DNA from: Opitutus sp.
GTDB lineage: Bacteria; Verrucomicrobiota; Verrucomicrobiia; Opitutales; Opitutaceae
DNA: 64,000 bases
Reading direction: 5' to 3'
Assembly (NCBI GenBank): GCA_024998815.1
Contig: JACEUQ010000003.1
Coordinates: forward strand, 571,900 to 635,899
Position numbers and translations under genes: made by a program. Numbering within the stretch: the first letter of the stretch is position 1; every line of letters starts with the position of its first letter. The notes beneath the pieces were generated by a model, which was not told where the DNA came from, did not search any database, and saw only the letters and a program-made list of their open reading frames with translations. This document shows positions 1 to 64,000 of this stretch, in pieces.

Positions 1-1
1 C

Positions 2-817
2 ACCTGGCTGCCCTCGGCCTACTCCGAGGCCCCGACCGGCGCCTCGATGTTCCTCACCGGCATCATGTCGAAGATGGGCGTTTACGGTTTCTTGCGCATC
101 CTCTGGCCGATCTTCCCCGAGCAGTTGCAGGCCGCCGCGCCCGTGCTCACCGCCCTCGCGCTGGCCGGTGTGGTGCTGGGAGCCTTTGCCGCAATGGCGC
201 AGACCGACCTCAAACGCATGGTCGCCTACTCGTCGATTAACCACGTGAGTTACTGCCTGCTGGCGCTCTTCGCCGTCGCCGGTGCCGGCCTCTACACCCC
301 GCACACCGAGGCGGCTCAGGCCGCGCTCAGCGGCGCGCTGTTGCAGATGGTTAACCACGGCCTGTCCGCCTCGGCGCTGTTCTTCTGCGTGGGGATTTTG
401 GAAAACCGCTCTGGCGGCCGGCGCGGGATTCACGACTTCGGCGGCGTGCGCTCATCGGCGCCGATCTTCGCCGGCCTCTGCGGGGTAGCGCTGTTCTCCT
501 CGCTGGGGCTTCCCGGACTCAACGGTTTCGTCGGCGAGTTTCTGGTGTTCCGCGGTGTGTTCGGACTCGCCCCATGGGCGGCAGTGATAGGCTGCCTCGG
601 CCTGTTCGCCACCGCCTATTTCCTGCTGACCTTCTGGCAACGCGTCTTCCACGGCCCGGAAGGCCCCGGCGTCGCCACCTTCCGTGATCTCAGCGCTCTG
701 GAAATCATCACGCTCACACCGACCGTCGTGCTGATGCTCGTTCTCGGCGTCTGGCCGCAATTCCTCGTCAGCATTTTTAACCCGCTGGTCACTTCGTGGG
801 CCGCCCGCCTGCCATGA
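2..817 (+). CDS. nuoM: NADH-quinone oxidoreductase subunit M-type (NuoM), 3' part
   Basis: Membrane proton-pumping subunit of respiratory complex I. The frame is open from base 2, so the 5' end lies outside the window; 271 residues remain. The visible part begins in the conserved antiporter core (TWLP, then EAPTGAS) and keeps the lysine-bearing AQTDLKRMVAYSSI helix and an NHGLSASALFF helix typical of NuoM/MrpD-type subunits. It is nearly all transmembrane helices. Its stop overlaps the start of the next subunit (ATGA, 814-817), so the two are translationally coupled. Because the N-terminus is missing, assignment to NuoM rather than a NuoL-like paralogue rests on the core motifs only. Confidence 0.85.
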   Translation, partial: TWLPSAYSEAPTGASMFLTGIMSKMGVYGFLRILWPIFPEQLQAAAPVLTALALAGVVLGAFAAMAQTDLKRMVAYSSINHVSYCLLALFAVAGAGLYTPHTEAAQAALSGALLQMVNHGLSASALFFCVGILENRSGGRRGIHDFGGVRSSAPIFAGLCGVALFSSLGLPGLNGFVGEFLVFRGVFGLAPWAAVIGCLGLFATAYFLLTFWQRVFHGPEGPGVATFRDLSALEIITLTPTVVLMLVLGVWPQFLVSIFNPLVTSWAARLP

Positions 818-2352
818 ACCTGCTGCCTTACTCCATTTACCTGTCGTTTGCCGGCGCGCTGCTCGCCCTGGCTGTCGGTCAACGCTCCGCCGCCGCCGCC
901 CGCGTGGTGGCGTTGCTCACCGCGCTCGCAGCGTGGGGCGTTGCGCTGGTCGCCGCCTTCGGTTTCAAGCCCACGCCCGAGTTGGTGACCCTGGTCAACG
1001 TGCCGTGGATTCCCCAGCTCGGTGTTAATTACCACCTCGCCGCCGATGGCATCAGCCTGACGCTGGTGGTGCTCACCGGTTTGGCCGCCACCGCCGGCGT
1101 GCTGTTCTCCTGGAACATCGAGGAGCGGGTAGGGGAGTTTTTCGCCTTCTACCTCGCCCTGATCGGCGGGGTGTACGGTGTGTTCCTGAGCGCTGACGCG
1201 TTCGTGTTTTTCGTTTTCTACGAAATCGCGATCGTGCCCAAGTACTTCCTCATCGCGAACTGGGGTTCCACCAACCGCCAGTATGGCGCGATGAAACTGG
1301 CGCTCTATTCCTTTGCCGGCAGCGCGCTGGTGCTGGCCGGGTTGCTCTGGGTTTATGCCACGGGCCACGCCACCGGTTTCGGGCTGAGTGAACTGACGCG
1401 TGCCGCCCCCACTCTGGCGCGGGCCGACCAGCTCACCGTGTTTGCGCTGATCTTCACTGGCTTCGCCGTGCTGGCCGGCATGTTTCCCTTCCACACCTGG
1501 GCGCCGACCGGCCACGTCGCCGCGCCCACCGGTGCCTCGATGCTACTCGCTGGAGTGGTGATGAAACTCGGTGCCTATGGCTGCCTGCGCGTCGCCATGC
1601 CGCTGATACCCGCCGGCCTCGCCTTTTGGCAACCGGCCATCGCCGCTCTCGCCGTCATTGGAATTATCTACGCGGGGCTGGTCGCCTTGGTGCAGGACGA
1701 TTTCAAATTCGTGATCGGTTACTCCAGCGTCAGCCACATGGGTTTTGTGATCCTGGGTTTGGCCGCCGCCAACCCGGTGGCGGTGTCGGGAGCGGTGTTG
1801 CAGATGTTTTCCCACGGGGCGATCGCCGGGCTGCTGTTCGCGGTGGTCGGCCGGATGGTCTACGAGCGCACCCACACGCGGCAGCTCGCCGAGTTGCAAA
1901 AACTCCCCCTGCACCGGCTGATGCCGTTCTCGGCGGTGGTGTTTGTTATCGCCGGACTGGCCTCGATGGGCATGCCGGGTTTTAGCGGTTTTCCCGCCGA
2001 ACTCACGCTGCTGATCGGCACCTCTCAGTTTTCCACGGTCTGGGCGGTGTGCGCCGCTTTTGGAGTGCTGATCGCCGCCGCCTTCACGCTGCGCGCGATC
2101 CAAGTCGCGTTTTTTGGGCAAGCCTCGGCCTCCGTCGCCACGGCTAACGGTGGCGCGCACGCCGAACACGGGGGACCTGCCGACGCCGCTCACGCCTATG
2201 CGCCGATCACCTGGCCTGAAAAAACCGGCGCGCTGCTGCTGTTGGCTGCCATCGTGTTGATCGGCCTGAAACCTGATCTGTTGCTCAACTGGATCGTGCC
2301 CAGCCTGCAATCGCAGGCGATGCGCGCGATTTGGACCGGAGGTGCCCAATGA
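814..2352 (+). CDS. nuoM: NADH-quinone oxidoreductase subunit M, second NuoM-type copy
   Basis: Complex I antiporter-like subunit, 512 residues. ATG 814 is preferred to the upstream GTG at 796 because it gives an ATGA overlap with the preceding gene. Seen: conserved membrane motifs FYEIAIVPKYFLI (the glutamate of TM5), FPFHTWAPTGHVAAPTGAS, and DDFKFVIGYSSVSHMG. A His- and Ala-rich loop (AHAEHGG...DAAHAY) lies near the C-terminus, before the last helix. Its position between another NuoM-type gene and nuoN is normally where NuoL/NuoM sit. Two adjacent M-type subunits suggest one fills the L position or that a paralogue has arisen. Confidence 0.9.
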   Translation: MNLLPYSIYLSFAGALLALAVGQRSAAAARVVALLTALAAWGVALVAAFGFKPTPELVTLVNVPWIPQLGVNYHLAADGISLTLVVLTGLAATAGVLFSWNIEERVGEFFAFYLALIGGVYGVFLSADAFVFFVFYEIAIVPKYFLIANWGSTNRQYGAMKLALYSFAGSALVLAGLLWVYATGHATGFGLSELTRAAPTLARADQLTVFALIFTGFAVLAGMFPFHTWAPTGHVAAPTGASMLLAGVVMKLGAYGCLRVAMPLIPAGLAFWQPAIAALAVIGIIYAGLVALVQDDFKFVIGYSSVSHMGFVILGLAAANPVAVSGAVLQMFSHGAIAGLLFAVVGRMVYERTHTRQLAELQKLPLHRLMPFSAVVFVIAGLASMGMPGFSGFPAELTLLIGTSQFSTVWAVCAAFGVLIAAAFTLRAIQVAFFGQASASVATANGGAHAEHGGPADAAHAYAPITWPEKTGALLLLAAIVLIGLKPDLLLNWIVPSLQSQAMRAIWTGGAQ

Positions 2353-3827
2353 TTAACCCCAGTTACGCCGAGCTCGCCCACGCGTTTCAACCCGAGATCA
2401 TTTTGGCCGACGGCGCCGTGCTGGTGCTCGCCTACGATCTGATCTTCGGCCGCCGCCGCGCGCCCGGAGCGCGCCTCACGGCGTCGTTGGTACTCGGCGC
2501 GCTCACCCTGATCGGCGCACTGCTAGCATCGGTCGCAGTCGGAGCGGTCGGCGGGGTTTATGGAAACCAGTTTGTGTTGGATGATCTCGCCGTGGGGGCG
2601 CGCTGCGGCGTGCTCGTGCTGGCGCTGCTCACCCTCGGGATCGCGGCGGGAGCCAAGCCGCCCCGCCACCCGGCCGAATACGTGGCGATTATCCTGTTCG
2701 CCACCACCGGGTTCACACTGATGGCGGCGGCCAATCACCTGCTGGTCGCGTTCGCCGGGTTGGAACTCGCCAGCCTCTCGCTCTACATACTGGTAGGTTT
2801 TGACAAAGACCGGCGCGATTCCGCCGAGGCCGCACTCAAGTATTTCCTGTTTGGCGGCATGGCCACGGCGTTCCTTTTGTTCGGCTTCAGCCTGATCTTT
2901 GGGGTGACGGGTGAACTGGAGTTGTCGCGCATCGCCGCAGCGCTGGCCCACACCGAGCTGTCGCCCTTGTTAATGGTCGCGTTGGTCATGGTGCTGGTGG
3001 CGTTTGGCTTCAAAGCCGCCGCCGCGCCGTTCCACCTGTGGGCGCCCGACGCCTACGAAGGCGCCCCCACGCCCTCGGCTGCGCTGATCGCTTCGGCCTC
3101 GAAGCTGGCCGGTTTTACCCTGTTCCTGCGCCTGCTCTGGCCCGGGCTCGGCGGGCTGGCGGGCGATCCGGCGCACGGCTTCGGCCAGGCGGGCGGCTGG
3201 ATAACGATTGTCGCGCTGTTATCGGGCGCCTCGCTGCTGCTGGGTAATCTGGCGGCGCTCGCTCAAACCAATCTGCGCCGTCTCCTGGCCTACTCCGCGA
3301 TCGCCCACACCGGTGTGATGCTGCTCGGGGTGGTGGTGGCCGACGTGGTCGGTTTTGGCGGACTTTACTACTATTTGCTCACTTACGGTGTGGCGACGGC
3401 GGGCGCGTTCGGTGTGATCGCGGTGTTGGAGCGTCAAGGTGGTTGCCAAAAAATCACCGACCTGGCCGGACTTTACCGCCGCTCACCGCTGTTGGCCGGG
3501 TGTTTGACGGTGTTTGTGCTCTCGCTGGCGGGCATTCCGCCGCTGGCCGGTTTCTTTGGTAAATTCTCGGTCTTCGTCGCGGCGTTGCAGGCAGGCGGTT
3601 TGGCCAGCCCGTTGGGCGCCCTGACCCTGCTGGCCATCGCCCTGAGTGCGGTTGCGCTCTATTATTACCTCGCAGTTCTCAAGCAGGCCCTGGTCGTGGC
3701 GCCGAGCGAGAACGTCCCGGCCACGCCCGTTCGTGTGCCTGTGGTCACCGCACTCACGTTGCTGGTGGCGGCGGGCTTAATCGTTGCCCTGGGCCTCTTT
3801 CCGTCCTGGGTGCTCAATCCGTTCTGA
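2349..3827 (+). CDS. nuoN: NADH-quinone oxidoreductase subunit N
   Basis: Last membrane subunit of complex I, 492 residues, polytopic. The start ATG at 2349 overlaps the previous stop (ATGA) and has a Shine-Dalgarno-like GGAGGT at 2339-2344 inside the upstream gene; a TTG at 2331 is in frame but less likely. Motifs seen: ELASLSLYILVGF with the conserved Glu, PFHLWAPDAYEGAPTPSAA, and AQTNLRRLLAYSAIAHTG, all typical of NuoN. The operon appears to end here; the following 209 bases lead to the ATP synthase genes. Confidence 0.93.
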   Translation: MINPSYAELAHAFQPEIILADGAVLVLAYDLIFGRRRAPGARLTASLVLGALTLIGALLASVAVGAVGGVYGNQFVLDDLAVGARCGVLVLALLTLGIAAGAKPPRHPAEYVAIILFATTGFTLMAAANHLLVAFAGLELASLSLYILVGFDKDRRDSAEAALKYFLFGGMATAFLLFGFSLIFGVTGELELSRIAAALAHTELSPLLMVALVMVLVAFGFKAAAAPFHLWAPDAYEGAPTPSAALIASASKLAGFTLFLRLLWPGLGGLAGDPAHGFGQAGGWITIVALLSGASLLLGNLAALAQTNLRRLLAYSAIAHTGVMLLGVVVADVVGFGGLYYYLLTYGVATAGAFGVIAVLERQGGCQKITDLAGLYRRSPLLAGCLTVFVLSLAGIPPLAGFFGKFSVFVAALQAGGLASPLGALTLLAIALSAVALYYYLAVLKQALVVAPSENVPATPVRVPVVTALTLLVAAGLIVALGLFPSWVLNPF

Positions 3828-4036
3828 GCCCAGTTGATCCCGAATTAGGGATGAAACTCAGGCGGGGTGTCCCAGACAGGGCGAATCAGACGGGTGATTA
3901 GCTGCGCAGCGTATGGCCTGCGTAGAACTAATTACATTCCTTCTGATAAGAAGAAGTAATCTTCAGGGATTGACGCACGCATAGCGGGTCTCCTTGGTTT
4001 GGACTTTTCCCTCAACGACCGCCCATTCTCGCACCC
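3828..4036 (+). promoter_or_regulatory. Intergenic region upstream of the ATP synthase operon
   Basis: A 209-base gap between nuoN and atpB, on the same strand. It is distinctly more AT-rich near 3920-3965 than the flanking genes, as expected for a promoter, but no -35/-10 pair can be picked with confidence. No atpI-like gene is present in the gap. Confidence 0.35.
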
Positions 4037-4918
4037 ATGTCCGCTGTCAAATCCCTCGCCCTCTCGACGCTGCTCATCGCAAGCGGCGCGACCGCGTTCG
4101 CCGCTGGCGGACATGAAGCCGCCTCGTCCCTCAAGGACTTCATCGGCGTGCCCGTGACCAATAGCATTCTCACCAGCTGGGTGATCACCCTGGTCATCAT
4201 TTTTGCGATTCGCTGGATGGTGGGAACGCCCAAGTTGGTGCCGTCGCGCGGTCAGGCCATCTTGGAGGAGGCCCTCAATGGGTTGCGCGGCCTGTACGAG
4301 CCGATCGTGGGTAAAAAAGCCATGCCGATGGCCTTCCCCGTACTGGTAACCTTGTTCATTTTCATCGTTTTGCACAACTGGTCGGGCCTCCTGCCCTTCG
4401 TTGGTACGGTGGGCTGGGGCCACGTGGTTGACGGCAGTTTCCACGTCGAAACCGCGCTGATCCGCCCGCACACCTCGGAACTGAACGGCACCATCGCCCT
4501 CGCGCTGGTTTCCTTCGGTGCTTGGTTTGTGATTGTGATGCGCTACGCCGGTCCCGGCCTGCTCATCAAAGACCTGTTCGGCAACAAGGCCGACAAAAAG
4601 GAACTCGCGCCCGCCATGTACTGGGGCCTGTCGTTGGTGTTCATCGTGGTCGGCGTGATCGAGGTCGTCTCGATCTTCATCCGCCCCGTGACGCTCTCGA
4701 TGCGTTTGTTCGGCAACGTGTTCGGTGGTGAAAACCTCCTTCACGCCATGCACTTCCTGCCGCCTTTCTATTTCCTGGAGCTCCTCGTCGGCTTCGTTCA
4801 AGGTCTGGTTTTCACCCTGTTGACCGCCGTCTACATCGGCCTGATCTGCAACCACGGTGATGACCATGCCGACGATCACGGTGACGACCACGGCGACGCC
4901 AAAGAGGCCGCCCACTAA
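4037..4918 (+). CDS. atpB: ATP synthase Fo subunit a
   Basis: Proton channel subunit of the F-type ATP synthase, 293 residues, inner membrane. The N-terminus looks like a cleavable or membrane-inserting signal (hydrophobic, ending AFAAGG). The essential arginine helix is visible as TLSMRLFGNVFGGE near residues 215-230. The C-terminus ends in an unusual soluble tail rich in His and Asp (NHGDDHADDHGDDHGD), which most bacterial a subunits lack. First gene of the atpBEFHAGDC operon. A short inverted repeat (TCCCGA...TCGGGA, about 4922-4940) follows the stop. Confidence 0.95.
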   Translation: MSAVKSLALSTLLIASGATAFAAGGHEAASSLKDFIGVPVTNSILTSWVITLVIIFAIRWMVGTPKLVPSRGQAILEEALNGLRGLYEPIVGKKAMPMAFPVLVTLFIFIVLHNWSGLLPFVGTVGWGHVVDGSFHVETALIRPHTSELNGTIALALVSFGAWFVIVMRYAGPGLLIKDLFGNKADKKELAPAMYWGLSLVFIVVGVIEVVSIFIRPVTLSMRLFGNVFGGENLLHAMHFLPPFYFLELLVGFVQGLVFTLLTAVYIGLICNHGDDHADDHGDDHGDAKEAAH

Positions 4919-5012
4919 TTTTCCCGACTTTGTTCGGGAGTGATTACGGGCCTACGCGCCACACCAAACGTACACGACCGGACGCAACCCAAACCAACTA
5001 AGTAATCCACAC

Positions 5013-5216
5013 ATGTTCATCGCTGAAATCACTGGCAACATCGCATCCACGGGCGGCCTCATCGCCGCTGCTATCGCCGTAGGCGCCATCGGCACCAAGG
5101 CCGCTGAGGCCGTCGGTCGCAACCCCGGCGCTTCGGGCAAGATCCTCGTTCAGTCCATCCTCGGTATGGCGCTGGCTGAAGGTCTCGGTCTCCTCGCGCT
5201 GTTCCTCGCCAAGTAA
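5013..5216 (+). CDS. atpE: ATP synthase Fo subunit c
   Basis: Ring-forming proteolipid, 67 residues, two transmembrane helices joined by the polar loop GRNPGAS. The ion-binding carboxylate is the Glu of GMALAEGLGL in helix 2. The residue after it is Gly rather than Ser/Thr and the other sodium-site residues are not evident, so a proton-type ring is the likelier reading. It is followed by a strong hairpin with a T-run, consistent with this gene's transcript being terminated or stabilised separately. Confidence 0.95.
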   Translation: MFIAEITGNIASTGGLIAAAIAVGAIGTKAAEAVGRNPGASGKILVQSILGMALAEGLGLLALFLAK

Positions 5217-5233
5217 GTCCGTTGAGTGTTCCC

Positions 5234-5277
5234 GGCTCCGGCGGCCTTTTCGGCCCCGGAGCCACCCTCCCTTTTTT
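5234..5277 (+). terminator. Attenuator-like hairpin between atpE and atpF
   Basis: Arms GGCTCCGG(c)GGCC and GGCCCCGGAGCC pair around a TTTTC loop (5234-5263), followed nine bases later by a run of six T (5272-5277). It has the form of an intrinsic terminator but lies inside the operon, directly after the c-subunit gene. A partial terminator or 3' mRNA stabiliser here would help supply the many c copies needed per complex. Confidence 0.6.
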
Positions 5278-5296
5278 CAAGTTCCCGCCTCCTACC

Positions 5297-5890
5297 ATGT
5301 TCTCTTCTCTCCTGGCTGTAATCACGCCCGCCGTTGAACACGCGACCGCCGCTGCCCACCAGGCTGGCGCCGAAGGTGGCGGTCTTGTCCACGACCTCGT
5401 CACCAAATTCGGTATCGACGCCAAGAACGTCGGCATGCAGCTGTTCAGCTTCAGCATCCTCGCCTTCGTTCTCTACAAGTTCGCGATCAAGCCGGTTCTG
5501 GCCACCATGGACCAGCGCAACGCCAAGATCGAAGCCGGTCTGGCCAACGCCCAGGCCACCGCCGCCCGCCTCGTCGAGGCCCAGGCCGAAATCGCCGCCC
5601 AGCTCAAGGCGGCCCAGCTCAACGCCAACAAGGTCATCGATGAGGCCCGCAAGACCGCCAAAGAGCTGTCCGAGCGCGAAGCCGCCGCCTCCACCGAGCG
5701 CACCGCCTCCCAGCTGGCCAAGGCTTTGCAGGCCATCGACCTCGAGCACAAGAAGATGCTCGCCGACGCCCGCACCGAGATCGCCCGCCTCGTGGTCGCC
5801 ACCACTGAGCAGGTCCTCGCCAAGAAACTCACCGAAGCTGACCGCGCCGCCTACAACGAGGCTGCCGCTCGCGAGCTCACCTCCGTCTAA
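5297..5890 (+). CDS. atpF: ATP synthase Fo subunit b
   Basis: Peripheral stalk subunit, 197 residues from ATG 5297. An in-frame GTG-type start farther upstream would place the hairpin inside the coding region and add an unlike N-terminus, so it is rejected. There is one N-terminal membrane segment (QLFSFSILAFVLYKFAI), then a long Ala-, Glu- and Lys-rich amphipathic helix as in all b subunits. The pre-membrane extension of about 45 residues (HATAAAHQAGAEGGG) is longer than in the E. coli protein. It sits between atpE and atpH in the usual order. Confidence 0.92.
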   Translation: MFSSLLAVITPAVEHATAAAHQAGAEGGGLVHDLVTKFGIDAKNVGMQLFSFSILAFVLYKFAIKPVLATMDQRNAKIEAGLANAQATAARLVEAQAEIAAQLKAAQLNANKVIDEARKTAKELSEREAAASTERTASQLAKALQAIDLEHKKMLADARTEIARLVVATTEQVLAKKLTEADRAAYNEAAARELTSV

Positions 5891-5899
5891 GCCCCCGTC

Positions 5900-6295
5900 A
5901 TGGTCACCGGCAAAGCCCAGATCCAGCAGCTCGTTCGCCAGCTTTTTAAGCTGAGCCTCGTCGACGGGCGTATCTCCAGCGAGCAAGTCGCTGGCATCCT
6001 CGGTTACGTGGAGAAGCACCACCCGGTTAACGCGGTGACGATTCTCACCGCCTACCAGCGCGTGATCGCCACCGAAGTCGCCAAGGGCATCGCCGTCGTC
6101 GAGCATTCCGGCCCCGTCAGCGCGGCCGCACTCGCTTCGATCGCCACCTCGCTTTCCGCCCGTTACCAGCGCCCGGTTACCACCCAAACCAAGGCCAATC
6201 CGGGCCTGTTCGCCGGTATCCGCGTTCGCATCGGCGACGACCTTTTCGAGTCCTCGGTCGCCGGCCAACTCGCTGCTCTTTCTGCCAGCGCCTGA
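5900..6295 (+). CDS. atpH: ATP synthase F1 subunit delta (short form)
   Basis: Links the peripheral stalk to the top of F1. At 131 residues it is clearly shorter than the usual 175-185. The C-terminal signature of the family is present (NPGLFAGIRVRIGDDLFESSVAGQL), while the N-terminal six-helix domain is abbreviated. ATG 5900 lies nine bases after atpF. The order between atpF and atpA supports the call. The shortening could mean a reduced stalk contact; no frameshift is obvious upstream. Confidence 0.88.
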   Translation: MVTGKAQIQQLVRQLFKLSLVDGRISSEQVAGILGYVEKHHPVNAVTILTAYQRVIATEVAKGIAVVEHSGPVSAAALASIATSLSARYQRPVTTQTKANPGLFAGIRVRIGDDLFESSVAGQLAALSASA

Positions 6296-6337
6296 TTTCC
6301 ACCCGCTCCCTTTTTAAAACCTAATCCACCCGCCCGC

Positions 6338-7864
6338 ATGTCCACGGTCATCGAACAAATCGAACAGCAGATCGCGAAGCTTTCCAACAAAGCCGTCCGC
6401 AAGAACACCGGTATCATCCGTACCGTCGCCGATGGCGTCGCCAAAATCGACGGCCTCTCGGACGTCGCCTACAACGAGATGATCCAGTTCCCCAACGGGG
6501 TCATCGGCATCGCCCTGAACCTGGGCACCGACGAGGTCGGCGCCGTCGTTCTCGGCGACGTTTCCCAGCTCAAGGAGGGCGACGAAGTGTCCACCACCGG
6601 AAAACTCCTCTCCGTTCCCGTCGGCAAAGGCCTGCTCGGTCGTTGCGTTGACGCCCTCGGCAACCCCGTGGACGGCAAGGGCCCGCTCGGCACCACCGAG
6701 ACCTATCCCGTGGAAAAGATCGCCCCCGGCGTTATGTCCCGTAAGTCGGTTTCCCAACCGCTCTTCACCGGTATCCAAGCCATCGATTCCATGATCCCGA
6801 TCGGCCGCGGTCAGCGCGAGCTGATCATCGGCGACCGTGGCACCGGCAAGACCACCATCGCGATCGACACGATCATCAATCAGGCGAACATCAACAAGGT
6901 CGGCCTTGCTTCCGGCGACCCCAAGTTCCGCCCCGTTTATTCCGTTTACGTCGCGATCGGCCAGAAGAACTCCAACATCGTTCGCACCATCTCTGCCCTC
7001 GAGGCCGCTGGTGCCCTGGAGTTCACCGCGATCGTCGCCGCTCCCGCCGCCGACAACGCCGCCAACCAATACCTTGCGCCCTTCTCTGGTGCCGCCATAG
7101 GCGAATGGTTCATGGAAAACGGCATGGATGCCCTCATCGTTTATGATGACTTGTCCAAGCACGCCGTCGCTTACCGCCAGATCTCGCTCATCCTGAAGCG
7201 CCCCTCCGGTCGTGAGGCGTATCCGGGCGATGTGTTCTATTTGCACTCCCGCCTGCTCGAGCGTTCGGCTCGCCTCGACGGCAAGGGCTCGCTCACCGCG
7301 TTGCCCATCATCGAGACCCAGGCCGGCGACGTGTCCGCCTACATCCCGACCAACGTGATCTCGATCACGGATGGCCAGGTGTTCCTTGAGACCGACTTGT
7401 TCAACCAAGGTATCCGTCCCGCCGTGTCGGTCGGTCTGTCCGTGTCGCGCGTCGGTTCTGCCGCGCAGATCAAGGTCACCAAGCAGGTCGGTGGTAAGCT
7501 CAAGGGTGAGCTCGCCCAGTTCCGCGAATTGGCCGCCTTCGCCCAGTTCGGTTCTGACCTCGACGCCAAGACCAAGGCCCAGCTGGACCGCGGTGGCCGC
7601 ATCGTGGAATTGTTCAAGCAGCCCGCCCTGAGCCCGGTTTCCATCGAACTCCAAGCGATCACGATCTTCGCGCTTCAGCGCGGGTTCTATGACGCTTTGG
7701 ACATCAAAAAGGTGAACGCCGCCTCGGTTTCCATCCGCGAGTTCTTCAAGAACCGCAAGGACGCGCTGCTCACCGAGATCCGCACCAAGGCCGCCTTGGA
7801 CAAGGACCTCGAAGCCAAGATCGTCACCGCTCTCGAAGAGTGGAAGTCCACCTACAGCGCCTGA
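6338..7864 (+). CDS. atpA: ATP synthase F1 subunit alpha
   Basis: Non-catalytic nucleotide-binding subunit, 508 residues, standard length. Walker A is GDRGTGKT at about residue 170, and the alpha-specific [11 protein letters not shown] and [20 protein letters not shown]-type segments are present. Cytoplasmic, part of the alpha3beta3 hexamer. It is followed by a 145-base gap filled by inverted repeats before atpG. Confidence 0.97.
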
Positions 7865-7886
7865 TCAAACCTGCCGATCAACAGAA

Positions 7887-7998
7887 AGACGTCAGAGGTC
7901 AGATGACAGAAGTCAGGTCAGCTCCGGAATCATCCGGAGCTCCGATCTCTGCCCTCCGACATCCGACTTCTGACTTCTGACTTCTGATCGCTGACCTC
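7887..7998. repeat. Inverted-repeat cluster between atpA and atpG
   Basis: Central perfect hairpin AGCTCCGGA-ATCA-TCCGGAGCT (7920-7941). It is flanked by imperfect arms built from repeated GTCAGA/TTCTGAC words: left 7889-7918, right about 7964-7998 with three consecutive CTTCTGA units. It is non-coding and occupies almost the whole gap inside a co-directional operon. It could be an inserted palindromic element or an RNA processing site. Confidence 0.75.
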
Positions 7999-8009
7999 CC
8001 TCCTCCAAC

Positions 8010-8879
8010 ATGGCTTCTACACGCGATATTCGCCGACGGATCAAATCCGTCAAAAACACCCGCCAGATCACCAAGGCGATGGAGCTCGTCGCTGCGTCCA
8101 AGATGAAGAAGGCGCAGCAGGCCGCTCTGGCCGGCCGCCCCTACATCCAGGTGATGTCCGAGATGCTGGCCGCGCTTTCCTCCCGTGTCACCGAGCTCAA
8201 GCATCCGTTCCTCGACGAACGCGAGGTTAAAACCCGTGGCATCCTTTTGGTTACCAGTGACAAGGGCCTGTGCGGTCCGCTCAACGCCAACCTGTTCAAG
8301 CTCGTCACCGAGATCAAAACCCCGGTGAAGTTTTTCTCCATTGGTCGCAAGGGCTCCCAGTTCCTTGCCCGCACCCACCGCGAGCTCGTTGCTGATTTCG
8401 TCGTCCAAGACCGCACCCCGTTTTCCGAGGTGAAGGTGGCCGTCGAGATGATGGTGCAGAAATACCTGGCCGGTGAAATCGACACCGTCGAGGTCATCTA
8501 CCCGCGTTTCCGCAACACCTTGGTGCAGGAAGCCACGCTGCGTCCGGTGCTACCGTTGACCAGCTTGTCGACCTTCATTTCCCAGGCCCAGTCCGAAGCC
8601 GGTATCGAGGTTCAGCGCGACACCCGCGACATGATCTTCGAGCCTAGCGCCACGGAAGTCATGGAAGCGCTGATCCCCTTCTACATCAACAAGCACATTT
8701 ACCAGCTGGTGCTCTCGGCCCGCGCCTCCGAGCACTCGGCCCGTATGGTGGCGATGAAGACCGCCAAGGATAACGCCAACAAACTCGTGGGCGAACTCAG
8801 CCTCGAGTACAACAAGGCCCGTCAGGCAGCGATCACCCAGGAAATCCTGGAAATCGCCGCCGCCCAGTTCGCCGCTTAA
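8010..8879 (+). CDS. atpG: ATP synthase F1 subunit gamma
   Basis: Central rotor shaft, 289 residues. It starts MASTRDIRRRIKSVKNTRQITKAM, the standard gamma N-terminal helix, and ends in the C-terminal helix with ...YNKARQAAITQEILEIAAA. The GDKGLCG-type loop is visible as SDKGLCGPLN. Cytoplasmic, with partners alpha, beta, epsilon and the c ring. Normal length and position, although separated from atpA by a repeat cluster. Confidence 0.96.
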   Translation: MASTRDIRRRIKSVKNTRQITKAMELVAASKMKKAQQAALAGRPYIQVMSEMLAALSSRVTELKHPFLDEREVKTRGILLVTSDKGLCGPLNANLFKLVTEIKTPVKFFSIGRKGSQFLARTHRELVADFVVQDRTPFSEVKVAVEMMVQKYLAGEIDTVEVIYPRFRNTLVQEATLRPVLPLTSLSTFISQAQSEAGIEVQRDTRDMIFEPSATEVMEALIPFYINKHIYQLVLSARASEHSARMVAMKTAKDNANKLVGELSLEYNKARQAAITQEILEIAAAQFAA

Positions 8880-8905
8880 TTCCCTCTTTTCTTTTAAAAA
8901 TTTAA

Positions 8906-10339
<1,434 letters not shown>

Positions 10340-10352
10340 GGCGGATCCAATC

Positions 10353-10453
10353 GTTAACCACTAATCTTCACTAATTATCACTAATGCAGACACTCCAATC
10401 TCGGTCACTGTACCGAAGTTGGATTAGTGTCCATTAGTGTTCATTAGTGGTTC
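10353..10453. repeat. Inverted repeat of CACTAAT words between atpD and atpC
   Basis: Left half (10353-10385) carries three CACTAAT words starting AACCACTAAT. Right half (about 10423-10453) carries three ATTAGTG words ending ATTAGTGGTT. The halves pair in 7-10 bp blocks to make a stem of about 30 bp around a roughly 40-base loop, which itself contains GGTCACTGTACC. It is non-coding and fills the atpD-atpC gap. Confidence 0.75.
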
Positions 10454-10458
10454 AAAAA

Positions 10459-10866
10459 ATGGCACTTACACTCGAAATCGTCACCCCGGAAGCCCGGGTT
10501 TATAGCGACACCGTCGACACGGTGGTTGTCCCGACCCTGACCGGTGAAATCGGTATCTTGCCCGGGCACATCCCGTTGTTGACCCAAGTGGTTGGCGGCG
10601 AGTTGCGTCTGATGAAGGACGGCAAGGAGCAGGTGCTGGCGGTGGGCAAAGGTTTTGCCCAGATCGAGTCTGACAAGGTCTCGATTTTGGCCGAGCACGC
10701 GATCACCGAAGAAAAGATCGATGAGAAGGCGGTCGAGGAAGCGCTGAAACGGGCCCAAAACGCGCTCACGGCCTCCGCGCACCTGGATCCCTCTGAGCAA
10801 GAAATCCTGCACGAACTGGTTCGCTTCGCCGGCATCCAGCTCGAACTCAAGCACCGCAAGCGTTAA
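10459..10866 (+). CDS. atpC: ATP synthase F1 subunit epsilon
   Basis: Regulatory and coupling subunit of F1, 135 residues from ATG 10459; an in-frame GTG at 10447 lies in the repeat and is less likely. The N-terminal beta-sandwich motif is visible (LEIVTPEARVYSD..., TGEIGILPGHIPLLTQV), followed by a two-helix C-terminal region (KRAQNALTASAHLDPSEQEI). Last gene of the ATP synthase operon. Confidence 0.94.
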   Translation: MALTLEIVTPEARVYSDTVDTVVVPTLTGEIGILPGHIPLLTQVVGGELRLMKDGKEQVLAVGKGFAQIESDKVSILAEHAITEEKIDEKAVEEALKRAQNALTASAHLDPSEQEILHELVRFAGIQLELKHRKR

Positions 10867-10911
10867 GCTTTACGAGAGAATTATTAGACACGAAAAAGCG
10901 CCGTCCTTTAA

Positions 10912-12947
10912 CCCGAGTTCCGCAGTTGGCGTAGTCGGCAAAAAAAGTTTCAGAGGAGAGCAGATTTTTGGCGGCGGGCGCCTACGAGGGAAGACGAGGT
11001 TTTGGAGGCATGTAGTGCCGAACACCCCGTTGAGGAGCGCTCGGATTTCTGCGATACTGCCGGGCATGTTCCTACGACGTAAGACCAAGTCGGCGCGCGG
11101 GGTCGGTTACAGTTATTGGCACTTGTGCCGGACGGTGCGCACCGCGCGTGGGCCGCGTCAGCAGGTCGTCGCCTCGCTGGGCAAACTCGACGACGCGCAA
11201 CTGGCGGGCTTGCGCGGGGGCTGGGATGATTTACCCGCATTGTTGCGCGGGGAAACTCCGATCCCCAAGCCGGACACCGCACCTCTGCCCGGGCTCGGTT
11301 TGCCGGGCCAGACCGAAGGTGACACCGCACCGCGTTGGGAGCCGGCTGATCTGCGCGCTCTGAGAGTAGAACGCAGCCGCGACTTCGGCGAGTGTTACCT
11401 CGCCCTCTCGCTTTGGCACCGTCTCAAGCTCAATGAGCTGCTCGGCGAGCTTTTGCCCGAGGGCCGCGAGTCGGTGGGCTGGGCGCATACCGCCGCTCTG
11501 CTTACCGTCGCGCGGTTTTGCGCGCAACGCTCTGAACTCGGAGTGGCCGAGCACTGGTATGACACCACCGCGCTCGATGATCTGCTCGGTGTGGACAACC
11601 GGCTGGTCAACGATGACCGGCTCTACCGCGCGCTCGATCAGCTCGGCGAGCACAAGGACGCTCTGTGCGCCCACCTGATGACGCGTTACCGGGAGTGGTT
11701 TGGCGTGCGCTTCGAGTTTTTGCTCTACGATGTGACGAGCACCTACTTCGAGGGCGAGGCGGAGCGCAATCCGCAGGCCCAACGCGGTTACTCGCGAGAT
11801 CAACGCAGCGGCAATAAACAGGTTTGCATCGGCCTGGTCTGCACCCCCGAGGGCCTGCCGCTGAGCTTCGAGGTGTTTGCGGGCAACCGCGCCGATGTGA
11901 GCACGGTCGAGGACATCGTGCGTGCAATGGAAACCAAATACGGCCAGGCCGAACGGATCTGGGTGATGGACCGGGGCATGGTCTCCGAGGCGAACATTAC
12001 TTTCCTGCGCGAACGCAAGGCGCGCTACCTGGTCGGCACGCCGAAAAGCTGGCTGCGCGCCCACGAGCAGACTTTGCTCGAACAATCCGACTGGAAAACC
12101 GTGCAAGACGGGCTGGAGGTGCGCCTGGTCGAACAGCCCGACGGCGAGCCGGGCGAGCGTTACGTGTTATGTCGCAGCGGCGCGCGGGCCGAGAAGGAGC
12201 GCGCGATGCTCCAACGTCAGAGCGAGCGACTGACGGCAGAGTTGATCAAGATCGACGCCTGGCTCAGCCGCACGCCGCAGGCCGATCAGGAAGCCGTGGG
12301 CCGGCGGATCGGCCGGCACCTGGGTAAATATCCCGCCGCCGCCGCGATTGTAATGGCGGAGGTATTACGCGATGGGGAAGGCCGTGCCGGCGCCCTGTGC
12401 ATCAGCAGCCGGCTCGACGCCGGACAAAAGGCGCACCGCCAAAAAGGCGCGTATCTGTTGCGCACCAACTGCGAGGAGACCGATCCGGTCTTGTTGTGGA
12501 AGTGGTATATCCAGCTCACGCAGGCCGAGGCGGCGTTCCGCACAGCCAAAAGCGACCTGGGACTGCGACCGGTGTTTCACCATAAAGAGGACCGCGTCCA
12601 GGCGCATATCCTGGTTTGCTTCCTAGCGTTGGCGCTGTGGCGCACGCTTGAGCAGTGGATGCACTCGAAGGGGCTGGGCACCTGTGCACGGCAATTGGTC
12701 AAGGAAATGGGCGGAATCAAAAGCGTCGATGTTGTCGTGCCCGTGCGCCGGGCCGAAATCACGACCGAACTACGCTTGCGTGTAGTCACCAAGCCAGAAC
12801 CGGCCACCGCCCAGCTTCTCACCCACCTCGGCCTGCGTCTGCCCAAAGGCACCCGCGAAATCAGCAATGTAGTGCCGAAAATCGCCCCTTAAATTACGCA
12901 AGTGCCTCAAATACAACAAAACCATCTTTCGAACTGCGGAACTCGGG
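10912..12947 (+). mobile_element. IS1634-like insertion sequence
   Basis: Perfect 16-bp terminal inverted repeats CCCGAGTTCCGCAGTT (10912-10927) and its complement (12932-12947), flanked by a TTAA direct repeat on each side (10908-10911 and 12948-12951). Length 2036 bp, with one transposase gene. The intact ends, clean target duplication and full-length gene suggest a recent insertion. Confidence 0.88.
11066..12892 (+). CDS. IS1634-family transposase (DDE)
   Basis: 608 residues from ATG 11066; an upstream in-frame start at 11015 is possible. The IS4-superfamily catalytic core is visible: first Asp in FLLYDVTSTYFEGE, second Asp in RIWVMDRGMVSEANI, and the Glu-bearing helix in QAEAAFRTAKSDLGLRPVFH followed by KEDRVQAHI. 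The block between GYSRDQRSGNKQVCIGLV and PLSFEVFAGN is characteristic of IS1634/IS1549-like enzymes. No frameshift. Sole gene of the element. Confidence 0.85.
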   Translation: MFLRRKTKSARGVGYSYWHLCRTVRTARGPRQQVVASLGKLDDAQLAGLRGGWDDLPALLRGETPIPKPDTAPLPGLGLPGQTEGDTAPRWEPADLRALRVERSRDFGECYLALSLWHRLKLNELLGELLPEGRESVGWAHTAALLTVARFCAQRSELGVAEHWYDTTALDDLLGVDNRLVNDDRLYRALDQLGEHKDALCAHLMTRYREWFGVRFEFLLYDVTSTYFEGEAERNPQAQRGYSRDQRSGNKQVCIGLVCTPEGLPLSFEVFAGNRADVSTVEDIVRAMETKYGQAERIWVMDRGMVSEANITFLRERKARYLVGTPKSWLRAHEQTLLEQSDWKTVQDGLEVRLVEQPDGEPGERYVLCRSGARAEKERAMLQRQSERLTAELIKIDAWLSRTPQADQEAVGRRIGRHLGKYPAAAAIVMAEVLRDGEGRAGALCISSRLDAGQKAHRQKGAYLLRTNCEETDPVLLWKWYIQLTQAEAAFRTAKSDLGLRPVFHHKEDRVQAHILVCFLALALWRTLEQWMHSKGLGTCARQLVKEMGGIKSVDVVVPVRRAEITTELRLRVVTKPEPATAQLLTHLGLRLPKGTREISNVVPKIAP

Positions 12948-13028
12948 TTAAGACGGCGCTTTTTTTGCGGGTAAACACCCGATTCAATGCCTTGAAAAGG
13001 GCGGTACCCGAACGGGTAAACCTAGGGT

Positions 13029-13379
13029 TTACTTGTTGATGGTAATGGGACGGCCGTACGCGTCGACCGACGTGTCGTGGGGGACTTGAATGGTGCGCCC
13101 ATCGCTGGTGGTTTCCGTGCGCCAGGTACGAATGGTGCGTGGTTCGTTGGTGAAGGGTTTTTGCGCCCCGCTCACCGTTCCTTCAACAGCCCCGACAGCC
13201 GCACCGACGACATTGCCGCCAACAACGCCGACTACATTTCCAGCCGCTTGTCCAACTGCGGGCCCCGGGTGGGCGGGGTTGGTGGTCGATTTACCTGCGG
13301 GACTGGTGCAACTGGTCAAAAGCGGGGCGAGGACGAGAAATCCGCCGAGAAAAGAACGAGCGCGCAAATGGAAGTTCAT
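13029..13379 (-). CDS. Small glycine-rich lipoprotein
   Basis: 116 residues. N-terminal signal with lipobox LLTSC (Cys24), so probably lipidated and anchored to a membrane. The middle (residues 40-72) is a Gly/Val/Ala-rich repeat-like stretch (VGQAAGNVVGVVGGNVVGAAVG), resembling the glycine-zipper segments of outer-membrane lipoproteins. The C-terminal part is polar (WRTETTSDGRTIQVPHDTSVDAYGRPITINK). No specific family is recognised. It stands alone between the IS and the cytochrome locus. Confidence 0.75.
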   Translation of the reverse strand: MNFHLRARSFLGGFLVLAPLLTSCTSPAGKSTTNPAHPGPAVGQAAGNVVGVVGGNVVGAAVGAVEGTVSGAQKPFTNEPRTIRTWRTETTSDGRTIQVPHDTSVDAYGRPITINK

Positions 13380-13487
13380 AAATGAGGGGTTTGGAGTGTT
13401 GCGGCCGTAAGCCTACCTAGCAGGCAGCAATATTTAAGTCGGCTCATCTGATCGCCCTTAAAATTTACCAGAATGCTTCGAGCCTTT

Positions 13488-13565
13488 TAGCCGCGAAAGA
13501 AAGCAGAGAACACATGGAAATGCAGAGCTTGTTCTTTGCGCTCCTTGCGTTCTTTCGCGGCTAAA
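13488..13565. repeat. Palindromic intergenic repeat (GCCGCGAAAGAA type)
   Basis: TTTAGCCGCGAAAGAA (about 13488-13503) and its complement TTCTTTCGCGGCTAAA (about 13550-13565) bracket a loop of about 46 bases. It lies in the gap between two genes and resembles the arms around the GxxExxY gene at 56118, but carries no gene. Confidence 0.75.
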
Positions 13566-13609
13566 CTGCATGGGTTTAATCCGGCACGTTCGTTACTGTC
13601 TATCGGTGA

Positions 13610-15853
13610 CTACGGCTTCGGCGCTGAACCGCTCACCGATTTATCATTGTTGAAGGCGGACTTAACCGTCGGCGTGAACGTTCCGATGTGATAATTGTGG
13701 CAGAGTGTACAACTATTGCCCGCACCTTGCGGGTTATGGCAACTCGCGCAATTCATCAGGTTCACTTTTTGGAAGTTACTCGTGAATACAGCGGGATTTA
13801 AATTATCCTTAAAGGCCGCTTTATATTGAGCTGCAGGCTCGATCTGGTGGCAGGACTGGCAGCCTTTTTCGCTCAAAAGACTGAAGTGGGTTCCATGATC
13901 GAACTTGGTGAACTTATGCGTTTGGGGATTGGTGGTCGCACTGTGCCAATTGACCACCAGGCCGGCGCCCGGTTTCTGATCAATACTATGGCACTTCGTG
14001 CAACTATTGGTCTCGGCCAACGTTTTAAACTGAAGTCGCGCGTCCGGGGTGGTTGCTTGGGCGGCGGCATATTCCAGCCAGGCTTTCACGAAAGGATCTG
14101 CATGGCCGGTAATACGATACCGAACAGAATAGTCGGAATTGGAGGCATACCAGCCTCCGCCTGAAGTCCACTTTTCACCCGCGATCGGTTTAGGGGCCAC
14201 CGGCGCCACGGGTTTAATTACAACCGGTGCGCTGGGCGCGTCATCAATGATGTCGTCATCCAGAGCCGCAGCCTTGGCTGCTGGCTTTACGGCTGGTTTG
14301 GCTGCAACGGCGGGTGCGGCGGCCAATATATCATCACCTCCAAGAATATCATCGGTGGCTTTGGGGACCGGCTTTACAGGGGCGGGCGCAGCCACCACCA
14401 CCACGGCAACCGGCTTGGGGGCGGCCTTGGCGGGCAGTGCCTGCCCTGCACGGTGAGCGGCAACTTCGATTAATAAATCAGGAATCCACTCAGCCCGCGT
14501 GAAGGCTTGGAGGATTTCGGGCGAAATTGAACCCGCCAGTCCGGCTGCGCTCACCCCGAGCCGTTTTTTGATGGCGTCATGGCCGGAAATAACCAGGTCG
14601 GCAATGAGCTCCTTGGTGGCCCAGGCGAGGGTTTCGGCGGCAGCGTCCAGCTCGGGACGTGAGCGCGGGAGCGACATCAAGTCGACGTCTTTTAATGTCG
14701 CCAGGGCGCCCTGCGCTTTGGCGTCGGACATCAACAAATAACGCATGAAGGGCGTCAGAGGGCCGTCCGCATCGGCGGGCCATTGGCCGAGGGTCGCTGC
14801 GCGGGCTTTAAGGAAGGCCGGATCCAGGCCGGGGACACTTAATACAGCGATACCCGCAGCACCTGGCCGAACAATCGTGTCGCTATGACATTGTGCGCAG
14901 GACTGCTCAAAATTACGCGCCAGCATCAAGCGATTGGCACTGTCGGTGACGTGGCAACTGTTACAGCCTTGCGGGACCGTTTTCTGGTCTTTGGCTGCCG
15001 GGAAGTAGTTTGATATATGCGCGTTGTGATCGAACATGATCCGCGTACGGCGATCGTAGGGATAACTTTTGAAGTCGGGGTGTCCGTTGGGGAAGCCTTC
15101 AAACTGAACGCTATGGCAAACTTGGCAGGACGAATCGGAGACCTTTTTTAGGTCAAAATCGCGCCCGTGGTGCTCCCGATGGCAGGTCGCGCAGGAAACA
15201 TTGCCTTGATGATCCGCAATCGCCCCGACGGCCGTGTTGACTGAGCCGGCGCCGGTGATTTTTTGCGTAATCAGTGCGAGTTCTTCCGCCTTAAGTCCAT
15301 GCGGTTGCATGGGTTGGGCGCCCAGATTATGGCAGGCCATGCAGCGCTCGCTGTTGGCGTGAGAACTGGAAGAAGTAAAAGCGGAGGCCAGCCACGCACT
15401 TGACGTGAGTTGGGCGGTCGAGTGGCACCGATCGCAGGAAATGCCGTCGGCGGCGTGCTGCGCGATCACCGGGCCCGGATTGAAGGTTTGATTCCGGCTG
15501 GGTAAGCCCAGGGCGATTAAAATCGTGCCCAGAGTAAGCGCAACAACCAGCACAACAGCGAGTTTACGCTGGGAGCGGACACTGCGGCGCGGGGTGCACG
15601 GAGGAATGGCTTTGCAGCACGTTCCATCGGGTAGCGGGCCGTCGGCGCATTTACCACCGCGTGAATCGGAGCGGGTGCAATTCCACCGGTCGCCTTCTTT
15701 GCGGGGTTTGCATTCGGTCGTGGCGCGGCACTGACCCTTGCTGTCGGGTCCCAACGGGCACGCGGCACAGGCATCTGCACTGCCGCACTCCCAATCCTGG
15801 TTGGGGCGCTGGTAGCGGCTGAACTTAAAATCGAATCGCTGAAGGCGTTTCAT
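13610..15853 (-). CDS. Decahaem c-type cytochrome with cysteine-rich cytoplasmic N-terminus
   Basis: 747 residues from ATG 15853; a start at 15901 would overlap the preceding gene. Three parts are visible. Residues 1-95 hold ten cysteines (including WECG, ACAAC, CRATTEC, TCC) and no haem motif, predicted to be cytoplasmic. A single membrane helix spans about 97-117. The periplasmic part has ten CxxCH motifs: six at about 140, 171, 221, 243, 297 and 319, and four at about 618, 665, 702 and 715. Between the two haem blocks is an Ala/Pro/Lys linker containing DDILGGDD and DDDIIDD. Last gene of a four-gene operon with a b-type membrane protein and a 4Fe-4S protein. Inferred role: accepting electrons at the inner membrane and passing them across the periplasm. 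Confidence 0.88.
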   Translation of the reverse strand: MKRLQRFDFKFSRYQRPNQDWECGSADACAACPLGPDSKGQCRATTECKPRKEGDRWNCTRSDSRGGKCADGPLPDGTCCKAIPPCTPRRSVRSQRKLAVVLVVALTLGTILIALGLPSRNQTFNPGPVIAQHAADGISCDRCHSTAQLTSSAWLASAFTSSSSHANSERCMACHNLGAQPMQPHGLKAEELALITQKITGAGSVNTAVGAIADHQGNVSCATCHREHHGRDFDLKKVSDSSCQVCHSVQFEGFPNGHPDFKSYPYDRRTRIMFDHNAHISNYFPAAKDQKTVPQGCNSCHVTDSANRLMLARNFEQSCAQCHSDTIVRPGAAGIAVLSVPGLDPAFLKARAATLGQWPADADGPLTPFMRYLLMSDAKAQGALATLKDVDLMSLPRSRPELDAAAETLAWATKELIADLVISGHDAIKKRLGVSAAGLAGSISPEILQAFTRAEWIPDLLIEVAAHRAGQALPAKAAPKPVAVVVVAAPAPVKPVPKATDDILGGDDILAAAPAVAAKPAVKPAAKAAALDDDIIDDAPSAPVVIKPVAPVAPKPIAGEKWTSGGGWYASNSDYSVRYRITGHADPFVKAWLEYAAAQATTPDARLQFKTLAETNSCTKCHSIDQKPGAGLVVNWHSATTNPQTHKFTKFDHGTHFSLLSEKGCQSCHQIEPAAQYKAAFKDNLNPAVFTSNFQKVNLMNCASCHNPQGAGNSCTLCHNYHIGTFTPTVKSAFNNDKSVSGSAPKP

Positions 15854-15872
15854 GTCGGTTTGAGCAGGAGTA

Positions 15873-16697
15873 TCAATTAAACGCCAAAGCCATAAGCCCA
15901 TGCAGCAGCCCCATGAGCAATAGACTAAAGGTGAGCGGAATGTGTATAAACAACCAGTACTTGAGCACGCCTTGGCAGGTCGCTTGCATGTCCAGATTGT
16001 CCTTGGCTTTCACGCACTCGATGACTTCGGCCAGAAAAACGCGTTCCGCGGCCACCATGTAGCGCTGGAGTTGATTGAGTTCTTCGGTGAGGTCGTTCAC
16101 CGGCTTCTCAGAACCGATCAAGTGATGAAAAGTATTCTTTTTAGCAGAGAAATAGGCCTTTAACTTGGATTCATACATGCGTGCCAAGGTAAACGACTTG
16201 GTTTCATTTACGCTTTTCCAGATGATTTTCTCCACATCGGCTTGCAGTTGCTGGCGCAAGCTGGGGATGCGTTCGTACATCAGGTTTTCCCCATATAAAC
16301 GCAGGCGCGAGGGATAGATGCGCGAAAGGATCAGGCCCAGCACACCGCTCAAAGCGACCGCCAAAAAAACACTATAGAGGGCGATCTCAAACAAGCCGTT
16401 CGGCATGCGCAGACCGGTATGAAAAAAGAACACCACGACGGCAAACCAGCCGGCGTAGATATGGAACTGCGTCCACGTCGATGCCTTCAGCAGCGGAATG
16501 AAGGGGAGCTTTTTTCGCGCGTTAAACAGCGCCAGCACCAGGCAGGTGCCGAACAGCGCCGTCCCCGATAATAATCCCGTGGAGCGAATGCCGTTGGCAT
16601 AACTTTCCTGCAGCGCCCAAAAGGCGGCAACCGCCGAAAGGAGCAGGCCAAGGTTGATGAGGCGCCGCTGGGAGAAAAACGTTAGCGTTGAAGCCAT
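15873..16697 (-). CDS. Dihaem b-type membrane protein
   Basis: 274 residues with about five hydrophobic segments: residues 12-28, 42-58, 76-94 and 104-125, then 246-272 after a long polar loop. Four histidines are placed as two pairs with 14-residue spacing on helices (His79/His93 and His252/His266), the usual arrangement for two transmembrane b haems. The roughly 115-residue polar region between the helix groups is helical and charged. Its start overlaps the stop of the 4Fe-4S gene by 16 bases and its stop is 19 bases before the decahaem gene. Inferred role: moving electrons between the cytoplasmic Fe-S protein or quinone pool and the periplasmic decahaem protein. No named family is assigned. 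Confidence 0.75.
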   Translation of the reverse strand: MASTLTFFSQRRLINLGLLLSAVAAFWALQESYANGIRSTGLLSGTALFGTCLVLALFNARKKLPFIPLLKASTWTQFHIYAGWFAVVVFFFHTGLRMPNGLFEIALYSVFLAVALSGVLGLILSRIYPSRLRLYGENLMYERIPSLRQQLQADVEKIIWKSVNETKSFTLARMYESKLKAYFSAKKNTFHHLIGSEKPVNDLTEELNQLQRYMVAAERVFLAEVIECVKAKDNLDMQATCQGVLKYWLFIHIPLTFSLLLMGLLHGLMALAFN

Positions 16698-18391
16698 TTG
16701 GCAAAGGTTTGAGTGTCCTGCATATCAACACGGGTCAGGGCGTCATGCGGGCAGGCGTTGACGCACGCGGGGCCCGTCATTTGTTCGACGCACAGATCGC
16801 ACTTGGCGGCTTTGGTGACCGGTCGATTTTCCTGATCGAGAATGTGTTCGCCGAGTTCATTGCGAATCTCGACCATTTGGATGTTATTATAGGGGCAGCT
16901 GTTGGCGCAGGTGGAGCAACCGATACACGTGGTATCGTTGATGACCACCTGGCCGCCGAGCGCGTTACGATGAATCGCGCCGGTTGGGCAGCCGATCATG
17001 CACACCGGATCGAGGCAGTGCATGCAGGCATTGGCTATCATATAGCGCCCGATCTGGTGTCCGTGCCGGACAAATCGCGGGTTGTTATCGTGCGCCGATG
17101 CACAGGCGCGGATGCAGTCGTCGCAGCGCGTGCAGCGGTCCAAATCCATCACCATGGTGGCGCGTCCGTTGATGAAGCGATTGTCCACCAAGAACTCCAC
17201 GACGTCCGTCGACAACTCGCCGTCGCGGCGGTCGTTGATTTGTTTGTTTTGGGCAACAATCGGCGGGGGGAATGACGCTTGGGGGATTTTCGGCAGAATA
17301 TATTGTTCGACCACCGAAGTCGGAACAACCAGCACGTCGACGTAGCCGAGCGCGCGCAGTGTATATTGAAGCGGCGCCGAATCCTTGGTGTTCCAGTTGT
17401 GCGCGATCTCGTCGAAGCCGAACATTTGGCCGCGGGAGAGGTAACTCGCGGTGCGTTCGCCCTGATTATACTTTTGGCTCATGCGCGCAAACCCGGCGCG
17501 AATAAGAACTAGGCCGTTGGCGTATTGACCTTCCTCGGCGATCAGCGGCTCCTCTTTAATGCGCTCCTCGGGCGCGACGTCCCGATTTTTTTTGTAATTC
17601 GAATGCCAGTCAAAGCTGCCGTAGGTCTCGAAACGGGTTTGATTGGCGACCTCTTTAAGCTCCGCAGGGCTGAGGTCTTTGAAATACTTGGTTTCGCGGA
17701 GGTGGTTCTCCAGTGAATACTTGCGATAGTTTGTGTCAATGAACTGTTTGATCTCCGGGGCGCGTAAACGCAGTTCACGCAGGCCTTGCCAGCGGATTTC
17801 GAGCAGTTCGCAATCTTCCTCGGCAAAAATGGTAGCAGTACGCGGGGTTCGGCTCAAAGCGGCAATTTCGCCGAAGAACATTCCTGCGGTTAATACAGCG
17901 GTTCCGCCTTTGAGGACACTGGGGATGTCGTGCAGAAAAATGGCCGTGGTATCATCCCCCTTTTCATGCTCGGCACCCGCTTTGGCTTCTTTATAGCGAC
18001 GCAGGCTACGCACTTCGGGATAACGCGCATTGCCCCACAACTGGCGCAGGGTAGAGAGAAAGTCCTTCTTCTCGGGTTGCCGGCGGCCAAGTACCTCCGC
18101 AGGAATGGCATCCTTGCCCAAGGCGACCCGTACGCTGCCCGTTATAATGAAAAAGGCTGAATTGCCGTAGTCACCTTCACGGACGATGACCTGATTTTTT
18201 TTAAACGAACGCAGACCGGTGTCGTTTAAAAGAATGTCGGGCAGTGAGGTGCTGGCGGGAAACCGGCTGGCGTCGATTTGGCTAAACGGCGGAATGGATA
18301 AAATCCGCGCCACCGCCACCGCGCCCATGGCACTTTCGAAGGGAACGTCCCAGCGTTGAGGGCGGGAAATGGTGGCGGGGGCTTCAGACAT
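16682..18391 (-). CDS. Cyclic-nucleotide-binding-domain protein fused to four [4Fe-4S] clusters
   Basis: 569 residues, no signal peptide, cytoplasmic. Residues about 60-220 form a cNMP-binding domain with the phosphate-binding cassette FFGEIAALSRTPRTATI and a roughly 60-residue insertion. Residues about 235-365 form a second, degenerate cNMP-type domain (GQMFGFDEIA). Residues 415-550 carry 16 cysteines in four groups (CTRCDDCIRAC, CMHCLDPVCMIGCP, CIGCSTCANSC, CDLC...CVNACP), like the DmsB/NrfC family of electron-transfer subunits. Joining a second-messenger sensor to a Fe-S wire suggests that electron flow is gated by a ligand; that is inference. Second gene of the operon. Confidence 0.85.
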   Translation of the reverse strand: MSEAPATISRPQRWDVPFESAMGAVAVARILSIPPFSQIDASRFPASTSLPDILLNDTGLRSFKKNQVIVREGDYGNSAFFIITGSVRVALGKDAIPAEVLGRRQPEKKDFLSTLRQLWGNARYPEVRSLRRYKEAKAGAEHEKGDDTTAIFLHDIPSVLKGGTAVLTAGMFFGEIAALSRTPRTATIFAEEDCELLEIRWQGLRELRLRAPEIKQFIDTNYRKYSLENHLRETKYFKDLSPAELKEVANQTRFETYGSFDWHSNYKKNRDVAPEERIKEEPLIAEEGQYANGLVLIRAGFARMSQKYNQGERTASYLSRGQMFGFDEIAHNWNTKDSAPLQYTLRALGYVDVLVVPTSVVEQYILPKIPQASFPPPIVAQNKQINDRRDGELSTDVVEFLVDNRFINGRATMVMDLDRCTRCDDCIRACASAHDNNPRFVRHGHQIGRYMIANACMHCLDPVCMIGCPTGAIHRNALGGQVVINDTTCIGCSTCANSCPYNNIQMVEIRNELGEHILDQENRPVTKAAKCDLCVEQMTGPACVNACPHDALTRVDMQDTQTFAKWLQR

Positions 18392-18433
18392 AGTTCCAGT
18401 GGTTAACAGCCTTTGATTAGCGCTCGCAGCCGT

Positions 18434-19384
18434 TTATTGTGCTGCACCGTAGGGTGTTCCCTGTACAACGGTGGGGATCAGGGCGTCGAGCGCGGCCAGT
18501 TCCTCGCCCTTGTAGGTGTCGCTGATTTTGCGGCCCAGATCGCTGATGGTTTGAACGGCAGCCATGATGGGTTCTTTGTTGTTAAGCTTCAGGCCAACGC
18601 CATCGACGGCGGCGGCAACGGCCTTGATTTCATCCCGGGGGAGCACATCGATGATTTTCTGGATTTCCGCACGGGCGGCCTTGGCGCGACGGGCCATGGT
18701 CACGGCATAAGTGGCCTTCTCGGTGGCATTGGCGACACCACGCAGGCTGTACTCGAGGTCAACCACGCGGCCGACCAAGTAAAGCATGCGCTTCCGCTCG
18801 GGGGTCGCATCGGCATTGGTGGTTCCGGCCTTAAAGTGGTGGCGGACTTCGCCTTGCACCCATGAGACCAGCTCAATCGCGCTGCCGGCCTGGTGGCCGC
18901 CCACGTTCACCAGTTTTTCATTGGGAACGGTGTGGCACGAGTAGCAATTGACCGCCAGTTGGTAAATGTTGCTGGGGGAGATAAAGCCTTGGGCGACTGC
19001 GTCGGCGCGGCGGCCCTTTTCATTGTGGAGGGTGATCCAATCCGCTGCTGCACCGTGGCACGATTCGCAGGAAACGCCAGCAACCGCGCGCCCGGTGTCG
19101 TTCACCGTATAGTGGCACTGCATGCACGTGCTCTCCGTTTTGATGTTAACAATCTCCAGCTTGGCGGCGATTTCCTTGGCGGCGGGGCGACGGTGCAGAT
19201 CGTCGAAGGTTTTATAGTGCTTCATCTCCTGCCAGGCGCTGGCCTCGCTCTTGTGGCAATCCGTGCACTTACCGGGCCCCACCAGCTTGGAACTATCTAG
19301 GGCGGCGAAGCTTAGGCTGGGCGCAACAAATAGGGCGGCCAGACAGGCGACCACTAGGTTTTTTTTGGTTTTCAGGGCGGTCAT
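18434..19384 (-). CDS. Tetrahaem periplasmic cytochrome (c554-like)
   Basis: 316 residues with a cleavable signal peptide ending SLSFAALD near residue 28. Four CxxCH motifs at residues 40, 87, 106 and 147, with the first in the GPGKCTDCHKSEASAWQEMKHYKTFD context typical of cytochrome c554-like proteins. The C-terminal half is helical and haem-free. First gene of the leftward operon, 43 bases ahead of the cNMP/Fe-S gene. Inferred to be a soluble periplasmic electron carrier between the inner- and outer-membrane modules. Confidence 0.87.
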   Translation of the reverse strand: MTALKTKKNLVVACLAALFVAPSLSFAALDSSKLVGPGKCTDCHKSEASAWQEMKHYKTFDDLHRRPAAKEIAAKLEIVNIKTESTCMQCHYTVNDTGRAVAGVSCESCHGAAADWITLHNEKGRRADAVAQGFISPSNIYQLAVNCYSCHTVPNEKLVNVGGHQAGSAIELVSWVQGEVRHHFKAGTTNADATPERKRMLYLVGRVVDLEYSLRGVANATEKATYAVTMARRAKAARAEIQKIIDVLPRDEIKAVAAAVDGVGLKLNNKEPIMAAVQTISDLGRKISDTYKGEELAALDALIPTVVQGTPYGAAQ

Positions 19385-19690
19385 GGTTTTTTGCGAAGAA
19401 TGGCTTAAGTAGGGGTGTTAACCCGATGAATTAGTCGAGAGATGTGGAAAAGCAGAATGGCTTCGTGTCAATCGTATGAATATCTCCGATAAAAGTTTCC
19501 CGCGCAAAACCCGAACACCGCCCTGCATAAGTTCTCGGCGAGCCAGTTACCCCAGTTTTATTCACGGCGCTAACCCAAACCGAACCTTGGCATAACCAAG
19601 GATGTAAAGTTGGTCGCAGGGCTGATTATCGGCTTGCGCAGTGATGGTCGGCATGGGCGAGTATAAGCAACACCGCTTAATCCTATTTCT
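19385..19690. promoter_or_regulatory. Divergent promoter region of the cytochrome operons
   Basis: A 306-base gap between the two divergently transcribed cytochrome operons, with no gene. It contains a small palindrome CCTTGG-CATAA-CCAAGG (about 19584-19600) that could be an operator, and several A/T-rich patches. No sequence resembling a TGTGA-N6-TCACA CRP site was found. Divergence around one short region suggests shared control of both operons. Confidence 0.45.
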
Positions 19691-21631
19691 ATGCGTTTCC
19701 CATTTGCCTACAAAAACCTGACATCTGGATGCTTCGCCCTGCTTGCGGCGGGCGTTCTGTTACACGCCGAACCCTCCGCCCAACCCGTTGTCGCCAAAGT
19801 GCAGTCGGCCGACGACGAATTGATTTCTCTCATCGTAGCTAAGCCAGCCGCCAAAGTAGCGGCTGCCGCGGATGACGATTTACTGGGGGGCGATGATGTT
19901 CCCGTGGTCAAGGCGAAGGCGGCTTCTGCACCCTTGGCGCCGGCCAAACCCAAAGCGAAGGATCCGGTTGACCCGCATCTGGCGATCTACGCCAAGAATA
20001 ATTTCCCGAGCGCTTCCGAATGCGCGCCCTGCCACAAGCAAATCTACGACGAATGGCGTTCGTCCAACCACGCCTACGCGTCGATTTCGCCCGTCTTCCA
20101 CAAGTTTGAGCAGAAGATCAACGACTTGGCGCAGGGCACCATCGGCATGTTCTGCATGCGCTGCCACGTTGCGGTCGGGACCACGATGGGCGAAACGCGC
20201 GAACAGCCCCTGTGGGAGCGTTCCGAGGTGTCCCGCGAGGGCATCACTTGCGTCACCTGCCATCGCGTTAAGGAAGAGTACTCCCGTGTAAACGGTGAGC
20301 GCCGGATCGAAATGGGCGACATCACCAAGCCCGTTTACGGCAATTCGAATGCTTCCGGTTTGACGGAGATCATTTTGAACAAGGATAAACACCATGTTAA
20401 GCTCTCACCCCAAGATCCGGGTCCCGGGCAGGTGATTCATAACTCCGCCGTGAAATTTGATGCCCTGAGCAAATCCGAATTCTGTATTTCGTGCCATCAG
20501 GTGGCCGTGCACCCCGGCATCAAACTGGAAGTCGTCTGGGATCAATACCGCGCCTCACCCGCCGCAGCCCAAGGAATCAGCTGCCAAGAGTGTCACATGG
20601 GCAAGGTGCCCGGCAAAGCCGAGGGCTTCGAGACTGGCCCAGCAGCCATCGTTAACGGCAAAGCGATCAACCCCGGTCGTAAGCACTCCAACCACGCCTT
20701 TTTCGGCCCGGGTTATCCGATCGTTCACCCCGGTATCTTCCCTCACCATCCGGAGGCCAAGCGTTTCGCCCTGCAGAGCTGGCTGAAATTTGATTACCGC
20801 GCCGGCTGGGGCACCCCGGAATTCGAGAAAAAAGTGGCCAAAAAGCCCGCCGATTTCACCTTCCCTGAAGAGTGGGCCTCGGTCGAAGACCGCTCGGACG
20901 CCCGTCTCATCGTCGATGAAAACCTGGTGATGCTGGAGCAGAAAAAGAAGTTGCGCGAACAGGTCATGAACAACGGCGCCAAGCTCGATGGCCCGTTCTT
21001 CCAGTCCGATCCGGTTGCCGGAAAAGCGCTGAAAGTGAACTACGTTCTCCATAACACCAACTCGGGTCACAACTTGCCCTCAGGCTCCCTCGGCGCTCAG
21101 CCTGAGCTCTGGCTTAACGTCGCCCTGTTTGACGAAAAAGGTGCCCGCGTTTGGGAGTCCGGTTATGTCGACAGCCAAGGTGACATGGCCGACCTGCATT
21201 CCCCTGATGTCCGTGCGGGCCGTTTGCCGGTTGATAGCCAGCTCTTTAACCTGCAGACCAAGTTCCTGACCACGAACATCAAGGGCACGGATCGGGAGAT
21301 GTACCTGCCGATCAACATGGATATCGACCAACTTCCCTTTATCCGTCCTGCCGGCGTGCCGACGAGCGTCTTGAACCATCCGCCCTTTGTGCGCATGGAG
21401 AGCCGCAGCCTGCCGCCGTTGTCTAAGCGCACCGCCAGTTACACGATTCCGGCATCGGCCATAAAAACGCCCGGGCGTTACCGGATCGCCATTCGTATGC
21501 GCAGTCGCGCCGAACCGATATACTTCATGAACTTCATCGAGGCGACCCCTGAGATGAATCAATCGATGAACGAGTGGATGATCGACCTTCACCCCTCGGC
21601 CGCTGAATTCACGGTAAATCCCGCTCGTTGA
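19691..21631 (+). CDS. Pentahaem exported cytochrome c
   Basis: 646 residues with an N-terminal signal peptide (about 1-26). A low-complexity region (residues 27-92) contains DDDLLGGDD, also found as DDILGGDD in the decahaem protein of the opposite operon. Five CxxCH motifs at 111, 155, 187, 265 and 298, the first in the SASECAPCHKQIYDEWRSSNHAYAS context of c554-like cytochromes. Residues about 400-640 are haem-free and beta-rich, with HNTNSGHNLPSGSLG resembling haem-protein accessory regions. First gene of the rightward operon; four bases separate its stop from the barrel gene. Inferred: periplasmic partner of the outer-membrane barrel. Confidence 0.87.
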   Translation: MRFPFAYKNLTSGCFALLAAGVLLHAEPSAQPVVAKVQSADDELISLIVAKPAAKVAAAADDDLLGGDDVPVVKAKAASAPLAPAKPKAKDPVDPHLAIYAKNNFPSASECAPCHKQIYDEWRSSNHAYASISPVFHKFEQKINDLAQGTIGMFCMRCHVAVGTTMGETREQPLWERSEVSREGITCVTCHRVKEEYSRVNGERRIEMGDITKPVYGNSNASGLTEIILNKDKHHVKLSPQDPGPGQVIHNSAVKFDALSKSEFCISCHQVAVHPGIKLEVVWDQYRASPAAAQGISCQECHMGKVPGKAEGFETGPAAIVNGKAINPGRKHSNHAFFGPGYPIVHPGIFPHHPEAKRFALQSWLKFDYRAGWGTPEFEKKVAKKPADFTFPEEWASVEDRSDARLIVDENLVMLEQKKKLREQVMNNGAKLDGPFFQSDPVAGKALKVNYVLHNTNSGHNLPSGSLGAQPELWLNVALFDEKGARVWESGYVDSQGDMADLHSPDVRAGRLPVDSQLFNLQTKFLTTNIKGTDREMYLPINMDIDQLPFIRPAGVPTSVLNHPPFVRMESRSLPPLSKRTASYTIPASAIKTPGRYRIAIRMRSRAEPIYFMNFIEATPEMNQSMNEWMIDLHPSAAEFTVNPAR

Positions 21632-21635
21632 TCCC

Positions 21636-23123
21636 ATGACCTCTTCTCAAATGATCCTTAAACATGCCCTGGGTGCTGGGTTGGTTTTGGCTTCGCTCGG
21701 TTCCGCAGGGGCCAGCGACGGCCACGTTGCCATGGATGCACGTGCGCAACCCGTTCCTTACGACGCTGCCGCTTACAAATTCGGGCCCGACCCGGTCTAC
21801 AACCTGCCCTACGATTTCCAGCGACAGCTCGACATCTATGGCGCCAAACACGCCAACCCGACGGCCCGCCCGTTGTTGGAATTGGGCCGTGAGATGTATG
21901 GTCCTGGTCAATTTGAGCCGGGCATAAACCTGTTTGGCGAAAAGAACCTGGTTTTCCCGCAACTGCTGCTCTACGGCGATTTGCGTACGGTGGTCGGCTA
22001 TAACAACACCGGCGGCAAGGATAAGGAAATCGTGGCCAGCAAACTGACGCTGGACCTCGATTTGAAGATCACGGCGACCGAGCGCATCCATGCGACCTTC
22101 ACCCCGCTGGATCATCGCGGCGACGTGACGCGCGTGTCCCAAGTGGACGGGCAAAGTGACAACAAGGCGATTTTCGACCTTGAGCCCGATGCGCTGTTTA
22201 TCGAGGGCGACATGGCCCGTATTATCTCCGGCGCCACCAATAAAGACAACGGCTACGACATTCCCTTCACCGCCGGCCTCATTCCGCTGTTGTTTCAGAA
22301 CGGCGTCTGGATGCAGGACGCGATCACCGGCTTTGCCTTTACTATTCCGGCGCGCAACAGCCCCGCGCTGCAGATTAGTAATATGGACGTGACCTTTTTC
22401 GCCGGTTTTGACCGGGTCACTACCGCGGCGATGGCTAATAATGACAACTCGGGTGTTTTTGGTTTCAACACCTTCATCGAGGCCATGTCGGGTTACTGGG
22501 AGGTGGGCTATGGCTATGTCGACGGTCACGACAGCAAGGACGACCTCAGTTATCATAACGCCTCGGCTGCCTTCACGCGCCGGTACTGGGACCGCATTTC
22601 CAACAGCGTGCGGGTGATCGCCAATTTCGGCCAGGAGCCTGGCGCCGGGCAAACGCAGACGGCGGACGGTTATTTGTTCCTCATTGAGAACAGCTTGATC
22701 TCGTCCAAGCCCCTGACGCTGGTGCCCTACTTTAATGCTTGGGCTGGTTTTGATCGCCCGCAGTCGCTGGCCCGCGCGGCCGGAGCTGGCGGCGTATTGT
22801 TAAACACGGGTATTAACTTCGAAACCGACGGTATCACCGGTTTTCCAACGATGGATGATACCGGCCATAACACTTACGGCGGCGCCCTGGGTATCGAGTA
22901 TCTCTTCGATCTCACGCAGCAAGTGGTGTTTGAATTTGCCGCCCTCGATGCGTTTGATCAGCCGGGTACCGCGGCCGACAAAGCCCCTGAATACGGCCTC
23001 GGCGCCCGCTACCAGCGTAACCTGAGCAACGCGTGGATCTTTCGCACCGATCTGATCAACGTGTTTCGGGACAATAATCCCGACGTCACCGGCGTCCGCT
23101 TCGAGGTGCGCCGCAAGTTTTAA
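21636..23123 (+). CDS. Outer-membrane beta-barrel protein of the cytochrome operon
   Basis: 495 residues. Signal peptide with cleavage likely near AGASDG (residue 28), then alternating polar/hydrophobic strands rich in aromatic residues, ending in a C-terminal strand terminating in Phe (FEVRRKF), the usual signal for barrel insertion. No haem motif. It lies between a pentahaem cytochrome and a membrane-anchored reductase, so a role as the outer-membrane sleeve or substrate channel of an electron-transfer complex is plausible. A plain substrate porin is the alternative, and no sequence signature here separates the two. Confidence 0.8.
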   Translation: MTSSQMILKHALGAGLVLASLGSAGASDGHVAMDARAQPVPYDAAAYKFGPDPVYNLPYDFQRQLDIYGAKHANPTARPLLELGREMYGPGQFEPGINLFGEKNLVFPQLLLYGDLRTVVGYNNTGGKDKEIVASKLTLDLDLKITATERIHATFTPLDHRGDVTRVSQVDGQSDNKAIFDLEPDALFIEGDMARIISGATNKDNGYDIPFTAGLIPLLFQNGVWMQDAITGFAFTIPARNSPALQISNMDVTFFAGFDRVTTAAMANNDNSGVFGFNTFIEAMSGYWEVGYGYVDGHDSKDDLSYHNASAAFTRRYWDRISNSVRVIANFGQEPGAGQTQTADGYLFLIENSLISSKPLTLVPYFNAWAGFDRPQSLARAAGAGGVLLNTGINFETDGITGFPTMDDTGHNTYGGALGIEYLFDLTQQVVFEFAALDAFDQPGTAADKAPEYGLGARYQRNLSNAWIFRTDLINVFRDNNPDVTGVRFEVRRKF

Positions 23124-23155
23124 TCTAACCGTCGTCTGAGTCGTATTTGTTAACC

Positions 23156-24418
23156 ATGTCCCAATATATCATCCTTTCACTCGGGCTCATTCTGGTCGCG
23201 CTGGTCGTGGCCACATTGGGATCCCTGCTGGTGGCCCAGTTGCGGGCGCTCAGCGCTCAAAAACAGGCGCAGGCGATTTCCTTGCAGAAGCTCTCCACGG
23301 AACTGCTCATTGCGCAAAAGGCTCTCAAAAAGGCCGAAACCGGCGGCAGTGTTTGGAGCGGCGTTCGCAAGTTCAGTGTGATCAAAAAAGTGCCGGAGAC
23401 CAGTGACGCCACCTCGTTTTATTTGGCTCCGCACGACAAAAAACCGCTGCCGCCCTTTAAGCCCGGTCAGTACCTGACCTTTGAACTCGATATCCCGAAT
23501 CAGAAAAAGAAAACCATTCGCTGCTATAGTTTAAGCGATGCGATTCTGCCTGATTATTATCGGGTGACTATCAAGCGCTGCCCGCCCTCCAAGCCCGAGC
23601 ATGCAGCCGGTCTGGCGTCCAACTTCTTCCATGATTCGATTCATGAAGGGGCGATTCTTGATGTGAAGGCACCCGGCGGCCATTTCTTCCTCGATACCAA
23701 CAAGCAGTCCCCGGTGGTTTTAATCTCCGGCGGCGTCGGCATCACGCCGTGCTTGAGCATGATGAACGAGATTATCCAAAACGGCTCGCGGCGTGAAATC
23801 TGGTGGTTTTACGGGGTGCGCCATGGTGGAGAGCACATCATGAAGGAGCACGTGGCGGCCATGGCGGCCAAGTACAGTAATATCAGCCTCCACGTCTGTT
23901 ATTCCAATCCCACCGAGGACGACAAACTGGGTGCGGATTACCAGCATCACGGCCGCGTCGGCGTGGATCTGTTTAAAAAGGTCCTGCCATCGAATAATTT
24001 CGATTACTACATGTGCGGGCCTGGCCCGATGATGGAGTCGGTGGTCAAGGGTCTGGCCGAGTGGGGCGTGCCCGACGACAAGGTTCACTATGAGGCCTTC
24101 GGCCCGGCCAGCGTCAAGAAAGCGGCTCCTGTGGCGGCAGTGGCGGCCGATGCCGGCGCCAAACCGGTGATGGTGACCTTTGCCAAGTCTAGCAAAAGCG
24201 TCGCGTGGAATCCGGAAGCGGGTAATCTGCTGGCGTTTGCCGAATCGCAAGGAGTTGCGATCGCCTCGGGCTGTTGCGCCGGCCAGTGCGGCACCTGTGT
24301 GACGGCGATTCGTAGTGGCGATGTGACTTATGCTCAGGAGCCCGGCAGCAAGCCCGAGCCCGGTTCCTGCTTGGCCTGCGTCGCCGCGCCCAAGGGCGAT
24401 GTGGTTTTGGACGCCTAA
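23156..24418 (+). CDS. Membrane-anchored NAD(P)H oxidoreductase, FAD plus [2Fe-2S] (NqrF-like architecture)
   Basis: 420 residues from ATG 23156. An N-terminal membrane helix (5-27) and a short coiled stretch (30-60) are followed by an FAD-binding barrel with IRCYSLSD at 121-128 and an NAD(P)-binding domain with SGGVGITP at 191-198 and MCGPGPM at 286-292. The C-terminal plant-type [2Fe-2S] domain has Cys373, Cys378, Cys381 and Cys408. NqrF places the [2Fe-2S] domain before the FAD domain, so this order resembles phenol-hydroxylase or Hcr-type reductases with an added anchor. Third gene of the operon. Inferred to couple the NAD(P)H pool to the cytochrome system, in either direction. Confidence 0.86.
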   Translation: MSQYIILSLGLILVALVVATLGSLLVAQLRALSAQKQAQAISLQKLSTELLIAQKALKKAETGGSVWSGVRKFSVIKKVPETSDATSFYLAPHDKKPLPPFKPGQYLTFELDIPNQKKKTIRCYSLSDAILPDYYRVTIKRCPPSKPEHAAGLASNFFHDSIHEGAILDVKAPGGHFFLDTNKQSPVVLISGGVGITPCLSMMNEIIQNGSRREIWWFYGVRHGGEHIMKEHVAAMAAKYSNISLHVCYSNPTEDDKLGADYQHHGRVGVDLFKKVLPSNNFDYYMCGPGPMMESVVKGLAEWGVPDDKVHYEAFGPASVKKAAPVAAVAADAGAKPVMVTFAKSSKSVAWNPEAGNLLAFAESQGVAIASGCCAGQCGTCVTAIRSGDVTYAQEPGSKPEPGSCLACVAAPKGDVVLDA

Positions 24419-24435
24419 GCGCAGTCGGTCAGTGC

Positions 24436-24474
24436 AAAAAGAAAAACCGCCCGGAAGCGTGAGCTCCCGGGCGG
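24436..24474 (-). terminator. Intrinsic terminator (leftward)
   Basis: CCGCCCGG (24447-24454) pairs with CCGGGCGG (24467-24474). Read leftward the hairpin is followed by TTTTTCTTTTT (24436-24446). It is positioned to end the small leftward gene at 24510 and may also stop the rightward operon. Confidence 0.65.
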
Positions 24475-24509
24475 CGTAGTTACTGGTTTTAACTGCAATC
24501 CCGTTAGAA

Positions 24510-24704
24510 TTACAGGGGCGAAGTCGTCCCGCGGCTGAGCAACCCGTTAAGGCGTGCGGCCTGGGCCGACGTTGCGGCTTCATATTGTTTCCGCACAGCA
24601 ATCGTGGCTGGCTGGTTGGCATTCACTTTGGACTTTTTGAAGAATCCAGAAGGCGCAAACCCGCCGATGACGTTGAGCGAGAACTTATCTTTGATCGTAT
24701 TCAT
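24510..24704 (-). CDS. Small hypothetical protein
   Basis: 64 residues if started at ATG 24704 (MNTIKDKFSLNVIGG...); a longer form from 24761 adds 19 residues of low plausibility. Lys- and Ala-rich, no signal peptide or membrane helix. Supported mainly by the well-formed leftward terminator 36 bases past its stop. No family recognised. Confidence 0.4.
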   Translation of the reverse strand: MNTIKDKFSLNVIGGFAPSGFFKKSKVNANQPATIAVRKQYEAATSAQAARLNGLLSRGTTSPL

Positions 24705-24824
24705 GGTCAGATGGAGGCACCGAACGCTAACCGTCGATTCCTCCCGACTGACCACGCACATTTAAAAAGAACGGCCACCAACCCAGCAAGTGCCGGGCTG
24801 AGTGTCAATTCTTGGTTTACTGGC

Positions 24825-25418
24825 TTACTTACTGAACTTCTTCAGGCCCTTGTTGATTAGGGCCAAGTCGCAGCGCTCTACATCATGCAGCGGGCCTAGC
24901 CACTCCAGCCATTCACGGCCCAACTCGGTGGTGGGTTCTTGAATGCAGGCGAGCATATCTTGATACGCCTCCAAGCCCCCGCAGTCCTCGGGCGGGCCCG
25001 CCCGTTCGCCCGCCAGGCAGCGGGGGTAAACTTCACCTTTTACCAGGGGCAGGACCGCTTCCACGCGGATGTCCACCCGCCATCCTTCGCCAAAATGGTA
25101 CTCGTAGCTCATCCCTCCTCGTTTGGCCAACTCCGCGTCGAGCAGCGTGATATCGCGATCGTCCTCGATGCTGATGCCGACGGCCTTGGCCGGGTTGCCC
25201 AGGCGCACATCGCCCAGGGTGAATGTGTGGGTCTGGTAATCGAACCAATCAAAGGCCACCTGGATCGAGTCGTGCAGGCGCGCCAGCCACATGGCTTCAC
25301 GCACCACCAAGCGGCGCCAGATTCGCGGTGTGCAGCCGGCCACCGTCAGGCCGAGAACCAGCGCCTGTGCCGGTGGTTTTTTGGTCCGCGAGCCACGGCC
25401 CTCATGCAAGGAAATCAT
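24825..25418 (-). CDS. pRiA4b ORF-3-like family protein
   Basis: 197 residues. The signature of the family is clear: RIWRRLVVREAMWLARLHDSIQ near the N-terminus, MSYEYHFGEGWRVDIRVE in the middle, and YPRCLAGERAGPPEDCGG followed by YQDMLA in the C-terminal third. The biochemical role is unknown. Family members are often carried on plasmids and mobile elements, which fits the accessory character of this region. Cytoplasmic, no membrane segment. Confidence 0.87.
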   Translation of the reverse strand: MISLHEGRGSRTKKPPAQALVLGLTVAGCTPRIWRRLVVREAMWLARLHDSIQVAFDWFDYQTHTFTLGDVRLGNPAKAVGISIEDDRDITLLDAELAKRGGMSYEYHFGEGWRVDIRVEAVLPLVKGEVYPRCLAGERAGPPEDCGGLEAYQDMLACIQEPTTELGREWLEWLGPLHDVERCDLALINKGLKKFSK

Positions 25419-25944
25419 GTCCTCACCACAAACGCTCGCGCACTCACAGGCGACAAAAAAGCCAGTCGCCTTCCCTTGGTGGCCTTGCTTGGCGTGGCGG
25501 GGGTTGGCCTCTGGATATACAAAAGCCGCCTCGGGGGAGACGGCTGTTGTGACCTGAAAACTAAAACCACAAAACTGGCTACAAAAACATAGACGCAGCG
25601 CAGGCTTAAACGCTCAAAATAAAATCAAAGAAAGTGGCGGGCCGGGGCCGGACGGGTTCTGGGGCGGAGCTGGATATCTGTTAACCAACTGATGATTAGC
25701 TGAAAGGGGGGCTTTTCGCTGCTTGGTTTTTGCGTGGGCAGGGCGCAGGTGCGGAGGCTGACTATTAGCCTCAGGTTAACCGTCGGCGGGAAATCCGTGC
25801 GCCGCCCAATCGCCCAAAAAAGAGCACAGAGGACGCTGAACCGGATATGAAGAAATTTAATTCCAGTATTAAGGTGGGGCGCTAGTTTGCGCTTGGGCGT
25901 GCATCGGGCTGGAACTTCGTGTGGTTGCATTTATAACGCCACTC
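25419..25944. other. Intergenic stretch without a convincing gene
   Basis: A 526-base gap. A weak rightward frame (25403-25592) would encode a short protein with one membrane-like segment (LPLVALLGVAGVGLWIY), but it overlaps the start of the leftward gene and has no support. A small hairpin GAGGCT...AGCCTC lies at 25754-25772. The AT-rich stretch near 25835-25870 is probably the promoter of the barrel gene that follows. Confidence 0.4.
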
Positions 25945-27114
25945 ATGCCTACCCTTCCCCCGACGCTTTGCCGTTTCGATTTTTCAATTCGCGGTGCCGC
26001 GCGATCCCTTGCCTGCGCGGGATTGGCATTAACCGCGGCGCTCCCCCTCGCTTTGGCGCAATCGGGCTACGGTGTGGGGCCCGCCGCTGAGGTGCCCAAG
26101 ATCCCTGCCGCCGCGCCCGCGCCCCAGGGGGCGTTTGATTATTTAACTCAGGGTAAACTCTCGGGTGCCGCTCGCTACCGCTACGAAAACTATGCGCAGG
26201 ATTCCGTTCCTGGCGCGACCACCGCTGCCGCCGGCCGCATCGACGGCAACGCCGTGGCCTCGACCCTGCGCTTGACCCTCGGCTACGAGACCTTGCCCTG
26301 CCACGGCCTGACGGCGTTCGTCGAGGGCGAGGGCGTTTACGCGGTCGGCGAGGACGAGCACTACCGCATGACCACCGTGCCCGGACAAAGCGACCAGCCC
26401 CGCGCCGTTATTAACGATCCGCTCGGCACCGAATTAAATCAGGCCTTCCTGAAGTGGCAGCTTCCCGACACCGGCGTCATGCTGCTCGCGGGGCGCGAGT
26501 CCTTTTTCCTCAACAACGGGCGTTTCGTCAGTTACTCGCCTTGGCGGCAGAACAACCAGTCGATCGACCTGGCACGCACCTCGGTTAAATTTGGCGACGG
26601 CTACACCGCCAATTACGCCTACCTCAACAAGGTTCACCGCGTCGTCGGCGCGGACGCCACCGATGGCGATCTCGGCATGAATTCCCATGTCGGCAGCTTC
26701 GATTACGCCAAAATGGGCGTGTTTAACGCGTCAGCCTACGCCGTGCTGCTCGACTACGACGACAACGCCGGTCAGGCCGCCAACGACACGGCCACCACCG
26801 GCCTGCGCCTGACCGGCCCTTACAAGTTCGATGATACCTGGAGCGTCGTTTACACCGCCGACTACGCCCATCAAACCGACTACGCCGACAATCCGGCGAA
26901 CGTCGCCCTCGACTACTGGTGCGTGGAGCTGGGCGTCGGCTACAAGGCGCACAAAGCGTACTTCGGCTGGACGGTGCTCGAGGGCGGGTCGGGCAACACC
27001 TTCCGCACGCCGCTGGCCCATCCTTTCAACGGCTGGACCGAGAAATTCGCCGCCACCCCCGGCTCCGGCTTGGACGCGCGTTACCTGACTTTTACCGGGC
27101 CGGTTCCCGGAGTG
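25945..27114 (+). pseudogene. Outer-membrane barrel protein (alginate-export-like), 5' part, cut by an IS
   Basis: 390 codons of an exported protein: signal peptide ending ALAQSG, a Pro/Ala-rich linker, then beta-strand-rich sequence (LSGAARYRYENYAQD..., LRLTLGYETLPCHGLTAFVEGEGVY) resembling the alginate-export or porin-like barrels common in this phylum. The frame runs straight into the IS end at 27115 and would stop at 27258 inside the element. Joining residue Val390 to the frame at 30504 restores a 459-residue protein, so the gene was intact before the insertion and now lacks its last 69 residues. Confidence 0.85.
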
Positions 27115-27215
27115 TGTGAGCGGCGGCGCGAACACCGTCTATTTCTGGCGGTTACAAAATCACCTGTCGTAAAAGCCGATGACCGGCCCCGCCAGGGGCC
27201 GATCATCAGGCCCGG

Positions 27216-27983
27216 TCAGCTTGCAGGTTCGTCGGCCAGGCGGTCTTTCATGCGGTAGGATTTGCCCTCGATGACGACGGTCTGGGCCCGGTGCAGTAGG
27301 CGGTCCAGGATCGCCGCGGTGATGCCAGCGTCGTTGTTAAAGATCCCTGCCCAGTGTTTGTAGGCCTTGTTGGTGGTGACGATCAGCGAGCCGCGTTCGT
27401 AGCGTTGGCTGACGATCTGGAAGAGCAGGTCGGCCCCCGACTTGTCGAGCGGCAGGTAGCCGACCTCATCGAGCACGAGCACCGCAGGGGTCATGTAACG
27501 CTTCAACTCGGCTTGCAACCGGTGCAGGGACTGGGCGGTGACCAGGGCGTTGATCGCGTCCACCGCCGTCGTAAACAGCACCGTGTAGCCCGCCTGGCAC
27601 GCCGCGTAGCCCAACGCGCTCGCGAGATGTGTCTTCCCAAGCCCCACACCACCGCAAAACACCGCGTTGGTGCGCTCCTTGACAAAGCCCAGTTCGAAGA
27701 GGTGCCGCACCTGCGCTTCGTTCAACTCCTTGGGCCAGTCCCACTGGAACTGGTCGACGGTTTTCTTGACCGGGAAGCGCGCTGCCTGGATGCGCCGCTC
27801 CAGCGCCCGGATCTGGCGGTCCTGGGTCTCGGCCTGCACCAGTCGGCGTAAAAATTCGGCGTGCGAACAGCGCGCCTTGGCCGCCTCGGCCGTGAGTTCG
27901 CCGTGGTGGCGCAGCAGGTAACCGAGTTTCAGGTACTTGAGTTGATCTTTTAATAAATCGGTTTTTTCGGGTTCTGTTTTCAT
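27216..27983 (-). CDS. istB: IS21-family helper ATPase IstB
   Basis: 255 residues, AAA+ ATPase of the DnaC/IstB type. Walker A is CGGVGLGKTHLA, Walker B VLVLDEVGYLPLDKSGADLLF, followed by SLIVTTNKAYKHWAGIF. It assists IstA in target capture. The start overlaps the istA stop by four bases (27980-27983). Full length, so the element may be active. Confidence 0.95.
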   Translation of the reverse strand: MKTEPEKTDLLKDQLKYLKLGYLLRHHGELTAEAAKARCSHAEFLRRLVQAETQDRQIRALERRIQAARFPVKKTVDQFQWDWPKELNEAQVRHLFELGFVKERTNAVFCGGVGLGKTHLASALGYAACQAGYTVLFTTAVDAINALVTAQSLHRLQAELKRYMTPAVLVLDEVGYLPLDKSGADLLFQIVSQRYERGSLIVTTNKAYKHWAGIFNNDAGITAAILDRLLHRAQTVVIEGKSYRMKDRLADEPAS

Positions 27984-29446
27984 TGGGTATAGGGGCTTAA
28001 ATCCGGGGGACGCAGTTCGAGTTCCAGTGCGGCCAACGCGTCGGCGCGGGTGAGGTGGATCGGCCCGGCTTGCGGCAAGGCCCGCGCGCGTTGTTCGAGC
28101 AAGTTGAGGATGTAATCGCTGGAGTAGGCGCCGAGTTCATGGGCGCTTTCGATCGCCCGGCCGACTGCCTCCGTTCCATACAGGGCCACCAAACCCACGA
28201 TAGTCGCCAGGTGGTGTCCCGCGTTGAGCCGGCGCTCCTCCAGCCCCCGTTGGTAGGCGGGTGCCGCCGGGCTCAGTTCCAAAAACCGTAGCCGCAGGCG
28301 CTGCCGCGCCCCCTGCCGTTTGCGCTCCTCGAGTTCGCGCACATGCTCGGGGTTTTCCACATCGGCGCGGCGGGCAAAACTGCGGGCATGCTCGGCCACC
28401 AGGGTGCGGTCCGCATAAAACCTCACCTGCGCCCCCTCGATCTGCGCGGTGAGTAGCGCCCCGGCAAACTTCGTGGGCACCGAGTAGCGGTTCGTTTCGA
28501 TACTCACCCGGCACCGCCGCGACGCCCGCACGCTTAAGGTGCGCACCGCCGGACTGGCCACCGGGTTAAGCGGCAGGAGCGCAGCGCGCTCCTCGGGCAG
28601 CCGGTCCACCGGCCGGCCCTGGGTTTCAGCGTGAACGCGCACGTTGGCCACCGTTTCCAGCCACAAGCTGGCGGCCGGCCCCAGCTCGGTAAACCCGTTC
28701 ATCTGCCGCCCGCCAAGGAAGCTTTTTTTCACGTAACCCACCGCGTTTTCCACCATGCCCTTGGACTGCGGATGCCCCGGCCCGCACGCTTTTATCGTAA
28801 ACCCGTAGTGCCGGGCAAAGTCCAGGTACTGGGCGTTGTACACCGGGTCGGTCCCGGGCACATGCGAGAGGACGGCCGTCTTGCAGTTGTCCACCATCAC
28901 CTCGCGCGGCACCCCGCCGAGTTTTTCAAAGGCGCGCCGGTGACAGCCCAGCCACCACTCCTGGCCCTGCCCGAGGGTAAATTCCACATGCAGGAACCGG
29001 CTGTACCCCAAAACCATGACGAAAAAACTTAAAGCCCGCCGGGTGCCGTCCACCTCCACCGCGCCAAAACTGCCCCAGTCCACCTGCGCGGTCTGGCCGG
29101 GGGCAAACTTGAGGGTAAGAAACGCCTCCAGGTTCCTCGGCCGCACCCGCCGCACGTAGTCTTTCAAAATTGAATACCCGCCCGTGTACCCCCGCTCGCG
29201 CACCTTTTGCCAGAGCTGCATGGCGGTGAACGGATGGGCCTCCAGCCAGCGCGCGATCGCCGGCTTGTGCACGTCGAGCTTGCTTGGCCTAGGCACCTGC
29301 GCGGCCTGGCTGCGCACGTACTTTTCCTGCGCCTGCCAGCGCCTCACCGTCTGCACGTGCAACTGGAGCGAGCGGGCGATTTGCGGCGCACTGTGACCGG
29401 CCGCCTCCGCCTGTTTTATCCGGCAATACAGTTCGTAATCGATCAC
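27980..29446 (-). CDS. istA: IS21-family transposase IstA
   Basis: 488 residues. An N-terminal helix-turn-helix (APQIARSLQLHVQTVRRW) is followed by an rve-type integrase core with Asp in AQVDWGSF, Asp in VMVDNCKTAV and Glu in KGMVENAVGYVK, and a C-terminal Mu-type beta domain (SIETNRYSVPTKFAG). Its start overlaps the upstream accessory gene (29443-29446), indicating translational coupling. Confidence 0.95.
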   Translation of the reverse strand: MIDYELYCRIKQAEAAGHSAPQIARSLQLHVQTVRRWQAQEKYVRSQAAQVPRPSKLDVHKPAIARWLEAHPFTAMQLWQKVRERGYTGGYSILKDYVRRVRPRNLEAFLTLKFAPGQTAQVDWGSFGAVEVDGTRRALSFFVMVLGYSRFLHVEFTLGQGQEWWLGCHRRAFEKLGGVPREVMVDNCKTAVLSHVPGTDPVYNAQYLDFARHYGFTIKACGPGHPQSKGMVENAVGYVKKSFLGGRQMNGFTELGPAASLWLETVANVRVHAETQGRPVDRLPEERAALLPLNPVASPAVRTLSVRASRRCRVSIETNRYSVPTKFAGALLTAQIEGAQVRFYADRTLVAEHARSFARRADVENPEHVRELEERKRQGARQRLRLRFLELSPAAPAYQRGLEERRLNAGHHLATIVGLVALYGTEAVGRAIESAHELGAYSSDYILNLLEQRARALPQAGPIHLTRADALAALELELRPPDLSPYTQ

Positions 29447-29802
29447 GCGCCCACCTCCCGGCTCGGCGGCGGCGTTGCCGCCAGCGTGTGCGTTGGCCTG
29501 CCCCGGTCCAAGGAGAGCACCTGGTAAAGTGGCGCGGCGTAGGCGATCACCCCGGCCTCGATTAACTGCCGGCGCGCCTCGACCAGGCCGTCCTCGCTGA
29601 GCGTGAGCAGCCGGGCCAGGGTGCGCGTGGCGTAGTAACTCAGCCCGTCGGCGTCGCCCACGGTGACCAGGACCAGATAGAGGCCCCAGGCGGGGGCACT
29701 GGCCCGCCCCAGGTAATTGCCCCGCACCAGCCGGTGGTCCAGCCAGCTAAACTGGGCCGGCGTGCGCCGGAGTTGTTCGCGATCGATCGGTTGTTTTTGC
29801 AT
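29443..29802 (-). CDS. IS21 accessory protein, winged-helix-like
   Basis: 119 residues. The central part (WGLYLVLVTVGDADGLSYYATRTLARLLTLSEDGLVEARRQLIEAGVIAY, residues 39-88) reads like a winged helix with a recognition helix, similar in pattern to replication-initiator or GntR-like domains. It overlaps the gene before (56 bases) and istA after (4 bases). The function is not known; its place in the operon suggests a regulator or target-binding protein of the element. Confidence 0.65.
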   Translation of the reverse strand: MQKQPIDREQLRRTPAQFSWLDHRLVRGNYLGRASAPAWGLYLVLVTVGDADGLSYYATRTLARLLTLSEDGLVEARRQLIEAGVIAYAAPLYQVLSLDRGRPTHTLAATPPPSREVGA

Positions 29803-30304
29803 AATCGGGCGGCTGGACGTCGATGCCCAGGATCACCCGCCCCCGGGATTGCAGGTGTCGCAGCATGGGTTCGAGGTCCTCTTGTAACGTCACTCCGGCG
29901 AACTGCGCGATAAGCCCCACGAGCACAGGGTTTTGCGACTCCCATCTGTCTTGTAACGGCACGCAGGGATTCGGTAACGCCACCTCGGCGACCGGCTCGG
30001 CTTTAGGCTGGTGCACAACGGATTGCGTAGTTGGGATGTCTTGTAACGCCACCCGCCGTCGCGGCCCCCTCCGCCTTGAGTACCCCGGATTGGCCTTCCG
30101 CCACTCCTGCACCCGTTGGACATTTTCTGGGCCTTTCCAGTGGTCGAGGTTCTCCGGCTTCGCCAACCATTTGGCCTGACTGGCCGCCCGGCTCGCCCGT
30201 CGGCATCCCGGCTTCCCGCAGTAGCGCTGACGCTCGCGGTTATGCGCGTCGGGCAGAAAGAAATCGACACAGTGCAAACACTTGCGTGAACCGGTTGGAT
30301 GCAT
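29747..30304 (-). CDS. IS-associated cysteine-motif DNA-binding-like protein
   Basis: 185 residues. The N-terminus has a zinc-ribbon-like set CLHC...YCGKPGCRRASRAASQAKW, followed by a Trp- and Arg-rich segment ending WRKANPGYSRRRGPRRR, suggesting nucleic-acid binding. The C-terminal half is less constrained (VLVGLIAQFAGVTLQEDLEPMLRHLQSRG). I recall similar proteins from elements in Verrucomicrobia and relatives, but assign no function. First gene of the IS operon. Confidence 0.65.
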   Translation of the reverse strand: MHPTGSRKCLHCVDFFLPDAHNRERQRYCGKPGCRRASRAASQAKWLAKPENLDHWKGPENVQRVQEWRKANPGYSRRRGPRRRVALQDIPTTQSVVHQPKAEPVAEVALPNPCVPLQDRWESQNPVLVGLIAQFAGVTLQEDLEPMLRHLQSRGRVILGIDVQPPDYAKTTDRSRTTPAHAGPV

Positions 30305-30503
30305 CGCTGTGCATCCGCCAAGCGTCCCGCCGGTTCAATCTCCACCCATTCGCACCCCTCATATCCCCAGCCGGACAGGGAAGAAAACCCACCCACGGAA
30401 GAAGAGTATTACTCTTTTTAAGGGGAAGAAGATCCACCGAAGAAGAAGTGCATTCCTAACCGCCAGAAATAGACGCTTTCCCGCTCGCCGCTCACACGGA
30501 GTG

Positions 30504-30713
30504 AAAGGCCTCAACTACACGGCCATCGCCTATGATTATTATGCCGACAGCACCAGCGCCCATTACGGTTCCGAGCTCGATGCAGCCTTGGAGTGGGCGG
30601 CTTTGCCGATTCATAAAAACCTGACCCTCGGCTGGCGCTTTGGTCAGTACTACGCCGACGAACTGTTTACCGACTCGCTGCGCACCTCGTTGTACGCGAC
30701 CTTAAAGTTGTAA
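30504..30713 (+). pseudogene. Outer-membrane barrel protein, severed 3' part
   Basis: Continuation of the barrel gene that begins at 25945. After the duplicated CGGAGTG the frame resumes at KGLNYTAIAYDYYADS and ends LRTSLYATLKL, giving the last 69 residues with typical alternating barrel strands. It has no start of its own; any product would have to initiate inside the IS. Confidence 0.85.
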
Positions 30714-30773
30714 TTCAAGTGCGCGGTGTCGGGTGTGGCGGGCGGGCGGGACTTAGATTGAAGCCGCCCCGGC

Positions 30774-31277
30774 TCACACCACGGGGCGGCGACGGTAAAT
30801 CAGGAGTCCGGGCAGGGCCAGGCCCACGGCCAGCGCCGAGACGATGAAAAACGCGCGCAGGCCGTTTTGCAGCACGGTGGCCAAGAGCGCCGGAGTGTAG
30901 CCGGTGCGGTCGATCTCGATGATCGCCAGCAACGCCGTGAAGGCATAGATTCCGGGGATCATTGGAATGACTGCGGCAACCGTAAACACCTTGGGGTGGG
31001 CGCGCCAGGTCTGAGCCCAGTGGATGCCCACCATGCTCACCACGCAGGCCGCCAGCAACGTGGCCCACTCCAGCGGCACGCCGCCGAACTTGTGAAGCCC
31101 AAGCCGCAATGCATGGCCAAGCGCGCCGGCCAGGGCGCAGTATTTAAGCGCCCCCTTTGGCACGTTGAAAATCATCGCGAAGCCCACAGCGGGGATCGCC
31201 GCCAGCACCGCATCTTGCAGGAGTAATCCTGCTGCGTCGGCCACCGCTTGAAGCATGTCTTGAGCTGAAGGATTCAT
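30774..31277 (-). CDS. YjjB/ThrE-type exporter, small subunit
   Basis: 167 residues from ATG 31277, which overlaps the stop of the partner gene (ATGA, 31274-31277). About four or five hydrophobic helices; the family signature is seen in KVFTVAAVIPMIPGIYAFTALLAI. In this family (YjjB; C-terminal half of ThrE) the protein pairs with a YjjP-type subunit to export small acids or amino acids such as succinate, threonine or serine. The substrate here is unknown. Confidence 0.87.
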   Translation of the reverse strand: MNPSAQDMLQAVADAAGLLLQDAVLAAIPAVGFAMIFNVPKGALKYCALAGALGHALRLGLHKFGGVPLEWATLLAACVVSMVGIHWAQTWRAHPKVFTVAAVIPMIPGIYAFTALLAIIEIDRTGYTPALLATVLQNGLRAFFIVSALAVGLALPGLLIYRRRPVV

Positions 31278-32077
31278 AGCCAGGTCCAGGTGTTCCAAAC
31301 GGTCATTGCCAGCACGATGCCGCCGCAACTCGCCAGCAGCAGCAGCAGCGCAAAGGTGGCCCGCGAGATTCCCGTGTTGATGTAGCCTTTCACCATGTCG
31401 GAGACGGCGTTGATCAACGGGTAGCCGGGCACGAAGAGCAGGACGCACGCCGCCATCGCCAGCTTGGGGTTTCCGACCCACCCGTGGAGCACGCCTTGCG
31501 CCGTGATGGAGGTGGCCACAAAGGCCGCCGCAGCAAAGTTAACAAAGGGGTTAACATGCAGGTGCGCTAGCATTTGCCGCACCTGCATCGCCACGCCGCT
31601 CGCCACAAACGTGAGCCAAAGCGTGCCCAGGTCCAACGGGTCGCCATGCGCCAACTGCCCGAGCCGTGCGAAGGCCGCGCAGGACAGACCCACCATCAGT
31701 GAAACCAGCCAGCGGTTGTAGCGCTGCGGCTGGATTTCGGCCAGCCGAGCGGTTGCACCGGCCAAATCGAGTTTCGCCTCCTCGACCAACAGCACCGCGC
31801 GGTGGACTTCCGTCACCACATGCATGTTTAGTCCACGATCGGTATTCCGCCGCACCGTGGTGCAATCGCGCCCCTGGTAAATCGTCGTGATCGTGATGGC
31901 GTTGGCCATCATCGCCACCTCCACCTCGGCTATGCCCAGTGCCAGACCGAGGCGGCGGCACACCGATTCGGCCAGGGTGCTCTCCGCGCCATGTTGCAGC
32001 AGCATGATGCAGGCCTGCGCGCTCAAGTGCGTGATTTGCCGCTGCTCGGCTTCTGAAATAATCCGTGGTTCTGCCAT
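31274..32077 (-). CDS. YjjP/ThrE-type exporter, large subunit
   Basis: 267 residues from ATG 32077. The N-terminal soluble part carries LMLLQHGAEST-like and RRLGLALGIAEVEVAMMANAITIT segments typical of the DUF1212/ThrE domain, followed by five or so membrane helices including LLFVPGYPLINAVSDMVKGY. It is coupled to the small subunit by a four-base overlap. A run of eleven G (32148-32158) lies about 70 bases upstream of the start. Inferred export of an organic or amino acid. Confidence 0.87.
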   Translation of the reverse strand: MAEPRIISEAEQRQITHLSAQACIMLLQHGAESTLAESVCRRLGLALGIAEVEVAMMANAITITTIYQGRDCTTVRRNTDRGLNMHVVTEVHRAVLLVEEAKLDLAGATARLAEIQPQRYNRWLVSLMVGLSCAAFARLGQLAHGDPLDLGTLWLTFVASGVAMQVRQMLAHLHVNPFVNFAAAAFVATSITAQGVLHGWVGNPKLAMAACVLLFVPGYPLINAVSDMVKGYINTGISRATFALLLLLASCGGIVLAMTVWNTWTWL

Positions 32078-32165
32078 AACGTAGGTGAACCGTAGCAGAA
32101 AGTCGGCCGCGCCACTGCGCAATCTTTGGCTTAGGTAACGCCTGGGCGGGGGGGGGGGCTGCCGA

Positions 32166-32228
32166 AAAGTAGCGCAGACTTCCAGTCTGCTCCGAGCGGG
32201 AAGGCAGACTGGAAGTCTGCGCTACTTT
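32166..32228. repeat. Perfect 25-bp dispersed palindrome (GTAGCGCAGACTTCC family)
   Basis: Left arm AAAGTAGCGCAGACTTCC... (32166-32190) and its exact complement ending GCGCTACTTT (32204-32228), with a 13-base loop. The same sequence recurs at 38125-38200 and 52721-52780, and a variant at 38652 and 40493. Here the arm supplies part of the stop codon of the phosphatase gene, and on the leftward transcript it can act as a terminator (TTTT after the stem). Confidence 0.9.
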
Positions 32229-34233
32229 ATCGGGCGCGTACCAGCAGCAGGGTGCGATCGTCGTGGCGGGAGGCCAAGGCCGAGAACTGGCGCAGGTACC
32301 GGTTGAGCTTCTCCACCACCCGAGGCAGCGGGGTTTGATCTTGTCCGCTCAAAGCGGATACCAGCCGGTCGCGGCCAAACTCTTCGCCCGATGCGTTGGC
32401 CGCCTCGGTGATGCCGTCGGTGTAGAGCGAGAGCAGGTCGCCGGGCAATAGGTCGATCTCGGTTTCCTCCAGCATGGAATCAAACACCGGGCCTTCATCA
32501 AAACCGAGCGCCAGGCCGCCGGCTGCCAGCAGTTCGGGCGCCGTTGATCCCGCGCGGATGAGCAGGGCCGGCTCGTGTCCGGCGCGCACGTAGGTGAGGC
32601 GGTTGGTGTCGAGGTCGAGGATGCCGTAAAACAGCGAGATGAACATGCCGCGCGGCATGTCGTTATGCACGGCACGGTTGACCCGTTTAACCACCGTTGC
32701 GGCGCTGCGTTCCCCTGCCGCGCACAGGCGCAGCGTGGCACGGCAGGAGGCCATCATGAGCGCGGCAGCCGGGCCTTTGCCCGCCACGTCCGCGATCACA
32801 AAACCCCAGCGCCGCCCATCCACCGGCAGCACGTCGTAATAGTCGCCGCCGATGTGCAGGGAAGCTTGCGAAAGCGCCTCGATTTCGACCTCGCCGATGT
32901 CGGGGAACACGTGCGGGCGCAACTGGTGCTGCACTTCGCCGGCCAGGCGCAGATCGCGTTCGCGCAAGGCGCGCTCCCGGTCCTCGGCGTCTTTGCGCAA
33001 CGTGATGTCGGTGATCAGCCCCTCGTGGTGGGTCACGTTACCGGCCGGATCGAAACGCACCACCGTGTGGTCGTCCACCCAGCGCACTGAGCCGTCGTCG
33101 CACACGATGCGGTATTCCTGGCTGTACTCGTGGTGGCCGGCGTTGGCGTGCGCCTCCACCTCGGCCCCGACCCGCTCGCGGTCGTCGGGGTGCGTGATGC
33201 CGCGGAAACTCAGCCTGCGTCCGGTGAAATCCTCGGGCGAATAACCGAACTGGCGGATGCTCTGGGACACGTAGGCAACCGGCCAGTTTTCCTCGGCCAG
33301 CCAGAGCACCACGATCGACGGCGAGCGGTTGACGATCTGCTCGAGCTCCTCGCGGCGGGCCAGGGCGAGTTTGAGTTCATCCTGCGCTTGGCGGCGTATG
33401 GTGATGTCGCGGCCGACGCCAAAAAACGCCCGGCGCCCATCGCGGTCGGTGTAGGCGGAGCCGGTGGTGGCGTGCCACACCCAGCTGCCGTCCTTGTGTA
33501 ACACCCGGTATTCGATGCCACGGGGGTTGACCCCCAGCTCCAGGGTTTCGCTGATAAATTCGCGTAGCACCGCTACGTCCTCCGGATGCACGAACTGCGT
33601 GTAGGGACGGCCGAGGATGTCGTCGATTTCATGGCCCAATTTTGGCGTCCAAGCGTCGGATACAAATTTATACACGCCCTCGGGGGTAATGGCGTAGAGG
33701 ATCTCACTGGCGATTTTGAGGTAGGTGCGCCAGCGCGCCTCACTACGACGGACCTCCTGCTCGGCGATGTAACGCGCCGACACATCCTCGATCATGCCAA
33801 AGTGGTGGGTGACGCGCCCCTCGGCATCGCGCACGACCATCACCGTGAGTTCGCAGCGCACCTCCGTGCCGTCCCGGCGCAGATAACGCTTTTCCAAAAC
33901 AAAGCCGTTGCGCCGCCCCGCGTGGATCTCGGCGGTCAACTCCTGCTGACGGACCCAGTCGTCGGGGTGGGTGATCTGGCGGATGTTATCGATGCTGCTG
34001 GCCTCTTGCGGGGAGAGCCCGACGAGTTCGCAAAAGCGGCGATTGACCACGTTGCGGCCGAGCAGGCCGTGTTCATCGAGTTCGCGCCAGCTCAGGCCGA
34101 TGGGCGCATGGTCGAAAAACAGCTGCAGCTGTTTGATCGCCTCGGGGCCGCGACTTGCCCAAGCGGGACCCGAAAAATCATGCAAAAAATTCGAGCCAGG
34201 AGCGGGCGGTTGAGGCGTTTCGGGCGAAGACAT
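32227..34233 (-). CDS. PAS-domain SpoIIE-type protein phosphatase
   Basis: 668 residues from ATG 34233. Three consecutive PAS/PAC units (about 25-155, 165-290 and 300-425, each ending in a GMIEDVS-, GVGRDIT- or GLITDIT-type motif) and a C-terminal PP2C/SpoIIE domain. Metal-binding aspartates are visible in IGGDYYDV and FVIADVAGKGPAAALMM, and near the end in LYTDGITEA and RHDDRTLLLV. Such proteins dephosphorylate anti-sigma-factor antagonists in response to a sensed signal. No partner antagonist is nearby. Cytoplasmic; no membrane helices. Confidence 0.9.
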   Translation of the reverse strand: MSSPETPQPPAPGSNFLHDFSGPAWASRGPEAIKQLQLFFDHAPIGLSWRELDEHGLLGRNVVNRRFCELVGLSPQEASSIDNIRQITHPDDWVRQQELTAEIHAGRRNGFVLEKRYLRRDGTEVRCELTVMVVRDAEGRVTHHFGMIEDVSARYIAEQEVRRSEARWRTYLKIASEILYAITPEGVYKFVSDAWTPKLGHEIDDILGRPYTQFVHPEDVAVLREFISETLELGVNPRGIEYRVLHKDGSWVWHATTGSAYTDRDGRRAFFGVGRDITIRRQAQDELKLALARREELEQIVNRSPSIVVLWLAEENWPVAYVSQSIRQFGYSPEDFTGRRLSFRGITHPDDRERVGAEVEAHANAGHHEYSQEYRIVCDDGSVRWVDDHTVVRFDPAGNVTHHEGLITDITLRKDAEDRERALRERDLRLAGEVQHQLRPHVFPDIGEVEIEALSQASLHIGGDYYDVLPVDGRRWGFVIADVAGKGPAAALMMASCRATLRLCAAGERSAATVVKRVNRAVHNDMPRGMFISLFYGILDLDTNRLTYVRAGHEPALLIRAGSTAPELLAAGGLALGFDEGPVFDSMLEETEIDLLPGDLLSLYTDGITEAANASGEEFGRDRLVSALSGQDQTPLPRVVEKLNRYLRQFSALASRHDDRTLLLVRAR

Positions 34234-34373
34234 AAGGAGCGGGGCTGACAATGGGTCTAGCCCTCCTCCGGCCTACAATCCAGCACGAAGACCGTCGCAA
34301 TTGGCGCGCCTGCCCGCGCCCGGTTGCGGGCAGGATTCCTGTCCTTGGGCCCCGATGGGCCTAATCCGGCGCT

Positions 34374-34949
34374 TTACGGGTACAGGGCTTGTTCCTTCCA
34401 ACCCTTGTCGGAGAGCGTGTACTCCATGCGCTCGTGGAGGCGGAAGGGGCGTTCCTGCCACAGTTCAATGCTGTCGGGCACAACCCGGTAGCCGTGCCAG
34501 TGTGGCGGGCGCGGCATGCGGCCTCGGGGGTGTTTAACCATGGTGGTCGCCACTGCGCGTTCCAATTCAGCATAGCCGTCGAGCGGCTGCGATTGTTTCG
34601 AGGCCCACGCACCGATCCGGCTCAAGTACGGACGTGAGTTGAAATACGCATCGGCCTCCACGTCGGTTACCGGTTCCACCCGTCCGTTCACGCGCACCTG
34701 GCGGCCGGGCGGGTTCCAATAAAAGCACAGCGAGGCGTAGGGCAGGTGACGCAGGTCGGCCGCTTTCGGGCTCTCGATATTGGTGTAGAAAACAAAGCCC
34801 TTTTCGTCGGCGTGCTTGAGCAAAACCATACGCACCGAGGGACGCCCCTCGGTGTCCACGGTCCCCAGCGCCATGGCATTGGGCTCGTGAACGCCGTGAC
34901 GTTTGGCGTCTTCAAGCCACGTGTGGAACGTATCCAGCGGATTGTTCAT
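34374..34949 (-). CDS. pdxH: Pyridoxamine 5'-phosphate oxidase
   Basis: 191 residues from ATG 34949. FMN-dependent enzyme that oxidises pyridoxamine/pyridoxine phosphate to pyridoxal phosphate. Signatures: RMVLLKHADEKGFVFYTNIESPKA, FYWNPPGRQVRVNGRVEPV, SRPYLSRIGAWASKQSQPL, and the C-terminal PPHWHGYRVVPDSIELWQERPFRLHER. Normal length, with the C-terminal ...ALYP matching the family. Cytoplasmic, stand-alone gene. Confidence 0.95.
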   Translation of the reverse strand: MNNPLDTFHTWLEDAKRHGVHEPNAMALGTVDTEGRPSVRMVLLKHADEKGFVFYTNIESPKAADLRHLPYASLCFYWNPPGRQVRVNGRVEPVTDVEADAYFNSRPYLSRIGAWASKQSQPLDGYAELERAVATTMVKHPRGRMPRPPHWHGYRVVPDSIELWQERPFRLHERMEYTLSDKGWKEQALYP

Positions 34950-35278
34950 AAGGCGATATTCTAGGGGGTAGTGGCGGCCGGCGCTGCGCATCTCTTGACC
35001 AATGGCGCGCAAAATTGTGCCACAACACACTCCTTCTTGAGCCTCCCGCGGGTACACGCTTCCCGTGGCCTTGAGCGTGAGCTCAAGGTGTTTGCCCAAA
35101 GGCATTCGCTCGCCCCCCCCCAAGAACCGATTTTGTTAAGCTCATCTTGAGCGTGAATGGGTGTTACCGCCCGAAGTCCGGCACGCATGGTAGGGCGGGG
35201 TTTCCGGCTGGCTTCGGGGCGAGGCCGGGGCAATGTCGCTGGGCTCACGGGCGCCAGTGGCACCTGCGTGGGCGCGCT
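34950..35278. other. Intergenic stretch with dispersed repeats
   Basis: 329 bases. It contains a palindrome of the family GGCCTTGAGCGTGAGCTCAAGG (about 35067-35088), a related half-copy near 35147 (CTTGAGCGTGAA) and a run of nine C (35113-35121). No convincing gene is visible; the promoters of pdxH and the rightward YkgJ-like gene must lie here. Confidence 0.5.
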
Positions 35279-35614
35279 GTGCAAAACCCACTCATTACCG
35301 ACTGTTTGTTGTGCGGGGTGTGCTGTCACTCTCACTTGGAGACCTACGTGCGCATCGACGGGGCGGATTGGTCGCGGCTTGGGCCCGAGGCGGAGCGCCT
35401 CGCCCACTTCATCGGAAATCGCGCCTACATGCGCATGCACGCGGGGCGGTGTGCCGCGCTGGACATCCGCGCCAGCGAAACGGGCCAGCGGGAATTTTTT
35501 TGCACGATTTACGCCCTGCGCCCGCAGGTGTGCCGCGATTTGGCTCGGGGTTCGCCGGCCTGCGAGGGTGAACTGCTGGCCAAGGGCACCCGCACTGCCG
35601 ACACACCGGCCTGA
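35279..35614 (+). CDS. YkgJ-type cysteine-cluster protein
   Basis: 111 residues from GTG 35279. The first residues give the signature DCLLCGVCCHSHLETYVRID; further conserved cysteines lie in RCAALD and FFCTIYALRPQVCRDL. This matches the YkgJ/Fe-S-or-zinc-chelating small protein family (CxxCxxCC). The upstream in-frame region shows no family similarity, so the short GTG start is preferred. Function unknown; probable metal-cluster binding. Confidence 0.77.
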   Translation: MQNPLITDCLLCGVCCHSHLETYVRIDGADWSRLGPEAERLAHFIGNRAYMRMHAGRCAALDIRASETGQREFFCTIYALRPQVCRDLARGSPACEGELLAKGTRTADTPA

Positions 35615-35688
35615 ACCGGCCTTTGGCGCGCCGTCCGTTTGGGGTGTTTGGACTGGCCCGTCCGCAGCCAAACCGGTCGCTCGGCGCC

Positions 35689-36450
35689 TCAATACGCCGG
35701 CGTGGGCACGTGTTTGCGGGCTTTGACCAACTCGATGATGCCGTGGAGCTGCTTTTTTAGCGCCAGCAGGTCTTTGCGCGTTTTTTCCTGTTGCTCCGCC
35801 TCCAGTTCCACTTCGCCCAATAGAGAGATGCAGGGGTCCATCGCGGGGGAATCCGGCGGCAGCAGACTGATGAGCCGCTCGGCCTGCTGTTTGATTTGGC
35901 TAAAATGCCCGTTTTCCATCACGGCCGACACGCGGTCGATAGCCTGGCCGGAGACATCGGCCATGTGGTTGGTGTGAAACAAGATGAGTTCGGCGAAATC
36001 GATTACCGCCAAACGCCGTTCGGTGTTGAGCAACTCGGTGTTGAGCTGGGCCATTTTTGCCTCGGCTTTTTTACGCTCCGTGATGTCGCGCGAAATGCCG
36101 TAGGTGCCGATCACCTGCCCCTCCTCGTTGAGCAACGGGTATTTGCTGGTGGAGTGCCACGTGACGCGCCCATCGGGGAAGTCTTCTTTTTCCTCAATGT
36201 TGAGCTCGGGCTGACCGGTGTGCATGATTTTTTCTTCCGTAGTCAACGCGGCCTTGGCGTGGGCTTGCCCGAAAAAGTCGGCATCCGTGCGGCCGAGCAC
36301 CTCGGCAATCGACTTGCCTCCCACCGCCCGCACCAGCGCATCATTGACCAAGCGGAAGCGGCTTTCGCGGTCTTTAAAATAAATGGCGTCCTCCACATGG
36401 TTGAGCAGGGTGAGCATCAGCAGCTGCTGGTCGAAAGGGTTTTGGGTCAT
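35689..36450 (-). CDS. PAS-domain sensory protein
   Basis: 253 residues. The PAS domain (about 10-130) is clear: AIYFKDRESRFRLVNDALVRAVG..., EVLGRTDADFF and IGTYGISRDITERKKAE at its end. After it comes a helical region (130-250) rich in Glu and Lys with no recognisable kinase, cyclase or phosphatase domain. It might act through protein contacts. It precedes a hypothetical gene on the same strand by 13 bases, so the two are probably co-transcribed. Confidence 0.82.
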   Translation of the reverse strand: MTQNPFDQQLLMLTLLNHVEDAIYFKDRESRFRLVNDALVRAVGGKSIAEVLGRTDADFFGQAHAKAALTTEEKIMHTGQPELNIEEKEDFPDGRVTWHSTSKYPLLNEEGQVIGTYGISRDITERKKAEAKMAQLNTELLNTERRLAVIDFAELILFHTNHMADVSGQAIDRVSAVMENGHFSQIKQQAERLISLLPPDSPAMDPCISLLGEVELEAEQQEKTRKDLLALKKQLHGIIELVKARKHVPTPAY

Positions 36451-36463
36451 AGGGTTGTGCTGA

Positions 36464-36886
36464 TTAAGGTTGTGCTTTTTCGATTAAGACGTCGTGCCCG
36501 GCTTCGACTTCGGCCAGCAATTTTTCGGCGGCGGCAATACGGGTGCTCCAGAGCTGGACCATCAGCTCGTTGTCGGCCTTTTGGCTGAGCAAAAACGCCA
36601 GGTAATAGCGCACGGCGTTGAGCGGGCTGTTCGGGATGATGGGGTCGGTGCGGCTGATGATGCGTTTGTTGGTGCCGTTGGGAAGCGGGTAGGGCGCGGC
36701 CAAAACAAAGAAGCGCTCATTGGCGTGGGAAATCGGCACGCGCAGCACGCGCAGCTTCCCGTGATCGTTGACCGTGGCAAAAAGAGGCGGGTGTACCTCG
36801 CCGGTCTTGGTGGCTTCGGTGGTCGCGGTGGTCGGAGAGCCAGGGTTTTCGGCGGGCGGGGAATCTGCTGGATCGGGGGGAATCAT
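36464..36886 (-). CDS. Hypothetical protein
   Basis: 140 residues from ATG 36886; a start at 36934 would add 16 residues. A Pro/Thr-rich N-terminus precedes a compact region (PPLFATVNDHGKLRVLRVPISHANERFFVLAAPYPLPNGTN...) and a helical C-terminus. No signal peptide or membrane helix, and no family recognised. It is the first gene before the PAS protein on the same strand. Confidence 0.65.
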   Translation of the reverse strand: MIPPDPADSPPAENPGSPTTATTEATKTGEVHPPLFATVNDHGKLRVLRVPISHANERFFVLAAPYPLPNGTNKRIISRTDPIIPNSPLNAVRYYLAFLLSQKADNELMVQLWSTRIAAAEKLLAEVEAGHDVLIEKAQP

Positions 36887-37173
36887 GAGGTGAAGGTGGC
36901 GAACGGGCAGCTGTTTATAGAATAACGGCACCAAAGGGGCTTAGCTTTAATTTTTTTTAACTCCTGAGTCTAAATGCAGCGGCTGTGGATAACAACGAGT
37001 AGCATCAAAAACACGAAAGAACCGCGGACGGGGCCGGAGGAAACGGCCGTGGCGCTCTGTGGGGCCTTGTGCGTGAGCGCAGCGTTTTTAGCCCAAATAA
37101 TGCGGACGGCCCCATTCCGCGTGCCCGTTACTTTTTGCTGTGCGGGTCGGCCTCCCTGTTCAAGTCTGACGCC

Positions 37174-38001
37174 ATGACGGAACCGCTCCTCTATGAATCC
37201 CATTGCCACACGCCCCTGTGCAAACACGCGTTTGGCGAGCCCGAGGAGTACGCGGCGATGGCCCTCCTTCGGGGCCTCAAGGGCATCATTTTCACCTGCC
37301 ATTGCCCGCTGCCGGACAATTTCGGCGCCGATGTGCGCATGGCGCCTGAGCAATTCTACGCCTATGTCGACCTGGTGGCGCGAGCGCGCGAGGCGTTCGC
37401 CGGGCGCGTGGACGTGCGATTGGGCCTGGAGAGCGATTTTTTCCCGGGCGGCGAGGCCTGGCTGGAAAAACTTCACGCGCGCGTCCCGTTGCACCACGTG
37501 CTCGGCTCGGTGCATTACCAGATGCGCGATTACCGCGCCCGGTATTATCGCGGCGACCTGGCGGCCTATCAGGAGCTTTATTTCGAGCACCTGGCCTTGT
37601 CGGCCGAGAGCGGGTTGTTCGACACCCTGGCGCACCCCGATTTGATCAAAAACGAGGCCCCGTCGCTCTGGGATTTCGCAAAAGTGCGGCCGCACCTGGA
37701 GCGGGCCCTCGACCGCATTGCCGCCACGGGCGTGGCGATGGAGCTCAACACCAGCGGCGTGCTCAAAACGCTGCCCGAAATGAACCCCTCCCCTCCGCAA
37801 CTCGCCCTGATGTGCGAGCGCGGCATTCCGGTGGTGCTCGGGGCCGACGCGCACATCCCGACCCGCGTGGCCGACGGTTACGTGGCGGCGTTGGATTTAT
37901 TGACGGCTGCGGGCTATAACGAGGTTAGCTATTTCCTTGATCGCAAGCGCCATACGGTGCCAATCGACGCGGCGCGGGCATCGTTGTCTGCGGGGGCGTA
38001 A
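37174..38001 (+). CDS. hisK: PHP-domain phosphatase, histidinol-phosphatase type
   Basis: 275 residues from ATG 37174. PHP metal-binding motifs are visible: ESHCHTPLCKHAFGEPEEY at the N-terminus, FTCHCPLPDNFG, GLESDFFPG, LGSVHY, DTLAHPDLIK, and the terminal GADAHIPTRVADGY. The pattern fits HisK-like L-histidinol-phosphate phosphatases that finish histidine synthesis by removing phosphate. No other his gene is nearby, so the exact substrate is inferred. Confidence 0.83.
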   Translation: MTEPLLYESHCHTPLCKHAFGEPEEYAAMALLRGLKGIIFTCHCPLPDNFGADVRMAPEQFYAYVDLVARAREAFAGRVDVRLGLESDFFPGGEAWLEKLHARVPLHHVLGSVHYQMRDYRARYYRGDLAAYQELYFEHLALSAESGLFDTLAHPDLIKNEAPSLWDFAKVRPHLERALDRIAATGVAMELNTSGVLKTLPEMNPSPPQLALMCERGIPVVLGADAHIPTRVADGYVAALDLLTAAGYNEVSYFLDRKRHTVPIDAARASLSAGA

Positions 38002-38358
38002 GCAGCAGCCGTGCAGGCTGCTGCTCGGCGGTTTTCCGGACACGGACGCCGCGGAGGTCGTACCTCCGGGGTGGGGGCAGGCACACGATCGAGGAAGGGC
38101 CCACCTCCGTGTGGGCTGGTCCGGAAAAAGTAGCGCAGACTTCCAGTCTGCTCTGGGTTTTGCTGAGCTGAAGCGGAGCGGGCAGGGAAGTCTGCGTTAC
38201 GTGGGCGGTCGAATGCGGAAAAAACTGAGGTCGTCTCTCCGGCGAAAGGGGGAAATCGTGGAGATGTTAACCGCAGACGTTTTGGTTTTGCTCCGGCTGC
38301 ATCAGGCTGCGATTCAGGAAGCCGACTGAGACGATTTTCCGTCGCGTCGCCCTTTCCT
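38002..38358. other. Intergenic stretch with a degenerate dispersed palindrome
   Basis: 357 bases without a gene. 38125-38151 is a copy of the GTAGCGCAGACTTCCAGTCTGC repeat; its opposite arm near 38182-38200 is degenerate (GCAGGGAAGTCTGCGTTAC), a decaying version of the perfect palindrome at 32166. Another pairing of GCAGCAGCC...GGCTGCTGC lies right after the PHP gene (about 38001-38024) and may be a terminator. Confidence 0.55.
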
Positions 38359-38610
38359 ATGAGTTTCCAAACTATCCTTCGCACCATCGGTTTTTTGATC
38401 ATTCTGTTTCTAGTGGTTTTCGTGAGCATCGAAAACACCCACTCCGTCGATTTCCACTTCTCGCTAGCGTTCCCCAAGCCGGTGCGTTCATCGGCGGCCA
38501 TCGTTTATTTCGCGATGTTCGCGGTCGGCGTCATTGGCGGCACCTTGCTCAATGGCGGAACGGGCAAACCCAGCGGGAGCCGCAGCGAGGGCGGCAGCAA
38601 AAAGCGCTAA
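38359..38610 (+). CDS. LapA-like small membrane protein (DUF1049)
   Basis: 83 residues. Two membrane helices (9-26 and about 48-66) flank ENTHSVDFHFSLAFPKPV, the conserved NxxxVxFxF pattern of LapA/DUF1049 proteins, which in E. coli take part in lipopolysaccharide assembly control. The C-terminal tail is Gly/Ser/Lys-rich. Single gene. Confidence 0.8.
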   Translation: MSFQTILRTIGFLIILFLVVFVSIENTHSVDFHFSLAFPKPVRSSAAIVYFAMFAVGVIGGTLLNGGTGKPSGSRSEGGSKKR

Positions 38611-38651
38611 AGCATTTCAATTAATGTTATAGCCGAAATCGGCTCGATGTA

Positions 38652-38685
38652 GCGCAGGCTTCTAGCCTGCATCTGGAGTTTGGCC
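38652..38685. repeat. 34-bp repeat, left copy, flanking the transposase pair
   Basis: GCGCAGGCTTCTAGCCTGC followed by ATCTGGAGTTTGGCC. An identical 34-bp copy in the same orientation lies at 40493-40526 on the other side of the AbrB-like and transposase genes. The first half is itself a small palindrome (GCAGGCT...AGCCTGC). Confidence 0.85.
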
Positions 38686-38775
38686 TCTGACTAGTTGGCC
38701 CGGAGAAGGCCGTAGAGATAAATGGGGCGTCGGGCCCATGGGAAAAAGCGTGGCCATGAACGATGGTGTCGGACC

Positions 38776-39033
38776 ATGAGCACCACCACCAAAGTTCAGC
38801 GCATCATCCGCAAAAACAGTGAGCAGTGGTATGTGACATTACCCGCTTCCATCGCCCAGACGATGGGGTTCGCCAAGTCGGAGGCCGTCGAGTGGACCGT
38901 CACCGACGCGCATCATTTGGTCCTCTCACGCAGTCTGGTCGCGCCCGTTATGCCGGTCACGCCCGAGCTGGTGGACGTAGGCGTTAAAAAAAAGTCCAGT
39001 TGGGTTTATCCGATCGGCTGGGACGACTTATGA
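38776..39033 (+). CDS. AbrB/MazE-like protein coupled to a transposase
   Basis: 85 residues from ATG 38776. The N-terminal 50 residues (KVQRIIRKNSEQWYVTLPASIAQTMGFAKSEAVEWTVTDAHHLVLSR) follow the swapped-hairpin AbrB/SpoVT pattern of small DNA-binding antitoxins and regulators. Its stop overlaps the transposase start (ATGA, 39030-39033), so the two are translationally coupled, which suggests it regulates transposase expression. There is no toxin gene beside it. Confidence 0.72.
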   Translation: MSTTTKVQRIIRKNSEQWYVTLPASIAQTMGFAKSEAVEWTVTDAHHLVLSRSLVAPVMPVTPELVDVGVKKKSSWVYPIGWDDL

Positions 39034-40442
39034 AACGGGCTTGTGCTGCGGCTTGCGCCGCCCCCGAGTGCGCCCGGAGACTGCAGGGGCATCTCATGGC
39101 GGCACTGGTTTCACCGTGCCGGGGGACTCTTACCAACCTGATTTGTCTGTGCGGGCGTGCCCAGCAGGACTGGACGGCCGACTACCGGTTGTATTCGCGT
39201 GACCGGGTGAAGCCGGCGGGGCTTTTCCGCACGGTCCTCCATGAGCTTGAGGTAAACCTGCCGGCGCTTACCCCGTTGGTGGCCGCCATCGATGACACCC
39301 TGGTACGCAAAACCGGGGTCAAGATCGACGGCGTCGGCTGGAAACGCGATCCGCTCGGCCCCGCGTTCCAAACCAACCTGGTGCGCGGCCAGCGCTATGT
39401 GCAACTCTCTGCGGCCTGGCCTGGTTCCGACGGACACGCCCGGATGATTCCGGTGGATTTCACCCACGCGCCGACGCCGCCAAAGCCGGGTAAAAAAGCC
39501 ACTACCGACGAGGTTCAGCAGTACACGGAGAAGAAAAAACAGCAGCGGCTTAATGTCGTCGCGCTCGCCCGCATCCAGCAGCTTCGCCAGGCGCTGCCAG
39601 ACACGCGCAAACTGGTGGTCGCCGGCGATGGCAGTTACACCAATGCGGTCGTACTCAAGGGCCTGCCCGCCAAGACCGTTTATATCGGCCGGATCCGCCG
39701 GGACGCCGTGCTCAACGCCCTGCCTGGACCACCCGCGGCCACCGGTCGCCCGCCGGTCTATGGCGCGCCGGTCCAGACCCCGGAAGAGCTGCGCACCGAC
39801 GACACCGTGGCCTGGCAAAGCGTCGAGGCTTATGCGGCCGGAAAAAAGCACACCTTTAAAATCAAGACCCTCGGGCCGGTGCTGTGGCGTAAAGCCGGGG
39901 CGACGCTCCCGTTGCAAGTCATGGTGATCGCCCCGGTGGGCTACCGATTGCGCGCAGGCTCGAAGCTGCTCTATCGCCAGCCTGCCTTCTTGGTTTGCAC
40001 CGACCCGGATATGCCCGTGGGTGACCAACTCCAGTATTACCTCTGGCGTTGGGTCATCGAGGGAAACTTCCGGGATGAGAAAACCCTGATCGGCACCGGC
40101 CAGGCACAACTGCGCACCGCCGCCTCCAACCGCAACCAACCCGCCGCCACCGTCGCCGCCTATGCGCTGTTGTTAATCGCCGCCCTGCTCTTCGGCGATC
40201 CTGCGGGGCAAACCCCTGATCCGCCGCCGCATCTTCGCCCGCCCAAATGGCGCACGCACTCTTCGGGCGCCTCGCCTGCGACCAGTTCCACGGGGGACCT
40301 CTTGCGCACCCTGCGCAGCGAATGCTGGGCCGACCAGATCGCCCCAGAGAGTTTCTCCGACTTCACGTCGACCGACCCTCCCTCCACGAACTCATCAAAA
40401 GCGCCACCCTTCTTGGCTGAAGCACTCTTCCGCGCTGCGTAA
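39030..40442 (+). CDS. DDE transposase (IS4 superfamily, IS701-like)
   Basis: 470 residues. Catalytic residues can be proposed at LVAAIDDTLVRKTG (Asp), KLVVAGDGSYTN (Asp) and WRWVIEGNFRDEK (Glu, with the Y/R/E/K-like pattern of IS4 enzymes). Full length, no frameshift. It overlaps the AbrB-like gene by four bases. Terminal inverted repeats were not identified; instead a 34-bp direct repeat flanks the pair. Confidence 0.8.
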   Translation: MKRACAAACAAPECARRLQGHLMAALVSPCRGTLTNLICLCGRAQQDWTADYRLYSRDRVKPAGLFRTVLHELEVNLPALTPLVAAIDDTLVRKTGVKIDGVGWKRDPLGPAFQTNLVRGQRYVQLSAAWPGSDGHARMIPVDFTHAPTPPKPGKKATTDEVQQYTEKKKQQRLNVVALARIQQLRQALPDTRKLVVAGDGSYTNAVVLKGLPAKTVYIGRIRRDAVLNALPGPPAATGRPPVYGAPVQTPEELRTDDTVAWQSVEAYAAGKKHTFKIKTLGPVLWRKAGATLPLQVMVIAPVGYRLRAGSKLLYRQPAFLVCTDPDMPVGDQLQYYLWRWVIEGNFRDEKTLIGTGQAQLRTAASNRNQPAATVAAYALLLIAALLFGDPAGQTPDPPPHLRPPKWRTHSSGASPATSSTGDLLRTLRSECWADQIAPESFSDFTSTDPPSTNSSKAPPFLAEALFRAA

Positions 40443-40473
40443 CCGGGCCTCCGGCCGCTTCGCATCCACCTGC

Positions 40474-40532
40474 TTTTGGGGCCAAACTCCAGGCGCAGGC
40501 TTCTAGCCTGCATCTGGAGTTTGGCCCCAAAA
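40474..40532. repeat. Nested palindrome of two repeat modules
   Basis: Outer arms TTTTGGGGCCAAACTCCAG (40474-40492) and its exact complement (40514-40532) enclose the smaller palindrome GCGCAGGCTTCTAGCCTGC (40493-40511). The outer module GGCCAAACTCCAG also occurs alone at about 42888-42900 and 43003-43015, and the inner one at 38652, so modules are combined in different ways. Confidence 0.88.
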
Positions 40533-40710
40533 CGAGTTGAGATCCGCCCCCCCCAGCTAAGGTAGAAGCGTACCGCAGGTAGCAACGGCATGGGTTTCGA
40601 TGAGTTCGTTGACGTGAGGGTGGCTGTTGCGAAGTCTGCGAAACTCTCCGGAGTGATCAGCTCAGATCGCCATACATGATGCGCAGCACCTGTATGGTTC
40701 TTGGCACGAG

Positions 40711-40891
40711 TTAAACCCGAACGCCGAAGTTTTAACCACGGAATTCACAGATGAGCACAGATAACAGAGTGTTACTGAATTTGAAGACAGGATGAAAAAA
40801 AGGGGATCAAGCTGAGTCCGTTTACTTCCTAAGGGATTGTATCTGTGTAATCTGTGTAATCTGTGGTTGGTTTGAACTTCGGAGTTCGGGT
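40711..40891. repeat. Long imperfect palindrome immediately upstream of the group II intron
   Basis: Left half starts CCCGAACGCCGAAGTTTTAACCAC and continues with CACAGAT words. Right half has ATCTGTG words, then GTGGTTGGTTTGAACTTCGGAGTTCGGG. The halves pair imperfectly over about 50 bases around a loop of about 80 bases. The intron's first base (GTGCG) is adjacent to its right end. Confidence 0.75.
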
Positions 40892-42885
40892 GTGCGACCA
40901 TGAAACTAACAACCATAACAGTGAAAGTCTGTTCGACCGAATTTAACGATTCGCGGTCGAAGGGCCCGGTCACGGATGCAGGCCGCGAGGCCTCGCCGGA
41001 AAGCACGACCGTGTGCCCGAACCAGTCAGCCGCAACGAAGGTGAACCCCATCCAATGAGCTCCGTTACCGAAACAACCGACGAGTCCAGCCGCTACCTGA
41101 ACGGTGAAGACTGCAAGGATCGGAAAAGGCAGTCTCGCAAAGACGTAGGACCTAAATCGTTGATTTCCGATCAACACGTCGGCGGAGTCAGCGGGGGCGG
41201 CGGGGTGGGAAAGGTCGTTAGGTTAAGTGGTGAGACCTGCGGCGGTGGGGCGTCTTGCGATGCCTCAACCACCGGCACAAGCGCGGCAAAACCTCGTAAG
41301 GCCGGACGGGCCGTGGCAGGAGTCGGAGACCTCCATAGTAGTGATGATCTAGCGGACATTAAAACCGCCGGGGAGCGAAGGGAGGGCACTTGTTCCCACG
41401 CATCACAGAGCGGCAAAGGACCCGACGATGGCTGGGGTGATGAACTCTGGATAAAAACGTCACCGAAGGTTCGGAAGCTGCAACGTGTGCTATATCGGAA
41501 AGCAAAAGCGGAGCCGCATTGGCGGTTCTATAGTTTGTATGGAGAGCTGTATCGGCAGGACATTCTGTCGGATGCGCTCGATCAGGTGATCGCCAATGAC
41601 GGCGTGCCGGGAGTGGACGGGTTCGAGGTGGAAACGCTCGCAAAGAACGAAGCCTATCGGGCGGCATGGCTGCTTGCGCTGGCGGAGGAAATGCGAACGA
41701 AAACCTACCGACCCAGTCCGGTCCTGCGCGTCTATATATGGAAGGATCAGGCCAGGACCAAACGTCGTGCGCTGGGCATCCCTACGGTGAAAGACCGGGT
41801 GGTGCAAAGCGCGGCGGTGATCGTGTTGCAGCCAATCCTAGAGGCGGACTTCCATGACCATTCCTACGCCTACCGGCCGAAACGTCGGACCCATCAGGCG
41901 ATGGATAAGGTCAAGGAAGCCATGCTGAGCGGAAAGGTGGAGGTGGTGGACGCGGATTTATCGAGCTACTTCGATATGATCCCGCACCGCGAACTCCTGC
42001 AATTGGTGGCCAAACGGGTGAGCGATGGGAGCGTGTTGCGTTTAATAAAAACGTGGCTGCGCGCACCCATCGTGGAAGAGGACCGGGATACGGGGTGCCG
42101 CAAGGTGCTCCCGAACCGGTGTGGCACGCCGCAAGGCGGAGTCATCTCGCCACTACTGGCGAACCTCTACCTCAACGACCTCGATCATGCGGTGAATGAG
42201 AAGTGCGAACAAAAGCCGACGATGGTGCGTTACGCCGACGACCTCCTGATCCTGTGCAAACCGGGTCAAGGGGCGGGGCTGCAAACGCGACTGAAACGGT
42301 GGCTGGAGGCACGTAAGTTAAAGCTCAACGAAGAGAAAACCCGACTGGTGGATACACGAAAGGAAGGCTTTGAGTTCCTCGGTTTTTCCGTCGCATGGCG
42401 GCAAGGCATGAAGAGCAAACGAAGATATCCGCACGTGGAACCCAGTGCGAAAAGTCTGGCCAAGTTACGCGACAAAGTGCGGATGGAGCTAGATGTGCGA
42501 ACGCGCAACCAACCGGCGGTGGCGGTGGTCCGCAAGGTCAACCAAATCACTCGCGGTTGGGCGACGGCGTTTCATTACGGCAACAGCACGCACGTGTTTA
42601 GTAACCAGCAGGCTTTTGTGCGCAACCGGTTGCGGCGGTGGCTGTGGCGAAAGTATAGCCGCACCCACGGACTCTTCGAGTTCTTCACCGACGACCGTTT
42701 GCATGGTCAATACAAACTATGGCACTGGCCGCTTACGGCGGCTTGGAAGCAATGAACTCCGCTGAAACCAAACCGAAAGAATGGGGACTCGGTAAGCCGT
42801 GTGCGGGAAAACCGCTTGCACGGTTTGACGAGGGGGAGGGTCGCGCTGACGGGTTACCGACGCGCGGCTCTCTCTACTCTACTAA
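40892..42885 (+). mobile_element. Group II intron with intron-encoded protein
   Basis: The 5' end GTGCGACC (40892) fits the group II GUGYG consensus. Domain V is recognisable at about 42793-42825 (AAGCCGTGTGCGGG-AAAA-CCGC...GCACGGTTT), followed by a domain VI-like stem to about 42885; the exact 3' boundary is uncertain. The intron protein is encoded between. It is inserted at the edge of a palindrome, not in a gene. Confidence 0.82.
41055..42755 (+). CDS. ltrA: Group II intron reverse transcriptase/maturase
   Basis: 566 residues from ATG 41055. The first 130 residues are polar and unlike the family core. RT motifs are intact: RALGIPTVKDRVVQ, VVDADLSSYFDMIPH, CGTPQGGVISPLLANLYLNDLD, the catalytic VRYADDLLIL, and EEKTRLVDTRKEGFEFLGF. 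A maturase X domain follows (VRKVNQITRGWATAFHYGN). No HNH endonuclease is present; the protein ends shortly after the X domain, as in endonuclease-lacking intron classes. Confidence 0.92.
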   Translation: MSSVTETTDESSRYLNGEDCKDRKRQSRKDVGPKSLISDQHVGGVSGGGGVGKVVRLSGETCGGGASCDASTTGTSAAKPRKAGRAVAGVGDLHSSDDLADIKTAGERREGTCSHASQSGKGPDDGWGDELWIKTSPKVRKLQRVLYRKAKAEPHWRFYSLYGELYRQDILSDALDQVIANDGVPGVDGFEVETLAKNEAYRAAWLLALAEEMRTKTYRPSPVLRVYIWKDQARTKRRALGIPTVKDRVVQSAAVIVLQPILEADFHDHSYAYRPKRRTHQAMDKVKEAMLSGKVEVVDADLSSYFDMIPHRELLQLVAKRVSDGSVLRLIKTWLRAPIVEEDRDTGCRKVLPNRCGTPQGGVISPLLANLYLNDLDHAVNEKCEQKPTMVRYADDLLILCKPGQGAGLQTRLKRWLEARKLKLNEEKTRLVDTRKEGFEFLGFSVAWRQGMKSKRRYPHVEPSAKSLAKLRDKVRMELDVRTRNQPAVAVVRKVNQITRGWATAFHYGNSTHVFSNQQAFVRNRLRRWLWRKYSRTHGLFEFFTDDRLHGQYKLWHWPLTAAWKQ

Positions 42886-43139
42886 ACGGCCAAACTCCAG
42901 ACCTTGAGCTCACGCTCAAGGCCACAAGGAGTGTGTTCGCGAATCATGTGGCCTGGAGCGTGAGCTCAAGGATTCGGCTGATCTGCGTTCGACTAGTCAG
43001 GGGCCAAACTCCAGGCCCTGAACGTGAGTTCAAGGCTGCTGTAAGGGTGAACATGAACGCTATTTTGTATCCGCAGGACGGTGTTAATCGCTCCGCCGGT
43101 TTACGGTGAATATAGCCACGCGGCCAAATGTGAAAACGT
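42756..43139. other. Intron tail and three dispersed repeats
   Basis: Up to about 42885 this is intron domains V and VI. Beyond it are GGCCAAACTCCAG joined to CCTTGAGCTCACGCTCAAGG (42888-42923), a second palindrome half GCGTGAGCTCAAGG (42958-42971), and GGGGCCAAACTCCAG joined to a CCTGAACGTGAGTTCAAGG variant (43001-43034). No gene is seen in 42886-43139. Confidence 0.6.
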
Positions 43140-44108
43140 TCACGTGATGCCCACGCATTGTCCGGGCGCGCAGACGCGAAAGGCGGCGGCGGGCAACTCG
43201 GCGGCGTCGAGCGCCCGGGCGAGTTCGCGCGGTGGTTCGTCGACGCTTTCGTCGGTGAGCTGAAAGGTGCCCCAGTGCATGCCCAGGCTCAGCCGGGAGC
43301 CGAGCTCGCAGTGGATTTTAACCGCCTCGGTCGGGTCGCAGTGCTGCGCCGACATAAACCAGCGGGGCGCGTAGGCACCGATGGGAAGCAACGCCAGGTC
43401 GGGCGGGCCGAGGCGGCTGCGAATCGCGCTAAAAAACAGATCGTCGTAGGCCGTGTCGCCGGCGAAAAACGCGGTCGCCTCCGCGGTTTTGAGGTGAAAA
43501 CCGCCCCAGAGCCGGGCGTTGCGCCGTCCGCGCACCCGGTTGCTCCAGTGGCGCGCCGGGGTGAGCGTGAGTTCGAGGCCGGGCAGGGCGGCGTGCGACT
43601 GCCACCAATCGAGCTCGACGATGCGTTCGGGCAAAAAGCCGGCTTCGCGCAACAGCGGCGCGTTGCCCAGCGGGGTGACGGCAAGCGGGGCGTAGGTTTG
43701 CCAGAGTCGACGCAAGGTGGCGCGGTCGCAGTGGTCGTAGTGGTCGTGGCTGAGCAACACCACGTCGATGGCGGGCAGGTCGGTGAAGTCGACGCCGGGG
43801 GCTTGCACGCGCCGCGGGCCGACCAGACCGCCCGGGCCCACGCGCTGGCTGTAAACGGGGTCGGTCAAGAGGTTGCCGGCGCTGGTTTGCAGCAGGAAGG
43901 TCGAGTGGCCGATCCAGGTGGCCGCGAGGCGTTGGCCGATCAAGGGGGCGGTGGGGCGCGGCGGGTGGGCGGCAACGGCCGGCCAGCGTTTGGGCAACCC
44001 GCTGAGTTTCCAGCTGAGGATATCGTGCCAGCTGCGATTGTCGTGGCCGCTGGGGTTAAAAAACTGCTGCCCGTCGCAGTGGTCGGAAAGCGGGAAGGGC
44101 GCGGGCAT
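43140..44108 (-). CDS. MBL-fold metal-dependent hydrolase (NAPE-PLD/UlaG-like)
   Basis: 322 residues from ATG 44108. Metallo-beta-lactamase fold: WIGHSTFLLQ, LTDPVYSQRVGP, LLSHDHYDHCD (HxHxDH), TPARHWSNR, FFAGDTAYDD, and the late MHWGTFQLTDE motif. The order fits the NAPE-hydrolysing phospholipase D-like group. Cytoplasmic; the substrate is unknown. It is followed closely by the SRAP gene on the same strand. Confidence 0.87.
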   Translation of the reverse strand: MPAPFPLSDHCDGQQFFNPSGHDNRSWHDILSWKLSGLPKRWPAVAAHPPRPTAPLIGQRLAATWIGHSTFLLQTSAGNLLTDPVYSQRVGPGGLVGPRRVQAPGVDFTDLPAIDVVLLSHDHYDHCDRATLRRLWQTYAPLAVTPLGNAPLLREAGFLPERIVELDWWQSHAALPGLELTLTPARHWSNRVRGRRNARLWGGFHLKTAEATAFFAGDTAYDDLFFSAIRSRLGPPDLALLPIGAYAPRWFMSAQHCDPTEAVKIHCELGSRLSLGMHWGTFQLTDESVDEPPRELARALDAAELPAAAFRVCAPGQCVGIT

Positions 44109-44133
44109 GGCGGGGTGACGCGCGCTAGGCCGC

Positions 44134-44994
44134 TCAGAGGCCGAGCGTGAGTTGCAAATCACCGCCGGCGTCGGTGGGGGCGGGGGTGTTGGTCGTGCCG
44201 GAGGCCCTTGCGCTGCCGTTAAAGGCGCCGTCGCTGTCGCCGTCCGTGGCGGTGGCGGGCGCGGGATCGAGGCAGGCCGGGTCGTCGTTGCGGGTTTGGT
44301 TAACGCGTGCGCTCACGGCGGTGGCGCTCAGCGCATCGGGTGGGAGCGGGCGCAGAAGCGGGGCAAGGATGTCGGCCGAGGTGATCTGTGGATCGAGCCA
44401 GGCCGACCACGCCGCCGCATCGACGAGCATCGCGGGCATGCGGTGGTGGATGGGTTGCATGAGGGTGTTGGCGGCGGTGGTGATGAGGGCGCAGGACTCA
44501 ACGAGTTGACCGTCGGGAGCGCGGTAAGTTTCCCACAGACCGGCGAAAGCGAACGATTGGTCGTTGTGCAGTCGAAACAGCCACGGGCGGCGCGTGCGGC
44601 CGGTTGACTGCCACTCGTAGAATCCGCTGGCGGGGATAATGCAGCGGCGCGACTGGAAGGCGCGCCGGAAGGAGGGTTTTTCCGCGAGGGATTCGGCGCG
44701 GGCGTTGGTGACGGGGCGGGTGTCGGCGCCCGCCCAGGCCGGCAAGAGCCCCCAGTGAAGCCAGGCGATTTCGCGGGCCGGTTCAGGGGCGGGTTCGGGT
44801 GCGGGCCGGGCCAAAGTATAACCCAATGGGTTAGACTTTTCCGTGCGGGCGCGCACGGCGAGGACGGGGCCGCCGGGGGGGATGTTGTAGCGCGAGGGCG
44901 GCGGCACGCGGCCGGTGTGTGCCTCCAGGCGCACGCCGAGCTGGGCGAGCAGGGATTTGGCGTGGGCTTGGGTGAGGACGTAGCGGCCGCACAT
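44134..44994 (-). CDS. SOS response-associated peptidase (SRAP/YedK, HMCES-like)
   Basis: 286 residues beginning MCGRY, so the catalytic Cys2 is exposed after Met removal. Other conserved parts: PPSRYNIPPGGPVLAV, LHWGLLPAWAG, TNARAESLAEKPSFRRAF, CIIPASGFYEWQ, and HHRMPAMLV (His). The family forms a covalent link with abasic sites in single-stranded DNA to protect it. The C-terminal 45 residues are a low-complexity tail. A run of nine G (C on the coding strand, 45000-45008) lies six bases before the start, where a ribosome site would be. Confidence 0.93.
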   Translation of the reverse strand: MCGRYVLTQAHAKSLLAQLGVRLEAHTGRVPPPSRYNIPPGGPVLAVRARTEKSNPLGYTLARPAPEPAPEPAREIAWLHWGLLPAWAGADTRPVTNARAESLAEKPSFRRAFQSRRCIIPASGFYEWQSTGRTRRPWLFRLHNDQSFAFAGLWETYRAPDGQLVESCALITTAANTLMQPIHHRMPAMLVDAAAWSAWLDPQITSADILAPLLRPLPPDALSATAVSARVNQTRNDDPACLDPAPATATDGDSDGAFNGSARASGTTNTPAPTDAGGDLQLTLGL

Positions 44995-45035
44995 AGGCAG
45001 GGGGGGGGCAGCGGTGGCGAACCAGATGAGGGAAA

Positions 45036-45098
45036 TTGGCCAGGGACGGCCAATGCTACACGGGATCGGAAATGTAGGGTTGGCCGTCCCGGCCAAGG
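45036..45098. repeat. Palindromic intergenic repeat (GGACGGCCAA...TTGGCCGTCC)
   Basis: ATTGGCCAGGGACGGCCAATG (from about 45036) pairs with TTGGCCGTCCCGGCCAA (to about 45096) around a GCTACA...TGTAG inner stem. It fills the gap between the SRAP and HAD genes and belongs to none of the other repeat families listed here. Confidence 0.75.
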
Positions 45099-45124
45099 AT
45101 TGGTCGGTGCAGGCGAAAGGGCGC

Positions 45125-45838
45125 TTAGCCGCCCATGCCCAACTGGGCCAGCAGGGAGGGCAGCTCGCGAATGGTTTTTACCGTGAAAAAACGCCCGTCG
45201 TTAACCGGCGGCGGTTCGGCGCGTTCATGCTCCCAGGTCAGGTGATAAGGGATGTGCACGCCGGTGCCGCCAAGGGAGAGCACGGGCAGGATGTCGGACT
45301 TGAGCGAGTTGCCCACCATCACAAAGCCGGACGCCGAGATCGCGTGGCGGCGCAGGATCGAGGCGTAGGCGTCCGCGTTTTTGTCGGACACAATTTCGGT
45401 GTGGCCAAAAAACTCGGCGAGGCCGGATTTGGCGATTTTACGCTCCTGATCGCGTAGGTCGCCCTTGGTGATGACCAGCAGGCGGTGGGTGGAGGCGAGC
45501 GCGGCGAGGGTGTCGGCCACGCCGGGCAGCAGCACCACGGGGTGGGCGAGCATGTCGCGGCCCAGGGCGATGAGCTGGCTGATTTCGTTGGTGGAGATGT
45601 TGCCGTCGCTGAGCTCGATGGCGGTTTCGAGCGCCGATAGGGTAAAGCCCTTCACGCCGTAGCCGTAGAGATCGAGGTTGCGCATCTCGGTGGCGAAGAG
45701 CGTGCGCTCCACCGTGGCGGCGTCGTGGTATTGGGCGAGCATGTGGCGGTAGCGCGCGTGCACGTCCTCGAAAATGGTTTCGTTGTGCCAAAGGGTGTCG
45801 TCGGCGTCGAAGGCGATCACGGGAGCATGGGTAGGCAT
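45125..45838 (-). CDS. HAD-superfamily hydrolase
   Basis: 237 residues from ATG 45838. HAD motif I is FDADDTLWHNE (nucleophile Asp and general acid Asp), motif II LLVITKGD, motif III Lys in ERKIAKSGL, and motif IV VMVGNSLKSDILP. The helical cap between motifs I and II points to a phosphoglycolate-phosphatase/dehalogenase-like member. The substrate is not evident. A run of fifteen G (45907-45921) lies about 70 bases upstream of the start. Confidence 0.88.
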   Translation of the reverse strand: MPTHAPVIAFDADDTLWHNETIFEDVHARYRHMLAQYHDAATVERTLFATEMRNLDLYGYGVKGFTLSALETAIELSDGNISTNEISQLIALGRDMLAHPVVLLPGVADTLAALASTHRLLVITKGDLRDQERKIAKSGLAEFFGHTEIVSDKNADAYASILRRHAISASGFVMVGNSLKSDILPVLSLGGTGVHIPYHLTWEHERAEPPPVNDGRFFTVKTIRELPSLLAQLGMGG

Positions 45839-45956
45839 GGCGGGTGGATGGGGTTTGTGCGTCCAAGGTGCGAGGGGAGGGCGGGGGCCGCAAGAGCGGC
45901 GACGCAGGGGGGGGGGGGGGGCGGGCACCGTATGGGGGCGTGTTCTTGGGGGCGTC

Positions 45957-46456
45957 CTTGCGCTCACGCTCAAGGTCACGAACCGGACCCAGATCCGCGA
46001 GGAGGGCTATTGCCCTATCTTGAGCCCCGTGGCCTTGAGCGTGCGCTCAAGGTGTTTCCGGCCTCCCGCAGAATCCTTGCGCTCACGCTCAAGGCCACGA
46101 ACCGGACCCAGATCCGCGAGGAGGGTTATTGCCTTATCTTGAACCCCGTGGCCTTGAGCGTGCGCTCAAGGTGTTTCCGGCCTCCCGCAGAATCCTTGCG
46201 CTCACGCTCAAGGCCACGAACCGGACCCAGATCCGCGAGGTGGGCTATTGCCCTATCTTGAGCCCCGTGGCCTTGAGCGTGCGCTCAAGGTGTTTCCGGC
46301 CTCCCGCAGAATCCTTGCGCTCACGCTCAAGGCCACGAACCGGACCCAGATCCGCGCGGAGGGTTATTGCCTTATCTTGAGCCCCGTGGCCTTGAGCGTG
46401 CGCTCAAGGTGTTTCCGGCCTCCCGCAGAATCCTTGCGCTCACGCTCAAGGCCACA
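45957..46456. repeat. 119-bp tandem repeat, four full units plus a partial unit
   Basis: Units begin with CGCTCACGCTCAAGG at 45961, 46080, 46199 and 46318, with a partial fifth at 46437, an exact 119-base period. Each unit contains the CTCACGCTCAAGGCCAC word and, about 60 bases later, its inverted form GTGGCCTTGAGCGTGCGCTCAAGG, so each can fold back. Units differ at a few positions (for example CGAGGAGGG, CGAGGTGGG, CGCGGAGGG). 119 is not a multiple of three, so it is not a protein repeat. Confidence 0.93.
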
Positions 46457-46542
46457 CTCGCCCCACCTCCCAGCCCTCCTTCTGCGCAGGTTGGGTATTT
46501 ACGCGGCGGCACCGCATGCTCAACTTGCCCACTTTCGTCCCT

Positions 46543-47463
46543 ATGAAGTCACTGCGCCTTTTTGCCCTCGTCGTGTTGAGCGTTTCCTCCGCCTGGTTGG
46601 CTTCGATGGCCGCAGTGGGCGCGCCTGCGGTGGCGGCACCGTCGACGCCCGTGGAGCCTCACAGCGAGGAGTCGCCCGTGCCGGCGGCGGCTACGGCAGC
46701 GCTCAAATCCCTCGTCGAGCGTCAGCGCGACCTGCTCGCCGAGGTGGCAAAAAAAACCACCCACGCCGAGGTCGAGGACCTGCGCGCTCAGTTTCAGGAG
46801 CTCATGTTCAACTACGATGACTACCTTAAAAAATACCCCGGGGTGGCCGCCGGCTACGTGAGTTACGCGATGCTCCTCAGTCAGCCGGTGGTTGATCAGC
46901 GCAAGCTGGCGGCGGCGATGCTGCTCAAGGCCAACGCCATCGATCCCAACCTTCCTCTGGTTAAAAACCAGCTGGGTAACTACTTGGCCGAGGATGGCCG
47001 GCCGCTTGATGCGCTCAACTACTACCTCGCCGCAGTCCAGCTGGCGCCGAATGAGCCGCTCTACCACTACCAGATCGGCGTGCTGCTGACCGAGGGTCGC
47101 GAGGAATTTTTGAAAAGCGGGGCGTGGACGCGCGCGACCCTCGACCAGGGCATGCAGGACGCCTTTGAGCAGGCCACCGCGCTCGCCCCGGGCAACGTCG
47201 CCTACGCCTACCGCTACGGGGAGTCGTTCTACGATTTGGAGCGCTCCGAGTGGTCGGCGGCGCTGGTATTTTGGCGGGCGCTGGAGTCGAAAGTCGCCAA
47301 CCCCGTAGAAAAGGAAACCATCCGCCTGCACCAGGCCAACGTGCTGCTCAACCAGCAAAAATTCGCCGAGGTGCTCGCCGTGCTCGAAACGGTCAAGGAG
47401 CCCGTTCTGCAGGCGCAGAAGCAAAAGCTGGTTGCGCAGCTCCCCGTGAACTCGGCAAAGTGA
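46543..47463 (+). CDS. Exported tetratricopeptide-repeat protein
   Basis: 306 residues from ATG 46543. The signal peptide runs to about residue 31 (VGAPAVAA). Three or more TPR-like helix pairs are visible from residue 75 onward: AAAMLLKANAIDPNLPLVKNQLG, DALNYYLAAVQLAPNEPLYHYQIG, and AFEQATALAPGNVAYAYRYGE. Probably periplasmic, acting as a protein-binding scaffold. The following protease gene starts five bases after its stop, so the two are probably co-transcribed. Confidence 0.83.
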   Translation: MKSLRLFALVVLSVSSAWLASMAAVGAPAVAAPSTPVEPHSEESPVPAAATAALKSLVERQRDLLAEVAKKTTHAEVEDLRAQFQELMFNYDDYLKKYPGVAAGYVSYAMLLSQPVVDQRKLAAAMLLKANAIDPNLPLVKNQLGNYLAEDGRPLDALNYYLAAVQLAPNEPLYHYQIGVLLTEGREEFLKSGAWTRATLDQGMQDAFEQATALAPGNVAYAYRYGESFYDLERSEWSAALVFWRALESKVANPVEKETIRLHQANVLLNQQKFAEVLAVLETVKEPVLQAQKQKLVAQLPVNSAK

Positions 47464-47468
47464 GCGCA

Positions 47469-48122
47469 ATGGACACCAGTATCGGCTTTCCGGAGGTGCG
47501 CGAGGCGCTCATCCATCTCATCATCATCGTTTCAAGTCTTGCGCTACATGAATGGGGCCACGCCTTTATGGCAGACCGTTTGGGTGATCCAACGCCGCGT
47601 TCACAGGGACGCGTGACGCTTAACCCAGTGCCGCACATTGATCTTTTAGGGACAATTATCATCCCGTTTCTGGGGGCGATCGGTTTTTTTGGTGGCTTTG
47701 GCGTGATCGGTTGGGCTAAGCCGGTTTGTATAAACCCTTCTTACTTTAAGAGGCGAACTTACGATAGCGCTTTGGTTACTCTTGCGGGACCAGGCATGAA
47801 TTTAGCAATCGCGCTGGTGGCAACATTCATGGCTGCGTTGAGCCACCGTTTCGCCCCCGCATTTCAGCCTCTTTTGGCCATAGTGGTTTCAGTGAACATT
47901 GGCCTACTGGTTTTTAACCTTCTCCCCATTCCACCGCTGGATGGGTCGAAATTTTTGATGTATTGGTTTGGAATGAAAGAGGAAACTTACATGCGCTTTG
48001 CCTCATGGGGAACACTCATACTGCTGCTAGCGATTAATCTCTCTCCAAGCCGTATGGTTATAGGCCAGATTTATGGCCTGGCGTATATTCCATTCGCTTT
48101 GCTTTACCGGGCATTGACTTAA
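47469..48122 (+). CDS. Site-2 protease family membrane metalloprotease (M50)
   Basis: 217 residues. Zinc motif HEWGH in SLALHEWGHAFMADRLGDPTP near residues 26-46; the third ligand Asp is in LLVFNLLPIPPLDGSK. Five or six membrane helices. It belongs to the compact M50 group without a PDZ domain. From about 47500 to 48120 the base composition is visibly more AT-rich, with A/T-ending codons, than both neighbours, suggesting acquisition from a lower-GC source. Confidence 0.9.
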   Translation: MDTSIGFPEVREALIHLIIIVSSLALHEWGHAFMADRLGDPTPRSQGRVTLNPVPHIDLLGTIIIPFLGAIGFFGGFGVIGWAKPVCINPSYFKRRTYDSALVTLAGPGMNLAIALVATFMAALSHRFAPAFQPLLAIVVSVNIGLLVFNLLPIPPLDGSKFLMYWFGMKEETYMRFASWGTLILLLAINLSPSRMVIGQIYGLAYIPFALLYRALT

Positions 48123-48169
48123 GTAATATATGCCACGGTTGACCAACAAACCCGGAGTTAATTTCGATT

Positions 48170-48322
48170 ATGTCGGAACACACCTACCTCGCCATGGGTC
48201 GGTGGGGCGGATTGATCCTCCTGATCGCCTTCCAGGTGCCGGCCGTGCAGTCGTTTTTCGGCATTCTGCGGGCGATTGTGGCGGTGCCGTTCGTTTTGCT
48301 GTTCAACCTATGCGCCGGCTGA
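48170..48322 (+). CDS. Small membrane protein
   Basis: 50 residues (MSEHTYLAMGRWGG... to LLFNLCAG) with two hydrophobic stretches, about 13-27 and 31-48. A GGAG lies about 14 bases before the ATG. It is preferred to the overlapping 68-residue frame at 48130, which has Arg-rich shadow composition. No family recognised. It lies between the protease and prmB on the same strand. Confidence 0.5.
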   Translation: MSEHTYLAMGRWGGLILLIAFQVPAVQSFFGILRAIVAVPFVLLFNLCAG

Positions 48323-48360
48323 TTGCGTGCCGGTAAATTATCTCAAGGACCACACCCATC

Positions 48361-49317
48361 GTGCCTGTCGCCACCACCAAAATTCCTTCGATAAAACGCG
48401 CCGCCGCTCCCAAGGCCGGTAAAAAAGCGCCTACTCCGGTCACCCTGAGTGATTGGCTCAAACACGCCATCGCACGCTACAAGGAAACCGGTGCCACCCT
48501 CGGCCAGGTCGCCACCAACGCGCATGACGAGGCGCTCTACCTGTTGTTGCGCACCCTCGGTATGCCCCTGGACAGCAAGCCCGCCGTGCTCAAACACAAG
48601 CTCACCCCGGCCGAGGTCGGCGCCGTCGAGGCCATGCTTGAACGCCGCCTGGACCAACGTGTTCCCGCAGCCTACATCACCCGTGAAGCGTTTTTGGGCG
48701 AGTATCGGTTTTACGTCGATGAGCGCGTGCTGATCCCGCGCAGCTATTTCCTGGAAATCATTCCGCAGCAACTCGATGCCTGGCTTCCCGCGCCCGACAA
48801 GGTGCAGCGCGTAGTCGATGTGTGCACCGGCTCCAGCTGCCTGGCCATCCTGCTGGCCCATCACTTCCCCAAGGCCAAAGTCGATGCCGTCGACCTGTCG
48901 CCCGGCGCGCTTGAAGTCGCCAAGGTAAACGTAAAAACCCACGAGCTGGTCAAGCGGGTGACGCTTCATCAAAGCGACGTTTTTGACGCCGTGCCGAAGG
49001 TGAAATACGACGTGATTTTGAGCAACCCGCCGTATGAACCCACCGCCCATTGCGACGGGTTGCCGGAGGAGTTTCACCACGAACCGCGCATGGCGCTCGA
49101 TGGCGGCCGCGACGGCTTGGACATCATTCGCAAGCTCCTGCGCCAGTCCCGCGACCGCCTGCAACCCCATGGTGTGGTGCTCATTGAGGTCGGCGGCCTG
49201 CAGGACGCGATGGACCGCGAGTTCCCCGAGCTGGACCTTTATTGGATGCACACCGCCGACGGCAGTAATTGCGTGTGCCTGATCCAAGCCAGCCGCCTGC
49301 GTGCGTGGAAGGGCTGA
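48361..49317 (+). CDS. prmB: Ribosomal protein uL3 N5-glutamine methyltransferase
   Basis: 318 residues from GTG 48361. SAM-dependent methyltransferase with VVDVCTGSSCLAILLA (motif I), VDAVDLSPGALEVAKVN, and the catalytic ILSNPPYEP (NPPY) used to modify glutamine. The N-terminal helical domain (DEALYLLLRTLGMPLD, EAFLGEYRFYVDERVLIPRSYFLEII) is typical of PrmB rather than PrmC. Length is close to normal, with an additional basic N-terminal tail of about 25 residues. Confidence 0.9.
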   Translation: MPVATTKIPSIKRAAAPKAGKKAPTPVTLSDWLKHAIARYKETGATLGQVATNAHDEALYLLLRTLGMPLDSKPAVLKHKLTPAEVGAVEAMLERRLDQRVPAAYITREAFLGEYRFYVDERVLIPRSYFLEIIPQQLDAWLPAPDKVQRVVDVCTGSSCLAILLAHHFPKAKVDAVDLSPGALEVAKVNVKTHELVKRVTLHQSDVFDAVPKVKYDVILSNPPYEPTAHCDGLPEEFHHEPRMALDGGRDGLDIIRKLLRQSRDRLQPHGVVLIEVGGLQDAMDREFPELDLYWMHTADGSNCVCLIQASRLRAWKG

Positions 49318-49405
49318 GCGCAGTCGCGCTTACGGCCCCTTTAGTTTCACCATCGATTAGGGGCACCTGAACGCAGCGGGCACGATTCCTGCCTCTAAAC
49401 TGACC

Positions 49406-50212
49406 ATGGAAACCACCGCCGAGGCCGTAGCCGTCCCCGTTTTGGATGCCGGACGCGAGCCGTGGGTCGGGCTGCGACGCTTCACCCCGGCGCGCATTGC
49501 GCTCGGGCGCACGGGCGGAAGCCAGCGCATGACCACAGTTCTGGGCTTTCGCCTTTCGCACGCCCGGGCACGTGACGCGGTGATGGCGCCCTTTGATATC
49601 GACGGGGTTTGCGCACGGCTGGCGGACGCCGGTTTCGCCGCCCAGCGCATCGCCACCGGCGTTGGGGATAAAAAAACTTATCTCGTGCGTCCCGATCTGG
49701 GCCGTCGTCTGGATGTTACGGCGCGCGCGCAGCTCACGTCCCTCGCCTCCGACTGGGGGCCACGCGACCTGGTGATCGTCATTTCAGACGGGCTGGCCGC
49801 ACAGGCAGCTGAACGCCACGCCGTCGAAACGGTTACTCTTCTCGCCGGGTTGCTGACGGCGGCTGGCTGGACGCTTTACCCGATCCTGCTCGCGCCGTTC
49901 GGCCGCGTGAAACTCCAGGACGAGATCGGCGAACTGCTGGGCGCACGGCATTCGCTGATCTTGCTGGGCGAGCGTCCCGGACTGGGCATGCCCGATAGTT
50001 TGGGCGCTTACCTTACGCACCGGCCGTGCGCCGCCTGCACCGACGCGGACCGCAACTGCGTTTCCAACATCCGCCCCGAAGGCCTGCCGCCTGCCGAAGC
50101 CGCGCGCAAAATCGCCCACCTGCTCATCGAATCCGCCCGGCTCGGACTGAGCGGCGTCGCGCTCAAGGACACGCAGGTGCCCGCCACGCTCAGTCAGCAT
50201 CCAGCGATTTAA
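49406..50212 (+). CDS. eutC: Ethanolamine ammonia-lyase light chain
   Basis: 268 residues. Small subunit of the adenosylcobalamin-dependent lyase that converts ethanolamine to acetaldehyde and ammonia. Seen: TPARIALGRTGGSQRMTTVLGFRLSHARARDAV, KKTYLVRPDLGRRLD, VIVISDGLAAQAAERHAV, LLGERPGLGMPDSLGAYLTHRP, and DADRNCVSNIRPEGLPPAEAA. Normally eutB precedes eutC; here eutC comes first and eutB follows about 1 kb later. Confidence 0.95.
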   Translation: METTAEAVAVPVLDAGREPWVGLRRFTPARIALGRTGGSQRMTTVLGFRLSHARARDAVMAPFDIDGVCARLADAGFAAQRIATGVGDKKTYLVRPDLGRRLDVTARAQLTSLASDWGPRDLVIVISDGLAAQAAERHAVETVTLLAGLLTAAGWTLYPILLAPFGRVKLQDEIGELLGARHSLILLGERPGLGMPDSLGAYLTHRPCAACTDADRNCVSNIRPEGLPPAEAARKIAHLLIESARLGLSGVALKDTQVPATLSQHPAI

Positions 50213-50254
50213 CGACCGCGCGCACGATCGGGACAAACACCTCCGCCGCCGGGC

Positions 50255-50487
50255 GCGAGTGCACCCCGCCCGACTATATCGACGCTTGGCTCACCGGTTA
50301 CACCCAGCACCGGCGCCTGTCCGCCCGCGAACTCGCCGCGATTCCCACCTTCATCATGCTGCGCCGCCTGTTGCTCGTTGCCTGGATCGGCTCGCACGCC
50401 GACACCGCCCAGGCCCAGGCGATGGGCCCGCAATTCACCGACGACACCTGCGAGCTGGCCGAAGCCTACCTCAACAAATTCGACTGA
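50255..50487 (+). pseudogene. Remnant of an APH-type phosphotransferase (C-terminal fragment)
   Basis: The frame reads DYIDAWLTGYTQHRRLSARELAAIPTFIMLRRLLLVAWIGSHADTAQA...FTDDTCELAEAYLNKF, which looks like the C-terminal end of aminoglycoside-phosphotransferase/SrkA-like kinases. No plausible start or catalytic part precedes it; the upstream sequence is eutC in another frame. It is therefore read as a fragment left by a deletion. The exact left boundary is uncertain. Confidence 0.65.
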
Positions 50488-50490
50488 GCG

Positions 50491-50560
50491 ATGAACCACG
50501 AACTGCACGAATGGGGCCGATCTCTCCAGCTTTCGAGTGTTTCGTGGTTAACTGGATTGG
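50491..50560. repeat. Palindromic repeat (AACCACGAA...TTCGTGGTT), left of the toxin-antitoxin pair
   Basis: GATGAACCACGAACTGCACGAA (from about 50491) pairs imperfectly with TTCGAGTGTTTCGTGGTTAA (to about 50552). A related palindrome (CCCACGAAA...TTTCGTGGG) lies on the other side of the toxin-antitoxin genes at about 51181-51250. Confidence 0.65.
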
Positions 50561-50624
50561 CGAAATCCTGCACCAGCCGAAAACCATTTCTGGACAGGAA
50601 ACCTGTTCGTATTAGCCTGTCTCC

Positions 50625-50897
50625 ATGACAACACTTTCTTACACCGAAGCCCGCGACAAACTGGCCAGCGTTTGGGACGAAACCGTCTCCACCCGCGAGC
50701 CCGTGGTGCTTGAGCGCCGCGGACACGAGTCCGTCGTCCTCGTGCCGCTCGACGAGTGGCAAGGGGTCGTCGAAACCGCGCATCTTCTTCGTTCACCCGC
50801 CAATGCCCGTCGCCTTCTCTCCGCGCTCAAGCGCCTCGAAAAAGGCCAAGGCATCACCCTCACACCCGCTCAACTTGCCGCCCGCGTAAAAGCATGA
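50625..50897 (+). CDS. Antitoxin, Phd/YefM family
   Basis: 90 residues. The N-terminus MTTLSYTEARDKLASVWDETVSTREPVVLERRGHESVVLVPLDEW is the Phd/YefM DNA-binding fold; the remainder is the toxin-wrapping helix. Its stop overlaps the toxin start (ATGA, 50894-50897). It represses its own promoter with the toxin in known pairs. It lies between eutC and eutB. Confidence 0.92.
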   Translation: MTTLSYTEARDKLASVWDETVSTREPVVLERRGHESVVLVPLDEWQGVVETAHLLRSPANARRLLSALKRLEKGQGITLTPAQLAARVKA

Positions 50898-51163
50898 CCG
50901 AGCCGACGCGCAGCCTTGTTTTCGACCGCGACTTCCTCGCCGATCTTACCTGGTGGGTTCAAACCGACCGAAAAACCGCCTTAAGAATTCTCGAACTCAT
51001 CGAAGCCATTCGCCGCGATCCGCACAGCGGCATTGGCAAACCCGAACCCCTCCGCCACCTCGGTTCGGGCGTGTGGTCCCGCCGCATCACCCAAGAGCAT
51101 CGCCTCGTCTATATGGTCCGCGAAGACCGCATCCTCTTCGCCCAAGCCCGCTACCATTACTAA
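50894..51163 (+). CDS. yoeB: Toxin, YoeB family mRNA interferase
   Basis: 89 residues. YoeB/RelE fold: FDRDFLADLTWWVQTDRKTALRILELIEAIRRDPHSGIGKPEPLRHLGSGVWSRRITQEHRLVYMVRED..., ending LFAQARYHY. The ribosome-dependent RNase residues (Glu in GKPEPL, Arg in SRRI and HRLVY, terminal His-Tyr) are conserved. Translationally coupled to the antitoxin. Confidence 0.93.
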   Translation: MTEPTRSLVFDRDFLADLTWWVQTDRKTALRILELIEAIRRDPHSGIGKPEPLRHLGSGVWSRRITQEHRLVYMVREDRILFAQARYHY

Positions 51164-51180
51164 ACCGCCACGGAGTTTTT

Positions 51181-51250
51181 AGCCCACGAAATGACGCGAA
51201 ACATAAACCCATCCTTCCCGGTTTCGGGTGTTTTCGTGTGTTTCGTGGGC
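51181..51250. repeat. Palindromic repeat (CCCACGAAA...TTTCGTGGG), right of the toxin-antitoxin pair
   Basis: AGCCCACGAAATGACGCGAAAC (from 51181) pairs with GTGTTTTCGTGTGTTTCGTGGGCAA (about 51229-51252) around a short loop. It separates the toxin gene from eutB and is related to the palindrome at 50491. Confidence 0.7.
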
Positions 51251-51273
51251 AACCGGATCGAAAGGTTTTTTCC

Positions 51274-52653
51274 ATGAGTTTCGCCACCACAATCGGCCGT
51301 ACGCGGCATACGTTTTCCTCACTCGGGGTACTTATGGCCAAAGCCACGCCGCTGCGCTCGGGCGACGTGCTCGCCGGGGTGGCCGCCGCCTCCGCCGAGG
51401 AGCGCATCGCCGCCCAGCTTTGTCGCGCCGACGTTCCGCTTGCCCGGTTCCTCGAAGACCTGCTCATCCCCTACGAAACCGACGAGGTGACCCGCCTCAT
51501 CATCGACACCCATGACCGAGCCGCCTTCGCCCCGGTCGCCGGGCTCACAGTGGGCCAGTTCCGCGACTGGCTCCTTCGTTACGAGACTGATGCGCCCGCA
51601 CTCTCGGCACTCGCCCCCGGACTCACACCCGAGATGGTCGCCGCCGTGGCCAAGCTCATGGGCAACCAGGACCTCGTCCTCGTTGCCAAAAAATGCCGCG
51701 TCGTCACCGCCTTCCGCAGCACCATCGGCCTGCCCGGACGCCTCGCGGTGCGACTCCAACCCAACCACCCCACCGACGACCCGAAGGGGATCGCCGCCTC
51801 AATTTTGGACGGGCTGCTCTACGGCTGCGGCGACGCCGTTATCGGGATCAACCCCGCAACCGACAGCGTGGCGGCGATGGAAACGCTCCTGCGGCTGATT
51901 GACGAACTCGTGCACCGCTACGAAATCCCGACGCAGTCCTGTATCCTCGCCCACGTGACGACCGCACTTCAGGCGATGAGCCGCGGCGCTCCCGTGGACC
52001 TGGTTTTCCAATCCATCACCGGCACCGAGGCGGGCAACAAAAGCTTCGGCTTCCACCTCGGGCTTTTGGCCGAGGCCCGGGCCGCCGCGCTCTCGCTCCA
52101 GCGCGGCACGGTGGGCGACAACTGCATGTATTTTGAGACCGGCCAAGGCTCCTGCCTGTCCGCCAACGCGCACCACGGCCTCGACCAGCAGACCTGCGAA
52201 ACCCGCGCCTACGCCGTGGCCCGCGCCTTCAAGCCGCTGCTGGTGAACACGGTGGTGGGCTTCATCGGCCCGGAGTACCTCTACGACGGTAAGCAGATCA
52301 TCCGCGCCGGCCTGGAAGACCATTGCTGCGGCAAACTCCTCGGCCTGCCGATGGGCGTCGACGTGTGTTACACCAACCATGCCGAAGCCGACCAGGACGA
52401 CATGGACACGCTGCTCACGCTGCTGGGTGTGGCGGGGTGCAACTTCATCATGGGCGTGCCCGGGGCCGACGACATCATGCTCGGTTACCAAAGCACCAGC
52501 TTCCACGACAGCCACTACTTGCGCCAAGTGCTAGGCCTGCGCCCCGCGCCCGAGTTCGAGGCATGGCTGGAAAAAATGCGTATCGCCACCGGCGGCCGCC
52601 GCCTACTGCCGGTGGACGGCCAGCATGCGCTGCTTGCCGCCCAGACACCGTGA
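51274..52653 (+). CDS. eutB: Ethanolamine ammonia-lyase heavy chain
   Basis: 459 residues from ATG 51274, normal length. Catalytic subunit of the B12-dependent lyase: SGDVLAGVAAASAEERIAAQ, LMGNQDLVLVAKKC, LPGRLAVRLQPNHPTDD, GDAVIGINPATDSV, SITGTEAGNKSFGFHL, and FETGQGSCLSANAHHGLDQQTCE. It pairs with EutC upstream. No microcompartment or reactivase genes are present in the window, so this is a stand-alone EutBC for ethanolamine nitrogen/carbon use. Confidence 0.96.
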   Translation: MSFATTIGRTRHTFSSLGVLMAKATPLRSGDVLAGVAAASAEERIAAQLCRADVPLARFLEDLLIPYETDEVTRLIIDTHDRAAFAPVAGLTVGQFRDWLLRYETDAPALSALAPGLTPEMVAAVAKLMGNQDLVLVAKKCRVVTAFRSTIGLPGRLAVRLQPNHPTDDPKGIAASILDGLLYGCGDAVIGINPATDSVAAMETLLRLIDELVHRYEIPTQSCILAHVTTALQAMSRGAPVDLVFQSITGTEAGNKSFGFHLGLLAEARAAALSLQRGTVGDNCMYFETGQGSCLSANAHHGLDQQTCETRAYAVARAFKPLLVNTVVGFIGPEYLYDGKQIIRAGLEDHCCGKLLGLPMGVDVCYTNHAEADQDDMDTLLTLLGVAGCNFIMGVPGADDIMLGYQSTSFHDSHYLRQVLGLRPAPEFEAWLEKMRIATGGRRLLPVDGQHALLAAQTP

Positions 52654-52720
52654 TTCACGGCCTGGACGGCCAAACCGGACGGAAGGACGTTAGTGCAACC
52701 ATCGCCACAAGTGGCCCGAC

Positions 52721-52780
52721 GTAGCGCAGACTTCCAGTCTGCATCCTCGTTCGGATCAGACCGGAAGTCTGCGCTACTTT
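52721..52780. repeat. Dispersed palindrome (GTAGCGCAGACTTCC family)
   Basis: GTAGCGCAGACTTCCAGTCTGC (52721-52742) and its near-complement CAGACCGGAAGTCTGCGCTACTTT (about 52757-52780). One mismatch in the right arm (CCGG for CTGG). The nearest relative is the perfect copy at 32166-32228. Confidence 0.9.
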
Positions 52781-52857
52781 AAACGGATACCGATTAAACT
52801 AAATGATCTAAGCGACTGATTGCGGCCAAGTTGCCTCAACTTGACCGCGCTGTGGAA

Positions 52858-54645
52858 TTAGTGACCGGCGCGGCGGCGGCGGGAAAGGGCCAGCCCCAAC
52901 ACGCCCAAGCCGGCAAAGGCCGCATAAGTGGACGGCTCGGGGATGGCGGAGGTCGAAGTCACTTCAAAGACACCGATCGAGCCCGCCGAACCAGGATCAC
53001 CGTGGCCTTCAAACCCGACGATCAGCAGGTTTTTTCCTGTCGTATTCCCCGCCGCTCCAGCAGCTAGGAAAAGCATCGATTCAGGAGAGATATAGACGCC
53101 ACCACTGGCCCCATCGGTTAAGCCCGTGATCGGGTTAAAATAGCCTACAATGGTGACCTTGCTAGGGTCGCTGATATCGGTGATGTCGAATTGAAAAATG
53201 CCGTTTTCACGCTCGTTACCCACGAATACAAAGTCCTTGCCATCGAAGCTACCGAAGGCGAGGGCCTCGGGCTCGGGCCCTTTGTCATCGGAACGAGTGT
53301 CGAAAAGCCCCGGATCACCTTTGCTCATATTGAACGAGTCCGGGTTGTTAGCGGCGACATACTGCTCGATCATGGAGGCGGAATCGAAGGCGAGCGCGCC
53401 GGTCTCGGCATTCCAGATGGAAAAGCTGCGTGTACCCAGCATGGTGGGCGTGTCGATGATACCGTCGGCATTGGTGTCGCCCTGATCCTTGAGCAAGTTG
53501 AGGCGGCCAATGCCGGTGTTGTTGGCAAGCGCTACGACCTCGGGCGTCGCAGTCGTGTTAGTGAGAAGCGTCGCGCCACGGGTGATATCGCCGTCGTCGC
53601 CGCGAGCGTCACCTTCGTTGGCGGTCACCAGGTAGGTGGTGCCATTGCGCTCGAACTTGGTGATGGTGTCGGGCATCGGCATGCCGGCGACCGTGTCGTT
53701 GATGGCAATGGCTTTGCCCTGAGTTGATCCCGAGCCGGCGCCGTCGCGGTCCGAGGCATCGATGGTCTGGGTGATGGTGCCGAGCAGACTGATCTTGGTG
53801 TATTTGCCGGTGGCCAAGTCGAGGGTGGCGATGGCGTTGGCCTCTTGCAGGGTCACGTAGGCCGTGGTGTTGCTGGCGGTGATGTATTCGGGCTCCACGT
53901 CGGCCGCGTTGGCCGTCTTCACGGTGAGCGTGTCGAGGCGGTTGTTGCGCAGGCCGTCCAGGGTGACGCCCGCGCCCAGGTTACCGGCACTGAAGTCGTG
54001 GGTGCTGACCGCGGCGTTGGTGAGCGCTCCCAGTGTGCTGGCGTAGTTGGACGAGTTCACCCCGGAGAGGTTGACGACACTCACCGAGCCTGGACGGGCG
54101 AAGGTGCCATCGGCGGTGGTGCTGACGAATTCACCTTCGTTGGCGATCAGCAGCTTGCTGCCATCGGGCGTGATGGTCACGGAGTCGGGATGGTAGCCGA
54201 CATCAAGCGTCTTGAGGATGCTGCCGCTGGTCTTGTCGAAGATCGCGATGCGGCCGAAGTTGGTTGATCCCGTCGCAGTGGGGATCACCGTGGCAACACC
54301 GAAGCCGCGGGCGTCGTTGAGCACGCTGGAAATGGAAAGCGTAGCGCCAGCGGTGCCGTAAACAGTATTGAGGTCGATCGTGCTGGTGGCCGACAAAACG
54401 GCATTCGAACCCAGCGTATAGGCCTGAATGGAGTGGTTGGCCGGGACTTCCGCTGCAACAGGGTTCGTCGTAGCTGCCTTGAACGCGATTGAGTTGGTGG
54501 AGAGCAACGAGTCCCCGGCAAAAGAGATGATTTCACCGCCGTTGGGCAGGGCCACGCCCGAGAGAAAAGAGATATCAGCGAAAGCCGAGACAGGCAGTAG
54601 TGCGCACGAAGCGCCCTCGAGGAGGGAGTTGAGTTGGATTTTCAT
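52858..54645 (-). CDS. PEP-CTERM surface protein with choice-of-anchor I (beta-propeller-like) domain
   Basis: 595 residues. An N-terminal signal region is followed by a large repeat-rich domain with propeller-like strands (GYHPDSVTITPDGSKLLIANEGEF, YLVTANEGDARGDDGD, DDKGPEPEALAFG, FVFVGNERENGIFQFDI), matching the choice-of-anchor I family. The C-terminus is the sorting tag IPEPSTYAAFAGLGVLGLALSRRRRAGH: PEP motif, membrane helix, Arg cluster. Such tags direct export and sorting in exopolysaccharide-producing Gram-negatives. No exosortase is in the window. Confidence 0.92.
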   Translation of the reverse strand: MKIQLNSLLEGASCALLPVSAFADISFLSGVALPNGGEIISFAGDSLLSTNSIAFKAATTNPVAAEVPANHSIQAYTLGSNAVLSATSTIDLNTVYGTAGATLSISSVLNDARGFGVATVIPTATGSTNFGRIAIFDKTSGSILKTLDVGYHPDSVTITPDGSKLLIANEGEFVSTTADGTFARPGSVSVVNLSGVNSSNYASTLGALTNAAVSTHDFSAGNLGAGVTLDGLRNNRLDTLTVKTANAADVEPEYITASNTTAYVTLQEANAIATLDLATGKYTKISLLGTITQTIDASDRDGAGSGSTQGKAIAINDTVAGMPMPDTITKFERNGTTYLVTANEGDARGDDGDITRGATLLTNTTATPEVVALANNTGIGRLNLLKDQGDTNADGIIDTPTMLGTRSFSIWNAETGALAFDSASMIEQYVAANNPDSFNMSKGDPGLFDTRSDDKGPEPEALAFGSFDGKDFVFVGNERENGIFQFDITDISDPSKVTIVGYFNPITGLTDGASGGVYISPESMLFLAAGAAGNTTGKNLLIVGFEGHGDPGSAGSIGVFEVTSTSAIPEPSTYAAFAGLGVLGLALSRRRRAGH

Positions 54646-54774
54646 GCGAAAGAACCCAACCGTTACCAGCGCTCAAATTTAGCGCCATAAACCTATTGTA
54701 ATAATAAGGTAACGCCGTAACCGAATTGCCATAATCCGGCCCAATACTTCTCGCAGGTGCCGGCCTGCCCGCAC

Positions 54775-54805
54775 AAAAAAGGCGCGCCCTGAATGGGCGC
54801 GCCTT
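54775..54805 (-). terminator. argG intrinsic terminator
   Basis: On the leftward strand AAGGCGCGCCC-ATTCA-GGGCGCGCCTT is followed by TTTT, with an 11-bp GC-rich stem. It begins about 30 bases after the argG stop. Confidence 0.9.
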
Positions 54806-54836
54806 GTAGCGGATAAAACTAATCTGGCCCGACCGC

Positions 54837-56063
<1,227 letters not shown>

Positions 56064-56096
56064 AGGTAAAAAAGAGAGAGTTGAGTGAAAGAGTTT

Positions 56097-56528
56097 TTAA
56101 CCGCGAATGGACACGAATTAACGCGAATGATCGGACAGGACGATGCGTTCCCACTCAAGCTTGGCACGCTTGAAATTAATAATAAGCCCGACCTTCAGCT
56201 TGGTGATTCGTAGATAGCTGATCATTTGCCCCCGTTCGTGATCGGTGATGCCATCAATCGCCTTGGCGTCCACGATCACCGACTCGAATGCGATCAAATC
56301 GGGGATAAATTCGGCGACTTGCACGTTTTTATAGAGGACCGAAAAGCGCTTTTGCTGGTCGTAGGAGATACCGCAGAGTCCGAACTCCACCACCAGCGCA
56401 TTTTCATAAGGCTTTTCATGCAGCCCATGCCCGAGCTCCTTTAAAACCGAGAATGCGGCACCGATAATGCGATAAACCTCATCCGCCTGGATCAGATTAT
56501 TCGCGGCCATTAGCGTCCATTCGCGGTT
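56097..56528 (-). repeat. 31-bp inverted repeats enclosing the GxxExxY gene
   Basis: On the leftward strand the upstream arm is TAACCGCGAATGGAC plus a 16-base tail (about 56498-56528), and the downstream arm is its inverted copy (about 56097-56127). 26 of 31 positions match, the outer 15 perfectly. The ATG of the gene lies within the right arm, and its stop codon and last codons lie within the left arm. Confidence 0.88.
56118..56510 (-). CDS. GxxExxY protein
   Basis: 130 residues from ATG 56510. The family motif is visible as GLHEKPYENAL, with FGLCGISYDQQKRFSVLYKNVQVAEFIPDLIAFESVIVDAKAI and a C-terminal NFKRAKLEWERIVL. The IVDAKA part resembles PD-(D/E)xK nuclease cores. Function unknown. 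It sits between argF and argG, and its coding ends coincide with inverted repeats, suggesting a mobile or cassette-like origin. Confidence 0.9.
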   Translation of the reverse strand: MAANNLIQADEVYRIIGAAFSVLKELGHGLHEKPYENALVVEFGLCGISYDQQKRFSVLYKNVQVAEFIPDLIAFESVIVDAKAIDGITDHERGQMISYLRITKLKVGLIINFKRAKLEWERIVLSDHSR

Positions 56529-56538
56529 ACAAAACGGC

Positions 56539-57486
56539 TCAGGCGCGCGGTTGTTGGGCGAGCACGGCCATGATGGCCTTCTGGGTGTGCAGGCGGTTTT
56601 CGGCCTGGTCGAAAATGATCGAGCGCGGGTTATCCAAAACCTCTTGGAATACCTCTTCACCGGAGTGCGCCGGTAGGCAGTGCATGAAGTAGGCGTCGGG
56701 CTTTGCGGCAGCGAACAGCGCGCCGGTGACCGCGTAGGGTGACATCAGGGCGATGCGCTGTTTGCTTTCCTCCTCTTTGCCCATGCTCACCCAAACGTCC
56801 GTGTAAACCACGTCGGCATCCTTCACCGCTTCAAACGGGTCGGTGGTGAACTGGTAGTTCTGGGCAAAGCCCTCCTGCTTGAGCAGCGCGTTGATTTCCG
56901 GGCCGGGCTCGAAGCCCTTGGGGCCGGCGAGCGAGATCTTCATGCCGAAAAGCGCCGCGCCAAGGATCCACGAGTTAGCCATGTTGCAGGCCGTGTCGCC
57001 CAAAAACGCAATCTTGCGGCCCTTGAGCGAGGCGAGCAGATCGCCGCCCTTGGGTGCCCAGCGCTCGGCCATGGTGAATGCGTCGGTGTAAATCTGGCAG
57101 GGGTGCAGGAAATCGGTGAGCGCGTTGATCACCGGAATCGTGCCGCTGGCGGCCAGGCGCTCGACCTCGCTGTGCTCGTAGGTGCGCACGATCAGCCCGT
57201 GGACGAAGCGCGACAGCACCTTGGCGGTGTCCTCAACCGACTCACCGCGCCCAAGCTGGATGTCGTTTTTGTTAAGGAAGAGCGGATTGCCGCCGAGCTC
57301 GTGCACGCCGACCTCGAAGGAGACGCGGGTGCGTGTGGAGGACTTGGAGAAAATCAGAGCCCAGGTCTGGTGCTCGAGCACCGGCGGGGTGTGCCGGCCA
57401 CGTTTGGCTTTGAGCTCTCGGGCCAACGCAAAAACTTCAGCCACCTCGTGGGGCTTGAAGTCCGTCTCTTTGAGGAAGTGCTTCAT
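56539..57486 (-). CDS. argF: Ornithine carbamoyltransferase
   Basis: 315 residues from ATG 57486. Makes citrulline from ornithine and carbamoyl phosphate. Carbamoyl-phosphate site SKSSTRTRVSF, then DFLHPCQIYTDAFTM, and the ornithine-site Cys in FMHCLPAHSGEEV. Normal length. First gene of the leftward arginine unit. Confidence 0.96.
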   Translation of the reverse strand: MKHFLKETDFKPHEVAEVFALARELKAKRGRHTPPVLEHQTWALIFSKSSTRTRVSFEVGVHELGGNPLFLNKNDIQLGRGESVEDTAKVLSRFVHGLIVRTYEHSEVERLAASGTIPVINALTDFLHPCQIYTDAFTMAERWAPKGGDLLASLKGRKIAFLGDTACNMANSWILGAALFGMKISLAGPKGFEPGPEINALLKQEGFAQNYQFTTDPFEAVKDADVVYTDVWVSMGKEEESKQRIALMSPYAVTGALFAAAKPDAYFMHCLPAHSGEEVFQEVLDNPRSIIFDQAENRLHTQKAIMAVLAQQPRA

Positions 57487-57781
57487 GGAAAAATGAAGCG
57501 GATATGCGTAAGTCATCCGCTTGGCTCCGACGAGAGCAAAATTCGGGCCGCCTTGGCCGCTGGGCGTAGCCCGTTTTTAGGCGCTGCGCAGCGAGGCGCT
57601 AGAATCCAGCGGGTTAACTGTTGGGGGCGGGAGCCCCTTTGGCTCACGCTCAAGGCCACACGCGGGGTGGATTCATTCTAAAGCTTCGCCTGCGTGGATC
57701 CGACTGAGGCTACCCGATTCCGTGCCGCGAACCTGATCTTGCCCCGGGCGGTTTTCCCCCTACACGTTTTCTTTTTCGCCC
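57487..57781. other. Divergent gap between argF and panD
   Basis: 295 bases, no gene. It holds a half-copy of the TTGAGCGTGAGC repeat (GGCTCACGCTCAAGGCCACAC, about 57641-57661). Promoters of the leftward arg unit and rightward panD are expected here but cannot be placed. Confidence 0.45.
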
Positions 57782-58153
57782 GTGTATCGCACCTTTCTCA
57801 AGACCAAGCTTCACCGCGCAACCATTACCGCCGCCGATCCCGATTACGAGGGCTCGGTGACGATTGACCGCGAACTTTGCCGCGCCGCCGGTCTCCTCGA
57901 ATACGAGCAGGTTGACGTGCTCGATATTAACAATGGCGCGCGTTTCACCACCTACGTGATTTACGGCGCGGCCGGTGAAATTCAGGTCAACGGAGCCGCC
58001 GCGCGCTTGGTGGCGCCGGGCGATCTGGCGATCATCATCGCCTACTGCCGGCTGCCCGAGGATCAAATCGCCGGCCACCAGCCGCGCGTGGTCCTGCTCG
58101 GCCCAGGTAACAAAATCAACAGCAGCCAACTGCACTCGCTGCATCAGCCGTAA
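57782..58153 (+). CDS. panD: Aspartate 1-decarboxylase
   Basis: 123 residues from GTG 57782. Makes beta-alanine for pantothenate. The self-processing site is seen as YEGSVTIDREL, where Ser becomes the pyruvoyl cofactor; DINNGARFTTYVIYG is also characteristic. Slightly shorter C-terminus than average but complete. Confidence 0.94.
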   Translation: MYRTFLKTKLHRATITAADPDYEGSVTIDRELCRAAGLLEYEQVDVLDINNGARFTTYVIYGAAGEIQVNGAAARLVAPGDLAIIIAYCRLPEDQIAGHQPRVVLLGPGNKINSSQLHSLHQP

Positions 58154-58189
58154 GCGGACGCGGCTGCGGGAGCGTGGAGAGGATTGGCT

Positions 58190-58275
58190 AATCGTACTCC
58201 TGCTCCTACTCGCGGGAGTACGGCGGTAATTTCAGGCCAAGAACGCGTAGGAGTAAGAGAACGAGAACGATTTCG
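58190..58275. repeat. Gene-free palindrome between panD and gmk
   Basis: AATCGTACTCCTGCTCCTACTCGCG (from about 58189) pairs imperfectly with GCGTAGGAGTAAGAGAACGAGAACGATT (to about 58272). The right arm contains, inverted, the 20-base AAATCGTTCTCGTTCTCTTA that forms the left arm of the four-helix-bundle cassette at 59473-59492. An inner hairpin GTACTCC...GGGAGTAC is also present. Confidence 0.8.
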
Positions 58276-58283
58276 GCGGTCGC

Positions 58284-58880
58284 TTAGACGGCATCTTCGG
58301 CCCGTGTCTGCACTTGGCGCCAAATCGCCAGCAGTGCCGCAAAATCGTCTTCCCGGTTGCGGCTCTCGACCACGAAATCAAATTTACCGATTTCCTTCAG
58401 TTCGTTCGCGGCCGTTTCCATGCGATGGGCGATCTCCGCCTCGCTTTCGCCGCGTCCGGTCAGGCGCACGCGCAGCTCGGGAATGGGGACATTGATGAAA
58501 ACCGTGCCCATGCGTTTCGCGAGCAAGGGGGAGGCTTGGGCCGCCTTGCAGAAGCTCTCCACGCCCTGCACGTCGACGTTGATGATCAGGCTGCGCCCGG
58601 CCTGAAGGGGATCGAGCACAGCGGAGGCCAAGGTGCCGTAGCGGTTGCCGGTCTTGTGCACCCAGGCCCATTCCAGAAACTCGCCTGCAGCGACCTTGGC
58701 GTCGAATTCTTCCGGGGTGAAAAAGTGGTAATGCACGCCGTTAACCTCGCCGGGACGCGGGGCGCGCGTGGTGGTGGTGACAATACGCTCAAACCCCGGG
58801 ACCTCGGCGACCATGCGTTCGCACAAGGTGGTTTTGCCAGAGCCGGCCGGACCGGCGAGAACGAGGAGAACAGGCGTCAT
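58284..58880 (-). CDS. gmk: Guanylate kinase
   Basis: 198 residues. Phosphorylates GMP to GDP. P-loop LAGPAGSGKTTL, then TTTTRAPRPGEVNGVHYHF for GMP binding, FLEWAWVHKTGNRYGT, and INVDVQGVESF. Normal length. It follows the membrane-protein gene on the same strand with a gap of 33 bases. Confidence 0.95.
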   Translation of the reverse strand: MTPVLLVLAGPAGSGKTTLCERMVAEVPGFERIVTTTTRAPRPGEVNGVHYHFFTPEEFDAKVAAGEFLEWAWVHKTGNRYGTLASAVLDPLQAGRSLIINVDVQGVESFCKAAQASPLLAKRMGTVFINVPIPELRVRLTGRGESEAEIAHRMETAANELKEIGKFDFVVESRNREDDFAALLAIWRQVQTRAEDAV

Positions 58881-58913
58881 GGTGGGAAACGTTAAGGGGT
58901 TAACCGCTGCCGA

Positions 58914-59459
58914 TTAGTAGGTGAACGCGATGCCAGCCAGGAGAAGTCCGTAGGCCGAAAGTGCGGCCCCGAGTGCGCGCGCCCGCGCCGGGGTGCGGAA
59001 CAGCCACTCGAAAAAATCCCGCAGGCGAAACGGCGAGGCGCCCAGGTAGATGGCCGCGCTGATGGCGACGTAGAGCGCCGAAACCATGCAGAGGCGCTGC
59101 GGCAGCTCGTAGCGGCCGTAGGCGGACATCAGCAGTGGCCACGAGCCGACCAAGATGACGACGCTCAGGCCGCGCACGGCGAGGAATTCCGGCAGGTAGA
59201 TAAACGAGAGCACGGCGAGCGCGGCGAACAGGAACACGAACGGGGTAGAGGAGGAGAAGCCGATCACATCGGCTGCGGACATGCCGGCCACGTTGTAGGT
59301 GAACCACGCCGCGCCCGCGCCAAAGAAGACGATGGCGGCGGCCTGCGAGCGCGGCAGGGCTTTGAACATCGCCGTGATGGCGGAGTTGCTCACGAGCAAC
59401 AGGAACCCGAGCCCGAGCAATATCAGGCCGACAAGAAGGGTGGAAAGGGTGAGGGACAT
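58914..59459 (-). CDS. Hypothetical integral membrane protein
   Basis: 181 residues with five or six predicted membrane helices (for example 6-24, 41-57, 70-88, 93-112 and 158-178), few charged residues, and one cytoplasmic-type Arg-rich loop (FRTPARARA). No family recognised. It is just upstream of gmk on the same strand and may share its transcript. Confidence 0.72.
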   Translation of the reverse strand: MSLTLSTLLVGLILLGLGFLLLVSNSAITAMFKALPRSQAAAIVFFGAGAAWFTYNVAGMSAADVIGFSSSTPFVFLFAALAVLSFIYLPEFLAVRGLSVVILVGSWPLLMSAYGRYELPQRLCMVSALYVAISAAIYLGASPFRLRDFFEWLFRTPARARALGAALSAYGLLLAGIAFTY

Positions 59460-59472
59460 GGGTTGTGGTTTT

Positions 59473-60010
59473 AAATCGTTCTCGTTCTCTTAATCTTACT
59501 CGTTGTCTTCCGAATCAATCAGGTACTCCCCGCCGTAGCGCGTCTGTTCTTCCTCAACGTGATTGGGCCGTGGCGCGGTGGAGAATCGGGCAATTAATCC
59601 CGCCGTCATAGCGACAACCTCCAGCAAGATAGCTTTGCCGGTTTCCGCCTCCCCGATGCTCAGTTTTTCCTTGGCCACCAAGACATCCAAGCATGCGGCG
59701 CATTCAACCGTGGAGCCCCGGGCTATATCAAAATAACGACAGCGATCTGGATAGGACCGCTTTCCGTTACCTTCGGCTAAGTTCAGAGCAATGCTGGTCG
59801 AGGCGCGATCCAACTGGTCACGCGCCGACAATTTGGACGGCAAGTTTTCGATCAACGGGGATGCCCATGCGACAAACCTAAGTGCCATTTGATAGGCCTT
59901 GAGTTTTTCGTGATCAAATAAGGCAGCCATGAGGGAGAACGATTAGGATAACGGGGGAAGCGAAAGAGGAACGAGAAAGATTAAGATAAAGAGGAAAGAG
60001 AAAGATTTGG
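59473..60010 (-). repeat. Imperfect inverted repeats around the four-helix-bundle gene
   Basis: Left arm AAATCGTTCTCGTTCTCTTA plus ATCTTACTCG (59473-59502). On the right, GGAACGAGAAAGATTAAGATAAAGAGG and GAGAAAGATT (about 59970-60007) pair with it imperfectly. A further gene-free pair follows (TTCTCGTTCTCTTAATC at about 60035; AGATTAAGATAAAGAGG at about 60125), so the repeat is reiterated up to miaB. Confidence 0.7.
59496..59930 (-). CDS. Four-helix bundle protein (S23/IVP-like)
   Basis: 144 residues. Pattern of the four-helix-bundle family: HEKLKAYQMALRFVAWASPL, LSARDQLDRASTSIALNLAEGNGKRSYPDRCRYFDIARGSTVECAACLDVL, and a final helix LLEVVAMTAGLIARF. Relatives occur as intervening-sequence proteins within 23S rRNA hairpins of Leptospira and as free-standing copies elsewhere. 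Function unknown. The gene is enclosed by inverted repeats here too. Confidence 0.9.
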   Translation of the reverse strand: MAALFDHEKLKAYQMALRFVAWASPLIENLPSKLSARDQLDRASTSIALNLAEGNGKRSYPDRCRYFDIARGSTVECAACLDVLVAKEKLSIGEAETGKAILLEVVAMTAGLIARFSTAPRPNHVEEEQTRYGGEYLIDSEDNE

Positions 60011-60167
60011 GGGACGGGCTGGGGGATTTATTCATTCTCGTTCTCTTAATCGTTCTCTTTCGTCAGGGTTTGGGTGTGGAACCAGAAGGCGTTGAGAAAG
60101 ATTGAGATAAAGGGGGCCGATAAAGATTAAGATAAAGAGGAAAGAGGACGATTAGACGGAGGCGGTA

Positions 60168-61559
60168 TCAAACCCCGGCCAGTTGCAGTTCGCCGTACAG
60201 CGTGCTCACGCTGGAGCGTTCGATTTTGAGTGGCACCCGTTGGCCGATCAGGCGCGCGTGGGCGTCAAAAATGCACACGCGGTTGCCGCGCGTGCGGCCG
60301 GTGAAACGCTGGCCGGTCTTGTCCGGGCCTTCGACCAGCACTTCCTCGATCGTGCCCAACAGCGCGGCGTTGCGGCGCTCGGAGTTCTTTTTGAGGATGT
60401 CCAATAGCACGGCGTTGCGATGCTCCTTAACCGAGTCGGGGATTTGGTCGCCCATGTCGGCCGCCGGCGTGCCGCTACGGATGGAATACTTGAAAATGTA
60501 AGCCATGTCGTAGTTGCATGCCTCGAAGAGCTCGCGGGTTTGCTCGAATTCCTCGTCGGTCTCACCGGGGAAACCCACGATGATGTCGGTGGAGAAATAC
60601 ATGTCGGGGCGCACCGCCCGCAACGACTCGACGATCTCGCGGTAACGTTCGCGCGAATACGGGCGGTTCATCGCCTTCAGGATGCGGTCGCTGCCGCTTT
60701 GCATCGGCAGGTGCACGTATTCGCACAGTTTGGAAAGGCGGCCGTAGGCCTGGACGAGGTCGTCCTTGAAGCCGCGCGGGTGCGGCGAGGTGAAGCGGAT
60801 GCGCTCGATGCCGTCGATCGCGTTGACGCGTTCCAACAACTGCACGAACGGCGAAATGCCGTCGGTGTGGGTGTAGTCGCGGCGCCCGTAGCTGGTGACG
60901 ATTTGGCCGAGCAGGGTCACTTCCTTGACCCCGCGTGCGGCGAGGCTGCGGCACTCGGCCACGATGTCGTCCATGGGGCGCGAGCGCTCGTCGCCGCGGG
61001 TTTTGGGGACGATGCAGAAGGCGCAATCCATGTTGCAGCCCTGCTGGATCGAAACGAAGGCGTTGACCTGGGGGGCAAGCTGTTCGCCGTCTGCGCCGAG
61101 TGCGCCTGCCTCGGGCGCAAGGTGGTCTTTAATGGTGTTCTGCGAGCCGGCTTCCTCGGCGATGTCGACGATGGTTTCACCAATGGGCACGCCGGCGTCG
61201 CGGGCGGCACGCAAGTTATCGAGGTAGTCGGGGACTTGATGGAATTTTTGGGTGCCGACGATCAGGTCCACGTCGGGCAACTGGTCGAGCAGGGATGCCC
61301 CGCGGTTCTGCGCCATGCAGCCGAGGATCCCGAGTACGAAATCGGGGTCTTTTTTCTTCCGGTGGGCGACGAAACCGGCCTTGCCGATGGCCTTTTGTTC
61401 GGCGGCGTCGCGCACCGAGCAGGTGTTCAGAAGGAGGATGTCGCAGTCGTCTTCCGAGGTGACGATGCGGTAGCCCCGGGAGCGCAGCATCGCGGCGACG
61501 GCCTCGCTGTCGCGCTCGTTCATTTGACAGCCGTAGGTTTTAATATGGACCCGATTCAT
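60168..61559 (-). CDS. miaB: tRNA-2-methylthio-N6-dimethylallyladenosine synthase
   Basis: 463 residues. Radical SAM methylthiotransferase acting on tRNA position 37. N-terminal cluster cysteines are in YGCQMNERD, LNTCSVRD and LGCMAQN; the radical SAM motif is GCNMDCAFC; a C-terminal TRAM domain (RFTGRTRGNRVCIF...) is present. Normal length. Confidence 0.95.
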   Translation of the reverse strand: MNRVHIKTYGCQMNERDSEAVAAMLRSRGYRIVTSEDDCDILLLNTCSVRDAAEQKAIGKAGFVAHRKKKDPDFVLGILGCMAQNRGASLLDQLPDVDLIVGTQKFHQVPDYLDNLRAARDAGVPIGETIVDIAEEAGSQNTIKDHLAPEAGALGADGEQLAPQVNAFVSIQQGCNMDCAFCIVPKTRGDERSRPMDDIVAECRSLAARGVKEVTLLGQIVTSYGRRDYTHTDGISPFVQLLERVNAIDGIERIRFTSPHPRGFKDDLVQAYGRLSKLCEYVHLPMQSGSDRILKAMNRPYSRERYREIVESLRAVRPDMYFSTDIIVGFPGETDEEFEQTRELFEACNYDMAYIFKYSIRSGTPAADMGDQIPDSVKEHRNAVLLDILKKNSERRNAALLGTIEEVLVEGPDKTGQRFTGRTRGNRVCIFDAHARLIGQRVPLKIERSSVSTLYGELQLAGV

Positions 61560-61640
61560 CGTGCAGAAGGTTTGGGATTAAGCGCCCCGCTTGGAGGGTC
61601 AAACGGTAAAGCGCCCCGAGGGAATCCCGGCAGCGCCGAT

Positions 61641-63463
61641 TCATAGCGGGAAGTTTACCGAGGTAAGTGCGCGGAGCGCGCGACGGTCATGATTTTCGGA
61701 CATGTGGGCGATAAAGTCGGAGGTATAAAGGTGGCGTTTTTTAGTTCGTTGACCGCGCCAGTGCATGAACAGGCTGTTGGCCCAGCGGTTGAACATGCCG
61801 TGGATGCGCACCGCGTTCGGGCGGCGTAATCGGCAGCGATCATCCTGGCGCGAGGCGTCGAGGCGGGCATGCAAACCGGTCTTGATTCCCCAGTGCGCAA
61901 TGTTGACCTCCAGCCATTGGGCGGGAGTCAACTCGGCGGCGGGGCGACTGGTGATCAGCGCCACGGTCTCGGTGGGCTTGCCGTGGCGTTTTCGGCAGAT
62001 TCTCGCGGCTTGCGCCACCAGGGGGAAGCAGGCGCTTTCCGCGCTCAACTCGCGCGCCACCAGGGTGCGCGTCACGGGGTGCTTCTTTTCCTGGGTGGTA
62101 CGTTGCTCGGCAGCGGGATCTTTTAACGGGTCAAAAAAGGGGCGCCCGGATCGGGCACTTGCGCTGCTACGATTTTCTGCAAGCCGGGCTGATTGCCTTT
62201 GACGGTGAACAGGTAGTCGCCGCCATGCTCCAGTACGATCGCCCGCGCGGTGTCCGCCTGGGTATGCAGGGCATCAAGGCTCACGAGTTTATCGACCAAA
62301 TCGAGTCTCTCACACAGGGCGCGGGCGGCGGGAATCTCGTTACTTTTTTCGGCGACGACCTCGCTGCCGAGATAAAACAAGCTCGGCGAGGTAACCGCGG
62401 TCACGACGTTTTGTCCGCCGCTGTGCTTGGGGACTTTGCCGTCGATGACCACGATCTCGCTGTCGGGGGGCTCGCCTCGCACCTGACGTTGGTGGGCGAG
62501 TAAAACCTCCTCGATGCGCGAGGCCTGAACGCGGGCGAACAGCCGACTAAAGGTGGGCTGGCTGGGAGCGCCGTATTTGCCGCGGCGGCGGATCACCCCG
62601 AGGGCTTGGCGTTGGACCGGGGAGAGCCGGCGGGCGAAAGCGGCCAGGTCACGTTGGCCGCGGGGTGCTCCGGCCAGATAGGCCGCCGCCGTGATCGCCA
62701 GCAGCGCGTGCAAGGGATAGGCCCCGATGTAGGCGCGGTATTCAGGCACTTGCCGGAAGGCCTCCGCCAGGCTGATTAAATCGGGGGCCTTCAGGGTACT
62801 TCGCACCGGAACTTTCGCCTCCACCGCAGCCAGCGAGGGTTTGATCTGCCCTGCCTGAAGAGCTCTCCGGGCCCGGGGCTCCAGCTCGCGCACAAACAAG
62901 CGCTTGGGCTTGGCGTGGTGCTCGTAGTAATCGCGCGACTTACGCGTGTTGCCCTTGGTCAGGCCCAACTCGGTCCACCCGGATGCCTTGTATACACTTC
63001 CCGTAAAACGCTCGGGGTCGACGAAGGTTTCCACGACGAGCACGGGGTGCTCGTAACGCGACTGCCAGTCGGCACTGAGCCGGCCGAGCACCCGGCTCAA
63101 AACCGCCGAGCCCAAGTTGGGCACCGCCGGCTTGGGCAGCAGCAGGAACCGCACGTTGTTGACCACCAGCGCCAATCGGCGTCGGCGCTGTTCGCCACTC
63201 CAGCCAATCCACGCCTCCCGGCCGCGCAGGTGCAGCGCCGCCGCCGCAAACACCAGCACCGCCACCCAGGTGCCCTGCGCATCGCTCACCGCGTACAGCA
63301 GCCGCTCGCCCACCGGTTTCACCGCGCCCAGATAGTGATGCTCCTCAAGCAGCCCCTGCGCTCGGGCGTTTAACTCGGGGCTGTCTAGCACCTGCACCTG
63401 CAAGTGGCGCAGCGAAATCACCTCCCCTTGGGGGTTCGACGGGTTCGTTTCGGCCGGCATCAT
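61641..63463 (-). pseudogene. ISAs1-family transposase with N-terminal DUF4338-like domain, frameshifted
   Basis: Two pieces in different frames: 63463-62123 (446 residues) and about 62120-61641. The first has an N-terminal DUF4338/Druantia-A-like domain (LEEHHYLGAVKPVGERLLYAVSD..., VETFVDPERFTGSVYKASGW) and the start of the DDE core (IVVIDGKVPKHSG, LVSLDALHTQ). The second has HWGIKTGLHARLDASRQDDRC...NALFxHW-type C-terminal sequence. Joining requires a -1 shift at CCTTTTTTG (about 62126). The usual HWxIEN Glu is Lys here, so the copy is probably inactive. Element ends were not firmly found. Confidence 0.8.
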
Positions 63464-63603
63464 TCACCCAGCCAAAATGATTTCCTAGGGCTTGTCCCGC
63501 TTATTCCGCTCCTTTGTTAGTATTCAGGTGTTTAGCTGTTCAATGAATCGGCGGTGGAATCCCGGTGCCGTTACCACCGGCCGATTTAGCGGTCTACGAA
63601 AGG

Positions 63604-64000
63604 ATGCGCTCTCGGGTATACCTCTTGCCCCTGCTTGGCCTAGCGGCCGCCTGTGCGCTTGCATCCACCTTTACGCCAACGCCCTTGGGAGGGGCGCGGT
63701 TGGGCGCGGCTTCGGGGCGCGAGGGCGGTGTTTTTGAGCTCAGCCCGACCCTGCTGGAAGCGGGCTCCGACGCGGGTGGCGAACGGGGCGTCGGGCCGTT
63801 GATATTTCCCTCTTTCCGGGCGGCGCCCCACCGCGTGCGTTTAATGCCGGAAAAATCTGTTTATGATGGGGATGCGCGGGTTGATTTTGCCGTTGGTCCG
63901 GCCGCCGAAACGGCGCCTCCGCACTCCGCGCGCATGGTTGAGATCGTGTTTACCCGACCACCGCCTCCGCGCGCCCCCGACCCGGGCATTCGGCCCTCCG
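63604..64000 (+). CDS. Exported protein, 5' part (runs off the window)
   Basis: Open from ATG 63604 to the end of the window without a stop (132 codons). The N-terminus MRSRVYLLPLLGLAAACALAS is a signal peptide, perhaps of a lipoprotein (Cys17, imperfect lipobox). The rest is Pro-, Gly- and Arg-rich, with no recognisable domain yet (for example FTRPPPPRAPDPGIRPS). Confidence 0.6.
   Translation, partial: MRSRVYLLPLLGLAAACALASTFTPTPLGGARLGAASGREGGVFELSPTLLEAGSDAGGERGVGPLIFPSFRAAPHRVRLMPEKSVYDGDARVDFAVGPAAETAPPHSARMVEIVFTRPPPPRAPDPGIRPS

Follow-up and report, generated by a model that had tools for sequence, protein, structure and literature searches.

The window considered here is a 64,000-nt stretch of contig JACEUQ010000003.1 of Opitutus sp. 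(assembly GCA_024998815.1), and at positions 13610-24418 it carries seven genes arranged in two divergent arms:

13610..15901, minus strand: mhc10, anchored decahaem c-type cytochrome, with a Cys-rich N-terminal domain followed by a helix and ten CxxCH motifs
15873..16697, minus strand: cytb, putative dihaem b-type membrane protein, judged by histidine conservation and hydrophobic segments
16682..18391, minus strand: cnmpFeS, cyclic-nucleotide-binding (cNMP) domains and four [4Fe-4S] sites
18434..19384, minus strand: mhc4, tetrahaem cytochrome of the c554 type, predicted periplasmic, with a signal-like N-terminus
19385..19690, no strand: intergenic stretch of 306 bp separating the divergent arms
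19691..21631, plus strand: mhc5, pentahaem cytochrome of the c552/ExtKL-type (PHC) family, with a C-terminal beta-sandwich domain
21636..23123, plus strand: barrel, outer-membrane beta-barrel of about 18 strands with an OprD/Occ-like fold
23147..24418, plus strand: fadr, FAD/NAD(P)H/[2Fe-2S] reductase with an N-terminal anchor and a TTG start

All seven open reading frames described in the sequence-only reading of this DNA are present, and its 19 CxxCH motifs in three cytochromes were recovered as ten in mhc10, four in mhc4 and five in mhc5. Since the CxxCH DNA pattern occurs 244 times genome-wide, barely above the 208 of a reversed control, bare motif counts are weak evidence; a chance origin of the motifs in the locus is rejected by the conservation of the haem-site histidines across alignment rows. 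A control region of 306 bp shared by the two arms had also been proposed. Its length stands (19385-19690); of seven sigma-70-like sites in 13300-24700 (shuffled mean 4.7), none falls within the intergenic stretch, which contains short repeats only. The one pointer to a regulatory role of this stretch would be the divergent arrangement of the genes. A PHROGs search returned a generic ferredoxin only, and no surface cytochrome is found among the locus genes.

In fadr, the Pfam domains FAD_binding_6, NAD_binding_1 and Fer2, together with a hydrophobic segment at residues 12-30, bear out the anchored FAD/[2Fe-2S] reductase. Likewise, the protein combining a cNMP domain with four [4Fe-4S] sites is recognizable in cnmpFeS, which matches Pfam cNMP_binding (E 8.6e-27) and several Fer4 models and has 16 cysteines invariant in all 13 alignment rows. 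In the same 13 rows G174, E175, R184 and T185 are invariant, residues that we take to be the Gly-Glu and Arg-Ser/Thr positions of a phosphate-binding cassette of the CRP/PKA type. Judged by these residues the cassette is intact; the protein may bind a nucleotide, and a cyclic nucleotide probably gates its Fe-S step. The cNMP domain of the locus resembles a chemical on/off switch. As neither a signal peptide nor a helix was found in its sequence, cnmpFeS should be cytoplasmic. The PDB kin of its ferredoxin part include HycB-type proteins, FdnH and NarH, and a four-cluster polyferredoxin coded beside a dihaem b membrane protein is also the arrangement of FdnHI, HybAB and NarHI; unlike in those systems, the ferredoxin here has cNMP domains and no export signal, and the b-type protein falls below family cut-offs.

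Histidines 79, 93, 252 and 266 of cytb are shared by all 44 alignment rows, in agreement with the dihaem b-type membrane protein proposed earlier. They form two pairs, 14 residues apart, and the spacing of H79/H93 and H252/H266 would fit the two helices and two stacked haems of FdnI/NarI-like dihaem b proteins. The protein reaches no family cut-off, its best Pfam match being DUF4405 (E 0.0055, 17.6 bits versus a cut-off of 26.7), and NCBIfam gave no match. As for mhc10, close homologues begin with MKRLQ, so its start is probably 16 codons downstream of the listed one, at 15853. All 33 rows retain the ten CxxCH histidines and nine other histidines, with one more retained in 31; here, as in the other cytochromes of the locus, haem ligation is read from residue conservation only. 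The Pfam matches are to cytochrome c7/c3, and a weak profile match (E 5.6e-5) links the protein to chain A of PDB 6r2q, which we take to be MtrA within MtrCAB, mhc10 having in addition an N-terminal helix and Cys-rich domain. This Cys-rich domain, which lies ahead of the membrane helix and is absent from the sequence-only reading, contains ten cysteines, eight of them present in 32-33 of the 33 rows, one in 22 and one here only; it matches no Pfam or NCBIfam model. It is best read as a cytoplasmic domain on an anchored decahaem wire.

The proposal that the inner-membrane module differs from CymA, CbcL and ImcH holds: cytb has no CxxCH motif, mhc10 has a single helix (residues 114-132), and the available portion of PMC6295460 describes each of those three as one c-type cytochrome polypeptide with quinol as its substrate. 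Like them, the module would provide an inner-membrane entry for multihaem electron export, whereas here the task would fall to four separate proteins, including an NAD(P)H reductase and a cNMP/Fe-S protein.

The pentahaem cytochrome mhc5 is related to T. tepidum c552 (5ze8; profile E 2.2e-15, VIA Z 16.0 over 321 residues). It appears to consist of a five-haem domain followed by an immunoglobulin-like domain, as in the PHC family (c552, ExtKL and the cable-bacteria PHC), and its structure model, of middling confidence (pLDDT 69.7), shows a C-terminal beta domain. In the part of PMC11976967 consulted, c552 and Geobacter ExtKL are joined in one pentahaem family, whose members are listed as potentially catalytic cytochromes in cable bacteria. 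In mhc5 the five CxxCH histidines and five others are invariant in 22 of 22 rows; the extra conserved histidines of mhc10 and mhc5 fit bis-His wires, and not open catalytic haems. At the selenocysteine (Sec) position of MccSep the mhc5 rows have serine in 6 of 22 and a gap in 16 of 22, on a weak alignment, and the open reading frame in the window reads without TGA. The ExtKL model NF040886 scores mhc5 at 28.8 bits versus a cut-off of 250, and none of nine close relatives matches it at E 1e-6. A selenite reductase, as kinship with ExtKL might suggest, was not taken as the first reading, Sec being absent and the kinship distant, and was retained as a rival. No paper on MccSep was found in the open-licence literature, preprints excluded.

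The outer-membrane barrel of the earlier description is supported by an AlphaFold model of about 18 strands (pLDDT 78). Its predicted fold resembles OprD, Occ, MOMP and AlgE, with OccK7 at Z 27.6 and an rmsd of 2.8 over 318 residues. By sequence it finds no Pfam or NCBIfam family at E 0.1 and nothing in the PDB at E 1. It had been stated that membership of an ordinary substrate-porin family would count against the conduit; the fold is indeed of that kind, and a known sequence family is not found. MtrB has 26 strands, and a barrel so much smaller makes an MtrAB-style threaded cytochrome unlikely. MtrB, OmbB and ExtI do not occur among the fold matches listed (the best 50 per comparison), which alone excludes nothing. 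The 18-strand model and the lack of an MtrB-family match lower the case for a cytochrome threaded through the barrel, and a porin-cytochrome conduit of the MtrAB kind, in the form given by the sequence-only reading, is not supported. On the other side of the pair, mhc5 lies directly upstream of the barrel gene in all 30 loci showing both, and among 150 family genomes the two share the same seven, all of which also have the core. The barrel and the pentahaem cytochrome are an inseparable pair, and mhc5 may contact the porin.

This pairing can also be read in another way, namely that a soluble, probably anionic acceptor enters by the OprD-like porin and is reduced in the periplasm by mhc5, fed by the same inner module, no electron leaving the cell. 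The 18-strand OprD/Occ fold and the obligate porin-cytochrome pairing speak for such periplasmic reduction, as do the listing of PHCs as potentially catalytic (PMC11976967, in part) and the phenotype of an extI deletion, which, in the accessible text of PMC5877670, leaves Fe(III) citrate reduction unimpaired and lowers selenite and tellurite reduction. However, with its five extra invariant histidines (22/22) mhc5 has no haem that is plainly open, it lacks the Sec of its relative MccSep on the weak alignment mentioned above, and in a variant of the locus (variant B) the same inner genes are accompanied instead by a larger barrel and a decahaem LVIVD (beta-propeller) protein of 1,130-1,340 aa. 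On balance we consider periplasmic reduction less likely than electron export, and the strongest of the alternatives to it.

The conservation of the gene set was followed in 97 loci built around cnmpFeS. Of 543 related loci the best 80 entered the analysis, which tilts the sample towards near relatives of the cNMP protein, and 22 family regions were fetched, L031, L032, L034, L035 and L036 being left out of the 97 as repeats of named loci. All seven genes are found together in 28 of the 97, and in 16 of these 28 they form a single co-directional operon with one order. The seven genes are therefore a real unit, one conserved electron-transfer system. By record title, the 28 loci span eight phylum-level groups; carriers are titled Verrucomicrobiota, Planctomycetota, Pseudomonadota, Nitrospinota, SAR324 and others, and single titles may be misassigned, most loci being MAG contigs. 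One carrier of all seven genes, Hwanghaeella grinnelliae (L085), has a record without a MAG label. A quick tree of the loci, built without bootstrap, has long branches and unsure deep joins, and its label C covers both true absence and loci cut off by a contig end. No locus combining cNMP, Fe-S and multihaem proteins was found in the open-licence literature, preprints excluded.

Some of these titles bring in a second alternative, in which electrons run in reverse: Fe(II), reduced humics or sulfide outside the cell would donate them to the pentahaem/porin pair, and they would be driven uphill via the b-type protein to NAD(P)+. In principle such carriers work in both directions, and related loci bear iron-oxidiser or chemolithotroph titles (Mariprofundus L083, Nitrospinota L066 and L086). 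Yet the genome of the Opitutus itself has nitrate- and nitrite-reductase-like genes and oxidases, with no pointer to lithotrophy, and neither a Cyc2-like protein nor another donor oxidase lies within the locus; reverse flow is judged improbable.

The linkage of inner and outer genes is not uniform. The reductase accompanies the inner genes in 88 of 97 loci; of the nine that lack it, eight reach the end of a contig. Among the 26 loci having 3 kb on both sides of the core, nine have no outer pair in view; in one of the nine (L055) the pair is on another contig of the same genome. The one-contig genome G071 has the b-type protein and no barrel match. Conversely, three of the seven barrel genomes of the phylum sample have the outer pair and no core. 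The sequence-only reading had expected its conduit to fail if the cytochrome genes occurred in relatives without both barrel and reductase: the barrel is absent in many relatives, and the reductase is kept. A further possibility is that the inner module serves redox balance or protein maintenance, a cyclic nucleotide controlling the discharge of surplus NAD(P)H to periplasmic cytochromes, with the outer pair as a separate passenger. The separate occurrence of core (9/26) and pair (3/7) and the presence of the cNMP domain agree with it; nevertheless, a mere passenger would hardly have kept its place in a single order on one strand in 16 of 28 loci from different phyla, and one of the three core-free pairs (L147) still carries the reductase. 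This is the least probable of the readings weighed here.

From the gene content, motifs, predicted folds and conserved linkage observed, we infer the direction of the electrons, the order of the carriers and the acceptor as follows. The line would start with cytoplasmic NAD(P)H, not quinol, both of which had been offered as donors. Electrons would pass from NAD(P)H to the anchored reductase fadr and on to the four-cluster cNMP protein on the cytoplasmic side of the membrane, where the Cys-rich domain of mhc10 may take part, a step probably gated by a cyclic nucleotide. The dihaem b protein would take over for the crossing of the inner membrane, mhc10, the anchored decahaem protein, would conduct them into the periplasm, and the tetrahaem mhc4 might act as a shuttle to the pentahaem mhc5. 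Paired with the 18-strand outer-membrane porin in an ExtKL/ExtI-like manner, mhc5 would deliver them, on or close to the cell surface, to a large or solid acceptor such as metal oxides or humics. Of the chain drawn earlier from NAD(P)H or quinol to the barrel, what survives is one conserved system, with threading of the MtrAB type unlikely.

We give this NAD(P)H-driven, probably cNMP-gated, trans-envelope line a probability of about 0.48, slightly below even. It is favoured by the seven-gene set (28/97, with one order and strand in 16/28) and the mhc5/barrel linkage; by the fadr domains, the 16 invariant cysteines, the four b-haem histidines and the apparently intact cassette; by the histidine conservation of mhc10 and mhc5, which fits bis-His wires; by variant B, which couples the same inner genes to another outer pair; and by the kinship of mhc5 to c552 and, following PMC11976967 as far as available, to ExtKL. 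In particular, according to an excerpt of PMC6148476, extHIJKL alone suffices for Fe(III) oxide reduction at up to 50%, and Mn(IV) oxide reduction at 75%, of the wild-type level. Against the export line stand the small barrel with its substrate-channel fold and the lack of a surface cytochrome in the locus, the extI phenotype described above (PMC5877670, in part), the loci with only core (9/26) or only pair (3/7), and haem ligation read from conservation, with the mhc5 model at pLDDT 69.7.

The closest known counterpart is extHIJKLMNOPQS of Geobacter sulfurreducens, where, in the sections of PMC5877670 and PMC11976967 available, a c552/PHC pentahaem cytochrome gene (ExtKL) stands beside a porin gene (ExtI), the cluster further encoding a b-type cytochrome and cytochromes with 10 and 4 haems. 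The likeness to ExtI is one of gene neighbourhood, a porin gene next to a pentahaem gene. ExtKL, however, is a selenoprotein, whereas mhc5 has neither Sec nor Cys at the Sec position of the weak MccSep alignment, and the seven genes come without rhodanese lipoprotein, Rieske protein or bc-type partner, in whose place stand the NAD(P)H reductase and the cNMP polyferredoxin. MtrCAB, PioAB, MtoAB and the Geobacter Pcc share with the locus multihaem cytochromes coded together with an outer-membrane barrel, but here the barrel has about 18 strands and is OprD-like, the decahaem protein has an inner-membrane anchor, and a surface cytochrome is missing. In the Verrucomicrobial clusters of He et al. 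2017, too, a porin adjoins multihaem cytochromes and extracellular transfer is proposed; those cytochromes are eight-haem and periplasmic, the porins have at least 20 predicted strands, and the portion of text at hand mentions no cNMP or NAD(P)H module (PMC5615132).

Tentatively, and with more doubt than for the export line itself, the locus may represent a new type of entry: a cNMP-gated, NAD(P)H-driven and quinone-independent inner module, spread between phyla and working on exchangeable outer pairs, either the pentahaem cytochrome with the 18-strand porin or the large barrel with the decahaem beta-propeller protein. PMC6295460, in the part available, names three quinol-oxidase families as the places where electrons for bacterial extracellular transfer enter at the inner membrane. 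A set apparently starting at NAD(P)H, with its own cyclic-nucleotide domain, would add both an entry point and a regulatory handle. Moreover, for the pentahaem family of Geobacter, cable bacteria and T. tepidum, the pairing with a porin extends far outside Geobacter, and a carrier not marked as a MAG, Hwanghaeella grinnelliae, makes the role of the set testable in culture.

An ORF check of the window finds all seven genes where the sequence-only reading had placed them (13610-24418), and a motif count returns the same 10, 4 and 5 CxxCH motifs in the three cytochromes, namely the decahaem mhc10, the tetrahaem mhc4 and the pentahaem mhc5. The genes lie in divergent arms of four and three, separated by 306 bp in which a promoter scan detected no promoter-like site. 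Pfam supports cytochrome c7/c3-type, c554-type, cNMP-binding, 4Fe-4S and FAD/NAD/2Fe-2S domains in the locus; the dihaem b-type protein (cytb) gives a sub-threshold family match only, and the barrel protein no match, in Pfam or NCBIfam. Two insertion sequences flank the locus (11015-12892 and 27216-29446), with a DDE_Tnp_1 transposase and an IS21-type IstB/IstA pair, and ORFs matching the IS21 pair in lengths and end sequences are present in the same genome (L158:11418-13648). A 445-aa porin-like (outer-membrane) ORF at 25921-27258, with no Pfam match at E 0.01, runs at its 3' end into the IS21-type element.

Conservation was assessed in 97 loci, comprising the best 80 of 543 relatives retrieved from a named genome collection with the cNMP/Fe-S alignment and 17 further family loci, all annotated with profiles built in this analysis. 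The full set is present in 28 of them, across several phyla: by record title, 12 are verrucomicrobial, five each belong to Planctomycetota and Pseudomonadota, two to Nitrospinota and one each to Latescibacterota, SAR324, Zixiibacteriota and Poribacteria. The seven-gene finding is real, and wider than could be seen from the window. The nearest named relative, an Opitutaceae bin (L053), carries all seven genes at 90-97% identity. In 16 of the 28 full-set loci the genes share one strand in the order mhc5-barrel-fadr-mhc4-cnmpFeS-cytb-mhc10, where fadr is the FAD/[2Fe-2S] reductase and cnmpFeS the cNMP/4x[4Fe-4S] protein; eight are arranged divergently, as in the window, and four otherwise. The reductase gene fadr is found in 88/97 loci, eight of the other nine being cut by a contig end, and cytb and mhc10 are found in 95/97 and 92/97, every locus lacking either ending 560 bases or less from the cluster. 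In one genome (G259) the set is spread over two contigs (L149:6950-10658 and L151) and mhc5 is broken into two frames, perhaps through decay or an assembly fault.

The inner module (fadr, cnmpFeS, cytb and mhc10) also occurs with other outer genes. Specifically, in a second variant, exemplified by L042:13584-19907, fadr, cnmpFeS and cytb are retained and the decahaem gene is shorter; accompanying them are genes for a barrel-like protein of 730-850 aa and a protein of 1,130-1,340 aa that contains ten CxxCH motifs. The one such decahaem protein that was scanned contains LVIVD repeats and resembles a beta-propeller surface cytochrome; its barrel partner has no Pfam match. A quick tree built from cNMP protein sequences needs 4 label changes to place this variant (37 rows; shuffled mean 29.9) and 16 to place the loci carrying the barrel of the window (34 rows; shuffled mean 28.3). 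When four other members of the genus were searched with the cNMP protein, two carried the second variant and two had no full-length match.

The barrel gene lies directly downstream of mhc5 in 30 of the 30 loci showing both. In three further loci a barrel stands without mhc5: two of these lie at a contig end and one has an 89-aa mhc5 fragment. One more locus, at a contig end, has mhc5 but no barrel. Among 150 family genomes, the cytb profile matches strongly in 22 (24 at threshold, two of them weak), and barrel and mhc5 occur in the same seven, all with the core; these seven are not independent, since six belong to one genus. Among 337 phylum genomes the barrel is again found in seven, four with a strong b-type match; the other three hold mhc5 and barrel as neighbours without a core b-type match (L146, L148, L147), one of them with fadr. 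The two outer genes are therefore linked more tightly to each other than to the core, and these core-free pairs suggest that the pair can use other electron donors. Moreover, the window's mhc5 is 54-63% identical to some planctomycetal, alphaproteobacterial and Bdellovibrionota pairs versus 35-42% in 19 other seven-gene loci, whereas the cNMP protein is 49-57% identical to all those same loci, with close and distant outer pairs alike, a pattern that points to exchange of the outer pair separately from the core. A distant three-gene version in another genome (L152:7005-11543, G161) encodes a cNMP/Fe-S protein, a 459-aa b-type protein and a 488-aa protein with ten CxxCH motifs, the remaining genes being absent from the surrounding view.

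In cnmpFeS, 16 Cys in four groups (C-x2-C-x2/4/8-C-x3-C) and residues E175, R184 and T185 of the cNMP cassette are invariant in 13/13 rows; in the PDB it is related to HycB-type polyferredoxins and to the cNMP domains of PKG/PKA, and a sequence scan found neither signal peptide nor helix. The cytb histidines H79/H93 and H252/H266, invariant in 44/44 rows, are arranged as would be expected for a stacked pair of b hemes. In mhc10, a Cys-rich N-terminal domain is followed by a basic stretch, one helix and the ten CxxCH motifs. Of the ten N-terminal Cys, eight persist in 32-33 of 33 rows, a ninth in 22, and the last is found in the window only; the row of one related locus (L118) keeps three. Besides the CxxCH His, nine others never vary across the 33 rows and one more is present in 31, consistent with ten bis-His hemes. 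Strong matches to the Cys-rich domain (E < 1e-16) fall at decahaem genes in 22 of the 150 family genomes, the same 22 that carry cytb, and eight more have weak matches only (E > 1e-4). Acidic DDLL or DDILGGDDIL-like repeats occur in unstructured stretches of mhc5 (residues about 35-80) and mhc10 (about 500-560), as well as in homologues of other phyla, and are possibly a docking tag shared by the two periplasmic cytochromes.

Modelled from a 28-row alignment (pLDDT 78.1, pTM 0.74), the barrel comprises about 18 strands, and its fold matches those of OccK7 (Z 27.6, rmsd 2.8 over 318), MOMP, OprD and AlgE. The mhc5 model, from 22 rows (pLDDT 69.7, residues 1-91 disordered), matches the pentahaem c552 of T. 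tepidum, as does its profile; the Sec of the related MccSep has no counterpart in mhc5, on a weak alignment. According to PMC11976967, c552-like pentahaem cytochromes of cable bacteria and Geobacter ExtKL form one structural family, related to an archaeal cytochrome nanowire subunit, and the porin gene extI clusters with extKL, as the barrel gene does here with mhc5. Loss of ExtI is reported in PMC5877670 to lower selenite and tellurite reduction and not to affect Fe(III) citrate significantly. ExtI is assigned 12 strands in one paper and 21 in another, so the size of a barrel cannot safely indicate its kinship. The verrucomicrobial porin-multihaem clusters described in PMC5615132 combine octahaem cytochromes with porins predicted to have 20 or more strands, in contrast to the 10, 4 and 5 haem motifs and about 18 strands here. 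Searches of an open-licence paper library listed no paper that was recognised as describing the seven-gene locus.

The envelope conduit proposed on the model of MtrCAB and Pcc stays plausible in a different form: the large cytochrome-filled barrel gives way to a pairing of pentahaem cytochrome and porin that would receive its electrons from an unusual inner module linked to NAD(P)H and cNMP. Sequence alone does not separate electron export from periplasmic reduction. The host genome (4.24 Mb in three contigs) also encodes a 717-aa protein with eight CxxCH motifs and TPR repeats (L158:5780-7933, contig G000:C1). In addition, it exceeds the COX1 cut-off at four places and holds a NapA-like gene (868 bits against an NCBIfam cut-off of 904) and an NrfA-like gene (above the Pfam Cytochrom_C552 cut-off, below that of NCBIfam). 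Given the COX1, NapA-like and NrfA-like matches, the locus is probably not the only respiratory outlet of its host, in which a nitrite-reducing role for mhc5 would be superfluous.
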